Below, in pieces: positions 1-64,000 of a DNA stretch of 64,000 nucleotides. The DNA comes from Bacteroidetes bacterium 43-16 (GTDB taxonomy: Bacteria > Bacteroidota > Bacteroidia > Chitinophagales > Chitinophagaceae). The position numbers and the translations under genes are program-made. The DNA lies in the NCBI GenBank assembly GCA_001897525.1, contig MKTB01000018.1, positions 1 through 64,000 of the forward strand, in the 5' to 3' direction. Numbering within the stretch: position 1 is the first letter of the stretch; every line of letters begins with the position of its first letter. The notes under the pieces are model-generated. The model had not been told where the DNA came from. It did not search any database and was given only the letters and a program-made list of their open reading frames with translations.

Positions 1-62
1 TTCGGATAAGTCGGCTGTTGATGGGCGTTATAAACACTTGCCCAGTGGTTGCCAAACCACAT
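1..62 (-). CDS. partial ORF downstream of traG (N-terminus only)
   Basis: An ATG at 60-62 on the minus strand opens a frame that stays open to the window edge (about 20 residues, starting MWFGNHWASVYNAHQ). It lies 13 bases past the traG stop and has an AAGGG-like ribosome site between the two genes, so it is probably the next gene of the transfer operon. Too little is visible to name it. Confidence 0.35.
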   Translation of the reverse strand, partial: MWFGNHWASVYNAHQQPTYP

Positions 63-75
63 TCACTATATGCCC

Positions 76-2469
76 TTATGGGCGCACTAAGTATTCTTCT
101 GTACTCACTTCTGTAGCATAAACCGCTGAATGTGTTCCTCCCAATCCGATCCATACTTCTTTATAAAGACGGGAGCGATCATTGTTCATATTAATGGAGA
201 GTACCTGTGCTTTTTCTTTATCTGTCAGTCCTAACATCTTCTGGATATCATCGAATTTGTTCATGTATTTTCGCTGGTCAAGAAGTATTTTACAATCGGA
301 ATTATTGATGATGCTTTCTTTGACGATCTCAGATTGGATGATATCATCCACCTCTTGTGTCACCACTATGGCTTCTCCGAAAAATTTGCGAACGGTCTTA
401 TACAAGTACTTGATATATTCTGCCATTCCCGCTTTTGCAATTGCTTTCCAGGCTTCTTCGATCAGGATTACCTTGCGGATTCCTTTCAATCTGCGCATCT
501 TATTGATAAACACCTCCATAATAATGATCGTAACTACAGGAAACAGGGTTTTGTGGTCTTTAATCGCGTCAATTTCAAAAACAATAAAACGCTTGGAAAG
601 GAGGTCTAAAGCTTTATCTGAGTTGAGCAAATAATCATACTCTCCACCTTTGTAATAAGGTTCAAGGACATTGAGAAAATTGGCAATATCAAAGTCTTTT
701 TCCCGTACCTGTTTTAATGCTAAGACCTGGCGGTAATCGCTACGCACATATTCATAGAATCCATTGAAGGAAGGCACGACATCCGACTGCTTTATTATTT
801 CTATATAGCCGGAAACGGCATTGGATAATGCCACTTCTTCTGCACGGGTAGGCGGTTCGTCATCCCGTTTCCAAAGGGTCATGATCAGCGTTTTTATACT
901 CTCTTTTTTCTCAATATCAAAAACCAGATCATCGGTATAGAATGGATTGAAAGCAATTGGATTTTCTTCTGTATAAGTAAAGTAAATACCATCTTCTCCT
1001 TTGGTTTTACTGTTGATCAGGTTGCACAATCCCTGGTAGGAGTTTCCGGTATCAACAAGCAAAATATGAGCATCTTGTTCATAGTACTGTCGCTGGAGAT
1101 GGTTACTTACAAAAGATTTTCCAGATCCGCTGGGGCCAATCAGAAATTTATTTCTGTTAGTAATTATCCCTTTTTTCATAGGCAGATCAGAAATGTCTAC
1201 ATGAATGGGCCTGCCCGTTAAACGATCTGATAATTTAATACCAAAATGCGACGGGGAATTTTGGTAGTTGGTTTCTTCGGAGAAGAAACACAGTGCCGGT
1301 TCGATAAAGGTGTAGAAGCTCTCTTCCGAAGGAAAATCCCCGGCATTACCCGGCATACCTGCCCAATACAGTGTAGCAACATCTGTAGTGTTGTGGCGGG
1401 GTTTACATTCCATCAAAGCCAATGCACTACCGCAATCGTTCTTGATCTGTTTGAGTTCCACCGGATCATCCGACCAGGCCATAATGTTGAAGTGTGCCCG
1501 AATGGACGATTGCCCAAAGCTGTGCGCTTCATTCAAATATTTTTCAATCCACTCTTTATTGATTTGGTTTGCTCTGCTATACCTTGCTAACGAATGCATA
1601 TTCCTTGCAGATTTCTCAAACTTTTGTAGATTCCCTTCACTGTTATCTAAAAACAGGTATTGATTGTAAATATGATTGCAACTTAATAGCAATCCAACTG
1701 GTGCAGCAAAGGATAATCGGCAGTCGCTGCGATCTGTAGATAGTTTTTCAAAACGGGTGTTTGCAGAAACCGATCCTGGTAAATCATCTGTATCCGAAAG
1801 GGTGTGCATGCATAACCGATTATTACCGATACGGACTTCTTCTGCACCAAGTGCGATATCCTGCATCGACATTCCAGCATCTTTTGAAAGCGTAAGGTAT
1901 TGTTCCAGCAATCCCTGTTTTTCCCCGGTTCCGACGATATCATCTTCGCTAAGGCGTTTAATGCTAATTAATCCGCTATCGTTGACGATGCGCTCAAACT
2001 GCGCCACCGATTCCATAAATTGGTTGACGGTCTCTTTATTCCTGATCTCTTTGGGTATAAGTGTGCCTTTACAGAGTGAACTGAAATTGCTTTGCATCCG
2101 CAAACGTTCTTTCGTTGTCTTGGTTAAGAACAAATAGCAATAATGATTTAGAAAAGGACGCTCATTGAAATGTCGTTGATACGACTTCGCCAAAAAGCTC
2201 TGATCTTCCTTCCCCAGGTCAGGAGTGTAGTTTTCTTTTAAATACCAATCCTGCTTGTGAATAATTGTATAATCCGGCAATGTCTTTATAGCCTTATGCC
2301 ATGCCGCATGAATGGCTTCATATTCAACAGATGCTACAGTAAACAGTTCCGGCAGATGCACTTCAAAGCAGGCCGTAATATCTGCTTCTTTGGAAAGGAT
2401 GCAGTTATGCTCCACGGCCAATAAAGGAAACTTACTTTCCAGTGTGGTCACTTTTGAAACATTTCTCAT
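76..2469 (-). CDS. traG: TraG, VirB4-family conjugation ATPase
   Basis: This 797-aa protein is the cytoplasmic ATPase that powers assembly of the Bacteroidota type IV mating apparatus. A Walker A motif GPSGSGKS lies near residue 445 and a Walker B-like strand ILIEEAW near residue 668, the layout and length expected of the TraG/VirB4 family of CTnDOT-like elements. The N-terminal 400 residues correspond to the poorly conserved CagE/TrbE-like part. Its ATG overlaps the traF stop by four bases (ATGA type), so the two are translationally coupled. Nothing in the frame suggests decay. Confidence 0.93.
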   Translation of the reverse strand: MRNVSKVTTLESKFPLLAVEHNCILSKEADITACFEVHLPELFTVASVEYEAIHAAWHKAIKTLPDYTIIHKQDWYLKENYTPDLGKEDQSFLAKSYQRHFNERPFLNHYCYLFLTKTTKERLRMQSNFSSLCKGTLIPKEIRNKETVNQFMESVAQFERIVNDSGLISIKRLSEDDIVGTGEKQGLLEQYLTLSKDAGMSMQDIALGAEEVRIGNNRLCMHTLSDTDDLPGSVSANTRFEKLSTDRSDCRLSFAAPVGLLLSCNHIYNQYLFLDNSEGNLQKFEKSARNMHSLARYSRANQINKEWIEKYLNEAHSFGQSSIRAHFNIMAWSDDPVELKQIKNDCGSALALMECKPRHNTTDVATLYWAGMPGNAGDFPSEESFYTFIEPALCFFSEETNYQNSPSHFGIKLSDRLTGRPIHVDISDLPMKKGIITNRNKFLIGPSGSGKSFVSNHLQRQYYEQDAHILLVDTGNSYQGLCNLINSKTKGEDGIYFTYTEENPIAFNPFYTDDLVFDIEKKESIKTLIMTLWKRDDEPPTRAEEVALSNAVSGYIEIIKQSDVVPSFNGFYEYVRSDYRQVLALKQVREKDFDIANFLNVLEPYYKGGEYDYLLNSDKALDLLSKRFIVFEIDAIKDHKTLFPVVTIIIMEVFINKMRRLKGIRKVILIEEAWKAIAKAGMAEYIKYLYKTVRKFFGEAIVVTQEVDDIIQSEIVKESIINNSDCKILLDQRKYMNKFDDIQKMLGLTDKEKAQVLSINMNNDRSRLYKEVWIGLGGTHSAVYATEVSTEEYLVRP

Positions 2470-2798
2470 ACAACCCCGGATTTAGAAGTGAACTGAATGT
2501 ACCGGCGAATAGATTTACGGCAAATGATATATTGAGGATGGCACTTCCGGGCACCAATTTTCATTAGGCCATGCTCTCCATATTTCCTATTCAGGGAAAA
2601 TGTTTGCCATATAAGGAGGGAGGCACCTGCAGCGCCAACAAACAGGCAGATGTAGGAATGTACACCGGTCATGTACATCACCATAACAAGGATCAGTACG
2701 CCTAACAATCCACCTGCAAAGATGAATAGGTACTGGGCTTTTAGGCCCTTGAACTCCACAGTTCGACCAATGCCTTTGTTGATATTATAACTGCTCAT
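2466..2798 (-). CDS. traF: TraF, DUF4133 conjugative transposon membrane protein
   Basis: A 110-aa protein with two adjacent hydrophobic segments (about residues 22-42 and 46-68) followed by a basic C-terminal tail. It starts MSSYNINKGIGRTVEFKGL, the typical opening of the DUF4133 TraF family of Bacteroidota conjugative transposons, which is thought to be an inner-membrane VirB3-like part of the mating channel. It sits directly before traG and overlaps it by four bases. Its start lies inside the 3' end of the inserted methylase gene (14-base overlap), so it is probably translated by coupling to that gene. Confidence 0.9.
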   Translation of the reverse strand: MSSYNINKGIGRTVEFKGLKAQYLFIFAGGLLGVLILVMVMYMTGVHSYICLFVGAAGASLLIWQTFSLNRKYGEHGLMKIGARKCHPQYIICRKSIRRYIQFTSKSGVV

Positions 2799-3618
2799 AA
2801 TGTAGTTGCTTATTTAGTTCATAATTGGCGGTAAGTACTTCGGTCTTTTTTTTCCTTTGCTTACCACCCTTGTTGTCTACCACAACATCACGTTGAAGAT
2901 TTAAAGTGCTCCAATTATGCGTTTTTGTAAATTCGCTTAGTTCACTATTGGGGTAACTACTCAAAAGAAACTTTCCGCTTACTTGGGAAAGACATGTGAG
3001 CAAGGCCAAATAATCATCAACGGAATAGCCGTCATAATGACCGCAATCAGAATTATAATAGGGGGGATCACAATAATGGAATGCTTGCTCGTAATCACGC
3101 GAGTTTATTATGCGTAAAGCATCGGTATTTTCGATCTGAACATTCTGTAACCGGATGGCATAATCCTCTGTAAAGGATTGACGTTTATTCTGGATTTTTG
3201 TAGTGGTAGAATTACCTGTCTTTTCATATCCCCAGGCATCATCTATTTTTGCACTAAAAGATTGATTGCATAAGACCCAGACGGCCCATGCCCTTTGTAG
3301 CCTCGTGAACAAATGTGGATGTTTGTAGATTACCTGCGCATCACTATGTAGGGACCGACTGTGCAAACTGATCCTTACCAGCTTTTCTAATTCCACAAAT
3401 TCATTCTTGCAGATCTCGTAGAAATTGATAAGCTCTCGGTTGTAGTCATTGATGACTTCCACCTTGGAAGGGGCCTTTGACCAAAATATTGCTCCACCAC
3501 CAACAAAGGGTTCAACATAGGTAATATGTTCTGGAATAAATGGAAGTATTACATTAACCAATCCTTGTTTTCCTCCATAATAGGTCAGGGGTGTCTTCAT
3601 TCTATTTCTTTTTGCCAT
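2785..3618 (-). CDS. D12-class DNA adenine N6-methyltransferase embedded in the tra operon
   Basis: A 277-aa Dam-like methylase. The SAM-binding motif is seen as VEPFVGGGAIF near residue 38, and the catalytic DPPY motif as YCDPPYYNSD near residue 180, the order of the D12 (MethyltransfD12) class. I chose the ATG at 3618 because the longer frame runs back into traE. This start leaves 16 bases after the traE stop and a product starting MAKRNRMKTPLTYYGGKQG, the normal family start. It lies between traE and traF, which are usually adjacent, and has no restriction partner. A likely role is protecting or marking the element DNA in new hosts; this is inference. Confidence 0.88.
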   Translation of the reverse strand: MAKRNRMKTPLTYYGGKQGLVNVILPFIPEHITYVEPFVGGGAIFWSKAPSKVEVINDYNRELINFYEICKNEFVELEKLVRISLHSRSLHSDAQVIYKHPHLFTRLQRAWAVWVLCNQSFSAKIDDAWGYEKTGNSTTTKIQNKRQSFTEDYAIRLQNVQIENTDALRIINSRDYEQAFHYCDPPYYNSDCGHYDGYSVDDYLALLTCLSQVSGKFLLSSYPNSELSEFTKTHNWSTLNLQRDVVVDNKGGKQRKKKTEVLTANYELNKQLHYEQL

Positions 3619-3634
3619 GATTTGCCAATTAAGA

Positions 3635-3940
3635 TTACAGGAAGAATGAACGAAGAATCGTTGCGGCAACGATCAGGAATATACAGGCACCGAACCAGGA
3701 CGCGGCTGTTTTCGAGGTGTCAGGATCACCGGAACTGAATTTGTTGTACACCTTAACACCACCAATTAGGCCGACGACGGCACCAATCGCATAAATTAAC
3801 TGCGTTGCAGGATCGAAATAAGAGGTGACCATTTGTGTGGCCTCATTGATGCCTGCAGAACCGTTTCCTTGTGCAAATGCACCAACTCCTGACAATACAG
3901 ACAAGCTTGCCAGCAAAAGTTTTTTCTTGAGTTTTTTCAT
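3635..3940 (-). CDS. traE: TraE, DUF4134 conjugative transposon protein
   Basis: A 101-aa protein with an N-terminal signal-like segment (MKKLKKKLLLASLSVLSGVGAF ending in an AFAQ cleavage site) and two further hydrophobic stretches (residues 47-63 and 81-98). This is the form of the DUF4134 TraE family, a VirB2-like small membrane component of the mating apparatus. It is the first canonical tra gene after the accessory block and is preceded by a structured leader and two terminator hairpins, so it probably has its own promoter. Confidence 0.9.
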   Translation of the reverse strand: MKKLKKKLLLASLSVLSGVGAFAQGNGSAGINEATQMVTSYFDPATQLIYAIGAVVGLIGGVKVYNKFSSGDPDTSKTAASWFGACIFLIVAATILRSFFL

Positions 3941-3944
3941 AATT

Positions 3945-4006
3945 GAAACACATTAATTTGTTACACGAAACCCGAACCTTACGGGCTTCTTAGGCAAATG
4001 TGTTTC
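3945..4006 (-). promoter_or_regulatory. nested inverted repeats in the traE leader
   Basis: Arms GAAACACATT (3945-3954) and AATGTGTTTC (3997-4006) are perfect complements. Inside them lies a smaller hairpin, GAAaCCCG (3967-3974) with CGGGcTTC (3982-3989). The structure abuts the traE start, so it would fold in the 5' leader of the traE-G message. It could be an attenuator, an RNA-stability element or a protein-binding site. Confidence 0.5.
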
Positions 4007-4079
4007 AGATTTCAAAGCGCAATAACAAAGTGGAATTGCAAGGAATTATTTGGCAGTGAGTGGCTTTCTAAACAAATAA

Positions 4080-4109
4080 AAAATGCCAACTTTTATAGTT
4101 TGGCATTTT
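4080..4109 (-). terminator. intrinsic terminator, second of a tandem pair
   Basis: A 10-bp perfect stem AAAATGCCAA (4080-4089) with TTGGCATTTT (4100-4109) and a 10-base loop. Read leftwards it is followed by a T-rich run. It lies downstream of the gene at 4228-4554. Confidence 0.65.
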
Positions 4110-4150
4110 AAAAATCAACTTCAGGAAATACTAAAAATTGCCCTTAAAAA

Positions 4151-4189
4151 ATAAAAAAAGCAGTAAAAGCTCAATTGCCTTTACTGCTT
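4151..4189 (-). terminator. intrinsic terminator after the YegP-like gene
   Basis: A stem of AAGCAGTAAA (4158-4167) with TTTACTGCTT (4180-4189) is followed, on the minus strand, by a clear run of T (the A-tract at 4145-4159). It sits about 40 bases past the stop of the upstream gene and is the stronger of two consecutive hairpins. Confidence 0.75.
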
Positions 4190-4227
4190 ACTTATAATCC
4201 TATAAATATTAAGGATGATATGATAAC

Positions 4228-4554
4228 TTATTCTTCAGTTACTGAAGCATCTGGTGCATTTGCCTTCACAGAAGCAATACCAGTATTCATACCTGCCGAA
4301 GATTCATACTGCTCACTTGTTCCGATTACCTGACCGTTACCGGCTATCAAATTAAAATATTGCTTACCATTCGATGACGTCTTTTTATCATAACGCTCAT
4401 CTTTAGGTGCATTAGTCTTTACAGATTCAATCCCATTTGTACAAGCTGTTTTGGTAGTGTACATTTCACTGGATAAAATAGTTTGACCATTACCCGCTTT
4501 AAGATTAAAATAATACTGTCCGTTCTTGGCAGTTTTAATTACAAATTTTCCCAT
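4228..4554 (-). CDS. YegP-family protein (two DUF1508 repeats)
   Basis: A 108-aa protein made of two similar repeats: residues 1-50 (GKFVIKTAKNGQYYFNLKAG, then NGQTILSSEMY) and residues 51-100 (YDKKTSSNGKQYFNLIAGNG, then QVIGTSEQY). This is the standard two-repeat YegP/DUF1508 form, a small cytoplasmic protein of unknown biochemical role. It is a common genomic filler gene and has no known role in conjugation. Two terminator hairpins separate it from traE. Confidence 0.88.
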   Translation of the reverse strand: MGKFVIKTAKNGQYYFNLKAGNGQTILSSEMYTTKTACTNGIESVKTNAPKDERYDKKTSSNGKQYFNLIAGNGQVIGTSEQYESSAGMNTGIASVKANAPDASVTEE

Positions 4555-4632
4555 AATAAAAGTTTTACTAAAAGTAATAAAATTTTAAATAATCTAGGAA
4601 GTGAATGGACTTAATATTCCACGAATTTCTGT

Positions 4633-5703
4633 TTACATTTTTCTACCCTTACCTTTTTTGGGTTCAATCTTAATTTCTTTCTTTTCTTCTTTTCGTCGCT
4701 CTAAATTAGTATTGATAATAGCAACAATATAGGTTTGTTTCCAATCAACCACTTGAGCGGTAAAATGTCCTTTAACTCCAATGTGTTTTAAGTCCTGCTT
4801 AAGATCCCAGCCATTCTGCCTGTTCCAACCAACAGGGTCCAATACTTGCTGAAAGGGAAATTCAACAGCAATAAGGTCTTTTGGTATTTTTAGAAGATTG
4901 TCGTAATCCAATTCTCTAAACTCATGCTTTTTTGGATCATAAGGGATCAGGTAAGTATTTCTTTCATCTGAAAAATAAGGATCAATTTCTTCAAATCCAA
5001 TACCGTTGGATAGAAAATCATCCTTTGGACGCAGTTTATCCATTCGCATATCCACATAAAATATGTGGCCGGCAATATCAATTGTAGGCAATCTTCCTTG
5101 ATTTACCCGTAAATCAAATTCCTTTTGATCGACCATAAAATCAAAGTCAGTTTTATTTTTTACTTCCTCTATTGAAAGTTTGTATTTCTTTGCCATCCCT
5201 CCAGGATCTAATACCACAAATTCTGGAATCTCAATTTCCGTATCTCTTCTATTGGGATATTCCGGAATATTCTTAATCGTTTTATTATAATCAAAACGGT
5301 AACAATCGCCATAATCTTCCATTTTATGAAATGGAATTATATTTTTGCTATCAAACATTTCTATAAGCTGAAACCTAGATACATCAACATAGAAATTTGT
5401 TCCTTCTATATCAACAACCTGTAAAGAAGTACCAGGCTTCTCTGTGCCTTGATTCAAGTCTTTGCAACAGCACGAATCAATATAGGAACGGGCTTCATTA
5501 ACCATTTGTTTAAAGGCTTCATCATTTTCCAAACCTTTGGATTCTTCTGAACGTTCAATAAAGGCATATTCTGGAGACTTAGAATTATAATAAACAGTAA
5601 GACTATTTCTATTGGAATTATCAGGACCATTATTATCTGTGCTCGCAATAATATAACCTCTATATTCTTCATAAAAACCATCCGGATTGTTTTCTAAATT
5701 CAT
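4633..5703 (-). CDS. uncharacterised protein with an internal duplication
   Basis: I do not recognise this 356-aa protein. It has no signal peptide or membrane segment. Two halves repeat each other: VVDIEGTNFYVDVSRFQLIE (about residue 95) matches TIDIAGHIFYVDMRMDKLRP (about residue 207), and FVVLDPGGMAKKYKLSIEEV (about residue 162) matches QQVLDPVGWNRQNGWDLKQD (about residue 287). The N-terminal 90 residues contain a CCC cluster, and the C-terminus is strongly basic (KKEIKIEPKKGKGRK). It sits in the tra operon between traD and the YegP-like gene and is probably accessory to the element. Confidence 0.75.
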   Translation of the reverse strand: MNLENNPDGFYEEYRGYIIASTDNNGPDNSNRNSLTVYYNSKSPEYAFIERSEESKGLENDEAFKQMVNEARSYIDSCCCKDLNQGTEKPGTSLQVVDIEGTNFYVDVSRFQLIEMFDSKNIIPFHKMEDYGDCYRFDYNKTIKNIPEYPNRRDTEIEIPEFVVLDPGGMAKKYKLSIEEVKNKTDFDFMVDQKEFDLRVNQGRLPTIDIAGHIFYVDMRMDKLRPKDDFLSNGIGFEEIDPYFSDERNTYLIPYDPKKHEFRELDYDNLLKIPKDLIAVEFPFQQVLDPVGWNRQNGWDLKQDLKHIGVKGHFTAQVVDWKQTYIVAIINTNLERRKEEKKEIKIEPKKGKGRKM

Positions 5704-5764
5704 AACAATGCTTATTTAATGATAACTGAATAAATACAAAGACTTAATTTAAACTCCGGTATTG

Positions 5765-6400
5765 CTACACAAAAGCTCCAATATCAAAATCGGAAAGATC
5801 ATCTTTCTGCATAGGAGTAATACCGGAATCCGCACTACCATCAAGGGTACTATCCAAGAGTTGTGCGATTTTTCGGGAAGCACCTTCAATAGAATTTTCC
5901 AACAAATAAAATAGTTCAGTTCCCTGAATCTTTTGAACTATTTCTATAGCCTCCAATTTTTGGGATTGTTCCAGCTTTTCCTTTCGGAGTAAATTTTTCA
6001 CATTTGCCAATTCGTCAAATGTTACACCTTGTGCAAACCCGAAATCATCATCAGGATCAGCAGACAGTTCCCAATCTTCTTCCTCATTCTCAAAGTCAGG
6101 CATATTGCTAAATACTTCATCCAGTTCATCCTCCGGAATTTGAATACCAACAATTTCATTTTCGTCATATTCAATATCTAAAGTATCAGGATCTATCTCC
6201 GGTTCCTCAACTTGGCTTTCATTGGCAGTGTTTGGCACCTGAAGTCTTGGAATTGATTTGGGTTGCCCCATGATATCAGGCAGGTGCGGATTTACTTTTT
6301 CCCTTATTGGATTCTGGTCTGACCTTTTCTTAATGACAATCTTTTCCTGCAAAAGCAGAAAAATGATTAACAGCAGGCATATTAGAATGAGTAGTTCCAT
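5765..6400 (-). CDS. traD: TraD-like conjugative transposon protein
   Basis: A 211-aa protein with one N-terminal membrane segment (residues 1-18, LLILICLLLIIFLLL), a basic stretch, and a very acidic middle (residues 65-125, rich in D and E). The C-terminus is helical (about 125-190). This layout and its place after the DUF3408 genes fit the TraD protein of CTnDOT-like elements, whose molecular role is not known. Only 11 bases separate its start from the upstream DUF3408 stop, so it belongs to the same operon. Confidence 0.7.
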   Translation of the reverse strand: MELLILICLLLIIFLLLQEKIVIKKRSDQNPIREKVNPHLPDIMGQPKSIPRLQVPNTANESQVEEPEIDPDTLDIEYDENEIVGIQIPEDELDEVFSNMPDFENEEEDWELSADPDDDFGFAQGVTFDELANVKNLLRKEKLEQSQKLEAIEIVQKIQGTELFYLLENSIEGASRKIAQLLDSTLDGSADSGITPMQKDDLSDFDIGAFV

Positions 6401-6411
6401 ATTCCAATGCT

Positions 6412-6684
6412 TTAAAAAAGAGGTTTGTAATTTAGATTGATATCTTCCTTAATAGCTTTTTCAAACAAGGAAAAGTGATGCTCCAGAATATTGTCCAGAT
6501 AGGCGTACAATGGAATGTCTCCACCTCCGAGAATATGTACTATATAGTTAAGCCGTTCGTGATATTCCTTGCGGACGTAAATGCTTTTATCACCTCTTTT
6601 CTTCAAAGAGTTGTATTTGAGGAATTTAGAAGTATAGGTTTTACCTACCTTCCTTGTTGGGGTTGTTTGATTTGTCTTTGCCAT
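6412..6684 (-). CDS. DUF3408 protein, short copy (TraC/TraB-like)
   Basis: A 90-aa basic protein with the pattern SIYVRKEYHERLNYIV, then PLYAYLDNILEHHF, then YKPLF at the end. This is the conserved C-terminal DUF3408 domain found in TraB/TraC-like proteins of Bacteroidota conjugative elements. The compact alpha-beta form and basic N-terminus suggest a small DNA-binding partner of ParA. It is paralogous to the next gene upstream, from which it is separated by five bases. Confidence 0.78.
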   Translation of the reverse strand: MAKTNQTTPTRKVGKTYTSKFLKYNSLKKRGDKSIYVRKEYHERLNYIVHILGGGDIPLYAYLDNILEHHFSLFEKAIKEDINLNYKPLF

Positions 6685-6689
6685 AATAT

Positions 6690-7130
6690 TTATAAAATTG
6701 GTTTGTATTTATCATTATAACTTTGGGTGATCTGCTCCCCAAATTCCTGGAAGTGATAATCCAACAAATTGTCCAGGTAAGCATAAATTGTGATCTTATC
6801 TTCGCCTATTATCTGTACAATACGGGATAATTTATCATGAAATCCCGGCCGGATATACACCGTTTTACCGTCGCGTGCATTAGTATCGGTCTTTTTGAAA
6901 AAAATGCTTTCATAATCCGCTTCAGATAATCTTTTAGTGCGACTTCTTTCTTTGACAACAGTTTTTCCCTGTGCCGGCACTTTTGCTGTATTTTCCTTCT
7001 TTTGAACCTCCTTTGTGGATGATTCTTCCGGAACTTGTAACCCTTCCTTTTTAACGCCGTCTACCATTAGGTTCATCATCAGTTCTTCGTTGATGTCTGG
7101 GGTGACTTTACGCTTATTATCTTTTTCCAT
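6690..7130 (-). CDS. DUF3408 protein, long copy (TraB-like)
   Basis: A 146-aa protein with a low-complexity charged N-terminus (residues 1-75, many K, E, T) and a C-terminal DUF3408 domain (residues 85-146). The domain shows TVYIRPGFHDKLSRIVQIIG, TIYAYLDNLLDYHF and a final YKPIL. It follows the ParA gene by four bases, the usual traA-traB order. The conserved domain aligns over its whole length with the shorter downstream copy, so the pair arose by duplication. Confidence 0.8.
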   Translation of the reverse strand: MEKDNKRKVTPDINEELMMNLMVDGVKKEGLQVPEESSTKEVQKKENTAKVPAQGKTVVKERSRTKRLSEADYESIFFKKTDTNARDGKTVYIRPGFHDKLSRIVQIIGEDKITIYAYLDNLLDYHFQEFGEQITQSYNDKYKPIL

Positions 7131-7134
7131 AGTG

Positions 7135-7902
7135 CTACAATTGAATAATGTTTAAAAACTCATTGATAAATAGGTCAAACCTGCAAGCTTTCATCAAACG
7201 TTCATCCGGTGGCATCACCGTAGATCGGAAAACCGTTTTGGTATCTACTTCGCTTTCCTTCCGAAATCTGCTGCTGTTTTTGATTTGGCTTTGCATAAGG
7301 CTTAATCCTAATTGCCCGATTAGCTGATCATATAAATCATACAAGGGCGTGCTTTCCCTTCCGTCCACCTGATTCCAAAACAGGTTAATGGTTTTTATGG
7401 AAGTTTCACCCTTTTTCATAATCACGTCCTGTAAAAGTTGTGTGAAGATGAGTGTACTTTCCATCACCAAACGATCTGCAGTAATGGGTGTAAAAATGTG
7501 GTGCATACCTGCTAGTGCCTTCAAGATGCCAGGCGTGTTCACTGTTCCGGGAAGGTCGAAGAATAGTACATCTATCGGAACGGGAGAAGTGTTTACAAAT
7601 TCCTGAGCCGCATCAAGTACACTATCCGCTTTGTGCTGCATAATGGGATAGGCTTTTTTGTTGATCGTGGTAAATTGCTTATACGCCAACTTTTTCAAAT
7701 GCTCATTTTCTATGACCTTAGCCAGATCCCTGGCTTTCATTTTCACAAGGCTATGCTGTGGAAAGTCAGCGTCAAATACCGCTACATTATAACCCAACCT
7801 GTAATGCAGGGTACTGGCGACAAGTGTTGTAAAGGTGCTTTTTCCGACTCCACCCTTTTGAGACGAAAAGGAAATAAATTTCGTTTTGTGCTGCTTGTTC
7901 AT
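7135..7902 (-). CDS. traA: ParA/TraA-family ATPase
   Basis: A 255-aa P-loop ATPase of the ParA/MinD type. The deviant Walker A motif KGGVGKST is at residues 17-24 and the Walker B-like strand VLFFDLPG lies near residue 120. In Bacteroidota conjugative transposons this gene (TraA, DUF-linked ParA) is the first of the transfer operon. It may position the element or its transfer complex in the cell. It is divergent from mobA across the repeat-rich intergenic region, which should hold the tra promoter and oriT. Confidence 0.9.
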   Translation of the reverse strand: MNKQHKTKFISFSSQKGGVGKSTFTTLVASTLHYRLGYNVAVFDADFPQHSLVKMKARDLAKVIENEHLKKLAYKQFTTINKKAYPIMQHKADSVLDAAQEFVNTSPVPIDVLFFDLPGTVNTPGILKALAGMHHIFTPITADRLVMESTLIFTQLLQDVIMKKGETSIKTINLFWNQVDGRESTPLYDLYDQLIGQLGLSLMQSQIKNSSRFRKESEVDTKTVFRSTVMPPDERLMKACRFDLFINEFLNIIQL

Positions 7903-7966
7903 ATTTGCTGTTTTTTGATTATTTATATCTCCAATTATCTATGTCCTGATAGCTGTACCCACATCG

Positions 7967-8101
7967 CTTAGTACTATGCAGTATCCACAACTCACTAATT
8001 ACTGATCGATTCACATAACTCTACCCTTATAGATGTATCTAAATGACTTAGTACAAATCAGCAGCTGCATATCATTAATTACGAAGCGATTCATGCAACT
8101 C
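7967..8101. repeat. two degenerate direct repeats, 80-bp period
   Basis: CTTAGTAC occurs at 7967-7974 and again at 8047-8054. The bases that follow stay alignable for about 55 bp: CACTAATTAC against CATTAATTAC, CGATTCACATAACTC against CGATTCATGCAACTC. The copies lie just upstream of the ParA gene. Iterated elements of this kind can be protein-binding sites for ParA/ParB-type or relaxosome proteins. Confidence 0.55.
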
Positions 8102-8380
8102 CATATAATTGCAACCGGTTAGCTATTTGCCTGAAACTTTATATACACTATTCCATAATTACCTTTATCTATAGCTAACTTCCTATACCAGTAGCATTAC
8201 ACTTTCCTGCGTAAATAAAAGCGTAACTACAATGCAACTTGTATATGCATCTTCAACGCTATGCATGTTTGTAGATTCAAAGAAATGGATATAAATAGAT
8301 GCATTTCATCCAGTCGTAGGAATTGGCACTCAGTGGCATTTCTTGGCCGGGTATCACCCAACAATACTCTGGTAGATAGT

Positions 8381-8581
8381 ATTTTACTTTGTAAAATGGA
8401 TTTAATAAAGGATTTATACTGGAGTCTTAAAACAAAACAAAGTGTAAGAGGAACGGCATCAAGCCGTTTTTCCCTGTTACATTTAATCCGTCCCAAAGGG
8501 CGGATTCTTGTGTTCACCCGAACACGGCAAGTTGTGTTTTGAGCATCTCGAAACGATTTCAGATGCGCAAAACGACTTGCC
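8381..8581. other. candidate oriT with a cluster of inverted repeats
   Basis: The 742-bp stretch between the ParA gene and mobA has no credible coding frame. Five inverted repeats lie in its right half: ATTTTAC/GTAAAAT (8381-8397), CGGC/GCCG (8454-8466), AATCCGtCCC/GGGCGGATT (8485-8506), GTGTTC/GAACAC (8510-8525), and a long imperfect pair with arms 8526-8548 and 8561-8581. The last starts GGCAAGT and ends ACTTGCC, with about 20 matched pairs. Position next to the mob genes and hairpin density are what is expected of a transfer origin. The nick site cannot be set from sequence alone. Confidence 0.6.
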
Positions 8582-8643
8582 CTGGCTGGGGCTGAAAATC
8601 CCTTCCGAAGTCAGGTATTTATTGATTTTAAAATTCGAAATTG

Positions 8644-9081
8644 ATGATGGAGAATAATAAGAAATTACCAAAAAAAACAGGCCGCAAACCAATCCAGGAC
8701 CCGGCGAAGTTCCGTTATACCATTTCCTTTAATGAGGAAGAACACAACCGTTTTCTTGCCCTTTTTGAGCAGTCCGGTCTTTTGGTCAAGGCGCATTTTA
8801 TTACTTCCTGCATTTTTGATAAGACCATTAAAACGGTAAAGATGGACAAAGGGACCATAGATTTCTATATGCGACTAACATCTTTTTATAGTCAGTTCCG
8901 CTCGGTAGGGGTAAATTATAACCAGGTAGTGAAGCTGCTTTACAGCAATTTGTCGGAGAAAAAAGCCGCAGCTTACTTATATAAACTGGAAAAACAAACG
9001 CTGGAAATGTTCAATTTATTTAAAGAGATCATGGAATTGACCGCAGAATTTGAAACCAAATACCTGAAAAACAAACCATAA
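8644..9081 (+). CDS. mobA: MobA-like relaxosome accessory protein
   Basis: A 145-aa basic protein (starting MMENNKKLPKKTGRKP) with the TISFNEEEHNRFL strand-helix typical of ribbon-helix-helix relaxosome proteins and a helical C-terminal half. It corresponds to MobA of CTnDOT-type elements, which binds oriT and helps the relaxase nick DNA. The stop is one base before the mobB start, a tight coupling. A TTG three bases upstream could also serve as start; I prefer the ATG. Confidence 0.83.
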   Translation: MMENNKKLPKKTGRKPIQDPAKFRYTISFNEEEHNRFLALFEQSGLLVKAHFITSCIFDKTIKTVKMDKGTIDFYMRLTSFYSQFRSVGVNYNQVVKLLYSNLSEKKAAAYLYKLEKQTLEMFNLFKEIMELTAEFETKYLKNKP

Positions 9082-9082
9082 T

Positions 9083-10372
9083 ATGATAGCAAAAATCGGT
9101 AGAAGCTCGAATCTATATGGTGCATTAGCATACAATCAGCTAAAGGTGGAAAAAGAGAAGGGCCAGATTTTACTCACCAACAAAATGATTGAATCCATAA
9201 ACGGGCATTATTCTGTAGCTCAATTGGCGCAATCTTTCGCTCCTTATCTGATTGCAAATCGCAATACCGAGAAGCATACCTTACACATTTCCCTTAATCC
9301 TGATCCAAAAGATAGGGTCAGCGATGAGCAGTATAAAGAGATGGCTAAACAATATCTGCAGGATATGGGCTACGGTAATCAACCATTTGTCATATTTAAA
9401 CATACAGATTTAGACCGCAGTCATATTCATATAGTATCGGTTTGTGTGGACGAAAACGGTAGGAAAATATCGGATAAGTTTGAGAAAAGGCAATCCATGA
9501 AGATTTGTCGTGAGTTAGAAACGAAGCACGGACTGATATCCGCAACGGATAAGGAAAGGAATCAGAATGACAAAATTTTCAATCCGGTAGATTTTCGGGC
9601 AGGCAATATCAAGAGTCAGATGGCTTCGGTCTTACGCCACTTACCAAATTATTACCAATACCAATCAATGGGCGAATACAATGCTTTGCTTTCTCTGTTT
9701 AATATTACCACAGAAAAAATAGAAGGCGAATTACAGGGGAAGATGCAACAAGGATTGTTATATATTCCATTAAATGAAAAGGGAGAAAGAGCCGGGCATC
9801 CGATCAAGGCTTCCTTATTTGGAAAGAATGCGGGGATTCCAGCCTTGCAATTGCATTTTGCAAAGAGTAAAGAGCTATTAAAGGATCATCCAACCAAACT
9901 AACTTTAAAATCAGCAATTACCATTGCCATGCACTCCACCAGTAATGAGTTAAGCTTTAAAAAACAGATAGCCGAGCAGGGCATTAATACGGTTGTACGT
10001 AGGAATGACGCAGGGCGTATTTATGGTATGACATTTATTGATCACAATTCCAGAACCGTATGGAACGGTTCGAGGTTGGCTAAGGAGCTTTCGGCAAATA
10101 CCTTTAATGAGTATTGGAACAATAATATCAGACCGGATTCCAAAGTACCAGAACTGTCGCAAAGCCAACTGTCAAATACAAAGGATGCCGATCTTCCAAG
10201 TGAAGAGCTACACCAATTTTTTGGCTTCTTAAATTCGGACACCAATCAGGACAGTTTGATCGGAGCATTAGGAAGCTTACTCCCTGAAGCCTTTGGTGAA
10301 GATTACGAAGAACAAGCCTTCGACAATAGTATGAAAAGAAAGAAGAAAAAGAAAAGAAAACCTCGCTATTAA
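9083..10372 (+). CDS. mobB: MobB relaxase
   Basis: A 429-aa relaxase that should nick oriT and lead the strand into the recipient. The histidine triad motif appears as HTDLDRSHIHIVSV near residues 107-120, and an upstream motif as HTLHISLNPDP near residue 65, both typical of MOBP-type relaxase/mobilisation domains. The catalytic Tyr is probably within the first 20 residues (Y12 or Y17). The C-terminus is a lysine/arginine tail suited to DNA binding. It follows mobA by one base; the usual partner mobC lies 8 kb away, beyond the cargo block. Confidence 0.92.
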   Translation: MIAKIGRSSNLYGALAYNQLKVEKEKGQILLTNKMIESINGHYSVAQLAQSFAPYLIANRNTEKHTLHISLNPDPKDRVSDEQYKEMAKQYLQDMGYGNQPFVIFKHTDLDRSHIHIVSVCVDENGRKISDKFEKRQSMKICRELETKHGLISATDKERNQNDKIFNPVDFRAGNIKSQMASVLRHLPNYYQYQSMGEYNALLSLFNITTEKIEGELQGKMQQGLLYIPLNEKGERAGHPIKASLFGKNAGIPALQLHFAKSKELLKDHPTKLTLKSAITIAMHSTSNELSFKKQIAEQGINTVVRRNDAGRIYGMTFIDHNSRTVWNGSRLAKELSANTFNEYWNNNIRPDSKVPELSQSQLSNTKDADLPSEELHQFFGFLNSDTNQDSLIGALGSLLPEAFGEDYEEQAFDNSMKRKKKKKRKPRY

Positions 10373-10382
10373 TTAATAACAG

Positions 10383-10982
10383 CTAATTTTTTTCTATTCG
10401 ATAAAGATCCAGGACTCCGGGGGCAATTCTCAAATCGGGACGAAAAAGCTGAATGCCTTTTATAAAATGTCGATGAATTTTATTGCTGTTAATGATAACG
10501 GTTTGGGTATTAAAATCAACGCTTCCTATTTTAAGTTTACCAGTTGTAGAATCTATTAAGTAAAATAACAAGTAATAAGGTCCGTCCTCACCAGGATCGT
10601 TTAAAAACACATCATAGTAATCAGTATCAGGCCCGCTCTTTAAATCCACAAAAAGCATTTTTTTGATACATCCAGTATCGTTATAATAACAAATACCATT
10701 AATATCAACTACTAAACGGGTAAAATTGTTTTTCTGACTTTTTCGGAGTGAAAATAGTATTAACCATCCAAATAATAGCAGCAGCAGTAGGCAGATTCCA
10801 ATTTGTAATATTTCGACTCCAGGTGTAAAGGACTTCTTTGAAAATACCATTATAGCTGTTACAATAGCGCAAACGAATATAAATACGCTAAAAAACCAAC
10901 CAAACCCTTTGATAAAAAAAGTGAGACCACGGGAATGCCTGGAGGACAGCGCTGGAAAATTGTCGGTATTTATTGTATCCAT
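10383..10982 (-). CDS. uncharacterised membrane protein
   Basis: I do not recognise this 199-aa protein. It has two hydrophobic helices (about residues 21-48 and 57-82) and a soluble C-terminal half (90-199) predicted to be rich in beta strands, with YYDVFLNDPGEDGPYYLLFY in its middle. The form recalls small two-helix proteins with a PH-like cytoplasmic domain, but that is only a guess. It faces mobB with ten bases between the stops and starts the cargo block. Confidence 0.65.
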   Translation of the reverse strand: MDTINTDNFPALSSRHSRGLTFFIKGFGWFFSVFIFVCAIVTAIMVFSKKSFTPGVEILQIGICLLLLLLFGWLILFSLRKSQKNNFTRLVVDINGICYYNDTGCIKKMLFVDLKSGPDTDYYDVFLNDPGEDGPYYLLFYLIDSTTGKLKIGSVDFNTQTVIINSNKIHRHFIKGIQLFRPDLRIAPGVLDLYRIEKN

Positions 10983-11234
10983 AAATGTATCACCTCTCTT
11001 AGTTAGTGTAAATTTATAAAAATCAGATAATTTATCAGGTTTGGTTAAATTTCCATTTCACTTAAAATGTGAACTCTTACCAAAGAATGTCAGCAAGAAG
11101 AAAACACCTCTTACCGCATTTAATTTAGGACAAAACAAAACATAAAAATCGGCAACATAAAATTTAGAAAGTCAATTTCGCGATAAGGTTGGCATTTTAT
11201 GTAAATTAGTAACAAGATTTAAATTGCATAGTAG

Positions 11235-11663
11235 ATGGAAAATAATAGAGGATTATATTTAATAGTACTTATAATGATGATTTTTACCTCTTGCGGTAAC
11301 AATCAGCAAAATCAGAGCAACTTCACAACAGATAAAATGATGGTAAGGATTGCGGAACTTGAAATTGAACCAGGCAACATTGATGAATATATTTCGATAC
11401 TTAAAGAAGAAGCAGAAGCCTCTGTTAGACTGGAGCCTGGAGTTATTTCAATCTACCCCATGTTTGACATTAAAAACCCAACACAGATAAGAATATTAGA
11501 AATCTATGCGAATGAACAAGCTTACAATAGCCATCTACAAACACTTCATTTTAAGCGCTATAAAACAGCAACAGAAAACATGATCAAATCATTGAAGTTA
11601 ATTGATATGACTGCTATAGATGGACAAACGATGCCTCAAATTTTTAAAAAATTAAGTCAGTAG
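11235..11663 (+). CDS. lipoprotein with antibiotic-biosynthesis-monooxygenase (YgiN-like) domain
   Basis: The 142-aa product has a lipoprotein signal (hydrophobic segment, lipobox IFTSC, Cys20). It is followed by a ferredoxin-like ABM domain (residues 35-125) with MVRIAELEIEPGNIDEYISI and a terminal strand. YgiN-type proteins oxidise quinols or act as small dimeric oxygenases and are normally cytoplasmic. Here the domain should be anchored on the outer face of a membrane. It stands alone upstream of the AraC regulator. Confidence 0.78.
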   Translation: MENNRGLYLIVLIMMIFTSCGNNQQNQSNFTTDKMMVRIAELEIEPGNIDEYISILKEEAEASVRLEPGVISIYPMFDIKNPTQIRILEIYANEQAYNSHLQTLHFKRYKTATENMIKSLKLIDMTAIDGQTMPQIFKKLSQ

Positions 11664-11797
11664 ATTGTAGAAAGAAAAAACTTCCCAAAAAAATTGGAGC
11701 ATATACCTATATTTTTCGGCAATACTTAATTCATGACATTTTTTTTGTAACATTATGAGCTTGTGAGCAATGTAATTTGAGCTGCATAGCAAAAAAT

Positions 11798-11819
11798 ATT
11801 TACTTCTAAAGGAGTAAAT
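11798..11819. promoter_or_regulatory. palindrome upstream of the AraC-type gene
   Basis: ATTTACT (11798-11804) and AGTAAAT (11813-11819) form perfect arms, 27 bases before the start of the AraC regulator. It may be an operator for autoregulation. There is no other support. Confidence 0.35.
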
Positions 11820-11845
11820 TTGCTCGGCAACTATGGTAAAACATT

Positions 11846-12676
11846 ATGGATGTACAACAAGAAAATAAATACGACACGTTAAGCTATTCAGGAATTTTCC
11901 TCTCGTGTTTTTCCGATTACGGCACCCACTGTGTGCACGCTAAACCGGAACACGTTTTGGTTTATATTTATTCAGGAGAACAGGTAATTGTTGATCGAAA
12001 TAAAAAGACCATTATTAAGGCAGGAGAATGTGCATTCATAAGGAGGGACAACCGACTACAAATGTTCAAAAATAGTAAAGGCAACCAAGCATACAAAGGC
12101 ATTTCATTGACTTTTCAACGCCATGTATTGCGGGAGTTTTTTAGCAAAATGAATAAATCGGAGGTGCCAAAAGAAGTCCCTATATCGGACAAAAAAGTAT
12201 TCAAATTAAAGCCCAGCCCTGCAATTGAAAGTTTATTCCAATCGCTAAACCCATATTTTGACAGCAATATAAAGCCGACTGAGAGTGTAACACATTTGAA
12301 ACTACTGGAAGGTATTTACGCGTTGCTCAATAGTTCAGAGCAATTTTATCCCATATTATTCGATTTTGCTGAACCCTGGAAAATTGATCTGTTGGAATTC
12401 CTGAACGAAAATTATATGCAAGAGCTTTCAATGGAACAAATTGCTTCCTTCACAGGGCGCAGTCTAGCAACTTTCAAAAGAGATTTTAATAAAATTAGCA
12501 GCTTGACTCCTCAAAAGTGGCTCATCAATAAGCGCCTGGAAATGGCTTACATCAAACTCAAAGAAGAAAATAAAAAAGTACAGGAAGTTTATTCGGAGGT
12601 AGGCTTTAAAAACCTTTCACATTTTTCTACGGCATTTAAAAAGCAATATGGCGTTTCTCCAACAGAAATAAAGTAA
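11846..12676 (+). CDS. AraC-family transcriptional regulator
   Basis: A 276-aa regulator. The N-terminal half is a cupin-like sensing domain (YIYSGEQVIVDRNKKTIIKA near residue 32). The C-terminal 95 residues hold two helix-turn-helix units, the first around LSMEQIASFTGRSLATFKRD and the second around VYSEVGFKNLSHFSTAFKKQ, ending in the usual GVSPTEIK. It is two bases upstream of the GNAT gene and likely co-transcribed with it. The effector is unknown. Confidence 0.9.
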   Translation: MDVQQENKYDTLSYSGIFLSCFSDYGTHCVHAKPEHVLVYIYSGEQVIVDRNKKTIIKAGECAFIRRDNRLQMFKNSKGNQAYKGISLTFQRHVLREFFSKMNKSEVPKEVPISDKKVFKLKPSPAIESLFQSLNPYFDSNIKPTESVTHLKLLEGIYALLNSSEQFYPILFDFAEPWKIDLLEFLNENYMQELSMEQIASFTGRSLATFKRDFNKISSLTPQKWLINKRLEMAYIKLKEENKKVQEVYSEVGFKNLSHFSTAFKKQYGVSPTEIK

Positions 12677-12678
12677 TT

Positions 12679-13200
12679 ATGAACAGAATTGACTTACAAA
12701 AAGTAACATTACAAGATATAGAGGAATTACAACAAATAGGCAGACAAACATTTTCAGAAACTTTTACTTCAAGTAATTCAGAAGAGAATATGACAACATA
12801 TTTAGCGGAGGGATTTTCCACAAAAAAGCTTACAGATGAATTGTATAATGAAAGTTCCGAGTTTTATTTTGCCTTAGCTAACAAAAAAGTAATTGGTTAT
12901 TTAAAAATCAATTTCGGGAAATCACAAACAGAATTGCATGACGATACAGCCCTTGAAATTGAACGCATTTATGTAATAAAAGAATTTCATGGTAAACAAG
13001 TTGGGCAAGTGCTGTATGAAAAAGCCATTGAAATTGCCAAACAGAAAGATACACACTACATTTGGTTAGGTGTCTGGGAAGAAAACCAAAGAGCAATCAG
13101 CTTTTATAAGAAAAATGGTTTTGTTGAATTTGATAAGCATATTTTCAAATTAGGCAATGACGAACAGACGGATATTATGATGAAGTTAAAAGTAAAATAA
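12679..13200 (+). CDS. GNAT-family N-acetyltransferase
   Basis: A 173-aa GNAT enzyme that should transfer an acetyl group from acetyl-CoA to an amine. The pantetheine-binding region appears as IERIYVIKEFHGKQVGQVLY (about residues 93-112, with the Q/G-rich loop after the strand), and the C-terminal YIWLGVWEENQRAISFYKKN (about 126-145) is the classical motif B. The closest type is the spermidine/peptide acetyltransferase-like group. It is coupled to the AraC gene before it and followed by a terminator. Confidence 0.88.
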   Translation: MNRIDLQKVTLQDIEELQQIGRQTFSETFTSSNSEENMTTYLAEGFSTKKLTDELYNESSEFYFALANKKVIGYLKINFGKSQTELHDDTALEIERIYVIKEFHGKQVGQVLYEKAIEIAKQKDTHYIWLGVWEENQRAISFYKKNGFVEFDKHIFKLGNDEQTDIMMKLKVK

Positions 13201-13244
13201 AGGATATAATTATTTTAAATTGATCCTTACAGCAAAGTAATTTG

Positions 13245-13280
13245 AGCCTTACAACAAAACCGTTGTAAGGCTTTGTTTTT
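13245..13280 (+). terminator. intrinsic terminator after the GNAT gene
   Basis: An 11-bp perfect stem AGCCTTACAAC (13245-13255) with GTTGTAAGGCT (13262-13272) and a six-base loop, followed by TTGTTTTT. Confidence 0.82.
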
Positions 13281-13287
13281 AACTTTG
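13280..13287 (+). promoter_or_regulatory. Bacteroidota -7 box TAACTTTG
   Basis: The octamer fits the TAnnTTTG consensus of the Bacteroidota primary sigma factor and lies 20 bases before the acetyltransferase start, directly after the terminator. A good -33 TTTG is not seen. Confidence 0.45.
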
Positions 13288-13306
13288 TATCATAAAACGT
13301 AAGGCA

Positions 13307-13876
13307 ATGGAATTAGAAACGACTGATATATTTGAAAGGTTGCGAATTGGGAACAGTGTACCATTTAGCGACCCCCAGTATGCTAAAATAGGACAAGCCT
13401 GTAACGATACAAAAAAATTACTGCTCCGGTTGAACAGTACATCAGACCCCGATGAGGTAAGAAACATATTAAACCAGATTACAGGTTGCAATATTGACGA
13501 AACCACAACCGTATTTACACCACTTAATATCAATTACGGCCGACATACTACAATAGGCAAAAACGTATTTATAAACTTCGATTGTGTGTTTCTTGATCTA
13601 GGTGGCATTACCATTGAAGATAATGTACTGATAGCCCCCAAGGTCAGCCTGCTATCAGAGGGACACCCCATAACACCGGGAACCAGAGCGACACTAACAA
13701 CCGGGCGTATCCATATAAAGAAGAATGCCTGGATCGGCACAGGTGCTATCATAATGCAAGGGGTAACCATTGGTGAAAATGCCATAGTAGCTGCAGGTGC
13801 GGTGGTTTCAAAAGATGTACCGGATAACGTCATCGTTGGTGGCATTCCTGCAAAAATTATTAAAGAAATAGAATAA
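13307..13876 (+). CDS. maltose/galactoside O-acetyltransferase-like hexapeptide enzyme
   Basis: A 189-aa enzyme with an N-terminal maltose-acetyltransferase helix region (residues 1-55) and a left-handed beta-helix built from hexapeptide repeats (for example IGKNVFINFDCVFLDLGGIT and IGTGAIIMQGVTIGENAIVA, residues 80-180). The catalytic histidine is probably in SEGHPITPGTR near residue 123. It should O-acetylate a sugar or sugar-like acceptor using acetyl-CoA. Its stop overlaps the start of the next gene by one base (ATAATGA), so it heads a four-gene operon with three lipoproteins. Confidence 0.9.
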   Translation: MELETTDIFERLRIGNSVPFSDPQYAKIGQACNDTKKLLLRLNSTSDPDEVRNILNQITGCNIDETTTVFTPLNINYGRHTTIGKNVFINFDCVFLDLGGITIEDNVLIAPKVSLLSEGHPITPGTRATLTTGRIHIKKNAWIGTGAIIMQGVTIGENAIVAAGAVVSKDVPDNVIVGGIPAKIIKEIE

Positions 13877-14376
13877 TGAAGAAAATAGGATCTATCCTTA
13901 GTGTAATCGCGATAATATGCTTTATCGCTTGTAAAAACAATATTAATCAGGAAAACATGACCGACAAAAATAATAATGTACTTTATCCCAAAGGCGATAA
14001 ACTATCAAACGATTGGTTTAGCGGAAACGCATTTTTAACACCATTAGTAGCAAAAGATAAGAACAATGAGTTCTCAGCAGGAAGCGTAACATTTGAGCCA
14101 GAGGCGAGAACAAACTGGCATACGCACCCTAAAGGACAAGTACTGCTTGTTATCGAGGGTAACGGACTCTATCAGGAAAAAGGCAAGCCTGCACAGCCTA
14201 TCAAAAAAGGCGATGTGATTAATATCCCCGAAAACACAGAGCATTGGCATGGAGCGACGGCAACTACCAAAATGGTTCATATCGCCATTACCAATTATAA
14301 AGAGGAAATGCAGGTAACCTGGCTGCAAGCTGTAACCGACGAAGAGTTTACAGCAGCTAATAAAACAACAGATTAA
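13876..14376 (+). CDS. cupin-domain lipoprotein
   Basis: A 166-aa protein with a lipobox (ICFIAC, Cys18) followed by a cupin fold. Metal-binding histidines are visible in TNWHTHPKGQVLLVIEG (about residue 77) and in PENTEHWHGAT (about residue 117), the two standard cupin motifs. Carboxymuconolactone-type cupins of this group are often near hydrolases and quinone-active enzymes. It overlaps the acetyltransferase gene by one base and precedes the hydrolase by 12. Confidence 0.85.
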   Translation: MKKIGSILSVIAIICFIACKNNINQENMTDKNNNVLYPKGDKLSNDWFSGNAFLTPLVAKDKNNEFSAGSVTFEPEARTNWHTHPKGQVLLVIEGNGLYQEKGKPAQPIKKGDVINIPENTEHWHGATATTKMVHIAITNYKEEMQVTWLQAVTDEEFTAANKTTD

Positions 14377-14388
14377 AATTTATAATAC

Positions 14389-15429
14389 ATGAAAAAGTTA
14401 ATCATATTAATGGCAATTCCCTTGTTCATACTTGGAGCCTGCCAACAAAATAAACAGAAAGAAGAAATGAAACAGACAACAGCAAAAGACCATTATACAT
14501 TCGAGTTGAGCGATAAAGTAACACGCCAAAAAGTAACTTTTAAGAACCGCTACGGCATTACGCTTTCAGGTGATTTGTACATTCCGAAAAATAGCGGGAA
14601 CAATTTGTCTGCATTGGTTATCAGTGGACCATTCGGGGCGGTAAAAGAGCAGTCTTCAGGACTGTATGCCAACCAAATGGCAGAGCGTGGATTTGCCGTG
14701 CTTGCTTTTGACCCATCTTACACAGGCGAAAGCGGTGGCGAACCCCGCAACGTAGCATCGCCTGACATCAATACCGAGGATTTCAGTGCCGCAGTAGATT
14801 ATATTGGTTTACAAGGCAACATTGACCGTAACAAAATCGGTATCATCGGAATTTGTGGTTATGGTGGATTTGCATTAAATGCCACAGCCGTTGATAAACG
14901 TGTAAAAGCTGTTGCCACCACGAGTATGTACGATTTGTCGAGAGTAAATGCTGAAGGATATTTTGGCTCTACCACGCCAGAGCAGCGTACCAAGATGTTA
15001 GAAGAAATGAGCTTACAGCGTTGGGAAGATGCGAAAAACGGAACTCCAAAATACCCAGAAAACGGATTGGCACAAACGAACGAACAATCGCCACAATTTG
15101 TAAAAGAATATTATGATTATTACAAGACCGACAGAGGTTTTCATGAACGATCTTTAAACTCTAATGCAGCGTGGACAACAACCAACAGCTTGTCTTTTAT
15201 GAATATGCCACTTTTAACCTACATCAAGGAAATTTCGCCGAGACCAATGTTGTTGATTGCAGGAGAAAAAGCGCACTCCCGTTATTTCAGCGAAGATGCC
15301 TATAAGAATGCTTCCGAACCAAAGGAACTGATGATTATCCCTAATGGTGTACACGTCGATTTGTATGATAAGATTGATGTTATTCCTTTTGCAAAGTTAG
15401 AAACATTCTTTAAAGATAATTTGAAGTAA
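14389..15429 (+). CDS. alpha/beta hydrolase lipoprotein (dienelactone-hydrolase-like)
   Basis: A 346-aa protein with a lipobox (ILGAC, Cys18) and an alpha/beta-hydrolase domain. The oxyanion strand is LSALVISGPFGAVKEQ. The nucleophile elbow is IIGICGYGGFA (near residue 155), with a Cys at the usual nucleophile place as in YcjY/DLH-like enzymes. A C-terminal His occurs in IPNGVHVDLYD (near residue 323). The substrate is not known. The gene is inside the operon, two bases before the next start. Confidence 0.85.
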   Translation: MKKLIILMAIPLFILGACQQNKQKEEMKQTTAKDHYTFELSDKVTRQKVTFKNRYGITLSGDLYIPKNSGNNLSALVISGPFGAVKEQSSGLYANQMAERGFAVLAFDPSYTGESGGEPRNVASPDINTEDFSAAVDYIGLQGNIDRNKIGIIGICGYGGFALNATAVDKRVKAVATTSMYDLSRVNAEGYFGSTTPEQRTKMLEEMSLQRWEDAKNGTPKYPENGLAQTNEQSPQFVKEYYDYYKTDRGFHERSLNSNAAWTTTNSLSFMNMPLLTYIKEISPRPMLLIAGEKAHSRYFSEDAYKNASEPKELMIIPNGVHVDLYDKIDVIPFAKLETFFKDNLK

Positions 15430-15430
15430 A

Positions 15431-15916
15431 ATGGCAATTATGAAACATTCTTTTTTAACGGTTGTGGCTATTATGATAATGATTGTATGCAGTTCTTCGT
15501 CCTGCGATAAGAATGATGATAATAGCAACACAAATAATACTCCTGAAAATACTACCCCTATGGCAAAAGGTAAAATCAAAATAAAGATAGGGTTACAAAC
15601 CTTTACAGCTACGTTACTGGACAACAATTCAGCAAAAGCATTTAAAGAAATGCTGCCCTTAACCATCAATATGGTTGAGTTGAACAATAATGAGAAATAC
15701 TATGATTTGCCCAGCAGCCTGCCGACCTACTCATCCAATCCCGGAACCATCAAAAATGGGGATTTAATGTTATACGGTTCAAAAACTCTGGTGCTATTTT
15801 ACAAGACCTTTTCAACATCGTACAACTATACTAAATTAGGTTCGGTAGATAATATAACGGATTTGACAACCGCATTGGGTGCTGGAAATGTCACGGTTAC
15901 TTTTGAGAAAGATTAA
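15431..15916 (+). CDS. cyclophilin-like-domain lipoprotein
   Basis: A 161-aa protein with a signal and a Ser-rich lipobox (SSSSC, Cys25), a short Asn/Asp linker, and a cyclophilin-like (Cyclophil_like) domain: KIKIKIGLQTFTATLLDNNS near residue 50 and KNGDLMLYGSKTLVLFYKTF near residue 112. Such proteins are not proven to be proline isomerases. An internal ATG at 15440 could equally be the start. It is the last gene of the lipoprotein operon. Confidence 0.83.
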   Translation: MAIMKHSFLTVVAIMIMIVCSSSSCDKNDDNSNTNNTPENTTPMAKGKIKIKIGLQTFTATLLDNNSAKAFKEMLPLTINMVELNNNEKYYDLPSSLPTYSSNPGTIKNGDLMLYGSKTLVLFYKTFSTSYNYTKLGSVDNITDLTTALGAGNVTVTFEKD

Positions 15917-15944
15917 GGACAAAGTCAATTTTACAATAAGGTTG

Positions 15945-15975
15945 AAAAGGTAGCAATTTGCTATCTTTTCCCTTT
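15945..15975. terminator. bidirectional terminator between convergent genes
   Basis: AAAAGGTAGC (15945-15954) pairs with GCTATCTTTT (15960-15969) with one G-T pair, flanked by A and T runs. It serves the rightward lipoprotein operon and the leftward AraC operon. Confidence 0.68.
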
Positions 15976-15984
15976 TAATACATA

Positions 15985-16923
15985 TTAATTAAAAGACTGC
16001 CTAAACTCCAATGGAGAAACAGAGGTACGGTTTTTAAATAAACGATGAAAAGACTGTGAATGCTCAAATCCCAACTGATAAGCTATTTCCGATACGGACA
16101 TTGATGTTGTAGATAATAATTCTTTTGCTTTTTCAATTACTCTGTTCTGAATGTGTTGTTGTGTAGTCTGTCCGGTTTGCACCCGAAGCATATCGCTTAA
16201 ATAATTGGGGCTTAAATGCAGTACGCTTGCCGTAAACTGAACGGTAGGAATGCCTTTTTCAGCCAGTATTTCACTTTTAAAATTCTCATCCAGAAAGGCT
16301 TCCAACTTCGTGAGCAAATCAGTATTGGCTTTCTTCCTGGTCAAAAACTGACGGTTGTAAAAACGGTCGCAATACTTTAGCAACAAATCCATATTGGATA
16401 TGAGCAAGTCCTGTGTAAAGCCATCCATATTGTCTGCTATCTCCCTATCCATATTTTCTATGATGTGCATTATGGCTTTCTCTTCTTTTTCAGAAAGGTG
16501 CAGTGCTTCATTGGCAGAGTAGGAAAAATAGCCATAGTTCTTAATTTCTGAAGCTAAGGGATAACCGTGAAGTAAGTCGGGATGCATCACCAAAACAAAT
16601 CCCTTTACTGCATTGAGAAGCACATCTTCAAATTGCAATACCTGATGCGGAGCAATAAAATACATTATGCCCTCATCAAAATCATAATATTGCTGACCGT
16701 ACCTACATTTACCGCCTGCACAGTCCTTTTTTAAGGCAACCACATAAAAATCAGTAGTAACTGCACTTAAAATGGTTTCGGGTTTCAGTTTTACATCATC
16801 AAAATTAAAAACACTAACCAGGGGATTGGACGGCTTGGCCAATCCCAAAAACTGATGCAATGCACTTATTGATGAAACTTTTGCCGGAGCTTTCATTTGC
16901 TGATTTATGGATTTATACATCAC
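15985..16923 (-). CDS. AraC-family transcriptional regulator
   Basis: A 312-aa regulator with an N-terminal cupin-type sensing part (YYDFDEGIMYFIAPHQVLQF near residue 82) containing a cluster CAGGKCRYG near residue 70. The C-terminal AraC DNA-binding domain holds LSPNYLSDMLRVQTGQTTQQ and SVSEIAYQLGFEHSQSFHRL. This type is common beside quinone- or aldehyde-detoxifying genes in Bacteroidota. It is the third gene of a leftward operon after the DJ-1 and epimerase genes, 19 bases after the latter. Confidence 0.88.
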   Translation of the reverse strand: MMYKSINQQMKAPAKVSSISALHQFLGLAKPSNPLVSVFNFDDVKLKPETILSAVTTDFYVVALKKDCAGGKCRYGQQYYDFDEGIMYFIAPHQVLQFEDVLLNAVKGFVLVMHPDLLHGYPLASEIKNYGYFSYSANEALHLSEKEEKAIMHIIENMDREIADNMDGFTQDLLISNMDLLLKYCDRFYNRQFLTRKKANTDLLTKLEAFLDENFKSEILAEKGIPTVQFTASVLHLSPNYLSDMLRVQTGQTTQQHIQNRVIEKAKELLSTTSMSVSEIAYQLGFEHSQSFHRLFKNRTSVSPLEFRQSFN

Positions 16924-16942
16924 TAAATTATCACTTTTATTT

Positions 16943-17875
16943 TTATACCCAAAATTGTTCTTGTCTTATCCGTTCGATACCTTGACTGTAAGTTGTAATT
17001 TCAAAATCAGGGAAACGCTTTCTGAATTTAGTATCATCAAACACATTGTCGTGTTCATATCTAGGCAACAACTCCAGCAGTTCTTTTACCCTTCTATTAA
17101 ACAGTGAGCCTATCTTAAAAAGAAACTTCGGCATAACAGAATATCTCAGTTCTCTGCCGTAAATAACGGAAGCCAAAGCAATAAATTCCTTGTAAGTAGG
17201 ATGGCTTTCATCAACGGGCAGATGCCAGGTTTGTCCGAAAGCATCGGGTGTATTCCCGATTAAAGCAGTAGCCCTGCTTGCATCGGGTGTCCAAATCAAA
17301 CTTCTTTTTTTAGTATTGCTTAACGGTAGTTTCAATTTTTTACCCGCTTTGATATTCTCAAAAATTAAGGTGTTGGTAATACTTTGCGTTTTGCCGGGAC
17401 CGTAAAACTCTGGCGCACGGCAAATCACAGCTTCCAGTTCCCCTGTCTGCATTTCTTTTAATACCATTTCCGTCATTGCTTTTCTTACTTTACCTTTCCT
17501 GCCAAAAGGTTCAAAAGGCGTTTGTTCAGTAAGAATACGGTCATCTTGTGGGTACATATAGGTATTGTCAAAAAATACCAGCTTTACTCCATTGATTTTA
17601 CAGGCATCAATCACATGGCTCAGAATTAAAGGGAATTGTTGCTCCCACAAATCTGAACTTATCGGAAGTCCTAATGTGAAATAGGCTATTTCGCTTCCTT
17701 TTACTGCTTCTATGGCTTGTTCCTTGACGGATAAATCTGCAGAGAAGACCATGTCGGTATCGTTCACTTTCTTGGCATTCCGGCTTACAATCCTGATGTC
17801 AGAAGTAAAGTTTTTTTTGAGTTCTCTGGCGAGTTCTTCGCCTATCTGTCCGTTGGCTCCTAATATGGTTTGCAT
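16943..17875 (-). CDS. NAD(P)-dependent epimerase/dehydratase-family protein
   Basis: A 310-aa extended short-chain dehydrogenase-like protein. The nucleotide-binding motif is GANGQIGEE at residues 6-14. A catalytic-region YMYPQDDR lies near residue 107, and a substrate-side RAPEFYGPG near residue 158. A classical YxxxK pair is not clearly seen, so it may be an atypical NmrA/SDR5-like oxidoreductase. It is two bases after the DJ-1 gene and co-transcribed with it. Confidence 0.85.
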   Translation of the reverse strand: MQTILGANGQIGEELARELKKNFTSDIRIVSRNAKKVNDTDMVFSADLSVKEQAIEAVKGSEIAYFTLGLPISSDLWEQQFPLILSHVIDACKINGVKLVFFDNTYMYPQDDRILTEQTPFEPFGRKGKVRKAMTEMVLKEMQTGELEAVICRAPEFYGPGKTQSITNTLIFENIKAGKKLKLPLSNTKKRSLIWTPDASRATALIGNTPDAFGQTWHLPVDESHPTYKEFIALASVIYGRELRYSVMPKFLFKIGSLFNRRVKELLELLPRYEHDNVFDDTKFRKRFPDFEITTYSQGIERIRQEQFWV

Positions 17876-17877
17876 AA

Positions 17878-18582
17878 CTATTTATTTTGCGTTTGTTTTT
17901 CTAATTCTTGCATTACCACTTTTGTCATTTCCTTTGAACTGAACGGGTTCTGCCCTGTAATCAGGTTGCCGTCTACCACTACTTTTGAAGTCATTGGGAT
18001 AAAGGCTTTCCTGTAATCAGCACCCCTTTCTTTCAATCCCGCTTCGAGATTAAAGGGTACTTCTTTTCTTCTTCTGGCAAGGCTTTCCTCAAACCAATTA
18101 AAACCTGTAATCGTCTTGCCTTTAATCAGGTATTCGCCATTGGATAATTTTACATTCAGCAAACCGCCAACACCGTGACAGATGGCGGCAACGAGTTTGT
18201 CGCTTTCATATTGATTTTGGATAACGGATTGCATTGTTGTATCATTAGGAAAGTCGTACATAGTGCCGTGTCCACCTGCCAGATATACCATATCAAAATC
18301 TTCATGGGAAAGTTCGGATAAACTTTTGCTGGTTTTCAGTAGCTCCCGAAAAGAAGTATCATTCCAATATTGCTTGGAAATTTTGTCAAGGACAAACCAT
18401 TTAAGACTTTCGGGGTCTATCGGCACAATACCTCCGTTCGGACTTGCAATGGTAATTTCATATCCCTTTTTAATTGCTGCGTGGTAAAGATGCGTCAGCT
18501 CACTCAACCACAAGCCTGTTTCTTTGCCGCTTGAATAGGCATTAATGTTGGTTACAATGATTAATATTTTCAAAATATCCAT
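17878..18582 (-). CDS. DJ-1/PfpI-family protein (type 1 glutamine amidotransferase-like)
   Basis: A 234-aa DJ-1/PfpI protein of the Hsp31-like group. The nucleophile Cys is in the elbow VAAICHGVGGLL near residue 130, and the acidic partner region is YLAGGHGTMYDF near residue 97. Family members act as glyoxalase III-like enzymes or chaperones and are linked to aldehyde stress. I start at the ATG giving MDILKILIIVTN, because an upstream ATG adds seven unlikely residues. It heads an operon with the epimerase and AraC genes. Confidence 0.88.
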   Translation of the reverse strand: MDILKILIIVTNINAYSSGKETGLWLSELTHLYHAAIKKGYEITIASPNGGIVPIDPESLKWFVLDKISKQYWNDTSFRELLKTSKSLSELSHEDFDMVYLAGGHGTMYDFPNDTTMQSVIQNQYESDKLVAAICHGVGGLLNVKLSNGEYLIKGKTITGFNWFEESLARRRKEVPFNLEAGLKERGADYRKAFIPMTSKVVVDGNLITGQNPFSSKEMTKVVMQELEKQTQNK

Positions 18583-18785
18583 ATTGCTGTTTTTACAATT
18601 CAAAGTTCTGAAATGAAATTAAGGTTGATGTAACTCTATTAAGGAAAAATGTAACAAAATCTCTGTATTGCAGATACATCAATTTATCAGCCAAACACAG
18701 CCCCCCACTGCCATACGCTACCACATAAACACAAATGCTCCCCATAGCTCCTAAATTGACTCCCGAACATTTTAAATAACTGAAA

Positions 18786-20789
18786 ATGCAGGGAGAGGAC
18801 GATTTAAGAGGACTGGCCAAGATCATGGCTTTTATGCGTGCAGTAAGTATCCTGTTGATACTGATGCACCTTTATTGGTTTTGCCATAGTTTTTTTTATG
18901 ACCGGGGTTGGACATTGGAAGTGATCAATAAAATACTATTCAATTTTAACCGAACAGCAAGTCTATTTGAACATACCCTTTATACAAAAGTATTTGCACT
19001 GGTATTATTGGCTTTAAGCTGCTTGGGCACAAAAGGAGTGAAGACCGAAAAAATAACCTGGACTAAAATATATACAGCATTAGGCATTGGCCTTATCCTT
19101 TTTTTTCTAAATACCCCGTTCCTTAAACTATCACCTGAAATTGGCATATTCTTATACATCCTTACCATCTCATTAGGATATATCGCTCTTTTGATGGCCG
19201 GACTCTGGGTGAGCCGGTTACTCCGTACGAACCTTATGTCAGATGTTTTCAATAATGAAAACGAAAGCTTTCAGCAAGAAACCCAGGTGATGGAAAATGA
19301 ATATTCCGTCAACCTTCCAACAAAATTTTATTATAAAGGCAAGTGGAATAATGGCTGGATAAACATCGTCAATCCTTTTAGGGCATCTATTGTTTTAGGC
19401 ACACCAGGTTCCGGTAAATCATATGCTATTGTAAACAACTTTATCAAACAACAGATAGAAAAAGGGTTCGCTATGTACATTTACGACTTTAAATTCGATG
19501 ACCTTTCTACCATTGCCTATAATCACCTGTTAAAGCATACCGACAAGTATAAAGTAAAGCCTAAGTTTTACGTGATCAACTTTGATGACCCTAGACGTAG
19601 CCACAGATGCAACCCATTAAATGCTGAATTTATGACTGATATCTCCGATGCTTATGAAGCAGCATACACCATAATGTTAAACCTAAACAAGTCCTGGATA
19701 ACCAAGCAAGGTGATTTTTTTGTCGAGTCTCCAATAATTTTGTTGGCGGCAATTATCTGGTACCTGAAAATCTATGATAATGGGAAATATTGCACCTTTC
19801 CGCATGCCATTGAACTTTTAAACAAAAAATATTCAGACGTATTTACCATACTTACATCTTATCCCGAATTAGAAAATTATTTATCTCCCTTTATGGATGC
19901 CTGGATGGGGGGAGCACAAGACCAGTTGCAGGGACAGATTGCCTCAGCTAAAATCCCATTATCAAGAATGATTTCTCCACAGCTATATTGGGTAATGACG
20001 GGGGACGATTTTTCATTGGATATCAATAATCCAAAAGAACCCAAGATCTTATGCGTGGGCAATAATCCGGATCGGCAGAATATTTACTCCGCTGCGCTCG
20101 GATTATATAATTCCCGAATTGTAAAGCTCATCAACAAAAAAGGACAATTGAAGAGTTCGGTAATCATAGATGAGTTGCCAACGATCTATTTTAGGGGACT
20201 AGATAATTTAATTGCAACTGCCAGATCTAATAAAGTATCTGTATGCTTGGGTTTTCAGGATTTTTCGCAGCTAACACGGGATTACGGCGATAAAGAAAGC
20301 AAAGTCATCCAAAATACTGTGGGGAATATTTTCTCAGGACAGGTCGTGGGCGAAACGGCAAAGAACCTGAGTGAGCGATTTGGGAAAGTATTACAGAAGC
20401 GACAAAGTCTGACGATAAACCGAAATGATAAATCCACTTCAATTTCAACGCAATTAGATAGCCTGATACCTGCTTCCAAAATTTCAACATTAACCCAGGG
20501 CATATTTGTTGGTGCAGTGGCCGATAATTATGATGAGCGAATTGAACAAAAAATCTTCCATGCGGAAATTGTTGTAGATAATGAAAAAGTAGCAACAGAA
20601 ACCAAAGCTTATAAAAAGATTCCGCAGATTTTGAAATTCCAGGATGAAGAAGGAGAGGATAATATGAAGATGGTAATTGATGCAAATTACCGACAAATAA
20701 AACTAGATATTAGCATGATCATAGCAAAGGAAACAGAGCGAATCAATAATGATCCAAATCTTCAACATTTAGCGCAAAAAAACAATTGA
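18786..20789 (+). CDS. mobC: MobC, VirD4/TraG-type coupling protein
   Basis: This 667-aa protein should link the relaxosome to the mating channel. Four hydrophobic helices fill the first 140 residues. A Walker A motif GTPGSGKSYA lies near residue 206 and a Walker B strand SSVIIDELPTIYF near residue 460, followed by the AAA motif region TARSNKVSVCLGFQDFSQL. Length and order fit Bacteroidota MobC/TraG-like coupling proteins. It is normally next to mobB but is here displaced by an 8-kb cargo block, and it has its own upstream spacer of 180 bp. Confidence 0.92.
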   Translation: MQGEDDLRGLAKIMAFMRAVSILLILMHLYWFCHSFFYDRGWTLEVINKILFNFNRTASLFEHTLYTKVFALVLLALSCLGTKGVKTEKITWTKIYTALGIGLILFFLNTPFLKLSPEIGIFLYILTISLGYIALLMAGLWVSRLLRTNLMSDVFNNENESFQQETQVMENEYSVNLPTKFYYKGKWNNGWINIVNPFRASIVLGTPGSGKSYAIVNNFIKQQIEKGFAMYIYDFKFDDLSTIAYNHLLKHTDKYKVKPKFYVINFDDPRRSHRCNPLNAEFMTDISDAYEAAYTIMLNLNKSWITKQGDFFVESPIILLAAIIWYLKIYDNGKYCTFPHAIELLNKKYSDVFTILTSYPELENYLSPFMDAWMGGAQDQLQGQIASAKIPLSRMISPQLYWVMTGDDFSLDINNPKEPKILCVGNNPDRQNIYSAALGLYNSRIVKLINKKGQLKSSVIIDELPTIYFRGLDNLIATARSNKVSVCLGFQDFSQLTRDYGDKESKVIQNTVGNIFSGQVVGETAKNLSERFGKVLQKRQSLTINRNDKSTSISTQLDSLIPASKISTLTQGIFVGAVADNYDERIEQKIFHAEIVVDNEKVATETKAYKKIPQILKFQDEEGEDNMKMVIDANYRQIKLDISMIIAKETERINNDPNLQHLAQKNN

Positions 20790-20852
20790 CAGATTGACAT
20801 GCTCCATAAGGTGATTATCCTAAATTTTATCACACATTATTTCCATGCAAAG

Positions 20853-21030
20853 TTCGGGCTTGTCACCTGACTATTGCCAAAAGACTACCGCATAAACGCG
20901 TGCCATGTTTTGCCTATAACTTGTAGGCATGGCACTTCTGCTTCCGCACATCCCCATCCTTTATTCAGTGTTCCTTTTGGCATCTCGCACCTGAGCCACG
21001 CTGCACACCATTGTCAGGAGAAAGCCCGAA
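20853..21030. repeat. 178-nt composite inverted-repeat element
   Basis: Outer arms TTCGGGCTTgtcaCCTGAC (20853-20871) and GTCAGGagaAAGCCCGAA (21013-21030) pair as 9 plus 6 bp around an internal loop. Inside, GTGCCATGttttGCCTA (20900-20916) pairs with TAGGCATGGCAC (20924-20935). No coding frame covers it. It could be a structured RNA, a MITE-like insertion or a second oriT-like site. The spacer between mobC and the next gene is otherwise empty. Confidence 0.6.
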
Positions 21031-21074
21031 TTCCGTAGACATCAAAATAATGTTTAACCTCAAAAACTTTAATT

Positions 21075-21551
21075 ATGTATTACGAAGCGAGAACACACGA
21101 GATTGTAGAAGTTACAAGCGCTATTGAAGCAGCTATTAGAATTAAGAGTGGTAAAATCCAAACTTATCAAGTTATGAAATGGACGAGTAAGGATAGAATG
21201 TACAATATGTATGCAGTCCCTGATGGGCATATTGATAATATGCTTTTGGAATTGGCAATTTTACGTCAAGAAATCCTGCTTGTCGATGCTCCTTATCAAC
21301 AGGTTGAATCCATTACAAATGGTTGGATTGATGATCCAGTTAATCTTGGTAAGTATCTGGAAGAATCTGAGTCTTCAGATTTTATCATGAATGAGAATGC
21401 ACAATTAATCGTTGGAAGGCCATCAGGCAACGAACGAGCTCATTTTATATGTGGTTGTTGTGGTACCACCTTCTTGGGAAATGTTAAAGAACAACTCAAC
21501 TTTGGTCAAGATGCTGGTTTTGGCATTTGTGATCGTTGCCAGAATTGGTAA
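21075..21551 (+). CDS. uncharacterised protein with C-terminal zinc-ribbon-like motif
   Basis: I do not recognise this 158-aa protein. Residues 1-110 are a mixed alpha-beta domain (MYYEARTHEIVEVTSAIEAA at the start). The end has Cys pairs FICGCCGTTF and FGICDRCQNW about 22 residues apart, as in a zinc ribbon. There is no signal peptide. It lies alone between the composite hairpin and the convergent methylase/helicase gene, and its stop is followed by a strong terminator. Confidence 0.7.
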   Translation: MYYEARTHEIVEVTSAIEAAIRIKSGKIQTYQVMKWTSKDRMYNMYAVPDGHIDNMLLELAILRQEILLVDAPYQQVESITNGWIDDPVNLGKYLEESESSDFIMNENAQLIVGRPSGNERAHFICGCCGTTFLGNVKEQLNFGQDAGFGICDRCQNW

Positions 21552-21652
21552 TAATTTCTTAAACCTTATGGTGTATAGGTCAACCATAATTTGAAATATC
21601 ATTTTTAGATTACTTAAACTTAAACAGATACGGAAGTTACCCATAAAAAATT

Positions 21653-21693
21653 GTTGTGCAAAAATGAAATAACATTTTTGCACAACACTTTTT
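21653..21693. terminator. strong bidirectional terminator
   Basis: A perfect 14-bp stem GTTGTGCAAAAATG (21653-21666) with CATTTTTGCACAAC (21673-21686) and a six-base loop. T-rich bases follow on the right and A-rich bases flank the left. It separates the zinc-ribbon gene from the convergent methylase/helicase. Confidence 0.85.
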
Positions 21694-21703
21694 ATTTCAA
21701 AGA

Positions 21704-24700
21704 CTACAGAATCCCTCTCGGAATATGAATCCCTTTTTGCCGGACTATACTTTCCGAATCTTTAGGATTACATGCTGTTTGATTAACCTGATCTTCCGCA
21801 TCCTTCTCTGGTTTTGCAGATAAGGATAGCTGTAAGTTTCTGTCAATACTTGCAAGCTCTGTTTTAAGTTCATTCAGTCTTGCTTCTTTCGACCAGGTGC
21901 CATTAACTACCTCTTCTAAAATTGGAAGATCCTTTTTCAGTTCAACTAATTTCAACTCTTCTTGTTCAATATATCCTGGTATTTTTTCCAGTGCCCTTAA
22001 AAAATTGACAGCAGCAGTTTCAGGATCTTTTGCCATAATACCATTATTAAAGGAATATTTTATCTCACTATCGCCCATAACAAAAAAACGATTGTCGTGG
22101 CTTAAGATAGTCTTTTCTTCTCTGGGAATTTCAGTACGTACCAATAGCAAGAAACCGTATAAACTACCAATCTTCCGGTAACCATCAATTGCAAAAGTAT
22201 CAGTTGAAAGTTGATTTAATTTAGCGCCTATTTGTTTTATATCCGCATTGGCCGGCAGATCATTCAACACGATCTGATTAGCAATAGTACCGTCAGGATG
22301 CCTTTGTACACGTTCCTGTAGCGATTTCCAATCCTGGTTATAACGTTGTAACCGAGCTGATGATTCTTCTATGTCAATGTTCACCGCTTCAAGCTTATAT
22401 TTGGAATTGAATTTTGATCTATTAAAAGCCTGCTTTTCGCTTTCAAGCCCGGCAATCTGTTTCTCCACCTTTGCCTTTTCCAATAGTTCAGTATTTCCAG
22501 AAAGTATAGCTACATATTCTGAATAGTTCATTCCCGAATTTTCATCCATGCTTCCTTCGTCTATTATCCGCTTACCAAGTCTATTCGATTTTAACTGACT
22601 TATAAAGAGTTGTTTATTATACAATAGGTTGAATTTGTAACTGTCCAACGATTTTTCTACCGCATAAATTAATACATCAACAGTATTATTTGCAAAGAAC
22701 TTAGCAATCTCATTGCCTTTACGGATAGCGCGGCCATCACGTTGTGCTAAATCACTGGGCCGCCAGGGAGTATCCAGGTGGTGAATAGCAACAGCCCTTT
22801 TCTGGGCATTTACGCCAGTACCTAACATACTGGTGGAACCAAATAGAACGCGGATCTTGCCCTCGTTCATTCCATTTATCAATTCCTTCCGTTGCTTATC
22901 ATTCTTTGCTTCCTGGATAAAGCGAATCTCATGTGCAGGAATGCCATGATCTTCCACCAGCTTACGCTTGATTTCGGAGTACACATTCCATTTCCCGGGT
23001 TTGTAGGTTCCCAGATCTGAAAAAACAAACTGTGTACCCAATTGGGCATTATATTTCTGGTAGTATTTAGCGATATTAGAAGCACAATGCGAAGCTTTGT
23101 TACTAGGGTGATCCCCATACTTCGGGTCCACCAGCCGCATATCCAGTGACATCTTGCGGGCATAATCGGTGGCAATAAGCATTTTGGCTTTTTCCTCAGA
23201 CTTACTGAGGGGAGCACGACCAAGGAGTTCGCCCTTTCCTGTCTCCGCGAATTTCATCAACTTCTTAATAAACTCTTCCTGATCTGGTGTCGGGGCTATA
23301 TTACAGAGTATCTCGTTTTTGACGGGGCGATCAATACCGATATCCTGAGCAGTACGGTAATCGGTTATTTCCGCATAGAACTGCGCCAGTTCAGGAACTT
23401 TAATAAAGTATCGGAACCGTTCTTTAGCGACAATATTGTTAGCTACTGAAAACTCATAATCCGTAGATTTCCTGGCGTATATGGCAGCCCAGGCATCAAA
23501 ACTGTTGATACCCTGCTTGGCTAAGGCACGCGGACGAAGGTATTTGAATAATAAATATAGTTCAGTCAATGAGTTGCTGATCGTAGTCCCGGAAAGAAAA
23601 GTAGCCCCCATATCCGCATCAATACGCTCTTGTATGGTACGGATAGCAAATAGCAGGTTCATGGCCTTCTGGCTACCTGCGGAATTCCCTAATCCGGCTA
23701 CCCGGTCATGCCGCGTATTGAACATCAGGTTTTTGAATTGATGACTTTCGTCAACGAAAAGATGATCGATGCCCATCATCTTAAAATCAACTACATCATC
23801 TTTCCTGTTTTCTATATCATATTCAAGAGTTTTCAACTTTACTTCCAGATTCTCTTTCCGTTTTTCCGCTCCCGAAAGCATCCCCCTGTCCACGTCTTTT
23901 CCTTGTTCCTTCAAAGCTTCCAGGTTATGGTATACACAATCCAGTTCCTGTTGCAGTATTTCCTGTTGTATTTCCGGCGATTGGGGAATCATGCCAAATT
24001 GATCGTGCGTGAGGATAACGCAGTCCCAATCGTTATTTTTGATATCACCAAATATGCGTTGCCGTTTTTTCGGTGTAAAATCTTCCTTTCCTGGATATAA
24101 AATCCGTGCATGGGGATAGGCGGTTTTATACGCTTCTGCTATTTCATGTACATTGCTTTTTAAACCTATGATCATCGGTTTATGAGCCAGACCCAAACGT
24201 TTCATCTCCTGGGCACCAGTACACATAATCAAGGTCTTTCCGGCTCCGACCTCATGATCACAGATAGCTCCATTATTGAGTTTTATCATCCAGACGGCAT
24301 CCTTCTGACTGGAATATAAATCCTCAATTCCCAGCGCCTTACGGTCCAATCCTGGAAACTGTTGATGGCTTCCATTATAATCAGGCCGGACAAAACAGTT
24401 GAAGGTATTGTTGTACTGATCTGTCAGGCGCTTCTTAAACTCATCGTTTTGCGCATGTAACCAGTCAACAAAGGCGGTGCGGATTTCATCAATCTTGGTA
24501 TTTGCCAATTGAATGGCTTCCATATCCCGCACTTTGATCTCCCGATCCCCATCCGAAACGGTCATTTTGATATCTGGTACGGTATTAACTAAAGCACTAC
24601 GGAATAGGTTGATACCATCGAAAGTTCTGCGTTGACCTTTGACCGCATATTTTTCCCTTATAAGTACATTCTTACTTCCGCAGGCTACGGAATAATCATC

Positions 24701-27145
24701 AGCACTATCCGAATAATGAACTTTAACTTCTGTATCGAAAAGATGGGAAGCAAAACGGACATATATTCCAGAAGGTATCCAACGTTCTCCCAGATTGAAA
24801 TCAAGTTCCTCAAATTCAATTTTAACAGGTCTTGCTCGAACCAACGCGTCATAGCTCGCATTTACTTCTAATTCAGTTTCAGGTAACAAGTCTGGATGAC
24901 CGTCCAAATAGTCTTTAACAGCATGGGCTTTTTCTACGACATTGCCTGCTATCCAACGTTCAGCGATCTCATATTCCTTTTGGATAGGATTATAGTAGAT
25001 ACGTTCACTTAATGCTGCTTTAAGTTCGTCTACAGAAATACCGCTGATCGCGCACATATAGTCAAGATCTACTCTTCCATATTGATTGAGGGATGCGGCT
25101 AAGGCTTCATCAGGATTATCTGTGGCAATCTCAACCGTGGAAAAGCTGACCGGCTTATGAAAAATATCCGCTTTATGTATTACACCTCCAATAGCCCGTT
25201 CCAGATAAGGGACTTCCTTACCGGCGCTATCGCTTTTGATCAATTTGATATTTTCCGCACTATTGAGATGGCCATACTTTTTGACATAATCATCGTAAAG
25301 ACGGTTTAGCATATCCCGTTCTTGTTTATACTCGGTATGATGTATAGCTTCTTGATTATAAAGTGTCTGATAAACATCACGGATCTTGATATACGCTTCA
25401 GCTCGCTGTCGCTGTTTGGTTGGTAAATCCAAGGGTTGAAAAAAAGCCGTTTCTCCAGCTAGATGGACATGCTGCAGATATCCAACACAATCCTGATCGA
25501 TAACGAGGCAATCATTCCGGTAGTAGGAATGCAATTCCCCGCTATATGCAGCAGGCACAGGAATGGATTTCGGGACAGAGGGTTTAGTAGTTTCATTGTT
25601 ATCCTGGTTACTTGAAAACAAATCACCGATAATTTCCGGCTTTATGCCTGTTGTTGTTGCGCTTTTCAAAGCGGTTGAAGGAATAGGAGGAGGGCTATCG
25701 TCCTGCTTTCCAACACTGCTAAACAGGTCGGGTTGGACACTTGTTAATAAACGGCCCTTTTTAGGGCTTTGCGTTTTTGTCCGTGAGTTTCTTTTTGCTG
25801 GCGCAATAGCCGCTACAGGTTCTCCAATAGGTTCAAACAAGTCAAAAATGCTGAGTTGCTTGGAATGCTGTGGACTATCCTTAATACGTATAGTGGGTAA
25901 AGCTGGTATTTCCTGTTGCATCCTTTCAGGTACGATGACAGCAGGTGGTTCTACTAATGGAATGGGTATAATAGGATTATCAATTTTTACTCCATTGAAC
26001 AAACTCAAGTCCAGATAATTTTTCACGTCGTCGGTAAGCATTCGCTTCAGGTCTTTTGCTATCCCGTTCTCGCCGCCCTCATGCTCAAAAACCCATGCCG
26101 GTTTACCATACATATTGGTGTCTTGATAGCCTTTTGTATGCACTATGCGTTGCAGGTTTGCAAAAAGGGTATTATTGTTCGTCTGATCGGACGTTAGGTA
26201 GGAGGTACAAAATTCTTCTTCTCTTGCCGATAGTGTTTGTTTGGCATTATTCTTTTGTAAGATGATCAGATCGCTGCCTACTTCTGTTCCGGCATATGCT
26301 ACAAATAGGTTGTTCGGAAGCCGTATAGCGGATACGAGGTTATTTCCTTCCATTAATTTCCTGCGTACAGCCTCATTACTGGGACTATTTAATACACCCT
26401 GAGAGGTAATATAAACCAGTAGTCCACCGTCACGAAGGGTATCTGCTCCTTTTAAGAAAAAGTAATTGTGTACACTTCGGACAGCTTGTATTTTTGCAGG
26501 TTCCTTACTTTTAGCATAGGTTATATCAAAAACAGAAATATCACCAAACGGAATGTTGCTGGCGACAAGATCATAGCTGTTTAATTCCCGTTCGGATATC
26601 TGTTCAAAACCCCTGATTTGTGTATTTACGCCAGGATAGATCTGCTTTAGAATTTTCCCGGTGAGATGGTCTTTTTCAAAAGCCACAACATTGCGGATCG
26701 GGCCATTGACCTTTTTAAAGGATTCAATAAAATTGCCTATCCCTGCTGATGGTTCTAGGAATTTATCAATACGTATTCCTGCGGCATGAATACTTTCCGA
26801 AATAGCATCAATTACGATGGGGGGTGTATAAAATGCCGTCAGGATGGAACTTTTCATGCTGTCTACATAACTTCGGTACTGCCGGATAGTATCAGAATTT
26901 TTCCTTAGAAGCGCATGCAGTTCTTGTGTAGGTTGGAATAGGGCTATTTCAGATTTGCTCCAATACTTGATATCTGTATCTTGCTCAATAGGGTTCAGGA
27001 TAAATTTAAGCCCGCCGAATCCACGATATTGCATCAGTAAAAGGCGTTGACCAATGTTGGCCTGTGTGCCTTCTTTTTCCAGGTTAAAAGCAATTTCTAA
27101 TGCATCTCTATTTTGTTGGAGCTGAAAACGCTTGTCAAAGCCCAT
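21704..27145 (-). CDS. giant N6-DNA-methylase / SNF2-like helicase fusion of conjugative elements
   Basis: A 1813-aa protein of a family found on Bacteroidota conjugative elements. A methyltransferase domain is N-terminal: motif I-like [13 protein letters not shown] near residue 130 and motif IV-like ASNIPFGD near residue 197 (NIPF instead of NPPY/F). A proline-rich linker spans about 400-520. The C-terminal half is a superfamily 2 helicase: Walker [10 protein letters not shown] near residue 968, DESH near 1132, and motif [13 protein letters not shown] near 1472. A coiled coil ends the protein. Whether it methylates DNA is not proven; family members may protect or process incoming element DNA. 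It overlaps DUF1896 by 11 bases. Confidence 0.9.
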
Positions 27146-27569
27146 GATGCTCGATCCAAATGGCTATGGTTCCGGTCAGCTCAGTATAGAGCTGATCATA
27201 TTCATAACTGTAAGCAAAGTCATCTGTCAATTCATATCCAGTAAAAACAGGTGCGCAGACTGATAACATTTTTATGGCGAAGGGGCGGAGGTCCTCATCT
27301 GCCATCTGGGAATCAAACTCGTTGCAGACAACCTGGAATACAGCATCGAATTTGGAAAAATGTAAGCTTTCAAATAGTGCCTTATTGGCAATTTCATTAC
27401 ATTCTGGTATGGAAAATCCAGATCGAAATGCATCTTCATAAGCAGAGGCGGCCAAGGCGCTCCGCTGCTCAATAAACTTTTGATCGGTTGCTTTTTCGGG
27501 GAAACTGGTATTTAATAGTTCTTGAAGTCGTAATGAGAAATACGACAGATCATTTTGTGCTTGACTCAT
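27135..27569 (-). CDS. DUF1896-family protein
   Basis: A 144-aa helical protein starting [20 protein letters not shown] and containing [20 protein letters not shown], typical of DUF1896. This family is found almost only beside the methylase/helicase gene on Bacteroidota conjugative elements. Its role is unknown. The gene overlaps the helicase start by 11 bases, which suggests coupled translation and a possible complex. Confidence 0.85.
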
Positions 27570-27761
27570 ACTATTTTATTTAGAATTATATTTAAATCCT
27601 AAATTTATTATAGTAAATAAGCGCCTTTAAAAATGCAGAAGGGTTTGGCTATAAGAGGTTACACTTTGGCTCTTTGATAAGAGATTTTATGTAACTTAGA
27701 AATTACTTTGATAAAGTATAAAACACAAAAAAGAGGTTGAAGAGAAAATAATAAAAGTGAA

Positions 27762-27800
27762 ATATCAACACAATCAGAAAATCGATTTTTTTGTTGATAT
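27762..27800. promoter_or_regulatory. inverted repeat upstream of the HNH gene
   Basis: ATATCAACA (27762-27770) and TGTTGATAT (27792-27800) are perfect arms, with inner arms AATC/GATT. The structure ends 43 bases before the HNH gene start. It is a candidate operator or leader hairpin. Confidence 0.45.
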
Positions 27801-27842
27801 CATTTAGAAGTACTTATGAAGTATAAATATTAGCGCCCCGAA

Positions 27843-29126
27843 ATGACACAAAGAGAAGCCATAAGCAAAAAATTAAGATTTGAAATCTTTAAACGAGATA
27901 AATTTACTTGTCAATATTGCGGAGGAAAAGCTCCTGATGTCGTATTGAACGTAGATCACATAGAACCGGTCGCTCACGGAGGTTCCAACGAAGTTTTAAA
28001 TTTAATCACAAGCTGTTTTTCTTGCAATAGCGGCAAAAGTGACAGAAAATTAAGTGATAGTTCAGTTGTTGAGAAACAAAGAAAACAATTAGAATTGCTT
28101 GCAGAACGGAGAGAACAAATAGAATTGATGTTAGAATGGAAAAAATCACTATCAAATTTTGAAAATGATATTGTTAATATGATTTCAGACTATATTAATT
28201 CTAAAATCGCACCCCGATCATTAAATGTTAACGGAAAAATTTCTGTAGCCAATTGGCTAAAAAAGTATGAAACTGAGAAAATTCTTGATGCAATTGACAT
28301 TTCTGCAAAACAATATTTAAAATATGAAAATGGTGAAATTGATATAGAAAGTATCGAAATGTTTTTTAATAAAATTGGTGGCATAATTGTCGTTAAGAGT
28401 TTACCCCCAATAAAGCAAAAACTGGCATTTATAAAAGGTATAGCAAGAAATAAATTCTCATATTGGGACGATAAAAAAGGTTCGATTATTTTATCCAATT
28501 ATATAAAGCAACTTGAAAACCATTACGACGAAGAAAACTTACTGGAAGATTTAGAAAATGAGGTTCTAAAAATGACCAAGGATGCAAAAAATTGGAGCGA
28601 ATGGAGAAATACTTTAGAAAATTGGACCTCACAAATCAGCGCCTGGCAAACTAAACCTGAAACAGTTGACGGTAGTACAAACCTAAAGGAATACTCACTC
28701 GAACAACTAGAAAGTTTTGTTTCCTATAATAGCTTTGAACAAGAATACAAAATAAAGGCATTAGAACATATCGGAACAATTTTTCCAAAATTTGAACTGG
28801 ATACCTTTCGTGTAACACTTAAAAAAGACCTCATTCTATTTTTAAAGCTTCATAATGATACAGAAAATGGAGAAACTGAATATGATGAAGCAAAGGAATA
28901 TATAGGTAGTCACCTTCAGTTTGCTGAAGTGAAAAAATACTTTGATTTCGATGAGGAGGATGTCAATTTGTTTGGAACGTTACTTGTTTTAGAACCAATA
29001 ACTAATCAACTTTTGAAAGAAATATTCTTCTGTTGCTATTATCCAAGCAACAATGCAAAAAAAGAGTACAAAGACATTATGATAGAATTGAATATCAAAT
29101 ATCTCGAGAAAAATGTTAGCCGGTAA
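27843..29126 (+). CDS. HNH endonuclease-domain protein
   Basis: A 427-aa protein with an HNH domain at residues 10-65. The zinc Cys pair is CQYCGG, the catalytic region VDHIEPVAHGG, and the second pair CFSCNSGKSDR. The remaining 350 residues are helical and charged, with no family that I recognise. The domain should cut double-stranded DNA. The gene is oriented against its neighbours, has its own upstream hairpin and downstream terminator, and is AT-richer than the genes around it. A solitary defence or homing-type cargo gene is likely. Confidence 0.85.
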   Translation: MTQREAISKKLRFEIFKRDKFTCQYCGGKAPDVVLNVDHIEPVAHGGSNEVLNLITSCFSCNSGKSDRKLSDSSVVEKQRKQLELLAERREQIELMLEWKKSLSNFENDIVNMISDYINSKIAPRSLNVNGKISVANWLKKYETEKILDAIDISAKQYLKYENGEIDIESIEMFFNKIGGIIVVKSLPPIKQKLAFIKGIARNKFSYWDDKKGSIILSNYIKQLENHYDEENLLEDLENEVLKMTKDAKNWSEWRNTLENWTSQISAWQTKPETVDGSTNLKEYSLEQLESFVSYNSFEQEYKIKALEHIGTIFPKFELDTFRVTLKKDLILFLKLHNDTENGETEYDEAKEYIGSHLQFAEVKKYFDFDEEDVNLFGTLLVLEPITNQLLKEIFFCCYYPSNNAKKEYKDIMIELNIKYLEKNVSR

Positions 29127-29303
29127 ATTAATAAGAATTATAACTTTTTTAGTAATCTACGAAGATAGCAAACGTTGAACAGTGCATTTTAATACAATGT
29201 AAACGAATTCAACTAACAGCCCATAGGAGGCTTTCTACTACGGACCTGAATTTATTCTTTTTAGAAGATCACTACCACAAGGAAAATTATAGTATAAATG
29301 CTA

Positions 29304-29348
29304 AACTAAACAAGCCCTCTGCACTATCCGCAGTGGGCTTGTTTAGTT
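29304..29348. terminator. strong bidirectional terminator
   Basis: A perfect 14-bp stem AACTAAACAAGCCC (29304-29317) with GGGCTTGTTTAGTT (29335-29348). It lies between the convergent HNH and topoisomerase genes. Confidence 0.8.
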
Positions 29349-29385
29349 AATGTTGCTTCAGAAGGTTTATTCTAAAAGCTTTTTA

Positions 29386-31473
29386 TTACTTATTCTTTCT
29401 CAGACTACCTTCAAACTCAAAAGCAGTCCTACATCCCACATCCATCACAATAAACGCATCAAACTTTTTCCCGGACTTACTTTTCATGCCTTTAATCAGG
29501 CCAGTTCGTCCGTCGTTAACCAACCGCTGAAGTTCAGCAGCGCTCAGCGTCACCCCACATACAGTTCGAAACTGAATCCAGCTACAGGTTGTATCAGGGC
29601 ACTTAACCACCCTATCCCGTATAAGCAATGTACGACTTCGACATTTTGGACAAACAAGCTTAGGCTGTTCAGGCAGGGCTATAGAAATTTGTAGCAACTC
29701 CTTGGTGATGGACCTAGCATATGATTCAATATCCTTTTTAAATGCATGGACATCCGATTCATTGTTCTCAATCTTCTGTAGAGCCAGTTCCCACGCTGCA
29801 GTCATAGCGACATCAGCAATTTTGTGATCCTTAACAAAATCATATACCTGCAGACCCTTTTCCGTAGGGATAAGCGCCTTCTTTTCCCTACGGATGTAAA
29901 GACGGGTAAACAGCGTTTCGATTATTGCCGCTCTTGTAGCTGGCGTACCGATGCCGATATTTTGCAAAGCCTTTCGCTCTTCTTCGCTAGCGATTCCTCT
30001 TCCTGCAGTTTCCATGGCAGCCAGAAGTCCGGCTTCCGTAAATAGGAGAGGTGGCTTAGTATTCTTTTCAAGAACAGTTGCTTGCATTATTTTAAGTTCA
30101 TCACCTTTTTTAAGTTCCGGTATTTCCTGTTCCGGCTCTGCATCGTCCGCTAAGAAACTACCTTTGATCCCTCGCCACCCAGGTTCTATGATTTTGCTTC
30201 CTTTCATTGAAAACTCATAATGTAACGCCAGGAAAACAACATCGGTAACCTCTTTCACACAAGCTTGCGAAAGCGCTTCCAATAGCCTAAGGGCAATCAT
30301 ATCATATATAGCATTTTCTTTAGCACTTAAAGCAGAAGGGATTTTACCGGTAATCAAAAGCCCATGATGATCAGTGACACGAAGATCATTCACGATTCGT
30401 TTATTGAACCGTCCCCATTTCATTTTACCCACAGCAGCCTGACAACTTTCCCTATGCTGTAAAGCACGTACCAGGTCCGGGATATCAGGCCATACATCTT
30501 CTGGAATATATTTACTGCCGGTTCGAGGATAGGTGATACATTTATTCTCGTAGAGGACCTGCGCAATACCTAACGTTTCTTCAGCAGACAAATTCAATTT
30601 CTTATTGGCTTCCTTTTGTAATCCGGTCAGGTCAAACAGCAAGGGCGCTTGCTCTGTTACACTTTTGGTGTCAACAGATAGAACGGAAACGGTATTCCCA
30701 TTTCGTGCTATTGACTTTACGGTATCTTCGGCCAGCTTTTTTTCTTTCCATTTATTCATGGAGAGGCTTTTGAAAGCGATGAATTCTTTGTTGTGGGCCA
30801 ATTGAATTTGATAATACGTTTCAACCTTAAATGTCGTGTTGTCCAAATAGCGCTTACAGATGAGTCCCAGCGTGGGGGTTTGAACACGGCCTAAAGAATA
30901 GATGCCGTTTCCTGCTGCAATACTGAGGGCCTGTGTGGCATTTATACCAATCAACCAGTCGGCACAGCTTCTTCCTTGCGCAGCATGAAATAATCCATTA
31001 AATTCAGCACCTGCCTTAAGGTTACCAAATCCATTCTTTATGGCCTTTTCAGTCAAAGAACTGATCCATAGCCGTTGAAAAGGTTTCTGGCATTCCAGGT
31101 AACTATAGATATATCGGAATATCAATTCTCCTTCACGACCGGCATCAGTCGCGACAATAATACTTTGACAGGAATTAAATAGTCTTTCAATGACTTTTAA
31201 TTGTTTAACTGCTCCTGGATCTGGGCGGTACGCTTTGTTATGCTTTACCTGTCGAACGACAAGCTTAAAAGGATCTGGAAGTATCGGCAACGTTGATTGA
31301 TCAAATCCCCGTAATCCATAATCTTCGGGCATGGCCAATCCGACAAGATGTCCTATAGCCCAGGTTACACAATATCCATTCCCTTCCAGGTAACCTTCTT
31401 TCTTTTCTACAGCTCCGATCAAAGCTGCAATTTCTCGTGCCACGCTGGGCTTTTCTGCTATTACGGTTATCAT
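29386..31473 (-). CDS. topB: DNA topoisomerase III (TopB-like, Exc-like)
   Basis: A 695-aa type IA topoisomerase. The Toprim domain is N-terminal (TVIAEKPSVAREIA at the start and VATDAGREGELIFRYIYSYL near residue 110). The catalytic Tyr is in CITYPRTGSKYIP near residue 315. A C-terminal zinc-ribbon segment CPKCRSRTLLIRDRVVKCPD starts near residue 610. A topoisomerase III homologue (Exc) lies in the excision module of CTnDOT, so this copy is probably element-borne and aids excision or transfer. It follows the DUF3945 gene by six bases. Confidence 0.93.
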   Translation of the reverse strand: MITVIAEKPSVAREIAALIGAVEKKEGYLEGNGYCVTWAIGHLVGLAMPEDYGLRGFDQSTLPILPDPFKLVVRQVKHNKAYRPDPGAVKQLKVIERLFNSCQSIIVATDAGREGELIFRYIYSYLECQKPFQRLWISSLTEKAIKNGFGNLKAGAEFNGLFHAAQGRSCADWLIGINATQALSIAAGNGIYSLGRVQTPTLGLICKRYLDNTTFKVETYYQIQLAHNKEFIAFKSLSMNKWKEKKLAEDTVKSIARNGNTVSVLSVDTKSVTEQAPLLFDLTGLQKEANKKLNLSAEETLGIAQVLYENKCITYPRTGSKYIPEDVWPDIPDLVRALQHRESCQAAVGKMKWGRFNKRIVNDLRVTDHHGLLITGKIPSALSAKENAIYDMIALRLLEALSQACVKEVTDVVFLALHYEFSMKGSKIIEPGWRGIKGSFLADDAEPEQEIPELKKGDELKIMQATVLEKNTKPPLLFTEAGLLAAMETAGRGIASEEERKALQNIGIGTPATRAAIIETLFTRLYIRREKKALIPTEKGLQVYDFVKDHKIADVAMTAAWELALQKIENNESDVHAFKKDIESYARSITKELLQISIALPEQPKLVCPKCRSRTLLIRDRVVKCPDTTCSWIQFRTVCGVTLSAAELQRLVNDGRTGLIKGMKSKSGKKFDAFIVMDVGCRTAFEFEGSLRKNK

Positions 31474-31479
31474 GGCATC

Positions 31480-32985
31480 TTATAATTTAGGGCTTCTGGA
31501 TTTCTTTGGTGCTGCTGTTGTTTCCTGCTGCTTATTACCGTTTTGCAAATCCTGTTTATCTTGTTGATTTTGGTTATTGGGCTTGTCTTGTTGCGGATTG
31601 AGTGGCTCCTGAATGTTCTTGGTGGCTTCATTGGTTTTTCCTTCTGAATTAACGGCTACCTGGGTTTTATGAGCTTCTGCTGGTACTGCAGCAATCGGAG
31701 TTTCATGAAATTTAACGGACTTTATTTCCACTTTAAATGGTTCAGGGAACTTAAAGTCAAACTTTCCATTCTCTTTATTGAAAGTTATGTAACCTTGGTA
31801 GGGTTTATCTTTTCGATCTTTCAATCCATCAATATATACAGATTGTCCTTCGCCTAACAATTTGCGCTGATCTTGTTCTAATTCTTTACCACGGAATTTT
31901 GACGGAACTTCATGGGTGTTAATTTCACCACTATTTTTGACTCCCTGATGCATCTTATTGTTTTCAAACAGAAATTCTACATACCGTTTATCAGCATTAT
32001 ATTGAACGGTACCATCAAAAGGGGTGCCCTTAGTTGATGTCATTCCCTCAATGTGAAGCGGCTTTCCTTCCATTAGCGTTTGCTTTTGCTGATCATTAAG
32101 CTTTATCCCTTTAATAACATCAGGTACTTTAATGAGCGTGGTGCTCCGCGCAACAAGCTGATTCGTCAATTTATCAAGACTGATGACAGAAGGAATTAAA
32201 TCACCTGTTTTTGAATTGGTAAGATGGACAACCCGACCCATATTTCCGGTCGCCATAAGATTTTTCTTGTCTTCATCTGTAAACTTGTGACCAAAAAATG
32301 GGTATTTTAGCTCAGGTTCTTTGCGAACACCCTGGGAGGCGACAATTGGTTTTCCATTTTCACCGGGCTGTAACCATATGCGGGCATCGGTACGTAAAGC
32401 AGCGCCCTCCAGATTTAGGCTAACAGGTACGAGTACATTGGATTTATATCCTTTCAATAAAGGTTCCAGTAGTTTCTTTTTTTCAAGATAATCTTTACTG
32501 AGTCCCAAACTGTTCATCGTATCCCAGTCAATATCCGCAACCTTATATTTGTATTCATCTTTTTTGGGGGCAGATTGTTGATTAGGAGTTTCAGAGACCG
32601 TCTTATCCTGCTCTTTTGCAACATCGGGTTTAACTTCATACTGTTGCATCATCTTTTCTCCTTCAGGTGTCGGATTTTTTACCTGTTTTTGCATTTCTTT
32701 TGCAACTTCTGCGGCTTTTGGCGCAGGAACTTTGAAGAATGAAAAGTTGGTCGGATTCTTTAATTCACTTATAAAGTTTTTAAAGAAGTTGGAAAGGAAA
32801 TTACCATGACCATCCACCTTCATAAAATCGCCCATATTCTTTTTATAAGGGCCAACGGTTTTCATGTTCCCTTTTTCATCCACGCCTTTTACAGCTTGAA
32901 TTTTCTTCTTCTCTTTATCCAGAACTAATAATATATCCGTCAATTCTTCGGGCTTGTTCGGACTGATTGTTGTTTCTTGGCTCAT
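31480..32985 (-). CDS. DUF3945/DUF4099-family protein
   Basis: A 501-aa protein of the DUF3945 type. The N-terminus (TDILLVLDKEKKKIQAVKGV) is followed by a DUF4099-like segment (YKYKVADIDWDTMNSLGLSK near residue 148) and by at least two repeats around GIKLNDQQKQTLMEGKPLHI and QDQRKLLGEGQSVYIDGL (about residues 295-390). The last 80 residues are a Gln/Asn/Lys-rich tail. The family is confined to Bacteroidota mobile elements and usually precedes topB, as here. The function is unknown. Confidence 0.85.
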   Translation of the reverse strand: MSQETTISPNKPEELTDILLVLDKEKKKIQAVKGVDEKGNMKTVGPYKKNMGDFMKVDGHGNFLSNFFKNFISELKNPTNFSFFKVPAPKAAEVAKEMQKQVKNPTPEGEKMMQQYEVKPDVAKEQDKTVSETPNQQSAPKKDEYKYKVADIDWDTMNSLGLSKDYLEKKKLLEPLLKGYKSNVLVPVSLNLEGAALRTDARIWLQPGENGKPIVASQGVRKEPELKYPFFGHKFTDEDKKNLMATGNMGRVVHLTNSKTGDLIPSVISLDKLTNQLVARSTTLIKVPDVIKGIKLNDQQKQTLMEGKPLHIEGMTSTKGTPFDGTVQYNADKRYVEFLFENNKMHQGVKNSGEINTHEVPSKFRGKELEQDQRKLLGEGQSVYIDGLKDRKDKPYQGYITFNKENGKFDFKFPEPFKVEIKSVKFHETPIAAVPAEAHKTQVAVNSEGKTNEATKNIQEPLNPQQDKPNNQNQQDKQDLQNGNKQQETTAAPKKSRSPKL

Positions 32986-33041
32986 AATTATATTGTTTTA
33001 AATGTGATACCGAATGTAAATGGAACACTTACGGGTATGCA

Positions 33042-33407
33042 TTAATTGGCATCGGTAGGCGGTTCTTGACCTTTATTGTCTTCCCATTTGGGTTGTTGAG
33101 GCTTAAAGCTTTCCCGGATAAATTGATGCACATCCGATAATTTATAGTAGAGTTTACCACTGATGGTGTAATAAGGCAGCTTGCCTAATGAGCGATAACG
33201 TTGAAGAGATCGGTTACTGATTTTCAGCATCTGTAGCAGGTCCTGATTGTCTAACAGCTCATCTCCATCTATACTCGCTTTCCCATTCTGAAGGCCATTG
33301 ATATTATCATTCAAAATATCAATGCGTGCCAGGATACGCTCCATCCAGAAGATGAATTCCATTCTGTCAATATTCATAGTAGTATGATTAAATTGAGTCA
33401 AACTCAT
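33042..33407 (-). CDS. helix-turn-helix excisionase-like protein
   Basis: A 121-aa protein with a winged-helix HTH_17-type domain at residues 48-105: LLDNQDLLQMLKISNRSLQR, then YYTISGKLYYKLSDVHQFI. This is the MerR/excisionase-like fold of Xis2d-type proteins, which bend DNA and set the direction of recombination in CTnDOT. It precedes the DUF3945-topB pair in the same direction. The gene could also be a plain regulator of the module. Confidence 0.82.
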   Translation of the reverse strand: MSLTQFNHTTMNIDRMEFIFWMERILARIDILNDNINGLQNGKASIDGDELLDNQDLLQMLKISNRSLQRYRSLGKLPYYTISGKLYYKLSDVHQFIRESFKPQQPKWEDNKGQEPPTDAN

Positions 33408-33492
33408 TGAGGCATAAAAAGGGCAGGATGCTTACATCTGTAACCGAGTCAACGGGACATTCAAGCCCCCGCCCTTTAATATTGTGTAGAAT

Positions 33493-34557
33493 TTATTCCC
33501 GGATAAACCGGCTGATCAATTGACCTTTGTAGTTAACTGTAAAATTGAAATTGAAATGGTGTGGCAATACTTCGACGTGAAGAGGGGCAGCTACCCATTT
33601 CACGGTTCTTTCCAGGCTGTTCGTGTTGGATGAAGAAGCTGAAATTTGAGCATTGTAAGGAACAGGGATTAACCCCGGTACAAGGATGATACCTTTGCTG
33701 CAAGCTTCTAAGAAAACATGGTTCATCTTTACGGTAGACATCCAACCTCCCAAACGGGTATCTTTGTAAATCTTTACGCGTACTCCTGCAGAAGAATAGA
33801 ACAAAAATCCTACACGCCAACGATGGTAATCGATTCGGACGTTGCGTCCATTATCTTTGGTCAGTTCATTGCCGTTATTATCCTGGTAGATGTAATCTCC
33901 TTTTTGGCCCCACCAGGGAAATAGTACTTGATTAGGATAATTACAGATTTCCGACACGGGATATGGTGTGACGACACGCTCGTTATCTTCCCACTTCGGA
34001 AAAAACGGCATAAGATGTAAGCCAATCTGATGAGCAATGGTACCTGTGATAAATCCGGGCTCTCTTCCTTTGAGTAAATCTGCCTCTTTATTTTGCGGCA
34101 CTGCAAATAGGAGTGGAGCTTTATGGTCATGACCTAATTGGTAAATCGTATCGGCAATCTGTATTCTACCGGAAGCACTTAACAAAGTCGTGAGCAAGGC
34201 ATCCGGAATATCGATCCTGACTTCCTGATCACTATTTCCTCCAACTTCCTCAGGTTCCCCGGACTTCCAGGTTTTAAATCCTTTGAATTGGCTTAACCAT
34301 TGTTCCAATTCTTCGGGTTCCTTAAAACTTTCCAAAGTGGTGACGGTACTTTCAAAGGCCCTGATATCCTTAAAGCTAAGCCAGTCGTGCTTTTGGCTAA
34401 TGATAGATCCGGATTCCGATAAAGTTCCTTTGCTTTGAAGAACCTGTTTCTCTGTAGTTGGAGCCATTACGGGTTCATTTTTGCAGGAGCTTAGCCCCAG
34501 GAGACCGGCTATTGCTACAATAGCCCATAGTCTGTTGTGTGTAGATAATTTTTCCAT
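33493..34557 (-). CDS. uncharacterised lipoprotein
   Basis: I do not recognise this 354-aa protein. It has a lipoprotein signal (LGLSSC, Cys25), a Gln/Glu-rich region (residues 75-115), and a C-terminal half rich in predicted beta strands and aromatic residues (FPWWGQKGDYIYQDNNGNEL near 215, RWRVGFLFYSSAGVRVKIY near 245). It is likely an envelope protein. It lies in the same direction as the topB operon, six bases downstream of the small membrane protein at 34564, with which it may pair. Confidence 0.7.
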   Translation of the reverse strand: MEKLSTHNRLWAIVAIAGLLGLSSCKNEPVMAPTTEKQVLQSKGTLSESGSIISQKHDWLSFKDIRAFESTVTTLESFKEPEELEQWLSQFKGFKTWKSGEPEEVGGNSDQEVRIDIPDALLTTLLSASGRIQIADTIYQLGHDHKAPLLFAVPQNKEADLLKGREPGFITGTIAHQIGLHLMPFFPKWEDNERVVTPYPVSEICNYPNQVLFPWWGQKGDYIYQDNNGNELTKDNGRNVRIDYHRWRVGFLFYSSAGVRVKIYKDTRLGGWMSTVKMNHVFLEACSKGIILVPGLIPVPYNAQISASSSNTNSLERTVKWVAAPLHVEVLPHHFNFNFTVNYKGQLISRFIRE

Positions 34558-34563
34558 TATTGT

Positions 34564-35013
34564 TTATAGGGTTTTAGTTTTACGGGGCAGACCTTTCCAC
34601 AGGGCTTCCAGTTCCTCTTCTTCGATCTTAACCCCGCAAATATTTTGAGTATGGTGGATAATATAATTGTTCAAAGCATATCGGAAGGCAGGATGATGAA
34701 GCCCATCATAGTTTGCAACCTTTTCAGAAATAGCTTCCAGAAGCTGCTCTTTCGTTGCCGTTTTTCCTACCTTAACCAATATGTTATATCTGAGATCATT
34801 GATCAATTTTTCCAGCGCTATTAGAAAGTCATCTTTCTTGTCAACCGGAACATGCTGATCGGCTAATAGATCCAATTCATAAACCTCCATTTCACGGTTC
34901 AGCATTTCCATAAATTCAACCCAGTGAAGTCGGATAAATTTTATGATGACGTAAAGAATAAAGATTACCCCGGCTATCAGCAGTAGGTCTTTGTAAGTGA
35001 CATAATTGTTCAT
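34564..35013 (-). CDS. uncharacterised single-pass membrane protein
   Basis: I do not recognise this 149-aa protein. One hydrophobic helix (residues 9-28) is followed by a helical soluble domain with LADQHVPVDKKDDFLIALEK and a final KGLPRKTKTL. It opens the leftward gene set that runs through the lipoprotein, HTH protein, DUF3945 and topB. Its start faces the 640-bp intergenic region that holds two copies of a palindrome. Confidence 0.65.
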   Translation of the reverse strand: MNNYVTYKDLLLIAGVIFILYVIIKFIRLHWVEFMEMLNREMEVYELDLLADQHVPVDKKDDFLIALEKLINDLRYNILVKVGKTATKEQLLEAISEKVANYDGLHHPAFRYALNNYIIHHTQNICGVKIEEEELEALWKGLPRKTKTL

Positions 35014-35656
35014 TGCATTGATGTTAGTTTGTTAATCGTTTACAATGCAAAGGTGGGACGTACAAAAGAGGTGCTTTGACACCGAAGTATAAAGGTTATA
35101 GCAACCAATTTTGCGCAAGAATAGTGGGAATATTCTTATGATACATTTCGAATCTAATAGATACTTTTAAATAAGTAAATGATATTCAATAGAATATGAT
35201 GCAAATCCACTATAAAGGTTATAGTGGCTTAAAAACTGCAAAATGGAGAATAAAAAATCTCATTTTTTTGCTTTTTCAATGGTTCTTATATCAATAATTG
35301 TCACTTATGGATAAAAATATTCTTATTTATATCAAAAATTACGGGAATTCCCCTATAGGCAAATAGAATTAAACCTTATACTTTTGCCTTGATTTAATTT
35401 TAACAGAATATTTGCTGTATTTACAGCATCCTATTTTGCAACCCAAGCATGAAAAATCCAACTTTTTGAAGCTATTATACATCATAAGTGTAACATAGAT
35501 GATTAAAGGTTACCGTCACTTTAGAGTCACCCGACCGGAAGAAGTAAAAGAATAGTGACCGTCAACACAATAAAGAAATAATATTAAGCTGATTTATATT
35601 CCGCTGAATAGTTTTAGCCTTTTATTGTATTTAAAAAAATTGGAAAAATCCCGGTA
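35014..35656. other. 643-bp divergent intergenic region
   Basis: No credible gene lies here; the stretch is AT-rich and separates the leftward element operon from the rightward RHS locus. It should hold promoters for both. Its only clear structure is the repeated palindrome listed separately, plus two close copies of ACCGTCA near 35510 and 35560. Confidence 0.6.
35088..35227. repeat. two copies of TATAAAGGTTATAG, one in a longer palindrome
   Basis: TATAAAGGTTATAG is at 35088-35101 and 35211-35224. The second is extended to perfect 9-bp arms CCACTATAA and TTATAGTGG (35207-35227). The copies are 123 bp apart. A dimeric regulator site is the simplest explanation. Confidence 0.55.
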
Positions 35657-37219
35657 TTGAAAATTAACAACTTGACGTTTTTTATGTGCATTCTTATTTC
35701 CGGCATTTTTGTCGGTGTTCAGGTTCATGCACGTGATCCATTTAAGTTATCAATGGACACTTCATTAATATTTTCTGATCCTGTATTCTCCTCTGACAGT
35801 ACAGCCATAGAGCATGCCGCTCAGACCTTTTTTCAAAAGAAGACCCTAAAGAACCGTCGCTACTACCGCAAGCTGGAAGCGACCAATAAGCTGTTTCTGA
35901 AAAGATTGCAGCAACAGGAAAAACACCTCGCTGCAAAACTGAGCAGTGACTCTCTTAAATACCAACAATACCTGGCCCTGAAAAGCCCGGATATGGATAG
36001 CCTCCTGAAACAATCAAAAGATACTACTTTCCTGCATAAACTGGCAGGCGCTCGCCAAAAAGGAAAGACTGGCCTGGATAGCTTGCAGAAATTGCAAAAC
36101 TTTATGGGAGCATTCAGTACAAGCAGCAAAGCTGAAGCTTTTAATTTAACTGCCCTGGAGCAAAAAGCCGCATTGCAGGAGTACCTGCAAAAACAAGTAG
36201 CCGCCCGTACCGCTGCGCTGGAACGCTTGCTGAAAGGCACTAAACTGGAAAGCTATGCCGGACGTATGAACAATACCGGTAAACAGTACCGGGAGCAGGC
36301 CGGCTACTGGAAAAAGATCCTCGACCAACCCGATGAGGCGGAAACCAAAGCACTGGACTACCTGCGCGGTATCAAAGGCTTTGAACAGCAACTGAACAGC
36401 AACAAACAAACAGGCAATGGCATAGCCGGTAAATCGGCACAGGAACTGGAAGCTATGGGCTACCAGACCAAAGCGAAAGTAGGTGAACAATTACAGCAAC
36501 AATTCGGCGATCAGTTGGCGGGTATCAGCCAGCAGACCGGGGAGCAGTTAAAGCAATACACCAAAGCCTTAGATAAACCCCTGAAACAAATCAACCAGGC
36601 AAAACAAGCGATTGGTGAAGGGAAACAAAAACTGGATGAAGGCCGGAACAGTGTACAATCCGCTAAGAACAGCTTAAACAAGTTAAAACCAACCGGTTTC
36701 CGTAACCCCATGCGAGGTATTCCTTTCTGGCAAAGATGGGAGACCCAGTATAATTTCCAGACCCAAAGGGCCTCTGCAGACGGGAGTAAACCCGTAATGC
36801 TGCAGACCGGGCTGAACCTGAGCTACCGGCATAGCCCGGCATTGAGCCTGGGCATAGGGCTGGATGGCAGCCTGGGCCTGGGGAGCAACTGGCAACACCT
36901 GCGCCTGAGTTATGAAGGCATTGCAGGCAGGGTATTCCTGGACCATAAACTGCTCTGGGGCATCAGCATGCAGGGTGGCTATGAAAAGAGCCTGAGGCCG
37001 ATGAACCGTGCCTATATACAGGTACAGGAACAGTTTGGCAATACTTCCAATGTGAAGACCGCTATGGGACTGTTACAAGATGCCGCTTATTTGGGAGTTA
37101 TGAAAAGTTACCGCATCAACCCTAAGCTGCAAGGCACTTTCCTGGTCGGGTACAATTTTTTAAATGATAAAACAAAGATCAACTCACCCTGGATCATCAG
37201 GCTGGGCTGGAAACTATAA
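35657..37219 (+). CDS. secreted coiled-coil protein with C-terminal beta-barrel-like domain
   Basis: A 520-aa protein. A signal peptide (first 25 residues, ending QVHARD) is followed by a long alpha-helical, coiled-coil region (about 45-345, very rich in Q, K, L, A). A final 160-residue region of alternating strands follows (LQTGLNLSYRHSPALSLGIG to IIRLGWKL), like an outer-membrane barrel. The frame opens with TTG at 35657 and there is an ATG at 35684; either fits. I do not recognise a family. It is the first gene of the RHS locus and is GC-richer than its neighbours. Confidence 0.72.
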   Translation: MKINNLTFFMCILISGIFVGVQVHARDPFKLSMDTSLIFSDPVFSSDSTAIEHAAQTFFQKKTLKNRRYYRKLEATNKLFLKRLQQQEKHLAAKLSSDSLKYQQYLALKSPDMDSLLKQSKDTTFLHKLAGARQKGKTGLDSLQKLQNFMGAFSTSSKAEAFNLTALEQKAALQEYLQKQVAARTAALERLLKGTKLESYAGRMNNTGKQYREQAGYWKKILDQPDEAETKALDYLRGIKGFEQQLNSNKQTGNGIAGKSAQELEAMGYQTKAKVGEQLQQQFGDQLAGISQQTGEQLKQYTKALDKPLKQINQAKQAIGEGKQKLDEGRNSVQSAKNSLNKLKPTGFRNPMRGIPFWQRWETQYNFQTQRASADGSKPVMLQTGLNLSYRHSPALSLGIGLDGSLGLGSNWQHLRLSYEGIAGRVFLDHKLLWGISMQGGYEKSLRPMNRAYIQVQEQFGNTSNVKTAMGLLQDAAYLGVMKSYRINPKLQGTFLVGYNFLNDKTKINSPWIIRLGWKL

Positions 37220-37257
37220 ATACAATTTTATGAACCTTAAATGTTACTAATCAAAAA

Positions 37258-38574
37258 ATGAAAATGTTTAATTCTAGAAATAATATAAAGCTGTTCGCCG
37301 CATTTGGCTTATCTCTTGCAGTTATTTTTTTGGGCTCATGCTCTAAGAAAATAGATCCTCAGCAACATTCTAAACTATTTGCTATTAACTCGGATTATAT
37401 TCCTGATTCCAATTTTGTAGCTATCGAAATAGCGCGGCTCATCGCGGAAAGATTACCACAAGATCACTTTGATGGAGAAGAATATCCTTTTATGACCGGG
37501 GAGAGCAGGGAAATAGAAAATGCTTTTCCGCTTAGTACAGATGAAAACTCAATTCCTTCTGCCTACGTGTTTAATTATGCCGGTGGGGAAGGATACACGA
37601 TCATCTCTGCTGACTATCGCTACGAACCCATACTTTCATTCGGGAAAACAGGTACTTTGAATGAAGGAGATTCTATACCTGCCGGCATGTACGAATGGAT
37701 GATGCATAACCTTGAAAATATTGACCTGATCCGGGAAGGTAAACTTTACGATACCACAAAATTTCAGCTTGCAAACAGTACCTGGGCTTATACTATTGAC
37801 CGGATGGAATTAAAAGATTGTTGTATTCATCCTGAGGTATATACCCCGGCACCCTATGATCCTTGCAATAACTGGGACAATCATATTAATGAAGTCGTAG
37901 GACCTTTAACTCAAACCAGATGGGGACAAGGAAATAGTCAGTTCCATTTACCGAACAATGATTTCAATTACCTCATTAACAGCTCTATTTCCTGTTCGGG
38001 TAAAAAACCTTTAGCCGGTTGTGTGCCCATTGCCGCAGCTCAGATCTTAAAGTATTGGAGCAAACCGAGCCCGAATTTTGATTATTCAGCCATGTACAAT
38101 TTAAGTGCAAGCACGCAGTCCCAGCTATTAGTAGCGGCATTGTGCAGTACTTCTCAATTGGATGCTAATTATGGTTGTAACGAAACCTCAGCATTATCCG
38201 CTAAAGTTTCGCCTACCTTAAAAAATGTATACGGATTTGCTTCCGGAGGTGATTTTATTTTATATACCAATGCAGAGAGGTGGAATATCAGGAATAATAT
38301 TTTAAATAACAGGATCGTTTATGCCGGAGGGAACAATAAGGTGACTTATAAAAACTTCCTCATTTTCAAAAGCGCAAAATATAGTGAAGCACATGCCTGG
38401 CTGATTGACGGGTTCCGGAGAAATGAACTTGGCTGCTACGCCCGTTTTTGGTTTAGTATGAACTGGGGTTATTATGGGCACTTTAATAATTGGTGTTACG
38501 AGTCGGATTGGGTGCCAGGCAATGATAGAAACTTCCAATATCAACGAACCATCATTAAAAATATTTATCCTTAA
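37258..38574 (+). CDS. streptopain-family (C10) cysteine protease, lipoprotein
   Basis: A 438-aa protease precursor. It has a lipobox (FLGSC, Cys28), an SpeB-type propeptide (about residues 50-150, with FNYAGGEGYTIISADYRYEP), and a papain-like catalytic domain. The nucleophile is C255 in LAGCVPIAAAQILKY, the His is H379 in SEAHAWLIDGF, and the oxyanion-side motif TQTRWGQG lies before the Cys. All match the peptidase C10 (SpeB, PrtT) family. In this locus it may process the large YD and RHS proteins; that is inference. It follows the coiled-coil gene by 38 bases. Confidence 0.9.
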   Translation: MKMFNSRNNIKLFAAFGLSLAVIFLGSCSKKIDPQQHSKLFAINSDYIPDSNFVAIEIARLIAERLPQDHFDGEEYPFMTGESREIENAFPLSTDENSIPSAYVFNYAGGEGYTIISADYRYEPILSFGKTGTLNEGDSIPAGMYEWMMHNLENIDLIREGKLYDTTKFQLANSTWAYTIDRMELKDCCIHPEVYTPAPYDPCNNWDNHINEVVGPLTQTRWGQGNSQFHLPNNDFNYLINSSISCSGKKPLAGCVPIAAAQILKYWSKPSPNFDYSAMYNLSASTQSQLLVAALCSTSQLDANYGCNETSALSAKVSPTLKNVYGFASGGDFILYTNAERWNIRNNILNNRIVYAGGNNKVTYKNFLIFKSAKYSEAHAWLIDGFRRNELGCYARFWFSMNWGYYGHFNNWCYESDWVPGNDRNFQYQRTIIKNIYP

Positions 38575-38584
38575 AATTTAATTT

Positions 38585-39121
38585 ATGTTTCAAAAATATT
38601 TGATTGTCTTACTATTTATTTTACCTGCCTTACCTTCCTGCAGGCAAAAAGATGATCCTGACATTTATTTGCTGGATATAAATCTATTCGCTTACCGCAT
38701 TGTTCAACATGGCGACAGGCTACCGGACAGTATCCTCAACGAATTAAAGATGTATTATATCGAGGGGGGAACTAAATACTACAGAACCCCAAATGTAGAT
38801 AGCGCTACGGCTAATCATTTACTTAAGCCTTCTTACTATTCCGGTAATACTTTTTTTGATGATCAAGGAGTGAGAGTCTGTGTTCCGGTTAATCCTTTTG
38901 GGGTAGTCCATAATTATTGGTATTTCGAGTTTCCCAATGGTGATGTGGACACTTTGTATGTGGAAAGTAAGCATGTAGGCAATAAAGAAGGCCGGGAAGA
39001 TGCATGTCAGTGCAATGATCCCTTTACGGTCATCAAATATAATGGCCGGGATGCAGAGGTAAATTTAACCCTTTCTCCACTAGGCACTAAACCACCGATA
39101 TACAACCTGATAAAAGAATAA
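38585..39121 (+). CDS. uncharacterised small lipoprotein
   Basis: A 178-aa protein with a lipobox (ALPSC, Cys19). The mature part has [20 protein letters not shown] near residue 30 and a single C-terminal [10 protein letters not shown] do not recognise a family. It lies ten bases after the C10 protease and may be its inhibitor or a structural partner. It lacks the SpeB-propeptide fold usual for C10 inhibitors. Confidence 0.65.
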
Positions 39122-39183
39122 CACGATCAATTTATAACCCCAATATTAAAAGGATGGACTCTCTTTCCTCCAATTACCATTTT

Positions 39184-42100
39184 ATGTATAAAAAAATTCT
39201 CTTTTTTCTTTGTTTTAGTCAACTGGCATGGGCAAGTTTTAGTCAGAATTTACCTCCAGGTGCGGCTTCATACGCTAACGAAGGTAATGAACCTCTGGAG
39301 TTCAGGACCGGTATGCCTAATACGAAAGGTTCTTCTCCTAATGTAAGTGCTTTCAGACGCATTGAGGATGCCGGCGTGGACATGTTTAATGGAATCTCCA
39401 CCCTTAAATTACCTTTATATCGTCTTTCAGGTGAGCAGATGCAGTTTGATGTAGGATTGAGTTATTACGGTGGAGGGGTAAGAATGAATGAAATTGCGGG
39501 CTGGACAGGTTTGTCCTGGACCTTGGACGGGGAATATCAAATTAGCAGAATCGTAAATGATTTACCCGATGAATGGTATAATACAGCCTCATCATCCTAT
39601 ATGAGCGGTGCTTACCGGGATAAGGGATATTTATATACAGCAAAGCAACAACTGGACCATAATAACTGGACCTCACCAGGTTTTTTAGGACTTGAATCCT
39701 TTGATATCCATTTGTTGAGTAATGTTGCTACCATGGATAAATTCATATTTGACAGTGAACCGGATGAATTCAGGTTTGCTTTACCCAATGGAGTATCCGG
39801 ATCTTTTTACCGTGACCATAGAGCTAACCCAAATGATTTAAACGGATGGAAAGTGAAGTCAAAATCCAACCTGGTTTTGGAGATTACGCATGAATTGCAT
39901 GTAGTTGAGTATAACACGAATAACCTTTATGAAATAGAACTGGACAAATGGAGCGGTGGTTCCACTTGTAAAATTCCTACATTATTTACAAAATTTATCA
40001 TTGGCACTCCGGATGGCTACCGTTATGTTTTTGGTGGTGTAGAGACTGCATTGGAGGTATCCCGTGGTATTTTAAAGTTTCCCAACCCTTCAGATCCGAA
40101 AATTAAAACAGAAGCTCAATACACCGTTAATAGCTGGAAATTAAGCAAGATCATTGCGCCTTCAGGAGAGGAGGTTAATTTTGCATATAGCCGCGATAAA
40201 ATACAATTCCAGAGGAGTAAAGAATTAATCAATGCGGTGAAGCAGGGAACCAACCAATGGTCGACACCATCCCTGGAAGTAAATGCCTCAATTACCTACC
40301 CGGTTTATTTGAGTGTTATTGAAACTAAAAAGCAGAAATTAATCTTTAAGCGCTCCCAGGCCATAGAAAAATGGTATCTGGCACTTGTTGATAGTGGTTG
40401 TAATATGTCCACCTTGGGGCCATCAGCAAATAATAATAATTTTTCTTTTTTGGTATTGCGCGATGACCAGCAGCATTGCCAGTATGCATATAATTATCTA
40501 TGGGATTCTCAAAACAATTTTGAGGGCAATCTGCCCAATTATAACCAACAATTGGATTCTGTTATCCTGTTTGATAAATTAAGTAATCAATATGTGGATG
40601 GCTTTAAATTAGTTCAAAGAGCCAATCCAAACCATCGCCGAACTTTAGACCGGATCTTTAAATTCAATTTTACTGATAGTAAAATTCAGGACAATTATGA
40701 ATTTACTTACAATAATATTGAAGGCTTGCCAAACCTGGAAGCCTGGAACCGGGATTATTGGGGATTTGAACAAGACGGTAACGCGGAACCGGTAACAGGT
40801 TGCGGGATCTTGTATGAACTACGATCTACTACCGGAAATTTTGCTATAAAGGGCTTATTAAATACTATTAAAAATCCTTTAGGTGGTATTACTGAAATTC
40901 AATATGAAGCCAATGTTTACTCCAAACAAATTAAAGTAAATACCACCAATGGTAGCGTCAATGTGGCTAATAATGTTAATGGGAATGCTGTAGGGCCTGG
41001 TGCAAGAGTGAAAAAGATTATACAAAAGGACTACCTGGGTGCGCCTGATACCTACAAAGAGTATTTCTATACCAGTAATTATCCTGTAGGAACAAACTCC
41101 AGCGGACTGCTGAATTTTGATAATATCGCAATAGATGCAATTACCGGAAATTGTGGTAATAGTAGTAGTACCTTAGCCAATTACAGTACCCTCAATCAGA
41201 ACCAGTTTACTAAACAGTTTAAAGGTGGGATCATCAATTACAGTGAAGTGACAGAACGTAATGCAGATGGCTCTTATACCGTATTTAATTATACCAATGC
41301 GGAAAATCCGGAATACCGGGATGAGTTTGCTGCCGGTTACGGATCATATAATGTTTTAAACAGTAGCAATCTTAATTTCAGGTTATCTTCAAAAGACCTG
41401 GATCGTGGAAAGATGAAAACCATCAGGCAATACAGTTCCAATAACCGATTGGTAAAAAAGACAGAAAATATTTATCAGGATGATCCTTTAAGAGTGAGTG
41501 ATTACATAAAATCAATTTCAATCCTTACACTTGGTAGTATTAGTAGTTATTACTGTCTTGGACAGGCTGAACCAGGATTGGGTAACCATAGGGCCTGGGC
41601 CTATAAGAATTATACCTATAAAAATCCTTTGATCAAAAGTATTCAAACAGATTACTTCGAATCTGGTCCGGATATCGTATCAGAAACTGAATACGGTTAT
41701 GACCCATACGGTAATATTGCCTCAACTAAAAGTAAGGATAGTGATGGTAATACTATTGTAAAAACCACTAAGTATAATAGTCATCCTGATTATGATATGG
41801 TCACTAGCAATAATACCGCCAGTGGTATCCGTAAACTGAAATACCAGTACGGGATCAAAAATTTTCCCGTTGAGACCATGTTTTCTTCACAGAAACCTCC
41901 TGTATCTGGAGTAGACCAACCGCCATATTACCTAAGTGCACAATTGAATACCGTCAATATCAATAGACCTATGCCTGAAAAAAAATATTTATTAAGAGCA
42001 GCAAACGGTTTAATAGAAGGTACTCCTTCGAATACAAATGGCTTTTTTAGTTCAAAGATCAGCACTTCCGGTACATTTCAAATGGATAGCCGTTATGTGC

Positions 42101-42843
42101 TGGAAGAAGAGATCATTGATTTCACAACAGGCAATGCTTTAGCCTTACCTAAACCTGTTAGTGTGACCAATCGACAGGGCGGAAACTATACCCTGACCTG
42201 GGACCATTCCGGATTTTACGCCAGTAGTAAGACCGCAAATGTAACGGTCGCAGAAATAGCTTACAGCGGTTTTGACGGTACCTATTCCGGTAATAACGCA
42301 GTTTTTAAAAACGGCTGGAATTTTAATGAGGCCAATGTGCAGACGGGTATTAGTTTTACAGGTCAGAGATCGCTGCAGGCCGTACCCGTAAGTTCCGGTA
42401 CAGCAGCGAATGCCTTTATTACAACAGGTAATGTGATCATAGGTAAGCCTTATAAGATCTCGTTCTGGGCCAGGAGTGTTATTGGCAATCTATACCTGGC
42501 TAATGGCACTTCGGCTACGGTACTGAGCCTGAAAAAAACAGGTAAAGATGGCTGGCAGTATTATGAGGCGGAGTTCATACCCAATGGTACTGTCGGGCTG
42601 GTATATGCATCGTCCGGTATTATTCCGATTAATGCCCAGATAGATGAATTAATGCTCCTACCGATGAATGCACAGATGGAATCTTACAGCTATAATACCG
42701 GTACTGGAAATATTACTTCAGTAAATACGGGTAATGGCAATGTATTGCTTTATGAATACGACGGATTGGGCCGATTGCTGACCGTGCGGGATGATGCCGG
42801 AAATATCTTGAAAAACCACAGTTATAAACTTCAAAATAATTAA
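39184..42843 (+). CDS. large secreted YD-repeat protein, partner of the RHS protein
   Basis: A 1219-aa secreted protein. I start at the ATG giving MYKKILFFLCFSQLAWASFS, a clear signal peptide, rather than ten codons upstream. An N-terminal SpvB-like beta-rich part (DVGLSYYGGGVRMNEIAGWT and GLSWTLDGEYQI near residues 95-120) is followed by a long region with scattered YD-type turns (TEYGYDPYGNIASTKSKDSD near 835). A carbohydrate-binding-like segment lies near 1045-1150, and the protein ends with the YD repeat YEYDGLGRLLTVRDDAGNIL. Its stop is five bases before the next gene. It probably builds or holds the shell for the RHS protein. Confidence 0.85.
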   Translation: MYKKILFFLCFSQLAWASFSQNLPPGAASYANEGNEPLEFRTGMPNTKGSSPNVSAFRRIEDAGVDMFNGISTLKLPLYRLSGEQMQFDVGLSYYGGGVRMNEIAGWTGLSWTLDGEYQISRIVNDLPDEWYNTASSSYMSGAYRDKGYLYTAKQQLDHNNWTSPGFLGLESFDIHLLSNVATMDKFIFDSEPDEFRFALPNGVSGSFYRDHRANPNDLNGWKVKSKSNLVLEITHELHVVEYNTNNLYEIELDKWSGGSTCKIPTLFTKFIIGTPDGYRYVFGGVETALEVSRGILKFPNPSDPKIKTEAQYTVNSWKLSKIIAPSGEEVNFAYSRDKIQFQRSKELINAVKQGTNQWSTPSLEVNASITYPVYLSVIETKKQKLIFKRSQAIEKWYLALVDSGCNMSTLGPSANNNNFSFLVLRDDQQHCQYAYNYLWDSQNNFEGNLPNYNQQLDSVILFDKLSNQYVDGFKLVQRANPNHRRTLDRIFKFNFTDSKIQDNYEFTYNNIEGLPNLEAWNRDYWGFEQDGNAEPVTGCGILYELRSTTGNFAIKGLLNTIKNPLGGITEIQYEANVYSKQIKVNTTNGSVNVANNVNGNAVGPGARVKKIIQKDYLGAPDTYKEYFYTSNYPVGTNSSGLLNFDNIAIDAITGNCGNSSSTLANYSTLNQNQFTKQFKGGIINYSEVTERNADGSYTVFNYTNAENPEYRDEFAAGYGSYNVLNSSNLNFRLSSKDLDRGKMKTIRQYSSNNRLVKKTENIYQDDPLRVSDYIKSISILTLGSISSYYCLGQAEPGLGNHRAWAYKNYTYKNPLIKSIQTDYFESGPDIVSETEYGYDPYGNIASTKSKDSDGNTIVKTTKYNSHPDYDMVTSNNTASGIRKLKYQYGIKNFPVETMFSSQKPPVSGVDQPPYYLSAQLNTVNINRPMPEKKYLLRAANGLIEGTPSNTNGFFSSKISTSGTFQMDSRYVLEEEIIDFTTGNALALPKPVSVTNRQGGNYTLTWDHSGFYASSKTANVTVAEIAYSGFDGTYSGNNAVFKNGWNFNEANVQTGISFTGQRSLQAVPVSSGTAANAFITTGNVIIGKPYKISFWARSVIGNLYLANGTSATVLSLKKTGKDGWQYYEAEFIPNGTVGLVYASSGIIPINAQIDELMLLPMNAQMESYSYNTGTGNITSVNTGNGNVLLYEYDGLGRLLTVRDDAGNILKNHSYKLQNN

Positions 42844-42847
42844 GCTG

Positions 42848-45800
42848 ATGCGACAATATCCTTATATTTTTACAGCCTTGTTGCTATCAGCGGCCAATAT
42901 GGACTGCTTTGCACAACAGGTAGATAATCCAAAAAATAATATACCGGTGAACCCTGTAAGTGTTCCGCCAATCACGAATGCTTATCCGGGATTAAATAAT
43001 TTTAATGGTTCTGAAAAAGAAAATGCTATCGGTACCTGGATTCCGGATCAGCCAACAACGCAGGAAAGTGCGACGATAAAACACCGGCAGGAGATGCGTT
43101 ATTTTGATGGACTGGGCCGTCCGTTCCAGACGGTACTGAAAAAAGGCCATAGTGAAGGGCATGATATCGTGCAATACAATGTGTATGATCAGGTGGGAAG
43201 AGAAAGCCGCGCTTATTTACCCTATATAAAACCAGTAGGTGCCTCTGATGGTTTGCGCGACAATCTGCCGGCAGTAAGACTTACCGCTTTTTATCCCTTA
43301 CCCGAAGGGCAACAACCGTATTCAGAAACCGTTTTTGATAATTCTCCCCTGAACCGTCCTGTAAAACAAATGGCCCCGGGTCACAGTTGGGTAGGCAGTG
43401 GAAGGGGCGTAGAATTGGACTACCTCAGTAATTATAATAATGCAAGTACCGGTGGGATTAATCCTGTATTTCATGTTGCTATAGGGGGCTACCCTCGCTT
43501 CAGTATGGTCAACGACTTGCCCATATATGCGGGCAACTATGAAGAAGGTATGTTGAACATCAGAACGGTGAAAGACGAAGATGGAAATGTGACCGAAGAA
43601 ATATCAGATAAGAAAGGCAGGATGCTGGTGAAAAGATCCTTGATTGCTCAGCAATATGGTGCTGGTGTAGCCACTACACCTTTCCCCGATAATTACAATT
43701 ACACTTTTTATGTATACGACGACCTGGACCGGCTCCGTTGCGTATTGCCTCCCGGATCAGTGACGGTATCCAAAACAATAAGCACTTCCGGCAGTACCAA
43801 TACCTATACTTATAACTGGAGCATTAATGCTGCGCAGATCGCAGAACTATGCTATCGATATACCTATGATATACTGGGGCGGGTTATTGAAAAGAAAATC
43901 CCGGGAAAATCAATTGAATATTTTGTTTATGACAACCGCGACCGGCCGGTATTGAGCCAGGACGGCAACCTGCGCCAGTCCGGTAAATGGGCCTTCAGCT
44001 TTTATGATGGATTGAACCGCCCTACTGTAACCGGGCTGATAAGCCTTACCGATAGTCGTGCCAGCCTGCAAACCCAGGCAACTGAACCCATAAGTTTTAT
44101 TCCACACGACTCCTGGCGCTTTTATGCATTAAATTATAATAATCCCGGACCTATTTATGGATTATATCCACCTTCATTATTTGGCGCTGAGATATTATCC
44201 TATAATTATTACGATAATTACAATCTCCTGCCCGGCTTGTTTGATGTTGCCAAGATACCGGCAGTACCGGCTAATGATGCCAGTATAGTAGCTTCCACTT
44301 ATAGCACCAGTACCAAAGGAATGTTAACCGGAGTTAAAGTGCGAATTCTGGACCCAAACAACCCATCAGCTAACCAATGGATCACCAGAGTATTTTATTA
44401 CGATTCCAAAGGCAGGCAGATACAGAGTGCAACAAATAATTTAAAGGGAGGTGTTGATTACAATAGCGAACTATATTATTTCCAGGGTATGCCCTTTCAG
44501 TCGGTAACCCATCACCATAACCCTACGGCAGAAGCTATACCGGGGGCCAGTGCTGCATTGAATCACATTAAGCTGGATAAGAAAACGAGGCGCAACCTGG
44601 GGCAAGGTGGAAATGACCAGGTATGGCAATTGGAACAGACGATCAATGACGGTACCCCTTATAACCTGGCCTATTACGATTATGACCATATGGGCAGGGT
44701 GGTGCTGAAACAATACACTATGGCCAATGTCTTACAGGAATACAATATCCGGGGCTGGCTGAGCCAGATCCATGCGCGCAACCCGATGAACACAGATAGT
44801 ACTTATTTTCGCGAAAACCTGTACTATGATGATGGATTTGCCAGTAAACTTTATAGTGGCAATATAGCCGGTATCACCTGGGATAATTACGGGGTGATAC
44901 AGGCTAATAATGGCAAGCAGAATGCCTATGGTTATCACTATGATAAGCAAGGGCGACTGATGCATGCTGAGTACCGGATGAAGGTAGGAAGCTGGGTGAA
45001 CAACTACAAAGACTATACAGCCTCTAATATTTCTTATGATGAAAGAGGTAATATACTTACTATGAACCACCGTGGAAATACCAGCAGCGGACCCGTTAAT
45101 ATGGATCAGTTAAGTTACCAATATACACCCAATAGTAATCAACTCATAAAAGTAAGTGATAATGTAGCCGCAGGAACAACACCGCAATTACCCGATTTTA
45201 AGGACAATGCCAACCTCGCCGTAGAATATACCTATGATAATAACGGTAATCTTTTGACGGATGCAAATAAATCTATTACCAGTATCAGCTACAACCACAT
45301 GAATCGGCCTTCAGTAATCACCGTACAGGGTAAGGGCAGTATTACCTATGTATATGATGCTATGGGAAACCGCCTGCGTAAAACGATCATTGATAATGTG
45401 GCCCAAACGACCGAAGTGTGGGATTATATGGGCAGCTTCGTGTACAAGAATAATGTATTGCAGTACATCCTCAATGAAGAAGGCCGAAGCAGGCCGGAGG
45501 TGGTCACAGGCGGTAACCAGTCCGGGTCGACTAAATTTGTATATGATTATTTTATTAAAGACCATTTAGGTAATGTGCGTACCACGTTGGCTGCAGAACC
45601 TAAAAGCTACGAATATTATGCCATGCATGAGTTTGCGACCGCAAATAGTGAACAATTGATATTTGACAATATAGCAGCAGTAAGAGATGATAAGCCGGGT
45701 AGCATCAATATGGATGATCTGAAGGCTGCAAGGCTGAACGCAGCAGAAGCAGACCGCCGTATCGGTACGGCCATCATGCTGCGGGTGATGCCGGGTGATA

Positions 45801-47224
45801 AATTTACCCTGGCAACAGATGCTTACTACGAGGCAGATATAGACGGACAAGAATATGATTACAGTCCTGCAGAAGATATCGTATCTTCGTTACTGGCAAC
45901 ATTAAGTGGTGGTACCGTGGGCGGTAAACCTATCGGGGAGACAGATAACAATGAGATCATTCACCATCTTTTTGCCAAACCGGAGACATTAACTGGGCTG
46001 GAAGCATTGCTGGATGATGCAAACCATATCGGAACGGCACCCAGGGCAGGACTGAATTATTTATTCTTTGATGAGCAAATGAACATACAACCGATCAGCG
46101 GTAGTTTGTCGCTGAGTGAACTGAACCCTGATGTGTTTACTAATATATCAGTAGTGGCAGGACCGGTTACTGAACCCGGTTATGTATTGGTGTATGTAGA
46201 TAACCGGAGTATTGGTAAAGATGTATGGTTTGATAATGTACAGGTGCTGCACTTTGATACTAAAGTTGTGGAAGAGAACCATTATTATCCGTTTGGTCTG
46301 ACAATTAGTTCAACAGCAGCAAGCACTACAGAGCAACCGTACAAGTATAATGGAAAGGAATTGGAGAAAACTTTCGATTTGCAAACGTATGAATATGGAG
46401 CAAGGCAGTATAATTCACAAATCGGGCGCTGGAACGGAGTGGATCAATTAGCAAATAAATATTATGGCATCAGTCCTTTTGCTTATGTGGCAAATAATCC
46501 AGTGAAATTTATTGATCCTGATGGAAATAGGATAGCACTTGCCAGTAGAACCGAATGGAATACACAAGTTCAAAATGTAACCGCAGAACGAGATAGGTTA
46601 CAGGGAAATATTAATGGTTTAAATACTATGGCAAGTGAAAAAGGATGGACTGCGGAAAAGCTTTCTCAGGAAATTGGTAATATGCAAGAAAGAGTAACTT
46701 TATTAAATAGAGCAATTACTACTTTTGGTAATTTGGAAACAAGCAACCAAGTTTATCGCTTGAATCCGGGGTCAGCAACAAACTTGTTAAATTATGATCC
46801 AACTAATGGAGATATAGTGATAAATTACAGGGGAACAGCTTTATTTAGTCACGAAGCTACGCATGCGGGGCAGTTTGAGTCCGGTGATTTGGCATTTAAT
46901 ACAGCAAATGGATCAGCTTTGGCTCAAGATGTTTTTGATGAAGTTTCAGCATATAAAGTTCAATGGGCTGTTGATCCCGCAACTGTTGCAGATTTTGGGT
47001 CCTCCAATAGTATTACTGCACCTTGGGTTCAAGGACTAACTGATGCCGCGGGAAATCGGCCATATAGTCCTGGAGGTTCAGCAAATACTGGAGTTGCTCC
47101 TGTAAATATAAATTCTGTAAGGGATGAATTAATTAGAGCTTATCCACATATTAAAGCTGTTTTAGAAACGTTGCCTGCGGATGCAACAATTAGAGATATA
47201 GTCCCTACAATTCACACAAGATAA
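42848..47224 (+). CDS. RHS-family polymorphic toxin with HEXXH metallopeptidase-like tip
   Basis: A 1458-aa protein. It has a signal peptide, a DUF6443-like segment (RYFDGLGRPFQTVLKKG near residue 80), many YD repeats, and a standard RHS core end (LQTYEYGARQYNSQIGRWNG to ANNPVKFIDPDGN, about residues 1180-1230). The last 230 residues are a separate tip. It contains a coiled region, then SHEATHAGQF with H1335 and H1339 as zinc ligands, and E1365 in DEVSAYKVQ as a possible third. This is the layout of a secreted contact toxin whose tip is a zincin protease. DNA of the tip looks AT-richer than the core, a sign of tip exchange. Confidence 0.87.
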   Translation: MRQYPYIFTALLLSAANMDCFAQQVDNPKNNIPVNPVSVPPITNAYPGLNNFNGSEKENAIGTWIPDQPTTQESATIKHRQEMRYFDGLGRPFQTVLKKGHSEGHDIVQYNVYDQVGRESRAYLPYIKPVGASDGLRDNLPAVRLTAFYPLPEGQQPYSETVFDNSPLNRPVKQMAPGHSWVGSGRGVELDYLSNYNNASTGGINPVFHVAIGGYPRFSMVNDLPIYAGNYEEGMLNIRTVKDEDGNVTEEISDKKGRMLVKRSLIAQQYGAGVATTPFPDNYNYTFYVYDDLDRLRCVLPPGSVTVSKTISTSGSTNTYTYNWSINAAQIAELCYRYTYDILGRVIEKKIPGKSIEYFVYDNRDRPVLSQDGNLRQSGKWAFSFYDGLNRPTVTGLISLTDSRASLQTQATEPISFIPHDSWRFYALNYNNPGPIYGLYPPSLFGAEILSYNYYDNYNLLPGLFDVAKIPAVPANDASIVASTYSTSTKGMLTGVKVRILDPNNPSANQWITRVFYYDSKGRQIQSATNNLKGGVDYNSELYYFQGMPFQSVTHHHNPTAEAIPGASAALNHIKLDKKTRRNLGQGGNDQVWQLEQTINDGTPYNLAYYDYDHMGRVVLKQYTMANVLQEYNIRGWLSQIHARNPMNTDSTYFRENLYYDDGFASKLYSGNIAGITWDNYGVIQANNGKQNAYGYHYDKQGRLMHAEYRMKVGSWVNNYKDYTASNISYDERGNILTMNHRGNTSSGPVNMDQLSYQYTPNSNQLIKVSDNVAAGTTPQLPDFKDNANLAVEYTYDNNGNLLTDANKSITSISYNHMNRPSVITVQGKGSITYVYDAMGNRLRKTIIDNVAQTTEVWDYMGSFVYKNNVLQYILNEEGRSRPEVVTGGNQSGSTKFVYDYFIKDHLGNVRTTLAAEPKSYEYYAMHEFATANSEQLIFDNIAAVRDDKPGSINMDDLKAARLNAAEADRRIGTAIMLRVMPGDKFTLATDAYYEADIDGQEYDYSPAEDIVSSLLATLSGGTVGGKPIGETDNNEIIHHLFAKPETLTGLEALLDDANHIGTAPRAGLNYLFFDEQMNIQPISGSLSLSELNPDVFTNISVVAGPVTEPGYVLVYVDNRSIGKDVWFDNVQVLHFDTKVVEENHYYPFGLTISSTAASTTEQPYKYNGKELEKTFDLQTYEYGARQYNSQIGRWNGVDQLANKYYGISPFAYVANNPVKFIDPDGNRIALASRTEWNTQVQNVTAERDRLQGNINGLNTMASEKGWTAEKLSQEIGNMQERVTLLNRAITTFGNLETSNQVYRLNPGSATNLLNYDPTNGDIVINYRGTALFSHEATHAGQFESGDLAFNTANGSALAQDVFDEVSAYKVQWAVDPATVADFGSSNSITAPWVQGLTDAAGNRPYSPGGSANTGVAPVNINSVRDELIRAYPHIKAVLETLPADATIRDIVPTIHTR

Positions 47225-47234
47225 ATGCAACATT

Positions 47235-47618
47235 ATGAATATTAAAATATTAATTGGTTTAATAACAGTTTTGTTATTTTCATGTTCTATTGGCAAAAAA
47301 AACTATCATAATTATATGGTCGGAAAGTATAACGGAATTACTCAAGGAAGTCTCCCTAATACAAGTACAAATTATGTTTTAGAATTGACCGATAGTACCT
47401 TTAATCTTAAAATAAACGGTCATGACTACAATCCTGAATGTAATGGAAAATGGGAAATTAAAAACCATATTTTAGTTTTGCTGTGTAATGAAGAAAATGA
47501 TTTGGGCATAATCCTTTCTTCAGGTTACATGAATCAACAAAAATTCATATTGAACATTAAAGACAAGAATACTTTAATACTTAATAATGTAGTTTTAAAA
47601 AGAATAGATAATTTATAA
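47235..47618 (+). CDS. candidate immunity lipoprotein for the RHS tip
   Basis: A 127-aa protein with a lipobox (LLFSCS, Cys16) and a small beta-rich domain (YVLELTDSTFNLKINGHDYN, then GKWEIKNHILVLLCNEENDL). I do not recognise a family. It starts ten bases after the RHS stop, is AT-rich like the tip, and is short. This is the usual place and look of the cognate immunity gene. A lipoprotein location would block a toxin acting in the periplasm or at the surface. Confidence 0.7.
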   Translation: MNIKILIGLITVLLFSCSIGKKNYHNYMVGKYNGITQGSLPNTSTNYVLELTDSTFNLKINGHDYNPECNGKWEIKNHILVLLCNEENDLGIILSSGYMNQQKFILNIKDKNTLILNNVVLKRIDNL

Positions 47619-47639
47619 ACTAATTGACAACCAATGTAC

Positions 47640-47747
47640 ATGAAAAAATACGACCTTTCATCATCAACTCCAATTAATGCCAATCTCTGGATGTATTTAG
47701 TTAAGAAGTTATCAATTGAAATTTCTAAAAATAGTTGTCGAAATTAG
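47640..47747 (+). CDS. tiny ORF of unknown status
   Basis: A 35-codon frame starting MKKYDLSSSTPINANLWMYL and ending in SCRN lies in the 340-bp gap between the immunity gene and rteC. The start lacks a strong ribosome site. It may be chance; apart from it and the terminator, I see nothing else in this gap. Confidence 0.2.
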   Translation: MKKYDLSSSTPINANLWMYLVKKLSIEISKNSCRN

Positions 47748-47900
47748 TTAATGAGTATAAAACGCTGATAGGTTTAGTCGCATAGCAAATATTTAGGTTA
47801 TATTTTCAAACCTTTGTCAGATAAAAATTTGTTTTTTTTAAGTTAAAAATTACAGATTGGCCTTAACTGCTTCTAATTGTTTTCATGTTTAAATTTTGGA

Positions 47901-47942
47901 TGGAAAGCCCCAACTAATACAAATTATAGTTGGGGCTTTCCA
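47901..47942. terminator. strong bidirectional terminator
   Basis: A perfect 16-bp stem TGGAAAGCCCCAACTA (47901-47916) with TAGTTGGGGCTTTCCA (47927-47942) and a ten-base loop. It is between the convergent immunity and rteC-like genes. Confidence 0.85.
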
Positions 47943-47959
47943 TTTTCTATTACAAACTA

Positions 47960-48796
47960 TTATTTCATATCAGTTTCATCCATTCTTTTATTTAAAGCAT
48001 TTATAACCTCATCCATAAACAATGTACGGCTTCCTTGGCGAATTCGAATGTTTTGAAAAACACGATAATACTTTCCTGTGCTAACATTAAAAATATATTC
48101 CAACGCTTCAATAATTTGTGCTACAGATGCATTTCCGTTGTTAATGATGCCAGCGGATTGCAGGCCATAAGCTAATTCTATTAATGCAGCCTTACGTCCT
48201 GTCCACACTAATTGACGTGGCAATGTTGACGGATCTGTATTGCTATTTGAGCTAAGCCTTTCAATCTTTTTTCCCAGGTGGTCAATGACTAATTCATAGG
48301 ATATAAGTTTAGCTAATTCTGCGCTGGCTGGCGTAGAATAATTTTCATCAAGATCTAAATCTGTCTGAATAAAATCAAAACTGTCGCTCGATCTAACAAA
48401 TAAGAGATGATCTCCACTATCGAAATTAGAGCGCATATAATGCAAAAAGATTTGATTTCTACTTGCCAGGACTGAATAATGGTTAGACGATCTTCTATAA
48501 TACTTGGCCAACAATCTTTTTTCAGAAACTAAAGGTTTTTGAACTTCGACCTGTATCAGCTCTTTGAAGTACATTAATCTGGATTGGAATCGAGGCTTAA
48601 TATCCTTAAAGAATTCAATTTCCTCTTTCTCATCAGAAAATTGATAGTCTAAAATGAAAGCTTTTAATTTTCTACTAATTTCAATGGTTTCGTGGTAACA
48701 TGTTTTGTAATAATCAAAGCCTACAATTCCACTATTGGAAATCTCTTGAATTGATAATTGCATCTTTTGATACAGCTCTTTAGTAAACTTTCTCAT
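47960..48796 (-). CDS. rteC: RteC-like regulator of conjugative transposon excision
   Basis: A 278-aa protein resembling RteC of CTnDOT. The N-terminal half is helical (RKLKAFILDYQFSDEKEEIE near residue 40). The conserved C-terminal domain (about 185-275) has LVWTGRKAALIELAYGLQSA, FNVSTGKYYRVFQNIRIRQG and a final ALNKRMDETD. RteC activates the excision operon by binding an inverted repeat upstream of it. Here no RteA/RteB pair is visible nearby. The gene is 15 kb from the topB/HTH module with the RHS locus between, which suggests that locus is element cargo. Confidence 0.82.
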   Translation of the reverse strand: MRKFTKELYQKMQLSIQEISNSGIVGFDYYKTCYHETIEISRKLKAFILDYQFSDEKEEIEFFKDIKPRFQSRLMYFKELIQVEVQKPLVSEKRLLAKYYRRSSNHYSVLASRNQIFLHYMRSNFDSGDHLLFVRSSDSFDFIQTDLDLDENYSTPASAELAKLISYELVIDHLGKKIERLSSNSNTDPSTLPRQLVWTGRKAALIELAYGLQSAGIINNGNASVAQIIEALEYIFNVSTGKYYRVFQNIRIRQGSRTLFMDEVINALNKRMDETDMK

Positions 48797-48896
48797 ATAT
48801 CTGCATTTTGGTGAAATGTCATTTGTTTGGACAAATATGCCAATTGAGCCAAAGGATAAAAAGAATATAGCTCGATGAAAAAGCTGAAATAGAGAT

Positions 48897-48930
48897 AAAT
48901 AGAGTGTGATCTATTTCACCTCATGGTGAA
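48897..48930. promoter_or_regulatory. two adjoining perfect palindromes upstream of rteC
   Basis: AAATAGA (48897-48903) pairs with TCTATTT (48910-48916). Right beside it, TTCACC (48915-48920) pairs with GGTGAA (48925-48930). They lie 100-135 bases upstream of the rteC-like start and are candidate autoregulatory sites. Confidence 0.5.
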
Positions 48931-49326
48931 CTATAAAATTAAGGATTAAATTTTTTAAAATTATAGAATTTCTTCAATGCAAATATCATAACCGCCAATG
49001 GTTCAGACTTAAAGGCATTTTGATTATTTAAATTCATTCTGTTTTGCTAACACTTTTCATGCTATATTCAATTATCTTCATGTCAATAATTAATTTTATG
49101 AAAGGAGTTAATTCCCAACTTTGACTTTTTCAAAAATTGCACAGCGGATGGGAGAGGAAATGAGGGAATATGATTTACCAGATAATTTGTGGAATCCATT
49201 TTAGAAGAGTATCATGACCGGCATATTGGTTAAACTACTGCCGTTACTTTTCCGAAATCATCTTGCATCAAGAAATAGATCTCTTACATGGATAAGAAGT
49301 CATCTTAAATAGAAAATTACAAACTT

Positions 49327-49346
49327 ATATGGAATAATCACCATAT
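49327..49346. promoter_or_regulatory. inverted repeat before lanB
   Basis: ATATGG (49327-49332) and CCATAT (49341-49346) form perfect arms 25 bases upstream of the lanB start. A regulatory site is possible, but LytTR proteins usually bind direct repeats, so the link to the nearby regulator is weak. Confidence 0.35.
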
Positions 49347-49371
49347 TGAACTTTTAATGATGACATAAACC

Positions 49372-52143
49372 ATGAAATTGAATTTATATCCACAGATCAT
49401 TTTTCGTACTCCAAAATTCTCATTGGAAGAGAAACTGCAAGACTGCTGGGAGGAATTGAAGTCCAGTATTTCAGAATCTTCCCCTTATTTTTTTAGTATT
49501 GTTAAAAATGTCAAGGTTGAACAGTTGAAAAGTTTGCCGTTCAATATCCAATTTACAATATGGAAATATTTTAATAGAGCAAAGCATCGATCAACTCCTT
49601 TTGGAACCTTTGCTGCGGTATCGGTCTGCCCTGTAGGTCAGACAAATAAGGAAGGGATTGTAAATGTTGACCGTAAGCTAAAAGTGCACCGGTTCGCCGA
49701 TTGGAAAAGCAAAGAACATATCGAATTTGACTTCCAGGCGATTTTGCTTAAGGACGCAGAATTGTTCACCAATAGTACTTACTACCCGTTTCTGGATCAT
49801 ATCAGGTATATAAGCTTTAACGACGGCAAGTTTGTTATCTCAGAAGTTGAACCTGATGATTTCATGTGGGCACTTTTGAAAATTTGTGCAAAGCCCACTC
49901 CAATCTATAAAATAAGAGAACAGTTGTTGCCGCTTTGTGAAGATGAGGAGGATTTATTGGAAAAATTGGAAGCATTAATCGGTCTTCAGTTAATTTTTAC
50001 CAGCCTAGATGCCAATATTACTGGTCAGGATTATTTTGAAAGAATGGAGTTATCAAATTCCGGGTCTGAAATTCAATACATAATTTCTGAAAGGGACTGC
50101 ATTGGGGGAGTTTTTCCACAAAAAATATTGCAACACGTAGAGGAGATGTACCATTTTTTGGCCAGGAATGCTGCCGTCACCGAAAATGAAAGATTGAATG
50201 CGTTTGTCACACGGTTCAGGCAAAAATATGAAAGTCAGGAAATTCCTATAATGGTAGCCTTAGATCCCGAAATAGGCATTGGATATGCGAATATGGAAGA
50301 ATCAGATGACACAGACGAATTTATTTTGAAACTTTCATCCAATAAAAACGGTAATCAACATGATCACTTAACGATTAAAAAGCAATTATTAAATTCGCTT
50401 TCAGTAGATAATGGAACGGTTTATTTAGACAAATTGGCCTTAACAGATAAGTTTGCAAAACTCATAATCTTTCCCAATACATTCAATTTCCTCTTTTCTG
50501 AAGTAGACGGTTTGGTCGTTGTTGAACATATCGGCGGAGTGACGGCCACCGCTCTGGCCGGCAGGTTCACGCTAGCCAGCGAACCTATCCAATCTTTCGC
50601 TAAGGAAATCGTAAAAATTGAGCAACTGGCTAATCCTGGAGTACTTTTCTTCGATCTGGCCTATACTGGGGAAGCGGAAGTCGATAATGTGAACCGCAGG
50701 AGCCACATCTATGATTATCAGCTTTCTCTTTTCAACTTTGATACCTCAGATACTCCACTGACGGCTAATGATATTATGGTGTCCATAAAAGACAACCAGG
50801 TAATCTTAAGAAGTGAGTCGATGAATATAAGACTGGTTCCTCGGCTTTCCTCGGCTTATAATCATAGTAGATCTGACCTTCCAATTTTCCGCATTTTATG
50901 TGACCTGCAGGATCAAGGTCTCTTATGCAATTTCCTGGTCAAGCCGGATCAGCATTTCCCCGAATTCAACCAATATCCCAGAATACAATTTAAAAATATT
51001 ATATTATCACCAAGGAAGTGGCGCATAACAACCGAAAATCTATCAAACTTTAATCAATACTTGGTGAATAATAAAATTGCCAAAGATATCCGCGTCGGAG
51101 TCGATGACCAGATGCTATATTTTAACCTTCATGAAGATAACGATCTAAAAATGTTGATACATTTTGTGAAAACCAAAAAAGAATTACTGATAGAAGAAGC
51201 TTTTATACCTGAAAGATGCAGGGTAAAAGACAAGAAAGGTAATGGATTTGCTGCGCAATATATGGCTACTTATTATCATCGGGAACAAATTTACGAACCT
51301 TATCGTATCGCCGAAGATCCAAAGTGCGAAAGCCAGCGATGTTTCCTTCCTGGTCAGGATTGGTTGTATTTTGAAATATTTTGCCACCCTGGGCAAATGG
51401 ATAACCTACTATGTGGAGCGATACATCAATTCATTAACCAGCATGAAGACAGCCTCAATAAGTGGTTTTTTATCAGGTACGATGAAGGCGGTCCACATAT
51501 CCGCTTACGCCTGAAACCTGATAGTCCTCTTGACAATAACCATTTCCTAAATAAGATTATGGCACTGTTAAAACCTTATTTTGATCAAGGAACGGTTTCC
51601 GATATAAGCCTTCGTGCTTATGTTCGTGAACTCGAAAGATACGGTCCTGAATTAATAGATGACATCGAAAGCCACTTCGCGAACGACAGTAAAATAGTAT
51701 TAGGTATATTAGAGAACGACTTCAGTATACAACATCGGTATACCTGGTCTGTTTTACTATTTGAGAAAATTCTTGATCTAGGCATCGAGGGAATTGGGAA
51801 TGTCGGCTATTTTACACAAACCATATTGCAGTCTTTGCAGAACGAGCATAAAATCAGCGCTTCAGACTTTAAACAGTTGAACAAAGAATATAAAGATTTT
51901 TCGACTGCAGCCACCTCTAGAATTGATAGCAAAGCATTGGATGCTTTAGTAGACTCTTTTAGCATAATCCTAGATAAAGGACTAGAAGAGAGACGGAATA
52001 ATTTGTTGATTGATCTGTTCCACATGCATATCAATAGACTATTCCCGTCCTATCAGCGTACACATGAAATGGTCATTTATTATTACCTGGACAAGATGGA
52101 AAAAACAGCCATTTCCAAACGAAAAGAACCGGCAGCTATTTAA
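49372..52143 (+). CDS. lanB: full-length LanB-type lanthipeptide dehydratase
   Basis: A 923-aa enzyme of the class I LanB family. It should use glutamyl-tRNA to activate Ser and Thr residues of a precursor peptide and then eliminate glutamate to give dehydroalanine and dehydrobutyrine. The N-terminal glutamylation domain (1-650) contains NRAKHRSTPFGTFA near residue 70, matching the conserved RSTPFGLFAG region. The C-terminal elimination domain (about 660-905) has WLYFEIFCHPGQMDNLLCGA and KWFFIRYDEGGPHIRLRLK, the typical thiopeptide-type signature. Its 3' end overlaps the response regulator on the other strand by eight bases. No LanC cyclase follows. The precursor candidate is 1.9 kb downstream. 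Confidence 0.9.
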   Translation: MKLNLYPQIIFRTPKFSLEEKLQDCWEELKSSISESSPYFFSIVKNVKVEQLKSLPFNIQFTIWKYFNRAKHRSTPFGTFAAVSVCPVGQTNKEGIVNVDRKLKVHRFADWKSKEHIEFDFQAILLKDAELFTNSTYYPFLDHIRYISFNDGKFVISEVEPDDFMWALLKICAKPTPIYKIREQLLPLCEDEEDLLEKLEALIGLQLIFTSLDANITGQDYFERMELSNSGSEIQYIISERDCIGGVFPQKILQHVEEMYHFLARNAAVTENERLNAFVTRFRQKYESQEIPIMVALDPEIGIGYANMEESDDTDEFILKLSSNKNGNQHDHLTIKKQLLNSLSVDNGTVYLDKLALTDKFAKLIIFPNTFNFLFSEVDGLVVVEHIGGVTATALAGRFTLASEPIQSFAKEIVKIEQLANPGVLFFDLAYTGEAEVDNVNRRSHIYDYQLSLFNFDTSDTPLTANDIMVSIKDNQVILRSESMNIRLVPRLSSAYNHSRSDLPIFRILCDLQDQGLLCNFLVKPDQHFPEFNQYPRIQFKNIILSPRKWRITTENLSNFNQYLVNNKIAKDIRVGVDDQMLYFNLHEDNDLKMLIHFVKTKKELLIEEAFIPERCRVKDKKGNGFAAQYMATYYHREQIYEPYRIAEDPKCESQRCFLPGQDWLYFEIFCHPGQMDNLLCGAIHQFINQHEDSLNKWFFIRYDEGGPHIRLRLKPDSPLDNNHFLNKIMALLKPYFDQGTVSDISLRAYVRELERYGPELIDDIESHFANDSKIVLGILENDFSIQHRYTWSVLLFEKILDLGIEGIGNVGYFTQTILQSLQNEHKISASDFKQLNKEYKDFSTAATSRIDSKALDALVDSFSIILDKGLEERRNNLLIDLFHMHINRLFPSYQRTHEMVIYYYLDKMEKTAISKRKEPAAI

Positions 52144-52864
52144 GCTCCTGTACACTATTTAATTTTTGGATAAATTGGGTTCTGAAGTGTTTACTAACGG
52201 GTATTTTGGCGCCTCCTGTCAAGGTAATTTCGTTTCCCATCAGGCTGGTCACATGGTTCACGTTTATGATAAAGCTTTTATGTACCTGGACAAAATGAGG
52301 TGATTGTATGGTTTCAATAACCTTACCCATACTCAGGTTAGTCAATATAAATTTGTCTATACCCTGGCTATACAATTTCACAAAATTACCACAGCCTTGA
52401 ATCACCTGTAAATCACTAATATTTACTTTTATGGTATTGCACCTGTTTACATCTTTCACAAAGATGGAATTAACCTCCGTTTTTACAATTGATTTTGAAA
52501 GCGCCATAGATCGCTTTACTTTCTCTATGCTATCCAGGAAGCGTATATATCGCACAGGTTTAAGTAGGTAGTCTGTAGCATCAAGCTCATAGGCATCGGC
52601 AGCATAATCCGTATATCCAGTCGTAAAAACAACACAGCACAGGTGCTTGATGGCCAAGGCTATTTCAATGCCACCGATACCCGGCATTTGTACGTCCAGG
52701 AAGCAGACATCTGGTTTTATTTCACCGGATTGGATCTTCGCTAAAGCGACAATTGGGTCTGATTCGTAACCCAGCAATCGCAACTCTTCATTGCGTTTAA
52801 CGTAGTCTATCATTAGTGAGGCCACATGTGACTCATCATCTACTATGTAACAAGCTATTTTCAT
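52136..52864 (-). CDS. LytTR-type response regulator
   Basis: A 242-aa regulator. The receiver domain has the acidic pair VDDE near residue 9, phospho-acceptor D57 in CFLDVQMPG, a conserved Thr in FTTGYTDYA, and Lys in LLKPVRY. A LytTR DNA-binding domain follows (about 130-238) with VQVHKSFIINVNHV and IPVSKHFRTQF. LytTR regulators often control peptide-antibiotic genes. Its start overlaps the kinase stop by four bases, a clear coupled pair, and its 3' end meets lanB head-on. Confidence 0.92.
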   Translation of the reverse strand: MKIACYIVDDESHVASLMIDYVKRNEELRLLGYESDPIVALAKIQSGEIKPDVCFLDVQMPGIGGIEIALAIKHLCCVVFTTGYTDYAADAYELDATDYLLKPVRYIRFLDSIEKVKRSMALSKSIVKTEVNSIFVKDVNRCNTIKVNISDLQVIQGCGNFVKLYSQGIDKFILTNLSMGKVIETIQSPHFVQVHKSFIINVNHVTSLMGNEITLTGGAKIPVSKHFRTQFIQKLNSVQELK

Positions 52865-53991
52865 AACGGTACTATAAGGTTAAGTTCAAAATTTTCATTG
52901 GTTTCTCGTATATCGAGGGTGTAATTGTTGGGGTAAAAATAATTGAGGCGGCTTTTTAGATTCTGCATTCCTATTCCTCCTTCACTCATCTTATTATCAG
53001 TGTACTTTCGGTTAGTTAGCTTTATGGATAAGGTATTGCTTTCTACGGCGACTTTAAGCTCGGCAGGATGCTCGGGGTCGTTCATAAGGCCGTGTTTGAA
53101 CAAATTTTCGGCCAGAGTCAGTATGATCTGTGGCGGGATGCACAACGCTTCGGTCTGTTCGGCTGCCGGCCGGGTGAATGTAAAATAACAATTATTCTCC
53201 CGTAGCTGTTGGGACATCGTAAAAAATAATTCAACAGTGTACAGCTCCCGTTCCAAGGTAATTTTATGGTCCGAAGGAAGCTCTGCCAGCAATAGCCGCA
53301 TCATATCCACCAGGTTAGAAATAACCACCTCTGCCTTAGCAGAAATTGGCTCCACTATTCGGTATACATATTGCAAGTTGTTGAACAGGAAGTGTGGATT
53401 GATCCGGGCATGTTCATAGGCAAGTTGAGATTCGAAGGCTTGCCTTTCCAGATCGTTTTGTCTTTTTATAATGTTGATCTCTTCCTTTTTCTTAAATATG
53501 GTATGTACAAAGAGCCAGTACATGGCACTTAAATTGAACAGCATAAAAGAACGCCAAATTGAATTTGTCAATGTCTTGTGGTGCGTCCTAAGAGATAGCT
53601 CACCAGTAAGGTGATACCTTGAAATATGATTGAATGCAATAAGCATAATTGTCGTCAGTAACATAGTTCCGCCAAAAACCATCATGGACCATACCTTGTT
53701 TTTGTTCCAAATATAATAGCCTGTGGGATAAACCTTATGAGCATAGAAATAAAATAGGAAAATGAACAGAGTATAATACGGTATATAATATCTTGCTGCA
53801 ATCGGCTCTCCGTTTATATAAATTACCATAATTTCAAGTAAAGTATAAATCAAGAATGCACAGACATGATAGGTGATTTTTCCATAAAATGGTAGAAATT
53901 TTATTTCATCCATGGTCGCCTTAACCTGAAAAAAGGGTGTGTTGTCATTTTTATGGGGTGCCTTGTCATTTAAATTTTTTATTGGTTCCAT
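52861..53991 (-). CDS. LytS-type sensor histidine kinase
   Basis: A 376-aa sensor kinase. Four hydrophobic helices fill residues 35-170. The His_kinase domain has the phospho-acceptor in ARINPHFLFNNLQYVY near residue 199, and the C-terminal ATPase N-box is seen as LAENLFKHGLMNDPE near 300 with a glycine loop GGIGMQNLKSRL near 345. It signals to the LytTR regulator, which follows by four-base overlap. The putative lanthipeptide precursor gene starts only 46 bases away on the opposite strand, so the two share a promoter region. Confidence 0.9.
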   Translation of the reverse strand: MEPIKNLNDKAPHKNDNTPFFQVKATMDEIKFLPFYGKITYHVCAFLIYTLLEIMVIYINGEPIAARYYIPYYTLFIFLFYFYAHKVYPTGYYIWNKNKVWSMMVFGGTMLLTTIMLIAFNHISRYHLTGELSLRTHHKTLTNSIWRSFMLFNLSAMYWLFVHTIFKKKEEINIIKRQNDLERQAFESQLAYEHARINPHFLFNNLQYVYRIVEPISAKAEVVISNLVDMMRLLLAELPSDHKITLERELYTVELFFTMSQQLRENNCYFTFTRPAAEQTEALCIPPQIILTLAENLFKHGLMNDPEHPAELKVAVESNTLSIKLTNRKYTDNKMSEGGIGMQNLKSRLNYFYPNNYTLDIRETNENFELNLIVPL

Positions 53992-53998
53992 AGGTAAT

Positions 53999-54006
53999 TA
54001 GCTTTG
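53999..54006 (+). promoter_or_regulatory. -7 box TAGCTTTG for the precursor gene
   Basis: The octamer fits the TAnnTTTG consensus of Bacteroidota promoters and lies 31 bases before the precursor ATG. The -33 element is weak, as expected for a promoter that needs an activator. Confidence 0.45.
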
Positions 54007-54037
54007 TTATCAAGAAAAACATATAAATCGAAACATT

Positions 54038-54187
54038 ATGAAAATGAACAGTAAAAACTCAAAGTATCAGGTTAAGTCGGTATTCAGTTTATCCGCACAA
54101 AAAGCAACAGACAAAGAAAGTGGAAAATCAGTTCCAACTACAGGAACAGTAACATCCTTACCAACTACTTCAAGTTTCACTTGCTAA
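54038..54187 (+). CDS. lanA: putative class I lanthipeptide precursor peptide
   Basis: This 49-residue peptide starts MKMNSKNSKYQVKSVFSLSA and ends LPTTSSFTC. The first half is basic and holds VFSLSA, which resembles the FNLD box that LanB enzymes read in leader peptides. The second half has 12 Ser/Thr residues among its last 22 positions and a single Cys at the very end, the residues a LanB would dehydrate and a Cys could cross-link. It lies 46 bases from the kinase start and 1.9 kb from lanB. A TAnnTTTG box precedes it and a hairpin follows it. No cleavage site of known type is clear. Confidence 0.68.
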   Translation: MKMNSKNSKYQVKSVFSLSAQKATDKESGKSVPTTGTVTSLPTTSSFTC

Positions 54188-54207
54188 TTTGATTTGAAAG
54201 ATCATTG

Positions 54208-54236
54208 AAGTATTGCCGGAGCAATTCGGCATACTT
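54208..54236 (+). terminator. hairpin after the precursor gene
   Basis: AAGTATTGCCG (54208-54218) pairs with CGGCATACTT (54227-54236) with one bulged base, 20 bases after the precursor stop. There is no T run, so it may be an mRNA-stabilising end rather than a classical terminator. Confidence 0.5.
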
Positions 54237-54456
54237 CTAAGAATAAAATACAGTATTCTATTTGTTATGAATCTATTGTAAAATTTTTGCCTGAGAGGTT
54301 GATGACGAAAGGGTTTAGGGCATTTAGGTAAACAATTGATTCCGTGTGTTACAAAGTTCGTGAATAAATTGAAATTTCCTATACAGGAATTCCCTACCTT
54401 ATTGGCTAAGACCAGGACTATTATTGATACTATCATCTATCTAAAATTGGGATGAA

Positions 54457-54771
54457 ATGGAGAACAATACGAATGCGGGGCAGATTAAAATGCCGGATAA
54501 CCAGAAACGATCCCAACGTTTAAAATCATTAATCGAAGAAACGGAACAACGACGGAAAGCAAGCAATAGAAAAATTCGCATATTAAAGAATAGAATTATT
54601 GTTTTATTTACTATTGGAGTTTTACTAACAGTCTTACCCGGCTTACTTGGCAAAAAGCTGACCTGTGAACAAATGGACACAGCTCCCTTTTACGAAAAAT
54701 GGCACTACTATACCCACCCTTTGATTGTTGACCCTTGTGATTCAACATCTCCTTTTTGGAGTCCAAAATAA
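54457..54771 (+). CDS. small membrane protein near the lanthipeptide genes
   Basis: A 104-aa protein with a charged, coiled-coil-prone N-terminus (residues 15-45), one membrane helix (48-65, IIVLFTIGVLLTVLPGLL), and a short C-terminal tail with two Cys (KLTCEQMDTAPF and VDPCDSTSPFW). I do not recognise a family. It might serve immunity or export for the peptide made next to it, but that rests on position only. Confidence 0.55.
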   Translation: MENNTNAGQIKMPDNQKRSQRLKSLIEETEQRRKASNRKIRILKNRIIVLFTIGVLLTVLPGLLGKKLTCEQMDTAPFYEKWHYYTHPLIVDPCDSTSPFWSPK

Positions 54772-54960
54772 ATATTAAGATCCGGGCAGCTTTGTTGCCA
54801 GCCTGAGTCATACACGTTCTTTTTCATGTTTGAAATTTAGTGAAACACAGGCGAAGCCGAAAACCTGCAGAAAAGAGTAGGCATTATTTATTCACTCTCC
54901 TTAGATCCAATTGCCTTGTAATTGGCTGGTACATTTTCTAATCATCTAAAAATTAAAATT

Positions 54961-55278
54961 ATGAGCAAATTAATATTTTCCGCTGCCGCTTTAATGCTGG
55001 CCACCACTTTCTCTTTTGCTGGTACTCCTGAAACTAAAGGAGAAGTGAAATCGACAGAACTATATGCACCACCCCCAACAACTTATACATACCATGTAAC
55101 TTCTGAGAATTTGGATGGAACTGTAAATTTTGCTTCTGGTCCTGCTTCGCAAAAATGTAATGGAAGCCAAAAGCTTTGTGAATGGCAATCGTCAGTTCCA
55201 ATGACATCTCCGCAAGATCCATTGGATATTGAGTCTAATTCGAATACTTTACCTGAAACAATCACAAGGCGCAATTAA
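54961..55278 (+). CDS. DUF6520-like small secreted protein
   Basis: A 105-aa protein with a signal peptide (MSKLIFSAAALMLATTFSFA, cleaved before GTPET) and a short mature chain with two Cys in SQKCNGSQKLCEWQ. This pattern fits the DUF6520 small secreted proteins common in Bacteroidota. I start at the ATG at 54961; a TTG upstream at 54922 would add 13 residues before the signal. Its function is unknown. It is convergent with the TlpA gene across a terminator. Confidence 0.68.
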   Translation: MSKLIFSAAALMLATTFSFAGTPETKGEVKSTELYAPPPTTYTYHVTSENLDGTVNFASGPASQKCNGSQKLCEWQSSVPMTSPQDPLDIESNSNTLPETITRRN

Positions 55279-55286
55279 AGCTTAAT

Positions 55287-55322
55287 AATAAATGGGACAT
55301 TTTTCTTCATGTCCCATTTATT
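55287..55322. terminator. strong bidirectional terminator
   Basis: A perfect 14-bp stem AATAAATGGGACAT (55287-55300) with ATGTCCCATTTATT (55309-55322) and an eight-base loop, between convergent genes. Confidence 0.83.
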
Positions 55323-55325
55323 ATT

Positions 55326-56819
55326 TTATAGATACTCTTTAATCAGGTCTGACAGTAAAGCTGCATCATCCAGCCTATATGAATTATTGTCAATCACCAT
55401 TCCATCCTTATTAATTAAAATTGTTGAAGGCGTTTCATATAGACCTAAATCTTTATTTAATGGATGATGATTATTCAAACCATTGGTGAACAGATTTATA
55501 CCTTTAGGGTCAGCATAAGTATTTAAGTACAATGATTTTCGCCATGTCTCAAAATTCTTGTCAATATTTATAGTAATAATCTGAAATTTATTGTTGCCTT
55601 TAAATTCCTGATCAATTTTAGATAATACATTATTTCTATAAAGGATACATGCACCGCATCCGGTTCCCCAGATATCCAATAGAATCACTTTTCCTGAAAA
55701 ATTGGCTAAAGAGATGTTCCTTTTTAAAGTATCCACAAGAACATAGCTACTTACATTAATTTCTGACTTACTTTTTATATGTTTTAGCATGACTTTGTAG
55801 TAGTCACTATTTAAATGACTTTGAACAAAGTTATACAGTTCTTGATTTTTAGAAGAATAACCTGAAAGGTTTAGATAGGTGGCAAGAAGGACTTCGCTCA
55901 ACTTTCCACCAGTATTATTTACGATATCTTTTGCTACATCTATTTCCTGATATTCTTTACGTAGCTTTCCTAATATATAAAAAAGGTTCGTATAGAAATT
56001 AACTAAATTACCTGATGAGGCTAAGGCATCTTGATTATTCACAAATCTAGGAACAGGAAGATATCGTGCCCGTAAAACAATATCCAAAGAATCTTTAGAT
56101 GTTTGATTTAAGTTCGCTATGTCTATATTCAATAAAGGTCTTCTCACAAATTCAAAATCTATCATTTGAATATCAGTCTTAATAACTCCATAACTCAAAT
56201 TTGACATACTTTGTTTATTCCTTTCTAGGATTGTCAGAAGCTCATTTATTGTCTCAAGATCGTTGGGTTTACCTAATTGAAACTTATCATTTTCCCAATA
56301 CTGTTCGTTACGTTCCTCTCTTCTTTGCCATTGAATATTTCTATATGCTTTCTTTAGCTCATAAATGGTTTTGTACTTTGCTGCATTTATACCTTTAAAC
56401 GTTGTATCGAAATAATACTCTCTATTTTTTCGAACCAGAGGCTGATCTATATGGATGGATATGCTATCACCGCTTTCCCAGAACAGATTTGTAGCCAGCG
56501 CAGGATAATCAGCTTGATCCTCTTGTCTAGTCTTTACAATATCTATATATCCATATGGATATCTCTGCAAAATATTAAAGTGTGCAATACCATTTGTATC
56601 AACTATTGTTTCACTTTTTTCTGTGAATTTCAAACCATCATAGAAAATAACGGGGTTAAATTCAATAAAAATAGTATCTCCGGGTCTACTTTTTTCATAA
56701 TATATATCCATTTTGACACTATATAGCGAATCCTTAGAAAGTGCGTATGCATTCCCAAAAAAAGTTATGAAACTGAGTATTAATACTAGCTTTGCCTTGT
56801 AAATATGTTTTGTAGTCAT
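55326..56819 (-). CDS. TlpA-family thioredoxin-like protein
   Basis: A 497-aa exported protein. I start at the ATG giving MTTKHIYKAKLVLILSFITF, because the longer form overlaps susD. A signal peptide is followed by a 350-residue N-terminal region of unknown fold and a C-terminal thioredoxin domain. The active site is IWGTGCGACILY (CGAC, near residue 387), with a cis-Pro region ETPSTILINKDG. TlpA proteins reduce disulfides or handle peptide thiols in the periplasm. The gene is last in the sigma-FecR-SusC-SusD operon, one base after susD. Confidence 0.87.
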   Translation of the reverse strand: MTTKHIYKAKLVLILSFITFFGNAYALSKDSLYSVKMDIYYEKSRPGDTIFIEFNPVIFYDGLKFTEKSETIVDTNGIAHFNILQRYPYGYIDIVKTRQEDQADYPALATNLFWESGDSISIHIDQPLVRKNREYYFDTTFKGINAAKYKTIYELKKAYRNIQWQRREERNEQYWENDKFQLGKPNDLETINELLTILERNKQSMSNLSYGVIKTDIQMIDFEFVRRPLLNIDIANLNQTSKDSLDIVLRARYLPVPRFVNNQDALASSGNLVNFYTNLFYILGKLRKEYQEIDVAKDIVNNTGGKLSEVLLATYLNLSGYSSKNQELYNFVQSHLNSDYYKVMLKHIKSKSEINVSSYVLVDTLKRNISLANFSGKVILLDIWGTGCGACILYRNNVLSKIDQEFKGNNKFQIITINIDKNFETWRKSLYLNTYADPKGINLFTNGLNNHHPLNKDLGLYETPSTILINKDGMVIDNNSYRLDDAALLSDLIKEYL

Positions 56820-56820
56820 C

Positions 56821-58200
56821 TTATCGTTTGTTTTGTTCAATCCCACTTAAACTTATTTCTTTAATTGGTATTGGAAATATATACAAAGGATCATTTGGTG
56901 CTAATGAAATTTCGCTCCCATTTACAGTCCGCTTCATCGTTCTTTGAAATTCAGGTTCTAAATTCAGTCTCCTAAGATCCTCCCACCATATATTGGAAAA
57001 TCTGGGAAACTCTTTTGTACGCTCTAGAAAAATAATTTTAAGCAATTTTATCTTATCGTTCTCTTCAATAACCGGCGCTTCTCCGGTTATGTATCTATTT
57101 TTTAGAATAAGGTTTAAATCATCTTGCGCCTCTTGAATATTATTTAATCTTGCATAGCATTCTGACCGTATAAAATAGATTTCATTGGTGGAAATTCCTT
57201 GAAATAGATAACGGTCTCCGCTATAGCTGCCCACAAAATTTATTCGATCATCGGTTACATCAAAATAAAACGCTTTCCTTTTATCTTTCTCAGAATAACT
57301 TTCATAAAATGATGGTTCAACTTGTAAAATATCTCCTTTACCACTCCATTGGTTGCCAGTAAACCCCATAGCAAAAAAGATAATTTCCGGATTGTCAATT
57401 CCCAGATATGGAAATGCAAATGTGTTACTGCTAGAAACTAATTGCTCATTATTAAAATCTAATAGTTCATTTTTTACCTGCAATACAGCATTTGCATAAT
57501 CTATAGCCTCATTATAGTCCTGCATGATTAAATTTGTTTTCGCCAGCATTGCTAATGCAGATGTTTTACTCGCACGAGTATTGTACATTACTGTATTGGG
57601 TAAATTTTCAATTGCGAATTTGAGATCAGACAGGATGAGGTCATAAACTTGTTGAAGATTGGATCTCTTTTCAACCTGGTTTACGTTTGATGTAAGCCGA
57701 AGAGGTAAACCAAGCTCATGATTAGCGCTACCTTTCACATATGGTTTGCAAAATGTCTGGGAGAGATAATAGTATCCTACCGCTCTAAAGAAATGGGCCT
57801 GACCTTGTATAAATTTAACTTCATGGTTGCTCTCCATCTCCTTCACTCCATCAAGAACAAGATTGGCATTTTCTATCATTCGATAAAAAAAAGTCCAGTC
57901 AGATGATTGATCACTCTCGTAGTTGATCGTTTTTTTCCATGTATAGGCATCCTGGTCTTCTTGCAATAGCGAACCAAAATCTGCGTCAGAATATCTCACG
58001 TAATCTGTACAGATAATAGGAATGGAGCTAAAGCCTCGATTGAACACTATATCATTATCCAAAATAGCCTGCATATCTTTGATACTGCTTGGCACAACTA
58101 AATTCTTGCTCGGCTTTTCATTCAACCAATCCTTTGAACAGGAGATGTTGCAAAAAACGGTTGCGAGTAATATATAAAAAATTATTGTGTTAATTCTCAT
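56821..58200 (-). CDS. SusD/RagB-family outer-membrane lipoprotein
   Basis: A 459-aa lipoprotein (lipobox NISC, Cys21) of the SusD type. The family mark is the helical core with TPR-like pairs: GQAHFFRAVGYYYLSQTFCK near residue 132, and SALAMLAKTNLIMQDYNEAI near 215. It should cap the SusC channel and bind the ligand on the cell surface. It starts three bases after the SusC stop and is coupled with it. The substrate cannot be told from sequence; there are no adjacent glycoside hydrolases. Confidence 0.92.
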   Translation of the reverse strand: MRINTIIFYILLATVFCNISCSKDWLNEKPSKNLVVPSSIKDMQAILDNDIVFNRGFSSIPIICTDYVRYSDADFGSLLQEDQDAYTWKKTINYESDQSSDWTFFYRMIENANLVLDGVKEMESNHEVKFIQGQAHFFRAVGYYYLSQTFCKPYVKGSANHELGLPLRLTSNVNQVEKRSNLQQVYDLILSDLKFAIENLPNTVMYNTRASKTSALAMLAKTNLIMQDYNEAIDYANAVLQVKNELLDFNNEQLVSSSNTFAFPYLGIDNPEIIFFAMGFTGNQWSGKGDILQVEPSFYESYSEKDKRKAFYFDVTDDRINFVGSYSGDRYLFQGISTNEIYFIRSECYARLNNIQEAQDDLNLILKNRYITGEAPVIEENDKIKLLKIIFLERTKEFPRFSNIWWEDLRRLNLEPEFQRTMKRTVNGSEISLAPNDPLYIFPIPIKEISLSGIEQNKR

Positions 58201-58203
58201 AAC

Positions 58204-61200
58204 CTAAAATGTTGCGTTTATACCAAATGAGTAAGTCCTTGTTGCCGGATAACTTCCTGCAACCATCTGAGGGTCTAATCCTTCTTTGTTTTTCTTCCAT
58301 AAAATTGCCAGATTCTGAGCATAACCAAATGCAGAAACTTGAATACGATTATTTTTTAGCAGATCACCGAAGTCATAAGACAACCGTACATCTCTTAAAC
58401 GGATGTGATCTCCTTTTAAAATCCTAGCTTCAGAATACATATAGAAATTAGCCCGATTAGTATTAGCCGGATAAACTAATGATGGAACATTTGTAAATTC
58501 CTCATCACCGGTTTTTTGCCAGCGCTTTTCATAATCTGATGCTCCCTGGGCTTTCAGTTGATCTACATAATTGGTGGATGTTGATGGCTTCCGGAAAACA
58601 AAATCAAAGAAATAGGTAACATTAAATGATAAGGATAAGTCTTTATAAGCAAAATCGTTCCTTAAAGAACCAAATGACGTTGGAAGGAAGCTTCCCGAAT
58701 AAACAATATCATCATCGCCTAGCTTATTACGAAGTGTATTATAATCTTCACTCTTTTCATTATTGAGCCACCCTACAGGATTACCGTTCTCCGGGTTCAG
58801 TCCTGCCCATTTATAGGAATAGATTGCATTAAGCGGTTTTCCAACTTTCCCGCCCATTATAGATATATTCGTATATGGCTGGTCATATTTAACCACTTTG
58901 TCCTTAATTAGGCTGTATAACAGAGTAGCATCCCATTTAAAATCCCCACGAAATATCTTAGATGTAATATTGAGATCAATACCTTTTGTGTTTGTTTCTG
59001 CTGTATTGGCATAGTATGTGCTGAACCCTGTCTGATGGGGAAGGTCTGTTGGTTGGACAAGATCAATTCCCGATTTATTAAAGTACTCAATGGTTCCATG
59101 AAACAGATCATTTTTACTCCGAAAATCAATGCCCAGATTTAGTATCCTTACCCTTTCCCAACTTAGTTCGGCATTAGGTGCTGTCAAACCAGCAATCATC
59201 TGTGCCCCTTGATTATTTACAAAATATCTGCCGGTGAGCAAACCTGTTCCATTCTGGTAAGTATTGCCATTAAAACCAAAGCTTCCTCTTAACTTTACGA
59301 ATGGAAACAATTCAGATGAATAGAAATTTTCCTTGTTCAAATCCCATCCGGCTCCGATAGACCAGAGCGGAGAGAATTTATTATTTGCGTTCACACCAAA
59401 TAAATTAGCGCCATCTGTACGGACACTTGTAGTAAGTGTATATTTATCATTATAGCTATAGGATGCATTTGAGTAATAGGATACGAATCTATTTAAGAAA
59501 CCGGTGATATTACTGGTTGGCAATGGAATCCGGGAAGCTCCCGACGGACTTGTAGGAAATAATGCAGTATAATCAAGGGACATATAAGATGTGCCCAGTT
59601 GGTCATCGTAGCCAATTAAGTAGGTATTATTGCCCTCAGTCCTTAATTCCCTCGCTTCGTATCCAGCCAGTGCAAATAGTTTATGTTTATTTATCTGCTT
59701 TTCAAAGTTTAGCTGAGCCCTAAAATTCATTGATGTCCAATCCGTATTTACAAGATTGAGATTACCCCCATCCGGATAGTTGTTAACATAAGTTCCGGTA
59801 GTATTATCATAAGTACTAAAACGGTTATACATGTCCCTAACATAATAGGTTGCCGGGTTCCGGTAATTCCTTTCTTTGATCTTCTGCTGTTCTAGCTGAT
59901 AATGAAGGGATGCTGTTAGCGCTTGAATTATTTTATAGCTTCCACTGATACGCGCAAGTATACTGTTTGTTTTAGCTGTATTATCTGCTAACCTTAATTC
60001 GTCCAAAGGTCTGAATCTCCAGTCTCTGTATCCTTTTGTTTCTACTTCCATAAGATAGCTTTCAGCTAATTGGTAAAGTATGTCTAATGGCTTACCTTGT
60101 TCGTCAACTAATCTGCTGTAAGGAAAAATATTACCACTATACTTGGACCCTGCTACCGAATACTGGTTGAATTCATTGTTAATGTCCCTTTTACTCTGTA
60201 CATAATTAATACCGGTTGTTATTTCGAGATTTTTAATTGGGGAATATGTATTTAATGAATTAACTGAAAAGCGTTTAAATCCATTACGTACCAACTCATC
60301 CTGATTCTTGTCATATCCCACACTCAATCTGTAGGTCAGGTTTTCCGTTCCTCCCCGAAAGGCCATTGAATGTTGCTGTTTTACCGCATTTTGATAGATA
60401 TACTTTTTCATATCATCTCGGATGTCATAATTTCTAAGGAGTTCCAATTGAGCTTGACCTTGATCGGCGGTTAGTGCTCCTGACCGTACTTTAGCCATGA
60501 TCTGGACAGACGGACTAACTACAGGTCTGGTGCTTTTATTATTGATATCAGAGTTGAAATAACCTTTGTCAAATAGAAATTGTTCTACTTCAATAAAGCT
60601 CTTGGAGTCTAAAAATAACTTGTCATAAAACAGGTTAGGTTTTTCACCGACAGTGATATTGGATGTAATATCTACTTTCATTTTTTCATTCTTTTTCCCC
60701 TTTTTTGTAGTGATAACAATAACCCCATTTCCTGACTTTGCACCCCATATAGATGCAGATGAAGCGTCTTTTAATATTGTTACGCTTTCAATATCATTAG
60801 GATTGATACTCGAAATATCACCTTCAAATGGAAAATTGTCCAATACGATTAAAGGATTTGTCGAGGAATAAAAAGTACTTTCTCCCCGGATAGTAATAGG
60901 AGACCTTCTTTGATTTGGATTAGTCTGGATGCGATCTCCAATTAGATCATTGGTTTGAAATTGTAATCCAGGAACAATGCCATTGAGTCTGTCTAAGATG
61001 TTTGTGGATACCGAGCGGTTCAGCAATTTATTATCTATCTGAACATAGCTTCCAACCGCTCTCTCTTTTGGGATGGTTTGGTAGCCGGTATTAATAGCAT
61101 CTACGATTCCTAAGCCAATATTTGCTGGGCTCAGTTGAATTTGTCCGATCTCTTGTTCTGATATCAATACTTCCACAGTTTCGTAGCCTATCATTGTAAA

Positions 61201-61767
61201 AAGCAGTTGCTCCCCCTCCTGAACAGAAATTTCATAAAATCCTGACTGGTTGCTAATGGCTGTTAGATTACCTTTTGAAGAGGTTATGGTTACTCCAGCT
61301 AAGGGACTGCCATTCTGATCCACAACTCTTCCTGATTTTTTTGCAGGTTGTTTTTTCTGGGGTGTTGTATTTTCTTCTGGTCCTGCACTTGAATTTTGAC
61401 GGATAATAATACTCTTTCCTTTAATTTCGTAGTTAATCGTAGCAGGCTGATTTTTAAAGATTTCCTTTAAAGCCTGGACAATCGTAACATTTTTCAAATT
61501 GAGGTTGATGGCTCTGCCTTTAGCTAAGGTTTCCGAAGGGGCCATAATTGCATAATCTGTTTGCGCCCGTAGTTTTTTAATGACTTGCTCCAGGGATTCG
61601 TTTTTGGCAGACAAATTAATATCCTGTGCCTGTACTAATGTACTAGCCGTAAAAAGAGATACACAGAGTGTGAGTACCCTTAATGAGTGCGCATAGGAGG
61701 GAAGCTTCTGTTTGCTTTGCTGCAGGTTGAAAAACCTGCCTCCCATAGAATGATTTTTACCATTCAT
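58204..61767 (-). CDS. SusC/RagA TonB-dependent receptor with STN domain
   Basis: An 1187-aa outer-membrane receptor. It has a signal (to about residue 47), an N-terminal STN signalling domain (50-125, DINLSAKNESLEQVIKKLRA), a carboxypeptidase-like beta domain (145-220, VVDQNGSPLAGVTITSSKGN), a plug (about 225-350, including DASSASIWGAKSGNGVIVIT), and a 22-strand barrel ending GINATF. The STN domain touches a FecR anti-sigma, which is encoded just upstream. So uptake of the ligand should switch on this operon through the ECF sigma factor. Confidence 0.93.
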   Translation of the reverse strand: MNGKNHSMGGRFFNLQQSKQKLPSYAHSLRVLTLCVSLFTASTLVQAQDINLSAKNESLEQVIKKLRAQTDYAIMAPSETLAKGRAINLNLKNVTIVQALKEIFKNQPATINYEIKGKSIIIRQNSSAGPEENTTPQKKQPAKKSGRVVDQNGSPLAGVTITSSKGNLTAISNQSGFYEISVQEGEQLLFTMIGYETVEVLISEQEIGQIQLSPANIGLGIVDAINTGYQTIPKERAVGSYVQIDNKLLNRSVSTNILDRLNGIVPGLQFQTNDLIGDRIQTNPNQRRSPITIRGESTFYSSTNPLIVLDNFPFEGDISSINPNDIESVTILKDASSASIWGAKSGNGVIVITTKKGKKNEKMKVDITSNITVGEKPNLFYDKLFLDSKSFIEVEQFLFDKGYFNSDINNKSTRPVVSPSVQIMAKVRSGALTADQGQAQLELLRNYDIRDDMKKYIYQNAVKQQHSMAFRGGTENLTYRLSVGYDKNQDELVRNGFKRFSVNSLNTYSPIKNLEITTGINYVQSKRDINNEFNQYSVAGSKYSGNIFPYSRLVDEQGKPLDILYQLAESYLMEVETKGYRDWRFRPLDELRLADNTAKTNSILARISGSYKIIQALTASLHYQLEQQKIKERNYRNPATYYVRDMYNRFSTYDNTTGTYVNNYPDGGNLNLVNTDWTSMNFRAQLNFEKQINKHKLFALAGYEARELRTEGNNTYLIGYDDQLGTSYMSLDYTALFPTSPSGASRIPLPTSNITGFLNRFVSYYSNASYSYNDKYTLTTSVRTDGANLFGVNANNKFSPLWSIGAGWDLNKENFYSSELFPFVKLRGSFGFNGNTYQNGTGLLTGRYFVNNQGAQMIAGLTAPNAELSWERVRILNLGIDFRSKNDLFHGTIEYFNKSGIDLVQPTDLPHQTGFSTYYANTAETNTKGIDLNITSKIFRGDFKWDATLLYSLIKDKVVKYDQPYTNISIMGGKVGKPLNAIYSYKWAGLNPENGNPVGWLNNEKSEDYNTLRNKLGDDDIVYSGSFLPTSFGSLRNDFAYKDLSLSFNVTYFFDFVFRKPSTSTNYVDQLKAQGASDYEKRWQKTGDEEFTNVPSLVYPANTNRANFYMYSEARILKGDHIRLRDVRLSYDFGDLLKNNRIQVSAFGYAQNLAILWKKNKEGLDPQMVAGSYPATRTYSFGINATF

Positions 61768-61886
61768 AATTTAAATAGGTTAGCGGATATTACTTCTGCA
61801 CTGTTGACAATGATGCCAGCAATGCTTAATTTTGTATCCAAGGGTTAGAATGTAGAGTTAGATTTATTTTTTTTAACCCGATACCA

Positions 61887-61918
61887 GCCGGAGTTGTTAG
61901 AGCAACTCTGGCATTTTT
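61887..61918. terminator. hairpin between fecR and susC genes
   Basis: GCCGGAGTTG (61887-61896) pairs with CAACTCTGGC (61903-61912) with one mismatch and ATTTTT follows on the plus strand. It lies in the 180-bp spacer between FecR and SusC. It may attenuate read-through or act as a leader hairpin for susC. Confidence 0.5.
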
Positions 61919-61949
61919 ATGGTATCCAGGCAAACATATGATACTTAAT

Positions 61950-63116
61950 TTACAGTTGTTTTACCGTTATCCTCCTTCCTTCGATTTTAAATGTTACGTT
62001 TTCAAAAGTTGAAATAGCTTCCAGTATTTCTGATAATTTGCGGTCTTTGGGAATCTCCATCAAAAATTGTTCTTTCGATAAATTAGAAGGATAAATGATC
62101 TCAACGTCATACCACCTTTCCAGATTTTTAAAGATTTGACCGAGCGTCATATTATTGAAAACAAATAGATTCTTTGACCATGCGATTGCTTCCTCAGCAT
62201 TAACTTGTCTGGTTTCAAATTTGTTTTTGTAAAACGTACTCTGCTGGCCCGGATTCAGGATTGCTTTTGCATTAGTCCCATTGGACGATAGCGCTACTTT
62301 ACCCTCCAATAAGGTAGTTTCAGTAACTTCTCCTGTATAAGACTTTATGTTAAAATGCGTTCCCAATACAGTAAGCAGTTGCCGGTCTGTTGTTTCCACT
62401 TTAAAGGGATGCTTTATATCTTTAGCTACTTCAAAGTATCCCTCTCCAATTAATTTTACCAGACGTATGCTATCATCAAAACGAACCGGATAAGTAATAC
62501 TTGAACCAGAGTTAAGGATTACTTTAGTGCCATCGCTTAATTTAAGTTCATAAAAACCTCCATTTGGAACATTTAGTGTTGCAGAACTTATTTTCTCAGT
62601 TTTTGAAATAAGGTTTCCATTATTATACGTTATGGCATTCGCTCCAATTTCAACTCCCAGACTACTGCTGTCTAATTGTATCTGTTGCCCATCCGAAAGG
62701 GTAAGGGTGGCTTTTGATGCACTGGGAGGGAGGACATCAGAACCATATATGCTGCTCAATTTTGTTGAACTTATTTCCTGTTTGGTCATCAAATAATACA
62801 TGGACACAAGTCCTATTCCGATCAAAAGTGCTGCTACAGTCGTCCATTTCTGCCATAATTTTTTAACCTTCTTATTGTTGCCAGTTTGGGCATATATGTT
62901 ATTCCAGCGATTATTGACAATGTTTTCTACTTGTTTATTTTCGGAATTACTGGTGTTTTCAGTTTCTGATTCCAGGTGATCGTGAATCAGCCGTGATAAC
63001 CATTCTTCATTCTCATTAATGCCAAAATAGTCATACAGCTCTTGTAGTTCTTCCACATTGGTCTCGCCATCTATATACTTGTAAAATAATTGCTTGATAT
63101 ATTTGTTGTCTTCCAT
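61950..63116 (-). CDS. FecR-family anti-sigma factor
   Basis: A 388-aa inner-membrane protein. A cytoplasmic N-terminal segment (1-85) is followed by one helix (WTTVAALLIGIGLVSMYYLM, about 86-105). A periplasmic FecR domain follows (about 180-280, with VNSGSSITYPVRF-like LNSGSSITYPVRFDDSIRLV and GEGYFEVAKDIKHPFKVET), then a C-terminal STN-contact domain (about 315-388). It holds the ECF sigma factor until the SusC receptor signals. It sits between the sigma and SusC genes, the standard order. Confidence 0.92.
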   Translation of the reverse strand: MEDNKYIKQLFYKYIDGETNVEELQELYDYFGINENEEWLSRLIHDHLESETENTSNSENKQVENIVNNRWNNIYAQTGNNKKVKKLWQKWTTVAALLIGIGLVSMYYLMTKQEISSTKLSSIYGSDVLPPSASKATLTLSDGQQIQLDSSSLGVEIGANAITYNNGNLISKTEKISSATLNVPNGGFYELKLSDGTKVILNSGSSITYPVRFDDSIRLVKLIGEGYFEVAKDIKHPFKVETTDRQLLTVLGTHFNIKSYTGEVTETTLLEGKVALSSNGTNAKAILNPGQQSTFYKNKFETRQVNAEEAIAWSKNLFVFNNMTLGQIFKNLERWYDVEIIYPSNLSKEQFLMEIPKDRKLSEILEAISTFENVTFKIEGRRITVKQL

Positions 63117-63221
63117 AGCCGTAAATTTGACCTTTTAATAATATTACATTCCAGTGCCGAAAAGTAATAGGGTGAAAATGTTTTTTTTTGAATTGATTTT
63201 AAAGAATAGATCCATACTTAA

Positions 63222-63256
63222 TAAGCCAGCCCATGTTTAGTCATGGAACTGGCTTA
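63222..63256 (-). terminator. hairpin after the ECF sigma gene
   Basis: TAAGCCAG (63222-63229) pairs with CTGGCTTA (63249-63256), with inner arms CCATG and CATGG. It lies 29 bases past the sigma factor stop and is followed, leftwards, by a T-rich stretch. Confidence 0.6.
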
Positions 63257-63284
63257 AATGTTTTATTTAGTGAACATACGGTTT

Positions 63285-63875
63285 CTAATGTGTTACATCA
63301 AATAGGACAATGCAAAGAAAAAGATAGCTATGCGGTTGCAAATATTCACGCATCTTTTTTCCCGCTTCCTGGATCAAGCGATTGACCGCCGGTTTACTGA
63401 TCCCCAATCGTTCCTGTATCTCCTTATAAGATAGTCCTTCAATTTTGTAAAGAGAATAAACCTCTCTTTGTCGGGCTGGTAGCCTGGCAAGTGCCTGATC
63501 GATTGCAATTTGCATTTCCCTCTGGTCAACAAATCTGGAAACGCTATCAAATCCTTCTTCATTCGCAGGAAGTGACTCGAAATATATTTGGCGATGAAGG
63601 GCTTTGGCGAATTTATTTTTTGCCATATTCGAGGCTATCGTGTACAGATATCCACGTAACGACTGTGTGGTATCTATATCTGCTCTTCGTTCCCACACTT
63701 TTAGAAAAAGATCTTGTAATACATCTCCGGCAAGCTCTTCATCACGAAGTAGGTGTAACAACTTTACAGTAAGCTGGCGCGCATATTTGTTATAAAGCTG
63801 CTCAAAGGCGAAATGATCACCTTGCTTTAATTGCTGTAGCAATTCCTGCTCACTAAATTCCTCACGAGATTTCAT
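63285..63875 (-). CDS. RNA polymerase ECF-type sigma factor (RpoE-like)
   Basis: A 196-aa sigma factor. Region 2 is seen as FEQLYNKYARQLTVKLLHLL and VLQDLFLKVWERRADIDTTQ, and region 4 as LPARQREVYSLYKIEGLSYK plus the helix-turn-helix LGISKPAVNRLIQEAGKKM. The pairing with the downstream FecR and STN-bearing SusC is classical cell-surface signalling. The gene is separated from fecR by 168 bases containing a terminator-like hairpin. Confidence 0.93.
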   Translation of the reverse strand: MKSREEFSEQELLQQLKQGDHFAFEQLYNKYARQLTVKLLHLLRDEELAGDVLQDLFLKVWERRADIDTTQSLRGYLYTIASNMAKNKFAKALHRQIYFESLPANEEGFDSVSRFVDQREMQIAIDQALARLPARQREVYSLYKIEGLSYKEIQERLGISKPAVNRLIQEAGKKMREYLQPHSYLFLCIVLFDVTH

Positions 63876-63887
63876 GACTCTATTCTT

Positions 63888-64000
63888 TTAATGTGTGTAC
63901 CTAAATTCATAGATCAGCTCACCGGTTGCAGTAACAGGCGCACCGGGCGTATTTGAAGCTGCAATTGTACTGGAATCTAAGAACCATTTCCCCCTGCCTT
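63888..64000 (-). CDS. C-terminal end of a further gene, cut by the window edge
   Basis: The minus strand has an open frame from the right edge to a TAA at 63888, giving about 37 residues ending GRGKWFLDSSTIAASNTPGA then a short tail ELIYEFRYTH. It is 12 bases upstream of the sigma factor start. The family cannot be told; the frame is plausible but only a fragment is visible. Confidence 0.42.
   Translation of the reverse strand, partial: GRGKWFLDSSTIAASNTPGAPVTATGELIYEFRYTH

Follow-up and report, generated by a model that had tools for sequence, protein, structure and literature searches.

The stretch of DNA analysed here, 64,000 nt long and referred to as the window, carries at 54038..54187 on the forward strand a small ORF that is a real gene of a large unnamed peptide family. 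Its product is probably the precursor of a LanB-modified peptide pheromone that is read by the adjacent sensor kinase and is made without a dedicated cyclase. This conclusion was reached because a conserved enzyme, kinase core and regulator surround a patch, composed of the kinase sensor and the peptide core, that varies as a unit, as in the agr and ComQXPA systems. The variation was observed in close Pedobacter loci, and we infer that it extends to the window cassette; within the window, homology, position, LanB residues, the absence of LanC and exact direct repeats all point to the same reading. On balance we also favour the wider view that these peptides form an undescribed pheromone family of Gram-negative Bacteroidota, in which orphan LanBs make dehydropeptides of species-specific types and several channels, each with its own LytS/LytTR pair, share one LanB. 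Loci, genomes and the contigs or cassettes of the source genome are labelled L, G and C, respectively.

Gene content of the window

The ORF runs from ATG to TAA and lies exactly where the original prediction had placed a 49-codon Ser/Thr-rich peptide. Its translation (MKMNSKNSKYQVKSVFSLSAQKATDKESGKSVPTTGTVTSLPTTSSFTC) comprises a basic leader of approximately residues 1–20, with VFSLSA at residues 15–20, and a Ser/Thr-rich core, the boundary between the two being inferred from alignment. The composition described earlier was recovered, with 12 Ser/Thr among the last 22 residues and a sole Cys as the final residue. A likeness of VFSLSA to the FNLD box had also been proposed and was dropped, as F-x-L-D did not occur in any of the 137 distinct family peptides.

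As anticipated, the peptide ORF is divergent from genes for a LytS-type sensor histidine kinase (52861..53991, reverse strand; PF06580), whose start is perhaps at 53913 (Met27), and a LytTR response regulator (52136..52864, reverse strand; PF00072 and PF04397). The full-length LanB dehydratase expected nearby is encoded at 49372..52143 on the forward strand (923 aa; PF04738 and PF14028), with the glutamylation and elimination residues present. On the other side of the peptide gene are an accessory 104-aa protein with one predicted membrane helix (54457..54771, forward strand), for which a similar-looking ORF occupies the same place in G240, and a small exported-looking protein (54961..55278, forward strand) with a weak match to DUF6520 (24.0 bits, under the 25.4 cut-off). 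These are followed on the reverse strand by a TlpA-like protein of thioredoxin fold that belongs with the neighbouring SusCD genes (55326..56846), a SusD-like protein (56821..58200), a SusC-like TonB-dependent receptor (58204..61767), a FecR-like protein (61950..63116) and a FecI-like ECF sigma factor (63285..63875). A YcaO cyclodehydratase, the mark of goadsporin-type azole dehydropeptides, was absent from the ten window proteins scanned.

Several minor features of these neighbours were seen. Judged by eye, several window-type cassettes have, next to the peptide, a small exported-looking protein resembling that at 54961–55278 with its weak match to DUF6520. Pfam gave no match for the one-helix proteins at window 54457–54771 and L044 13953–14255, which come from two species and, on visual comparison, resemble each other C-terminally around PCDTT/PCDST; in the C5 cassette (L041 7669–7984) the membrane-helix protein appears to be split over two reading frames. 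An RteC-like gene (window 47960–48796) lies beside LanB, as it does in 13 of 91 module loci (11 of 86 distinct), and a YWFCY/TraG-type conjugation gene is present at 18786–20789 in the window. The cassette may therefore sit by a conjugative element.

Extent and conservation of the peptide family

Pfam and NCBIfam contained no family for the window peptide or ten relatives (11 scanned), and the sole weak NCBIfam match among family peptides, to HipB (E 0.058), was taken as chance. Used as a single query, the window peptide had no homologue at E 0.01 in the 293 other genomes of the GTDB family and found one paralogue in its own genome, at E 0.3 only. A single-sequence LanB scan of genome contigs likewise confirmed no relative, and a scan with an alignment of ten LanBs succeeded, giving 122 loci with a relative, of which the best 80 were used. 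Together with the window and ten stretches from its own and other genomes these make up 91 loci, five of them seen twice, leaving 86 distinct. An iterated, position-guided profile search (inclusion E 0.01) detected 147 peptide ORFs in 87 of the 91 loci, or 142 ORFs with 137 distinct sequences after de-duplication. A homologue was then present in 83 of the 86 distinct loci of the LanB clade, so that a peptide with no homologue near any lanB gene, the case that the original prediction had named against itself, is not what was seen. The three distinct loci with no match to the profile were L045, L048 and L157, and the genome of the last (G084) has peptides at L056 and L071, approximately 12 and 24 kb from LanB and each beside a PF06580 kinase.

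Peptide-bearing taxa are soil Bacteroidota and include Pedobacter, Mucilaginibacter, Sphingobacterium, Taibaiella and Chitinophaga, among others, all within one LanB clade. Four full-length LanB genes are encoded in the source genome of the window (4.73 Mb; completeness rating 100 %), where three further such peptides were found in the same position beside the three further LanB genes. The presence of these same-place paralogues indicates that the window ORF is more than chance. Each LanB of this genome is accompanied by a convergent kinase and regulator and a peptide of 48–49 residues divergent from the kinase, followed by SusC, SusD and a thioredoxin-like gene. A profile built from nine peptides recovered all four at E 1e-17 to 1e-18; as all four are among its rows, these values are not independent. 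The family is not phylum-wide, since only 3 of 395 genomes in a phylum sample matched at E 0.001; in a sample of 294 genomes of the GTDB family, 18 matched at E 0.05, six of these below 1e-4.

The family leader is basic, with a K(K/R)TxFx(F/Y)K-type motif, and 132 of 137 peptides fit a loose expression of it. It is often followed by DPT and then by a Ser/Thr-rich tail, and the mean Ser+Thr fraction is 0.32 in the last 24 residues versus 0.18 in the first 20. An LxLxKx5L leader motif is reported for Bacteroidetes LanAs in the accessible part of PMC7268733, and in our reading the family motif would be nearer to this than to the FNLD box. The peptide reading frame is under purifying selection in the relatives, with a pN/pS of 0.22 over 11 locus pairs in which no locus was reused (106 qualified; single pairs 0.04–0.58), the window itself having no relative close enough. 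Where peptides occur in tandem, the C-terminal 22 residues had a mean identity of 0.75 within loci (25 loci, ungapped) versus 0.23 between loci of the close Pedobacter group, and the first 16 residues 0.61 versus 0.54. Tandem copies thus mostly share a core, which suggests one amplified product rather than a library. A few family peptides are truncated copies; in L106 (14216–14601), truncated or disrupted tandem members lie among intact ones, which suggests turnover of the array.

The LanB enzyme and the distribution of LanC and cysteine

The window LanB matches NisB at E 4e-16. It has equivalents of NisB R83, R87, R464, R784, R786, E823, R826, H961, N965 and R966. The motif numbering of LanB residues in the accessible part of PMC3091789 agrees with the one used here. 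The NisB active-site equivalents were kept in 85 or 86 of the 86 module LanBs; given these residues and the presence of the peptide at 83 of 86 LanB loci, its assignment as LanB substrate is well supported. In a quick tree, midpoint-rooted for drawing, 85 module LanBs were split, with an SH-aLRT of 100, from 20 LanBs of greater length (998–1078 aa) that belong to the same GTDB family. An AlphaFold model of the LanB had a mean pLDDT of 79 and a pTM of 0.62, with domain placement uncertain, and a Foldseek search with it returned MadB, NisB and MibB at the top but with an rmsd of approximately 17 Å.

A tblastn search with five LanCs found none in the 91 module loci (flanks of up to 10 kb, shorter where a contig ended), whereas a LanC piece lay within 1.5 kb in 8 of 22 loci of the longer LanBs, used as a control. 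A LanC-like gene (PF05147) was absent from the source genome and from 32 of the 48 module genomes searched, which cover 48 of the 80 loci. Among the genomes checked outside these 48, none was found in G000, G240, G192 and G084; G225 and G101 have LanCs on contigs other than that of the module, and G067 and G275 have weaker, partial matches. For the genomes with a cassette of the window type, a LanC-like gene was present anywhere in 7 of 15 and absent in 8, the source genome included.

Most family peptides (107 of 137 distinct sequences) are Cys-less, which rules out a thioether ring as a product common to them all. The 30 with any Cys are unevenly distributed by cassette type: all 21 distinct window-type peptides have one, versus 8 of 107 and 1 of 9 in the other two types, and a Thr stands five positions ahead of the Cys in all nine window-type members examined. 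A single ring is therefore conceivable in the window branch, and the conserved thiol is likely to have a special role there, whether in a ring or not. The original prediction of a lanthipeptide precursor thus stands as far as a LanB-associated precursor with leader and core is concerned, and the lanthipeptide label is not established, with LanC lacking from the loci and the source genome and Cys from most peptides.

Linkage of peptide and kinase

The kinase and regulator, earlier taken as neighbours, appear to be key to the function of the peptide. A kinase was found in 81 of the 83 peptide loci, the exceptions being L108 and L112, where a peptide was present with no kinase match; in all 81 the nearest peptide was divergent from the kinase, with a median distance between starts of 144 bp. 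This held across three gene orders. In the window type (19 loci) the kinase and regulator form a pair and SusCD lies beyond; in most Pedobacter (56 loci) the peptide lies between kinase and regulator; and in P. hartonius, P. cryoconitis and others (8 loci) regulator, peptide, kinase and LanB stand in a row.

Some genomes have more peptides with a kinase than they have LanBs. P. ginsenosidimutans (G294) has at least six peptide–kinase pairs (L191, L193, L197, L199, L201 and L203), one LanB and no LanC, and P. borealis (G723) has four pairs, one of them with a kinase match that contains an internal stop codon, and two LanB-type genes. The pairs were counted among 30 kinase loci, comprising 16 of the 30 kinase matches of G294, mostly those nearest the query, and all 14 of G723. 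As pairs outnumber LanB genes, the peptide goes with the receptor, and a single LanB may modify more than one peptide.

Covariation of peptide core and kinase sensor in close Pedobacter loci

Among 36 close Pedobacter loci, mean identity was 0.91 for the regulator, 0.82 for the kinase core, 0.62 for LanB, 0.51 for the sensor and 0.37 for the peptide core. In these loci, core and sensor can diverge strongly with hardly any change in LanB, kinase core or regulator. Between L078 (P. ginsenosidimutans) and L110 (P. borealis), for example, LanB was 94 % identical, the regulator 100 % and the kinase core 95 %, with the sensor at 55 % and the peptide core at 41 %, while L086 and L079 had 99 % identity in the kinase core, 32 % in the sensor and 39 % in the peptide core. 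The reverse was seen between L078 and L098, where LanB was only 72 % identical but the sensor 85 % and the peptide core 83 %. An exception is L149, whose sensor is 72–76 % identical to those of eight loci with peptide cores at 28–55 %. At the DNA level, identity between L078 and L110 was 0.86–0.98 in LanB, 0.92–0.97 in the kinase-core part and 0.95–0.99 in the regulator, and fell to 0.54–0.79 over approximately 13450–14185, which covers the sensor-coding part, the intergenic region and the peptide; two intervals of the alignment had an identity of 0.11–0.13, where L110 has a second peptide copy.

The same pattern was apparent across pairs of the close group. Among pairs with LanB more than 85 % identical (n=24), mean core identity was 0.73 where the sensor was at least 70 % identical (8 pairs) and 0.38 otherwise (16 pairs); at a LanB identity of 85 % or less the corresponding means were 0.66 (39 pairs) and 0.35 (567 pairs). 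The partial rank correlation between core and sensor in the 36 loci was 0.286 (1 of 300 permutations as high), compared with −0.08 for core and kinase core (240 of 300), these permutation tests, like those that follow, ignoring relatedness. Correlations of the core with LanB (0.199; 3 of 300) and with the regulator (0.234; 7 of 300) were seen as well. When all 81 loci were taken together, core and sensor correlated weakly under full controls (0.086; 14 of 300), and the value for leader and LanB was 0.204 (1 of 300). The 45 loci that do not belong to the close Pedobacter group, among them the window, showed no covariation of core and sensor (partial r −0.011; 165 of 300).

Four control kinase pairs from G294 and G723 had identities in the N-terminal and kinase parts of 0.81 and 0.88, 0.57 and 1.00, 0.81 and 0.96, and 0.98 and 1.00, respectively. 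For the second of these (L209 and L206) no family peptide was found beside the kinase. This LytS-type kinase of Pedobacter (L209 1489–2514 and L206 1480–2514) is perhaps another variable receptor.

Direct repeats upstream of the peptide gene

The usual LytTR site consists of two 9-bp repeats 12 bp apart. An arrangement of this kind, TTGTCATTT-N12-TTGTCATTT, is present between the kinase and the peptide at 53942..53971 (forward strand; 21 bp from start to start) and is a putative LytTR operator; it is the only match in the genome with fewer than three mismatches. The repeats lie inside the kinase ORF as listed and would be intergenic if the kinase starts at Met27. In all three gene orders the score of the best 9-bp direct repeat ahead of the peptide gene peaked at a spacing of 21, with values out of 9 of 7.42 (19 loci), 7.23 (56 loci) and 8.88 (8 loci), versus 6.53, 6.68 and 7.00, respectively, for the best other spacing in the range 12–45. 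The best of spacings 21 and 22 exceeded the top of 60 shuffles in each arrangement, the loci being related and not independent. Control scores were 5.63 upstream of SusD, 5.91 in random stretches and 6.46 upstream of LanB, where a weak 21-bp signal was seen; upstream of the regulator the score was 7.05, in a stretch that overlaps the peptide region in Pedobacter. Among the cassettes of the source genome the repeats matched at 9 of 9 positions in the window and 8 of 9 in C10, and at 7 of 9 in C5 and C33, which is near the shuffled group mean of 6.3. A genome-wide regulon was rejected: 19 sites with up to three mismatches were found versus 48 for the reversed control, and only the exact site was used for this reason.

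Relation to known systems

Most known examples of peptide quorum sensing come from Firmicutes, and few ligands are known for the many LytS/LytTR pairs of Bacteroidota. The agr system (AgrBDCA) of Firmicutes also unites a precursor, a processing enzyme, a kinase and a LytTR regulator in one locus. Sensor and peptide are variable together between conserved flanks in agr as in the close Pedobacter loci, and agr likewise has a direct-repeat operator in a divergent promoter, which is putative here. It differs in that AgrB is a protease, whereas the module has a LanB dehydratase and a PF06580 LytS-type kinase and belongs to Gram-negative Bacteroidota; no sequence kinship is evident. In the ComQXPA system of Bacillus, as proposed here, a dedicated non-protease enzyme alters the peptide and the neighbouring kinase senses it, with strain-specific types, but ComQ prenylates Trp and the regulator is of the NarL type, unlike the LanB chemistry and LytTR regulator here. 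The nisin system (NisABTCIPRKFEG) shares the LanB family with its active-site residues and, on the reading preferred here, the sensing of a modified peptide by a two-component pair. NisRK is of the OmpR type, and the module loci differ from the nisin system in having no LanC or recognised transporter, protease or immunity genes and in their mostly Cys-less peptides.

Pinensins and PedA15, class I lanthipeptides of Bacteroidota, come with LanC and several Cys, unlike the module, whose LanB falls in a separate group. The LanB family is common to both, as is, in our reading, a leader akin to the LxLxKx5L motif; the PedA15 peptides are those of Pedobacter lusitanus treated in PMC12328550. In the accessible parts of these sources, the survey of more than 100,000 genomes in PMC7268733 began from proteins with a LanC domain, PMC3091789 started from a NisC screen and PMC10352776 found no LanB in Bacteroidales. 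Because the first of these mined LanC domains, LanC-less clusters would have been missed by design. The open-access literature, at the level of titles, abstract openings and top-ranked matches, showed no such system; Caetano 2020 and Bothwell 2021, both on Pedobacter lusitanus, may mention LanB-only clusters. In culturable Pedobacter species the module supplies candidates, at the level of genes, for the ligand, its modifying enzyme, the receptor and the operator. If the pheromone reading is true, LanB would also have a role without LanC, namely the making of dehydropeptide signals.

Proposed pathway and alternative explanations

In the pathway proposed for the pheromone, the leader would be bound by the neighbouring LanB, which, judging from the chemistry of its family, would dehydrate Ser and Thr of the core with glutamyl-tRNA. 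With no dedicated LanC the product would be a largely linear dehydropeptide, that of the window having at most one thioether, from its single Cys. The leader would be removed and the peptide exported by factors not recognised nearby. Detection of the core would then fall to the membrane part of the divergent LytS-type kinase; phosphate would pass to the LytTR regulator, and the regulator would bind the direct repeats of 21-bp spacing between the kinase and peptide genes and autoregulate both. Against this reading is the lack of a recognised exporter or leader protease in the module, for which no dedicated search was made, the one exception being a C39 ABC exporter beyond the C33 cassette. Also against it are the absence of covariation outside the close Pedobacter group, the correlation of the core with LanB and regulator within that group, the exception of L149, the two loci with a peptide and no kinase match, and the L209/L206 kinase pair, which varies N-terminally with no family peptide found beside it.

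The same LanB, with both active sites intact, would be expected of a class I lanthipeptide, in which the dehydrated core is closed by its single Cys into one (methyl)lanthionine, spontaneously or through a remote LanC, to give an antibiotic or a ringed signal. The invariant Cys of the window-type peptides, the Thr five residues before it and the LanC-like genes of seven window-type genomes are in favour of such a product, and the count of Cys by cassette type has raised the standing of a single ring and slightly lowered that of the pheromone. We nevertheless regard it as doubtful, as LanC is missing from the source genome, seven more of the 15 genomes of the type and all 91 loci, most of the family is Cys-less, and neither an immunity gene nor a dedicated exporter was recognised. 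The absence of recognised immunity and export genes from the module also weighs against an autoinducing antimicrobial, that is, a modified peptide that, like nisin, kills competitors and at the same time switches on its own cluster by way of the kinase. Antimicrobial activity is common among LanB products, and kinase and regulator are linked to the peptide here as NisRK is to nisin, but the several peptide–kinase pairs for a single LanB in one genome are not readily explained in this way and a sensor that varies between conserved flanks is more in keeping with signal specificity than with killing. Such a function is unlikely.

Pairs with no LanB in the 1.5-kb flanks examined (L193, L197, L199, L201 and L203), together with the distant G084 pairs at L056 and L071, are consistent with an unmodified peptide, either a conventional linear pheromone or a small kinase regulator, LanB having another substrate. 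The C-terminal enrichment in Ser/Thr, the dependence of leader distance on LanB distance and the occurrence of the peptide in nearly all LanB loci make this improbable. The peptide might, lastly, serve the neighbouring SusCD/TlpA/FecIR system as ligand or cargo, with the kinase pair regulating that system. Within the window type, SusC was found in 19 of 19 loci and SusD and the TlpA-like thioredoxin in 17 of 19 each, all with a Cys-containing peptide. In the other arrangements, however, SusC matched within the stretch examined in only 4 of 64 loci and the thioredoxin in 1 of 64, yet LanB, kinase, peptide and regulator were kept, and we consider this explanation very improbable.

The LanB-modified pheromone is thus the preferred reading for the family. 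It does not account for the conserved Cys, the thioredoxin and SusCD of the window type, which hint at an additional element, and the TlpA-like thioredoxin may act on the thiol of the peptide. Beyond the C33 cassette (L043 11746–18954) of the source genome lie an ABC exporter of the peptidase C39 kind, a protein with a SPASM domain and another with a weak match to an MvdD pre-ATP-grasp domain, and HlyD- and TolC-like ORFs can be seen there by eye. This stretch looks like a second RiPP cluster, of the grasp-with-spasm type.
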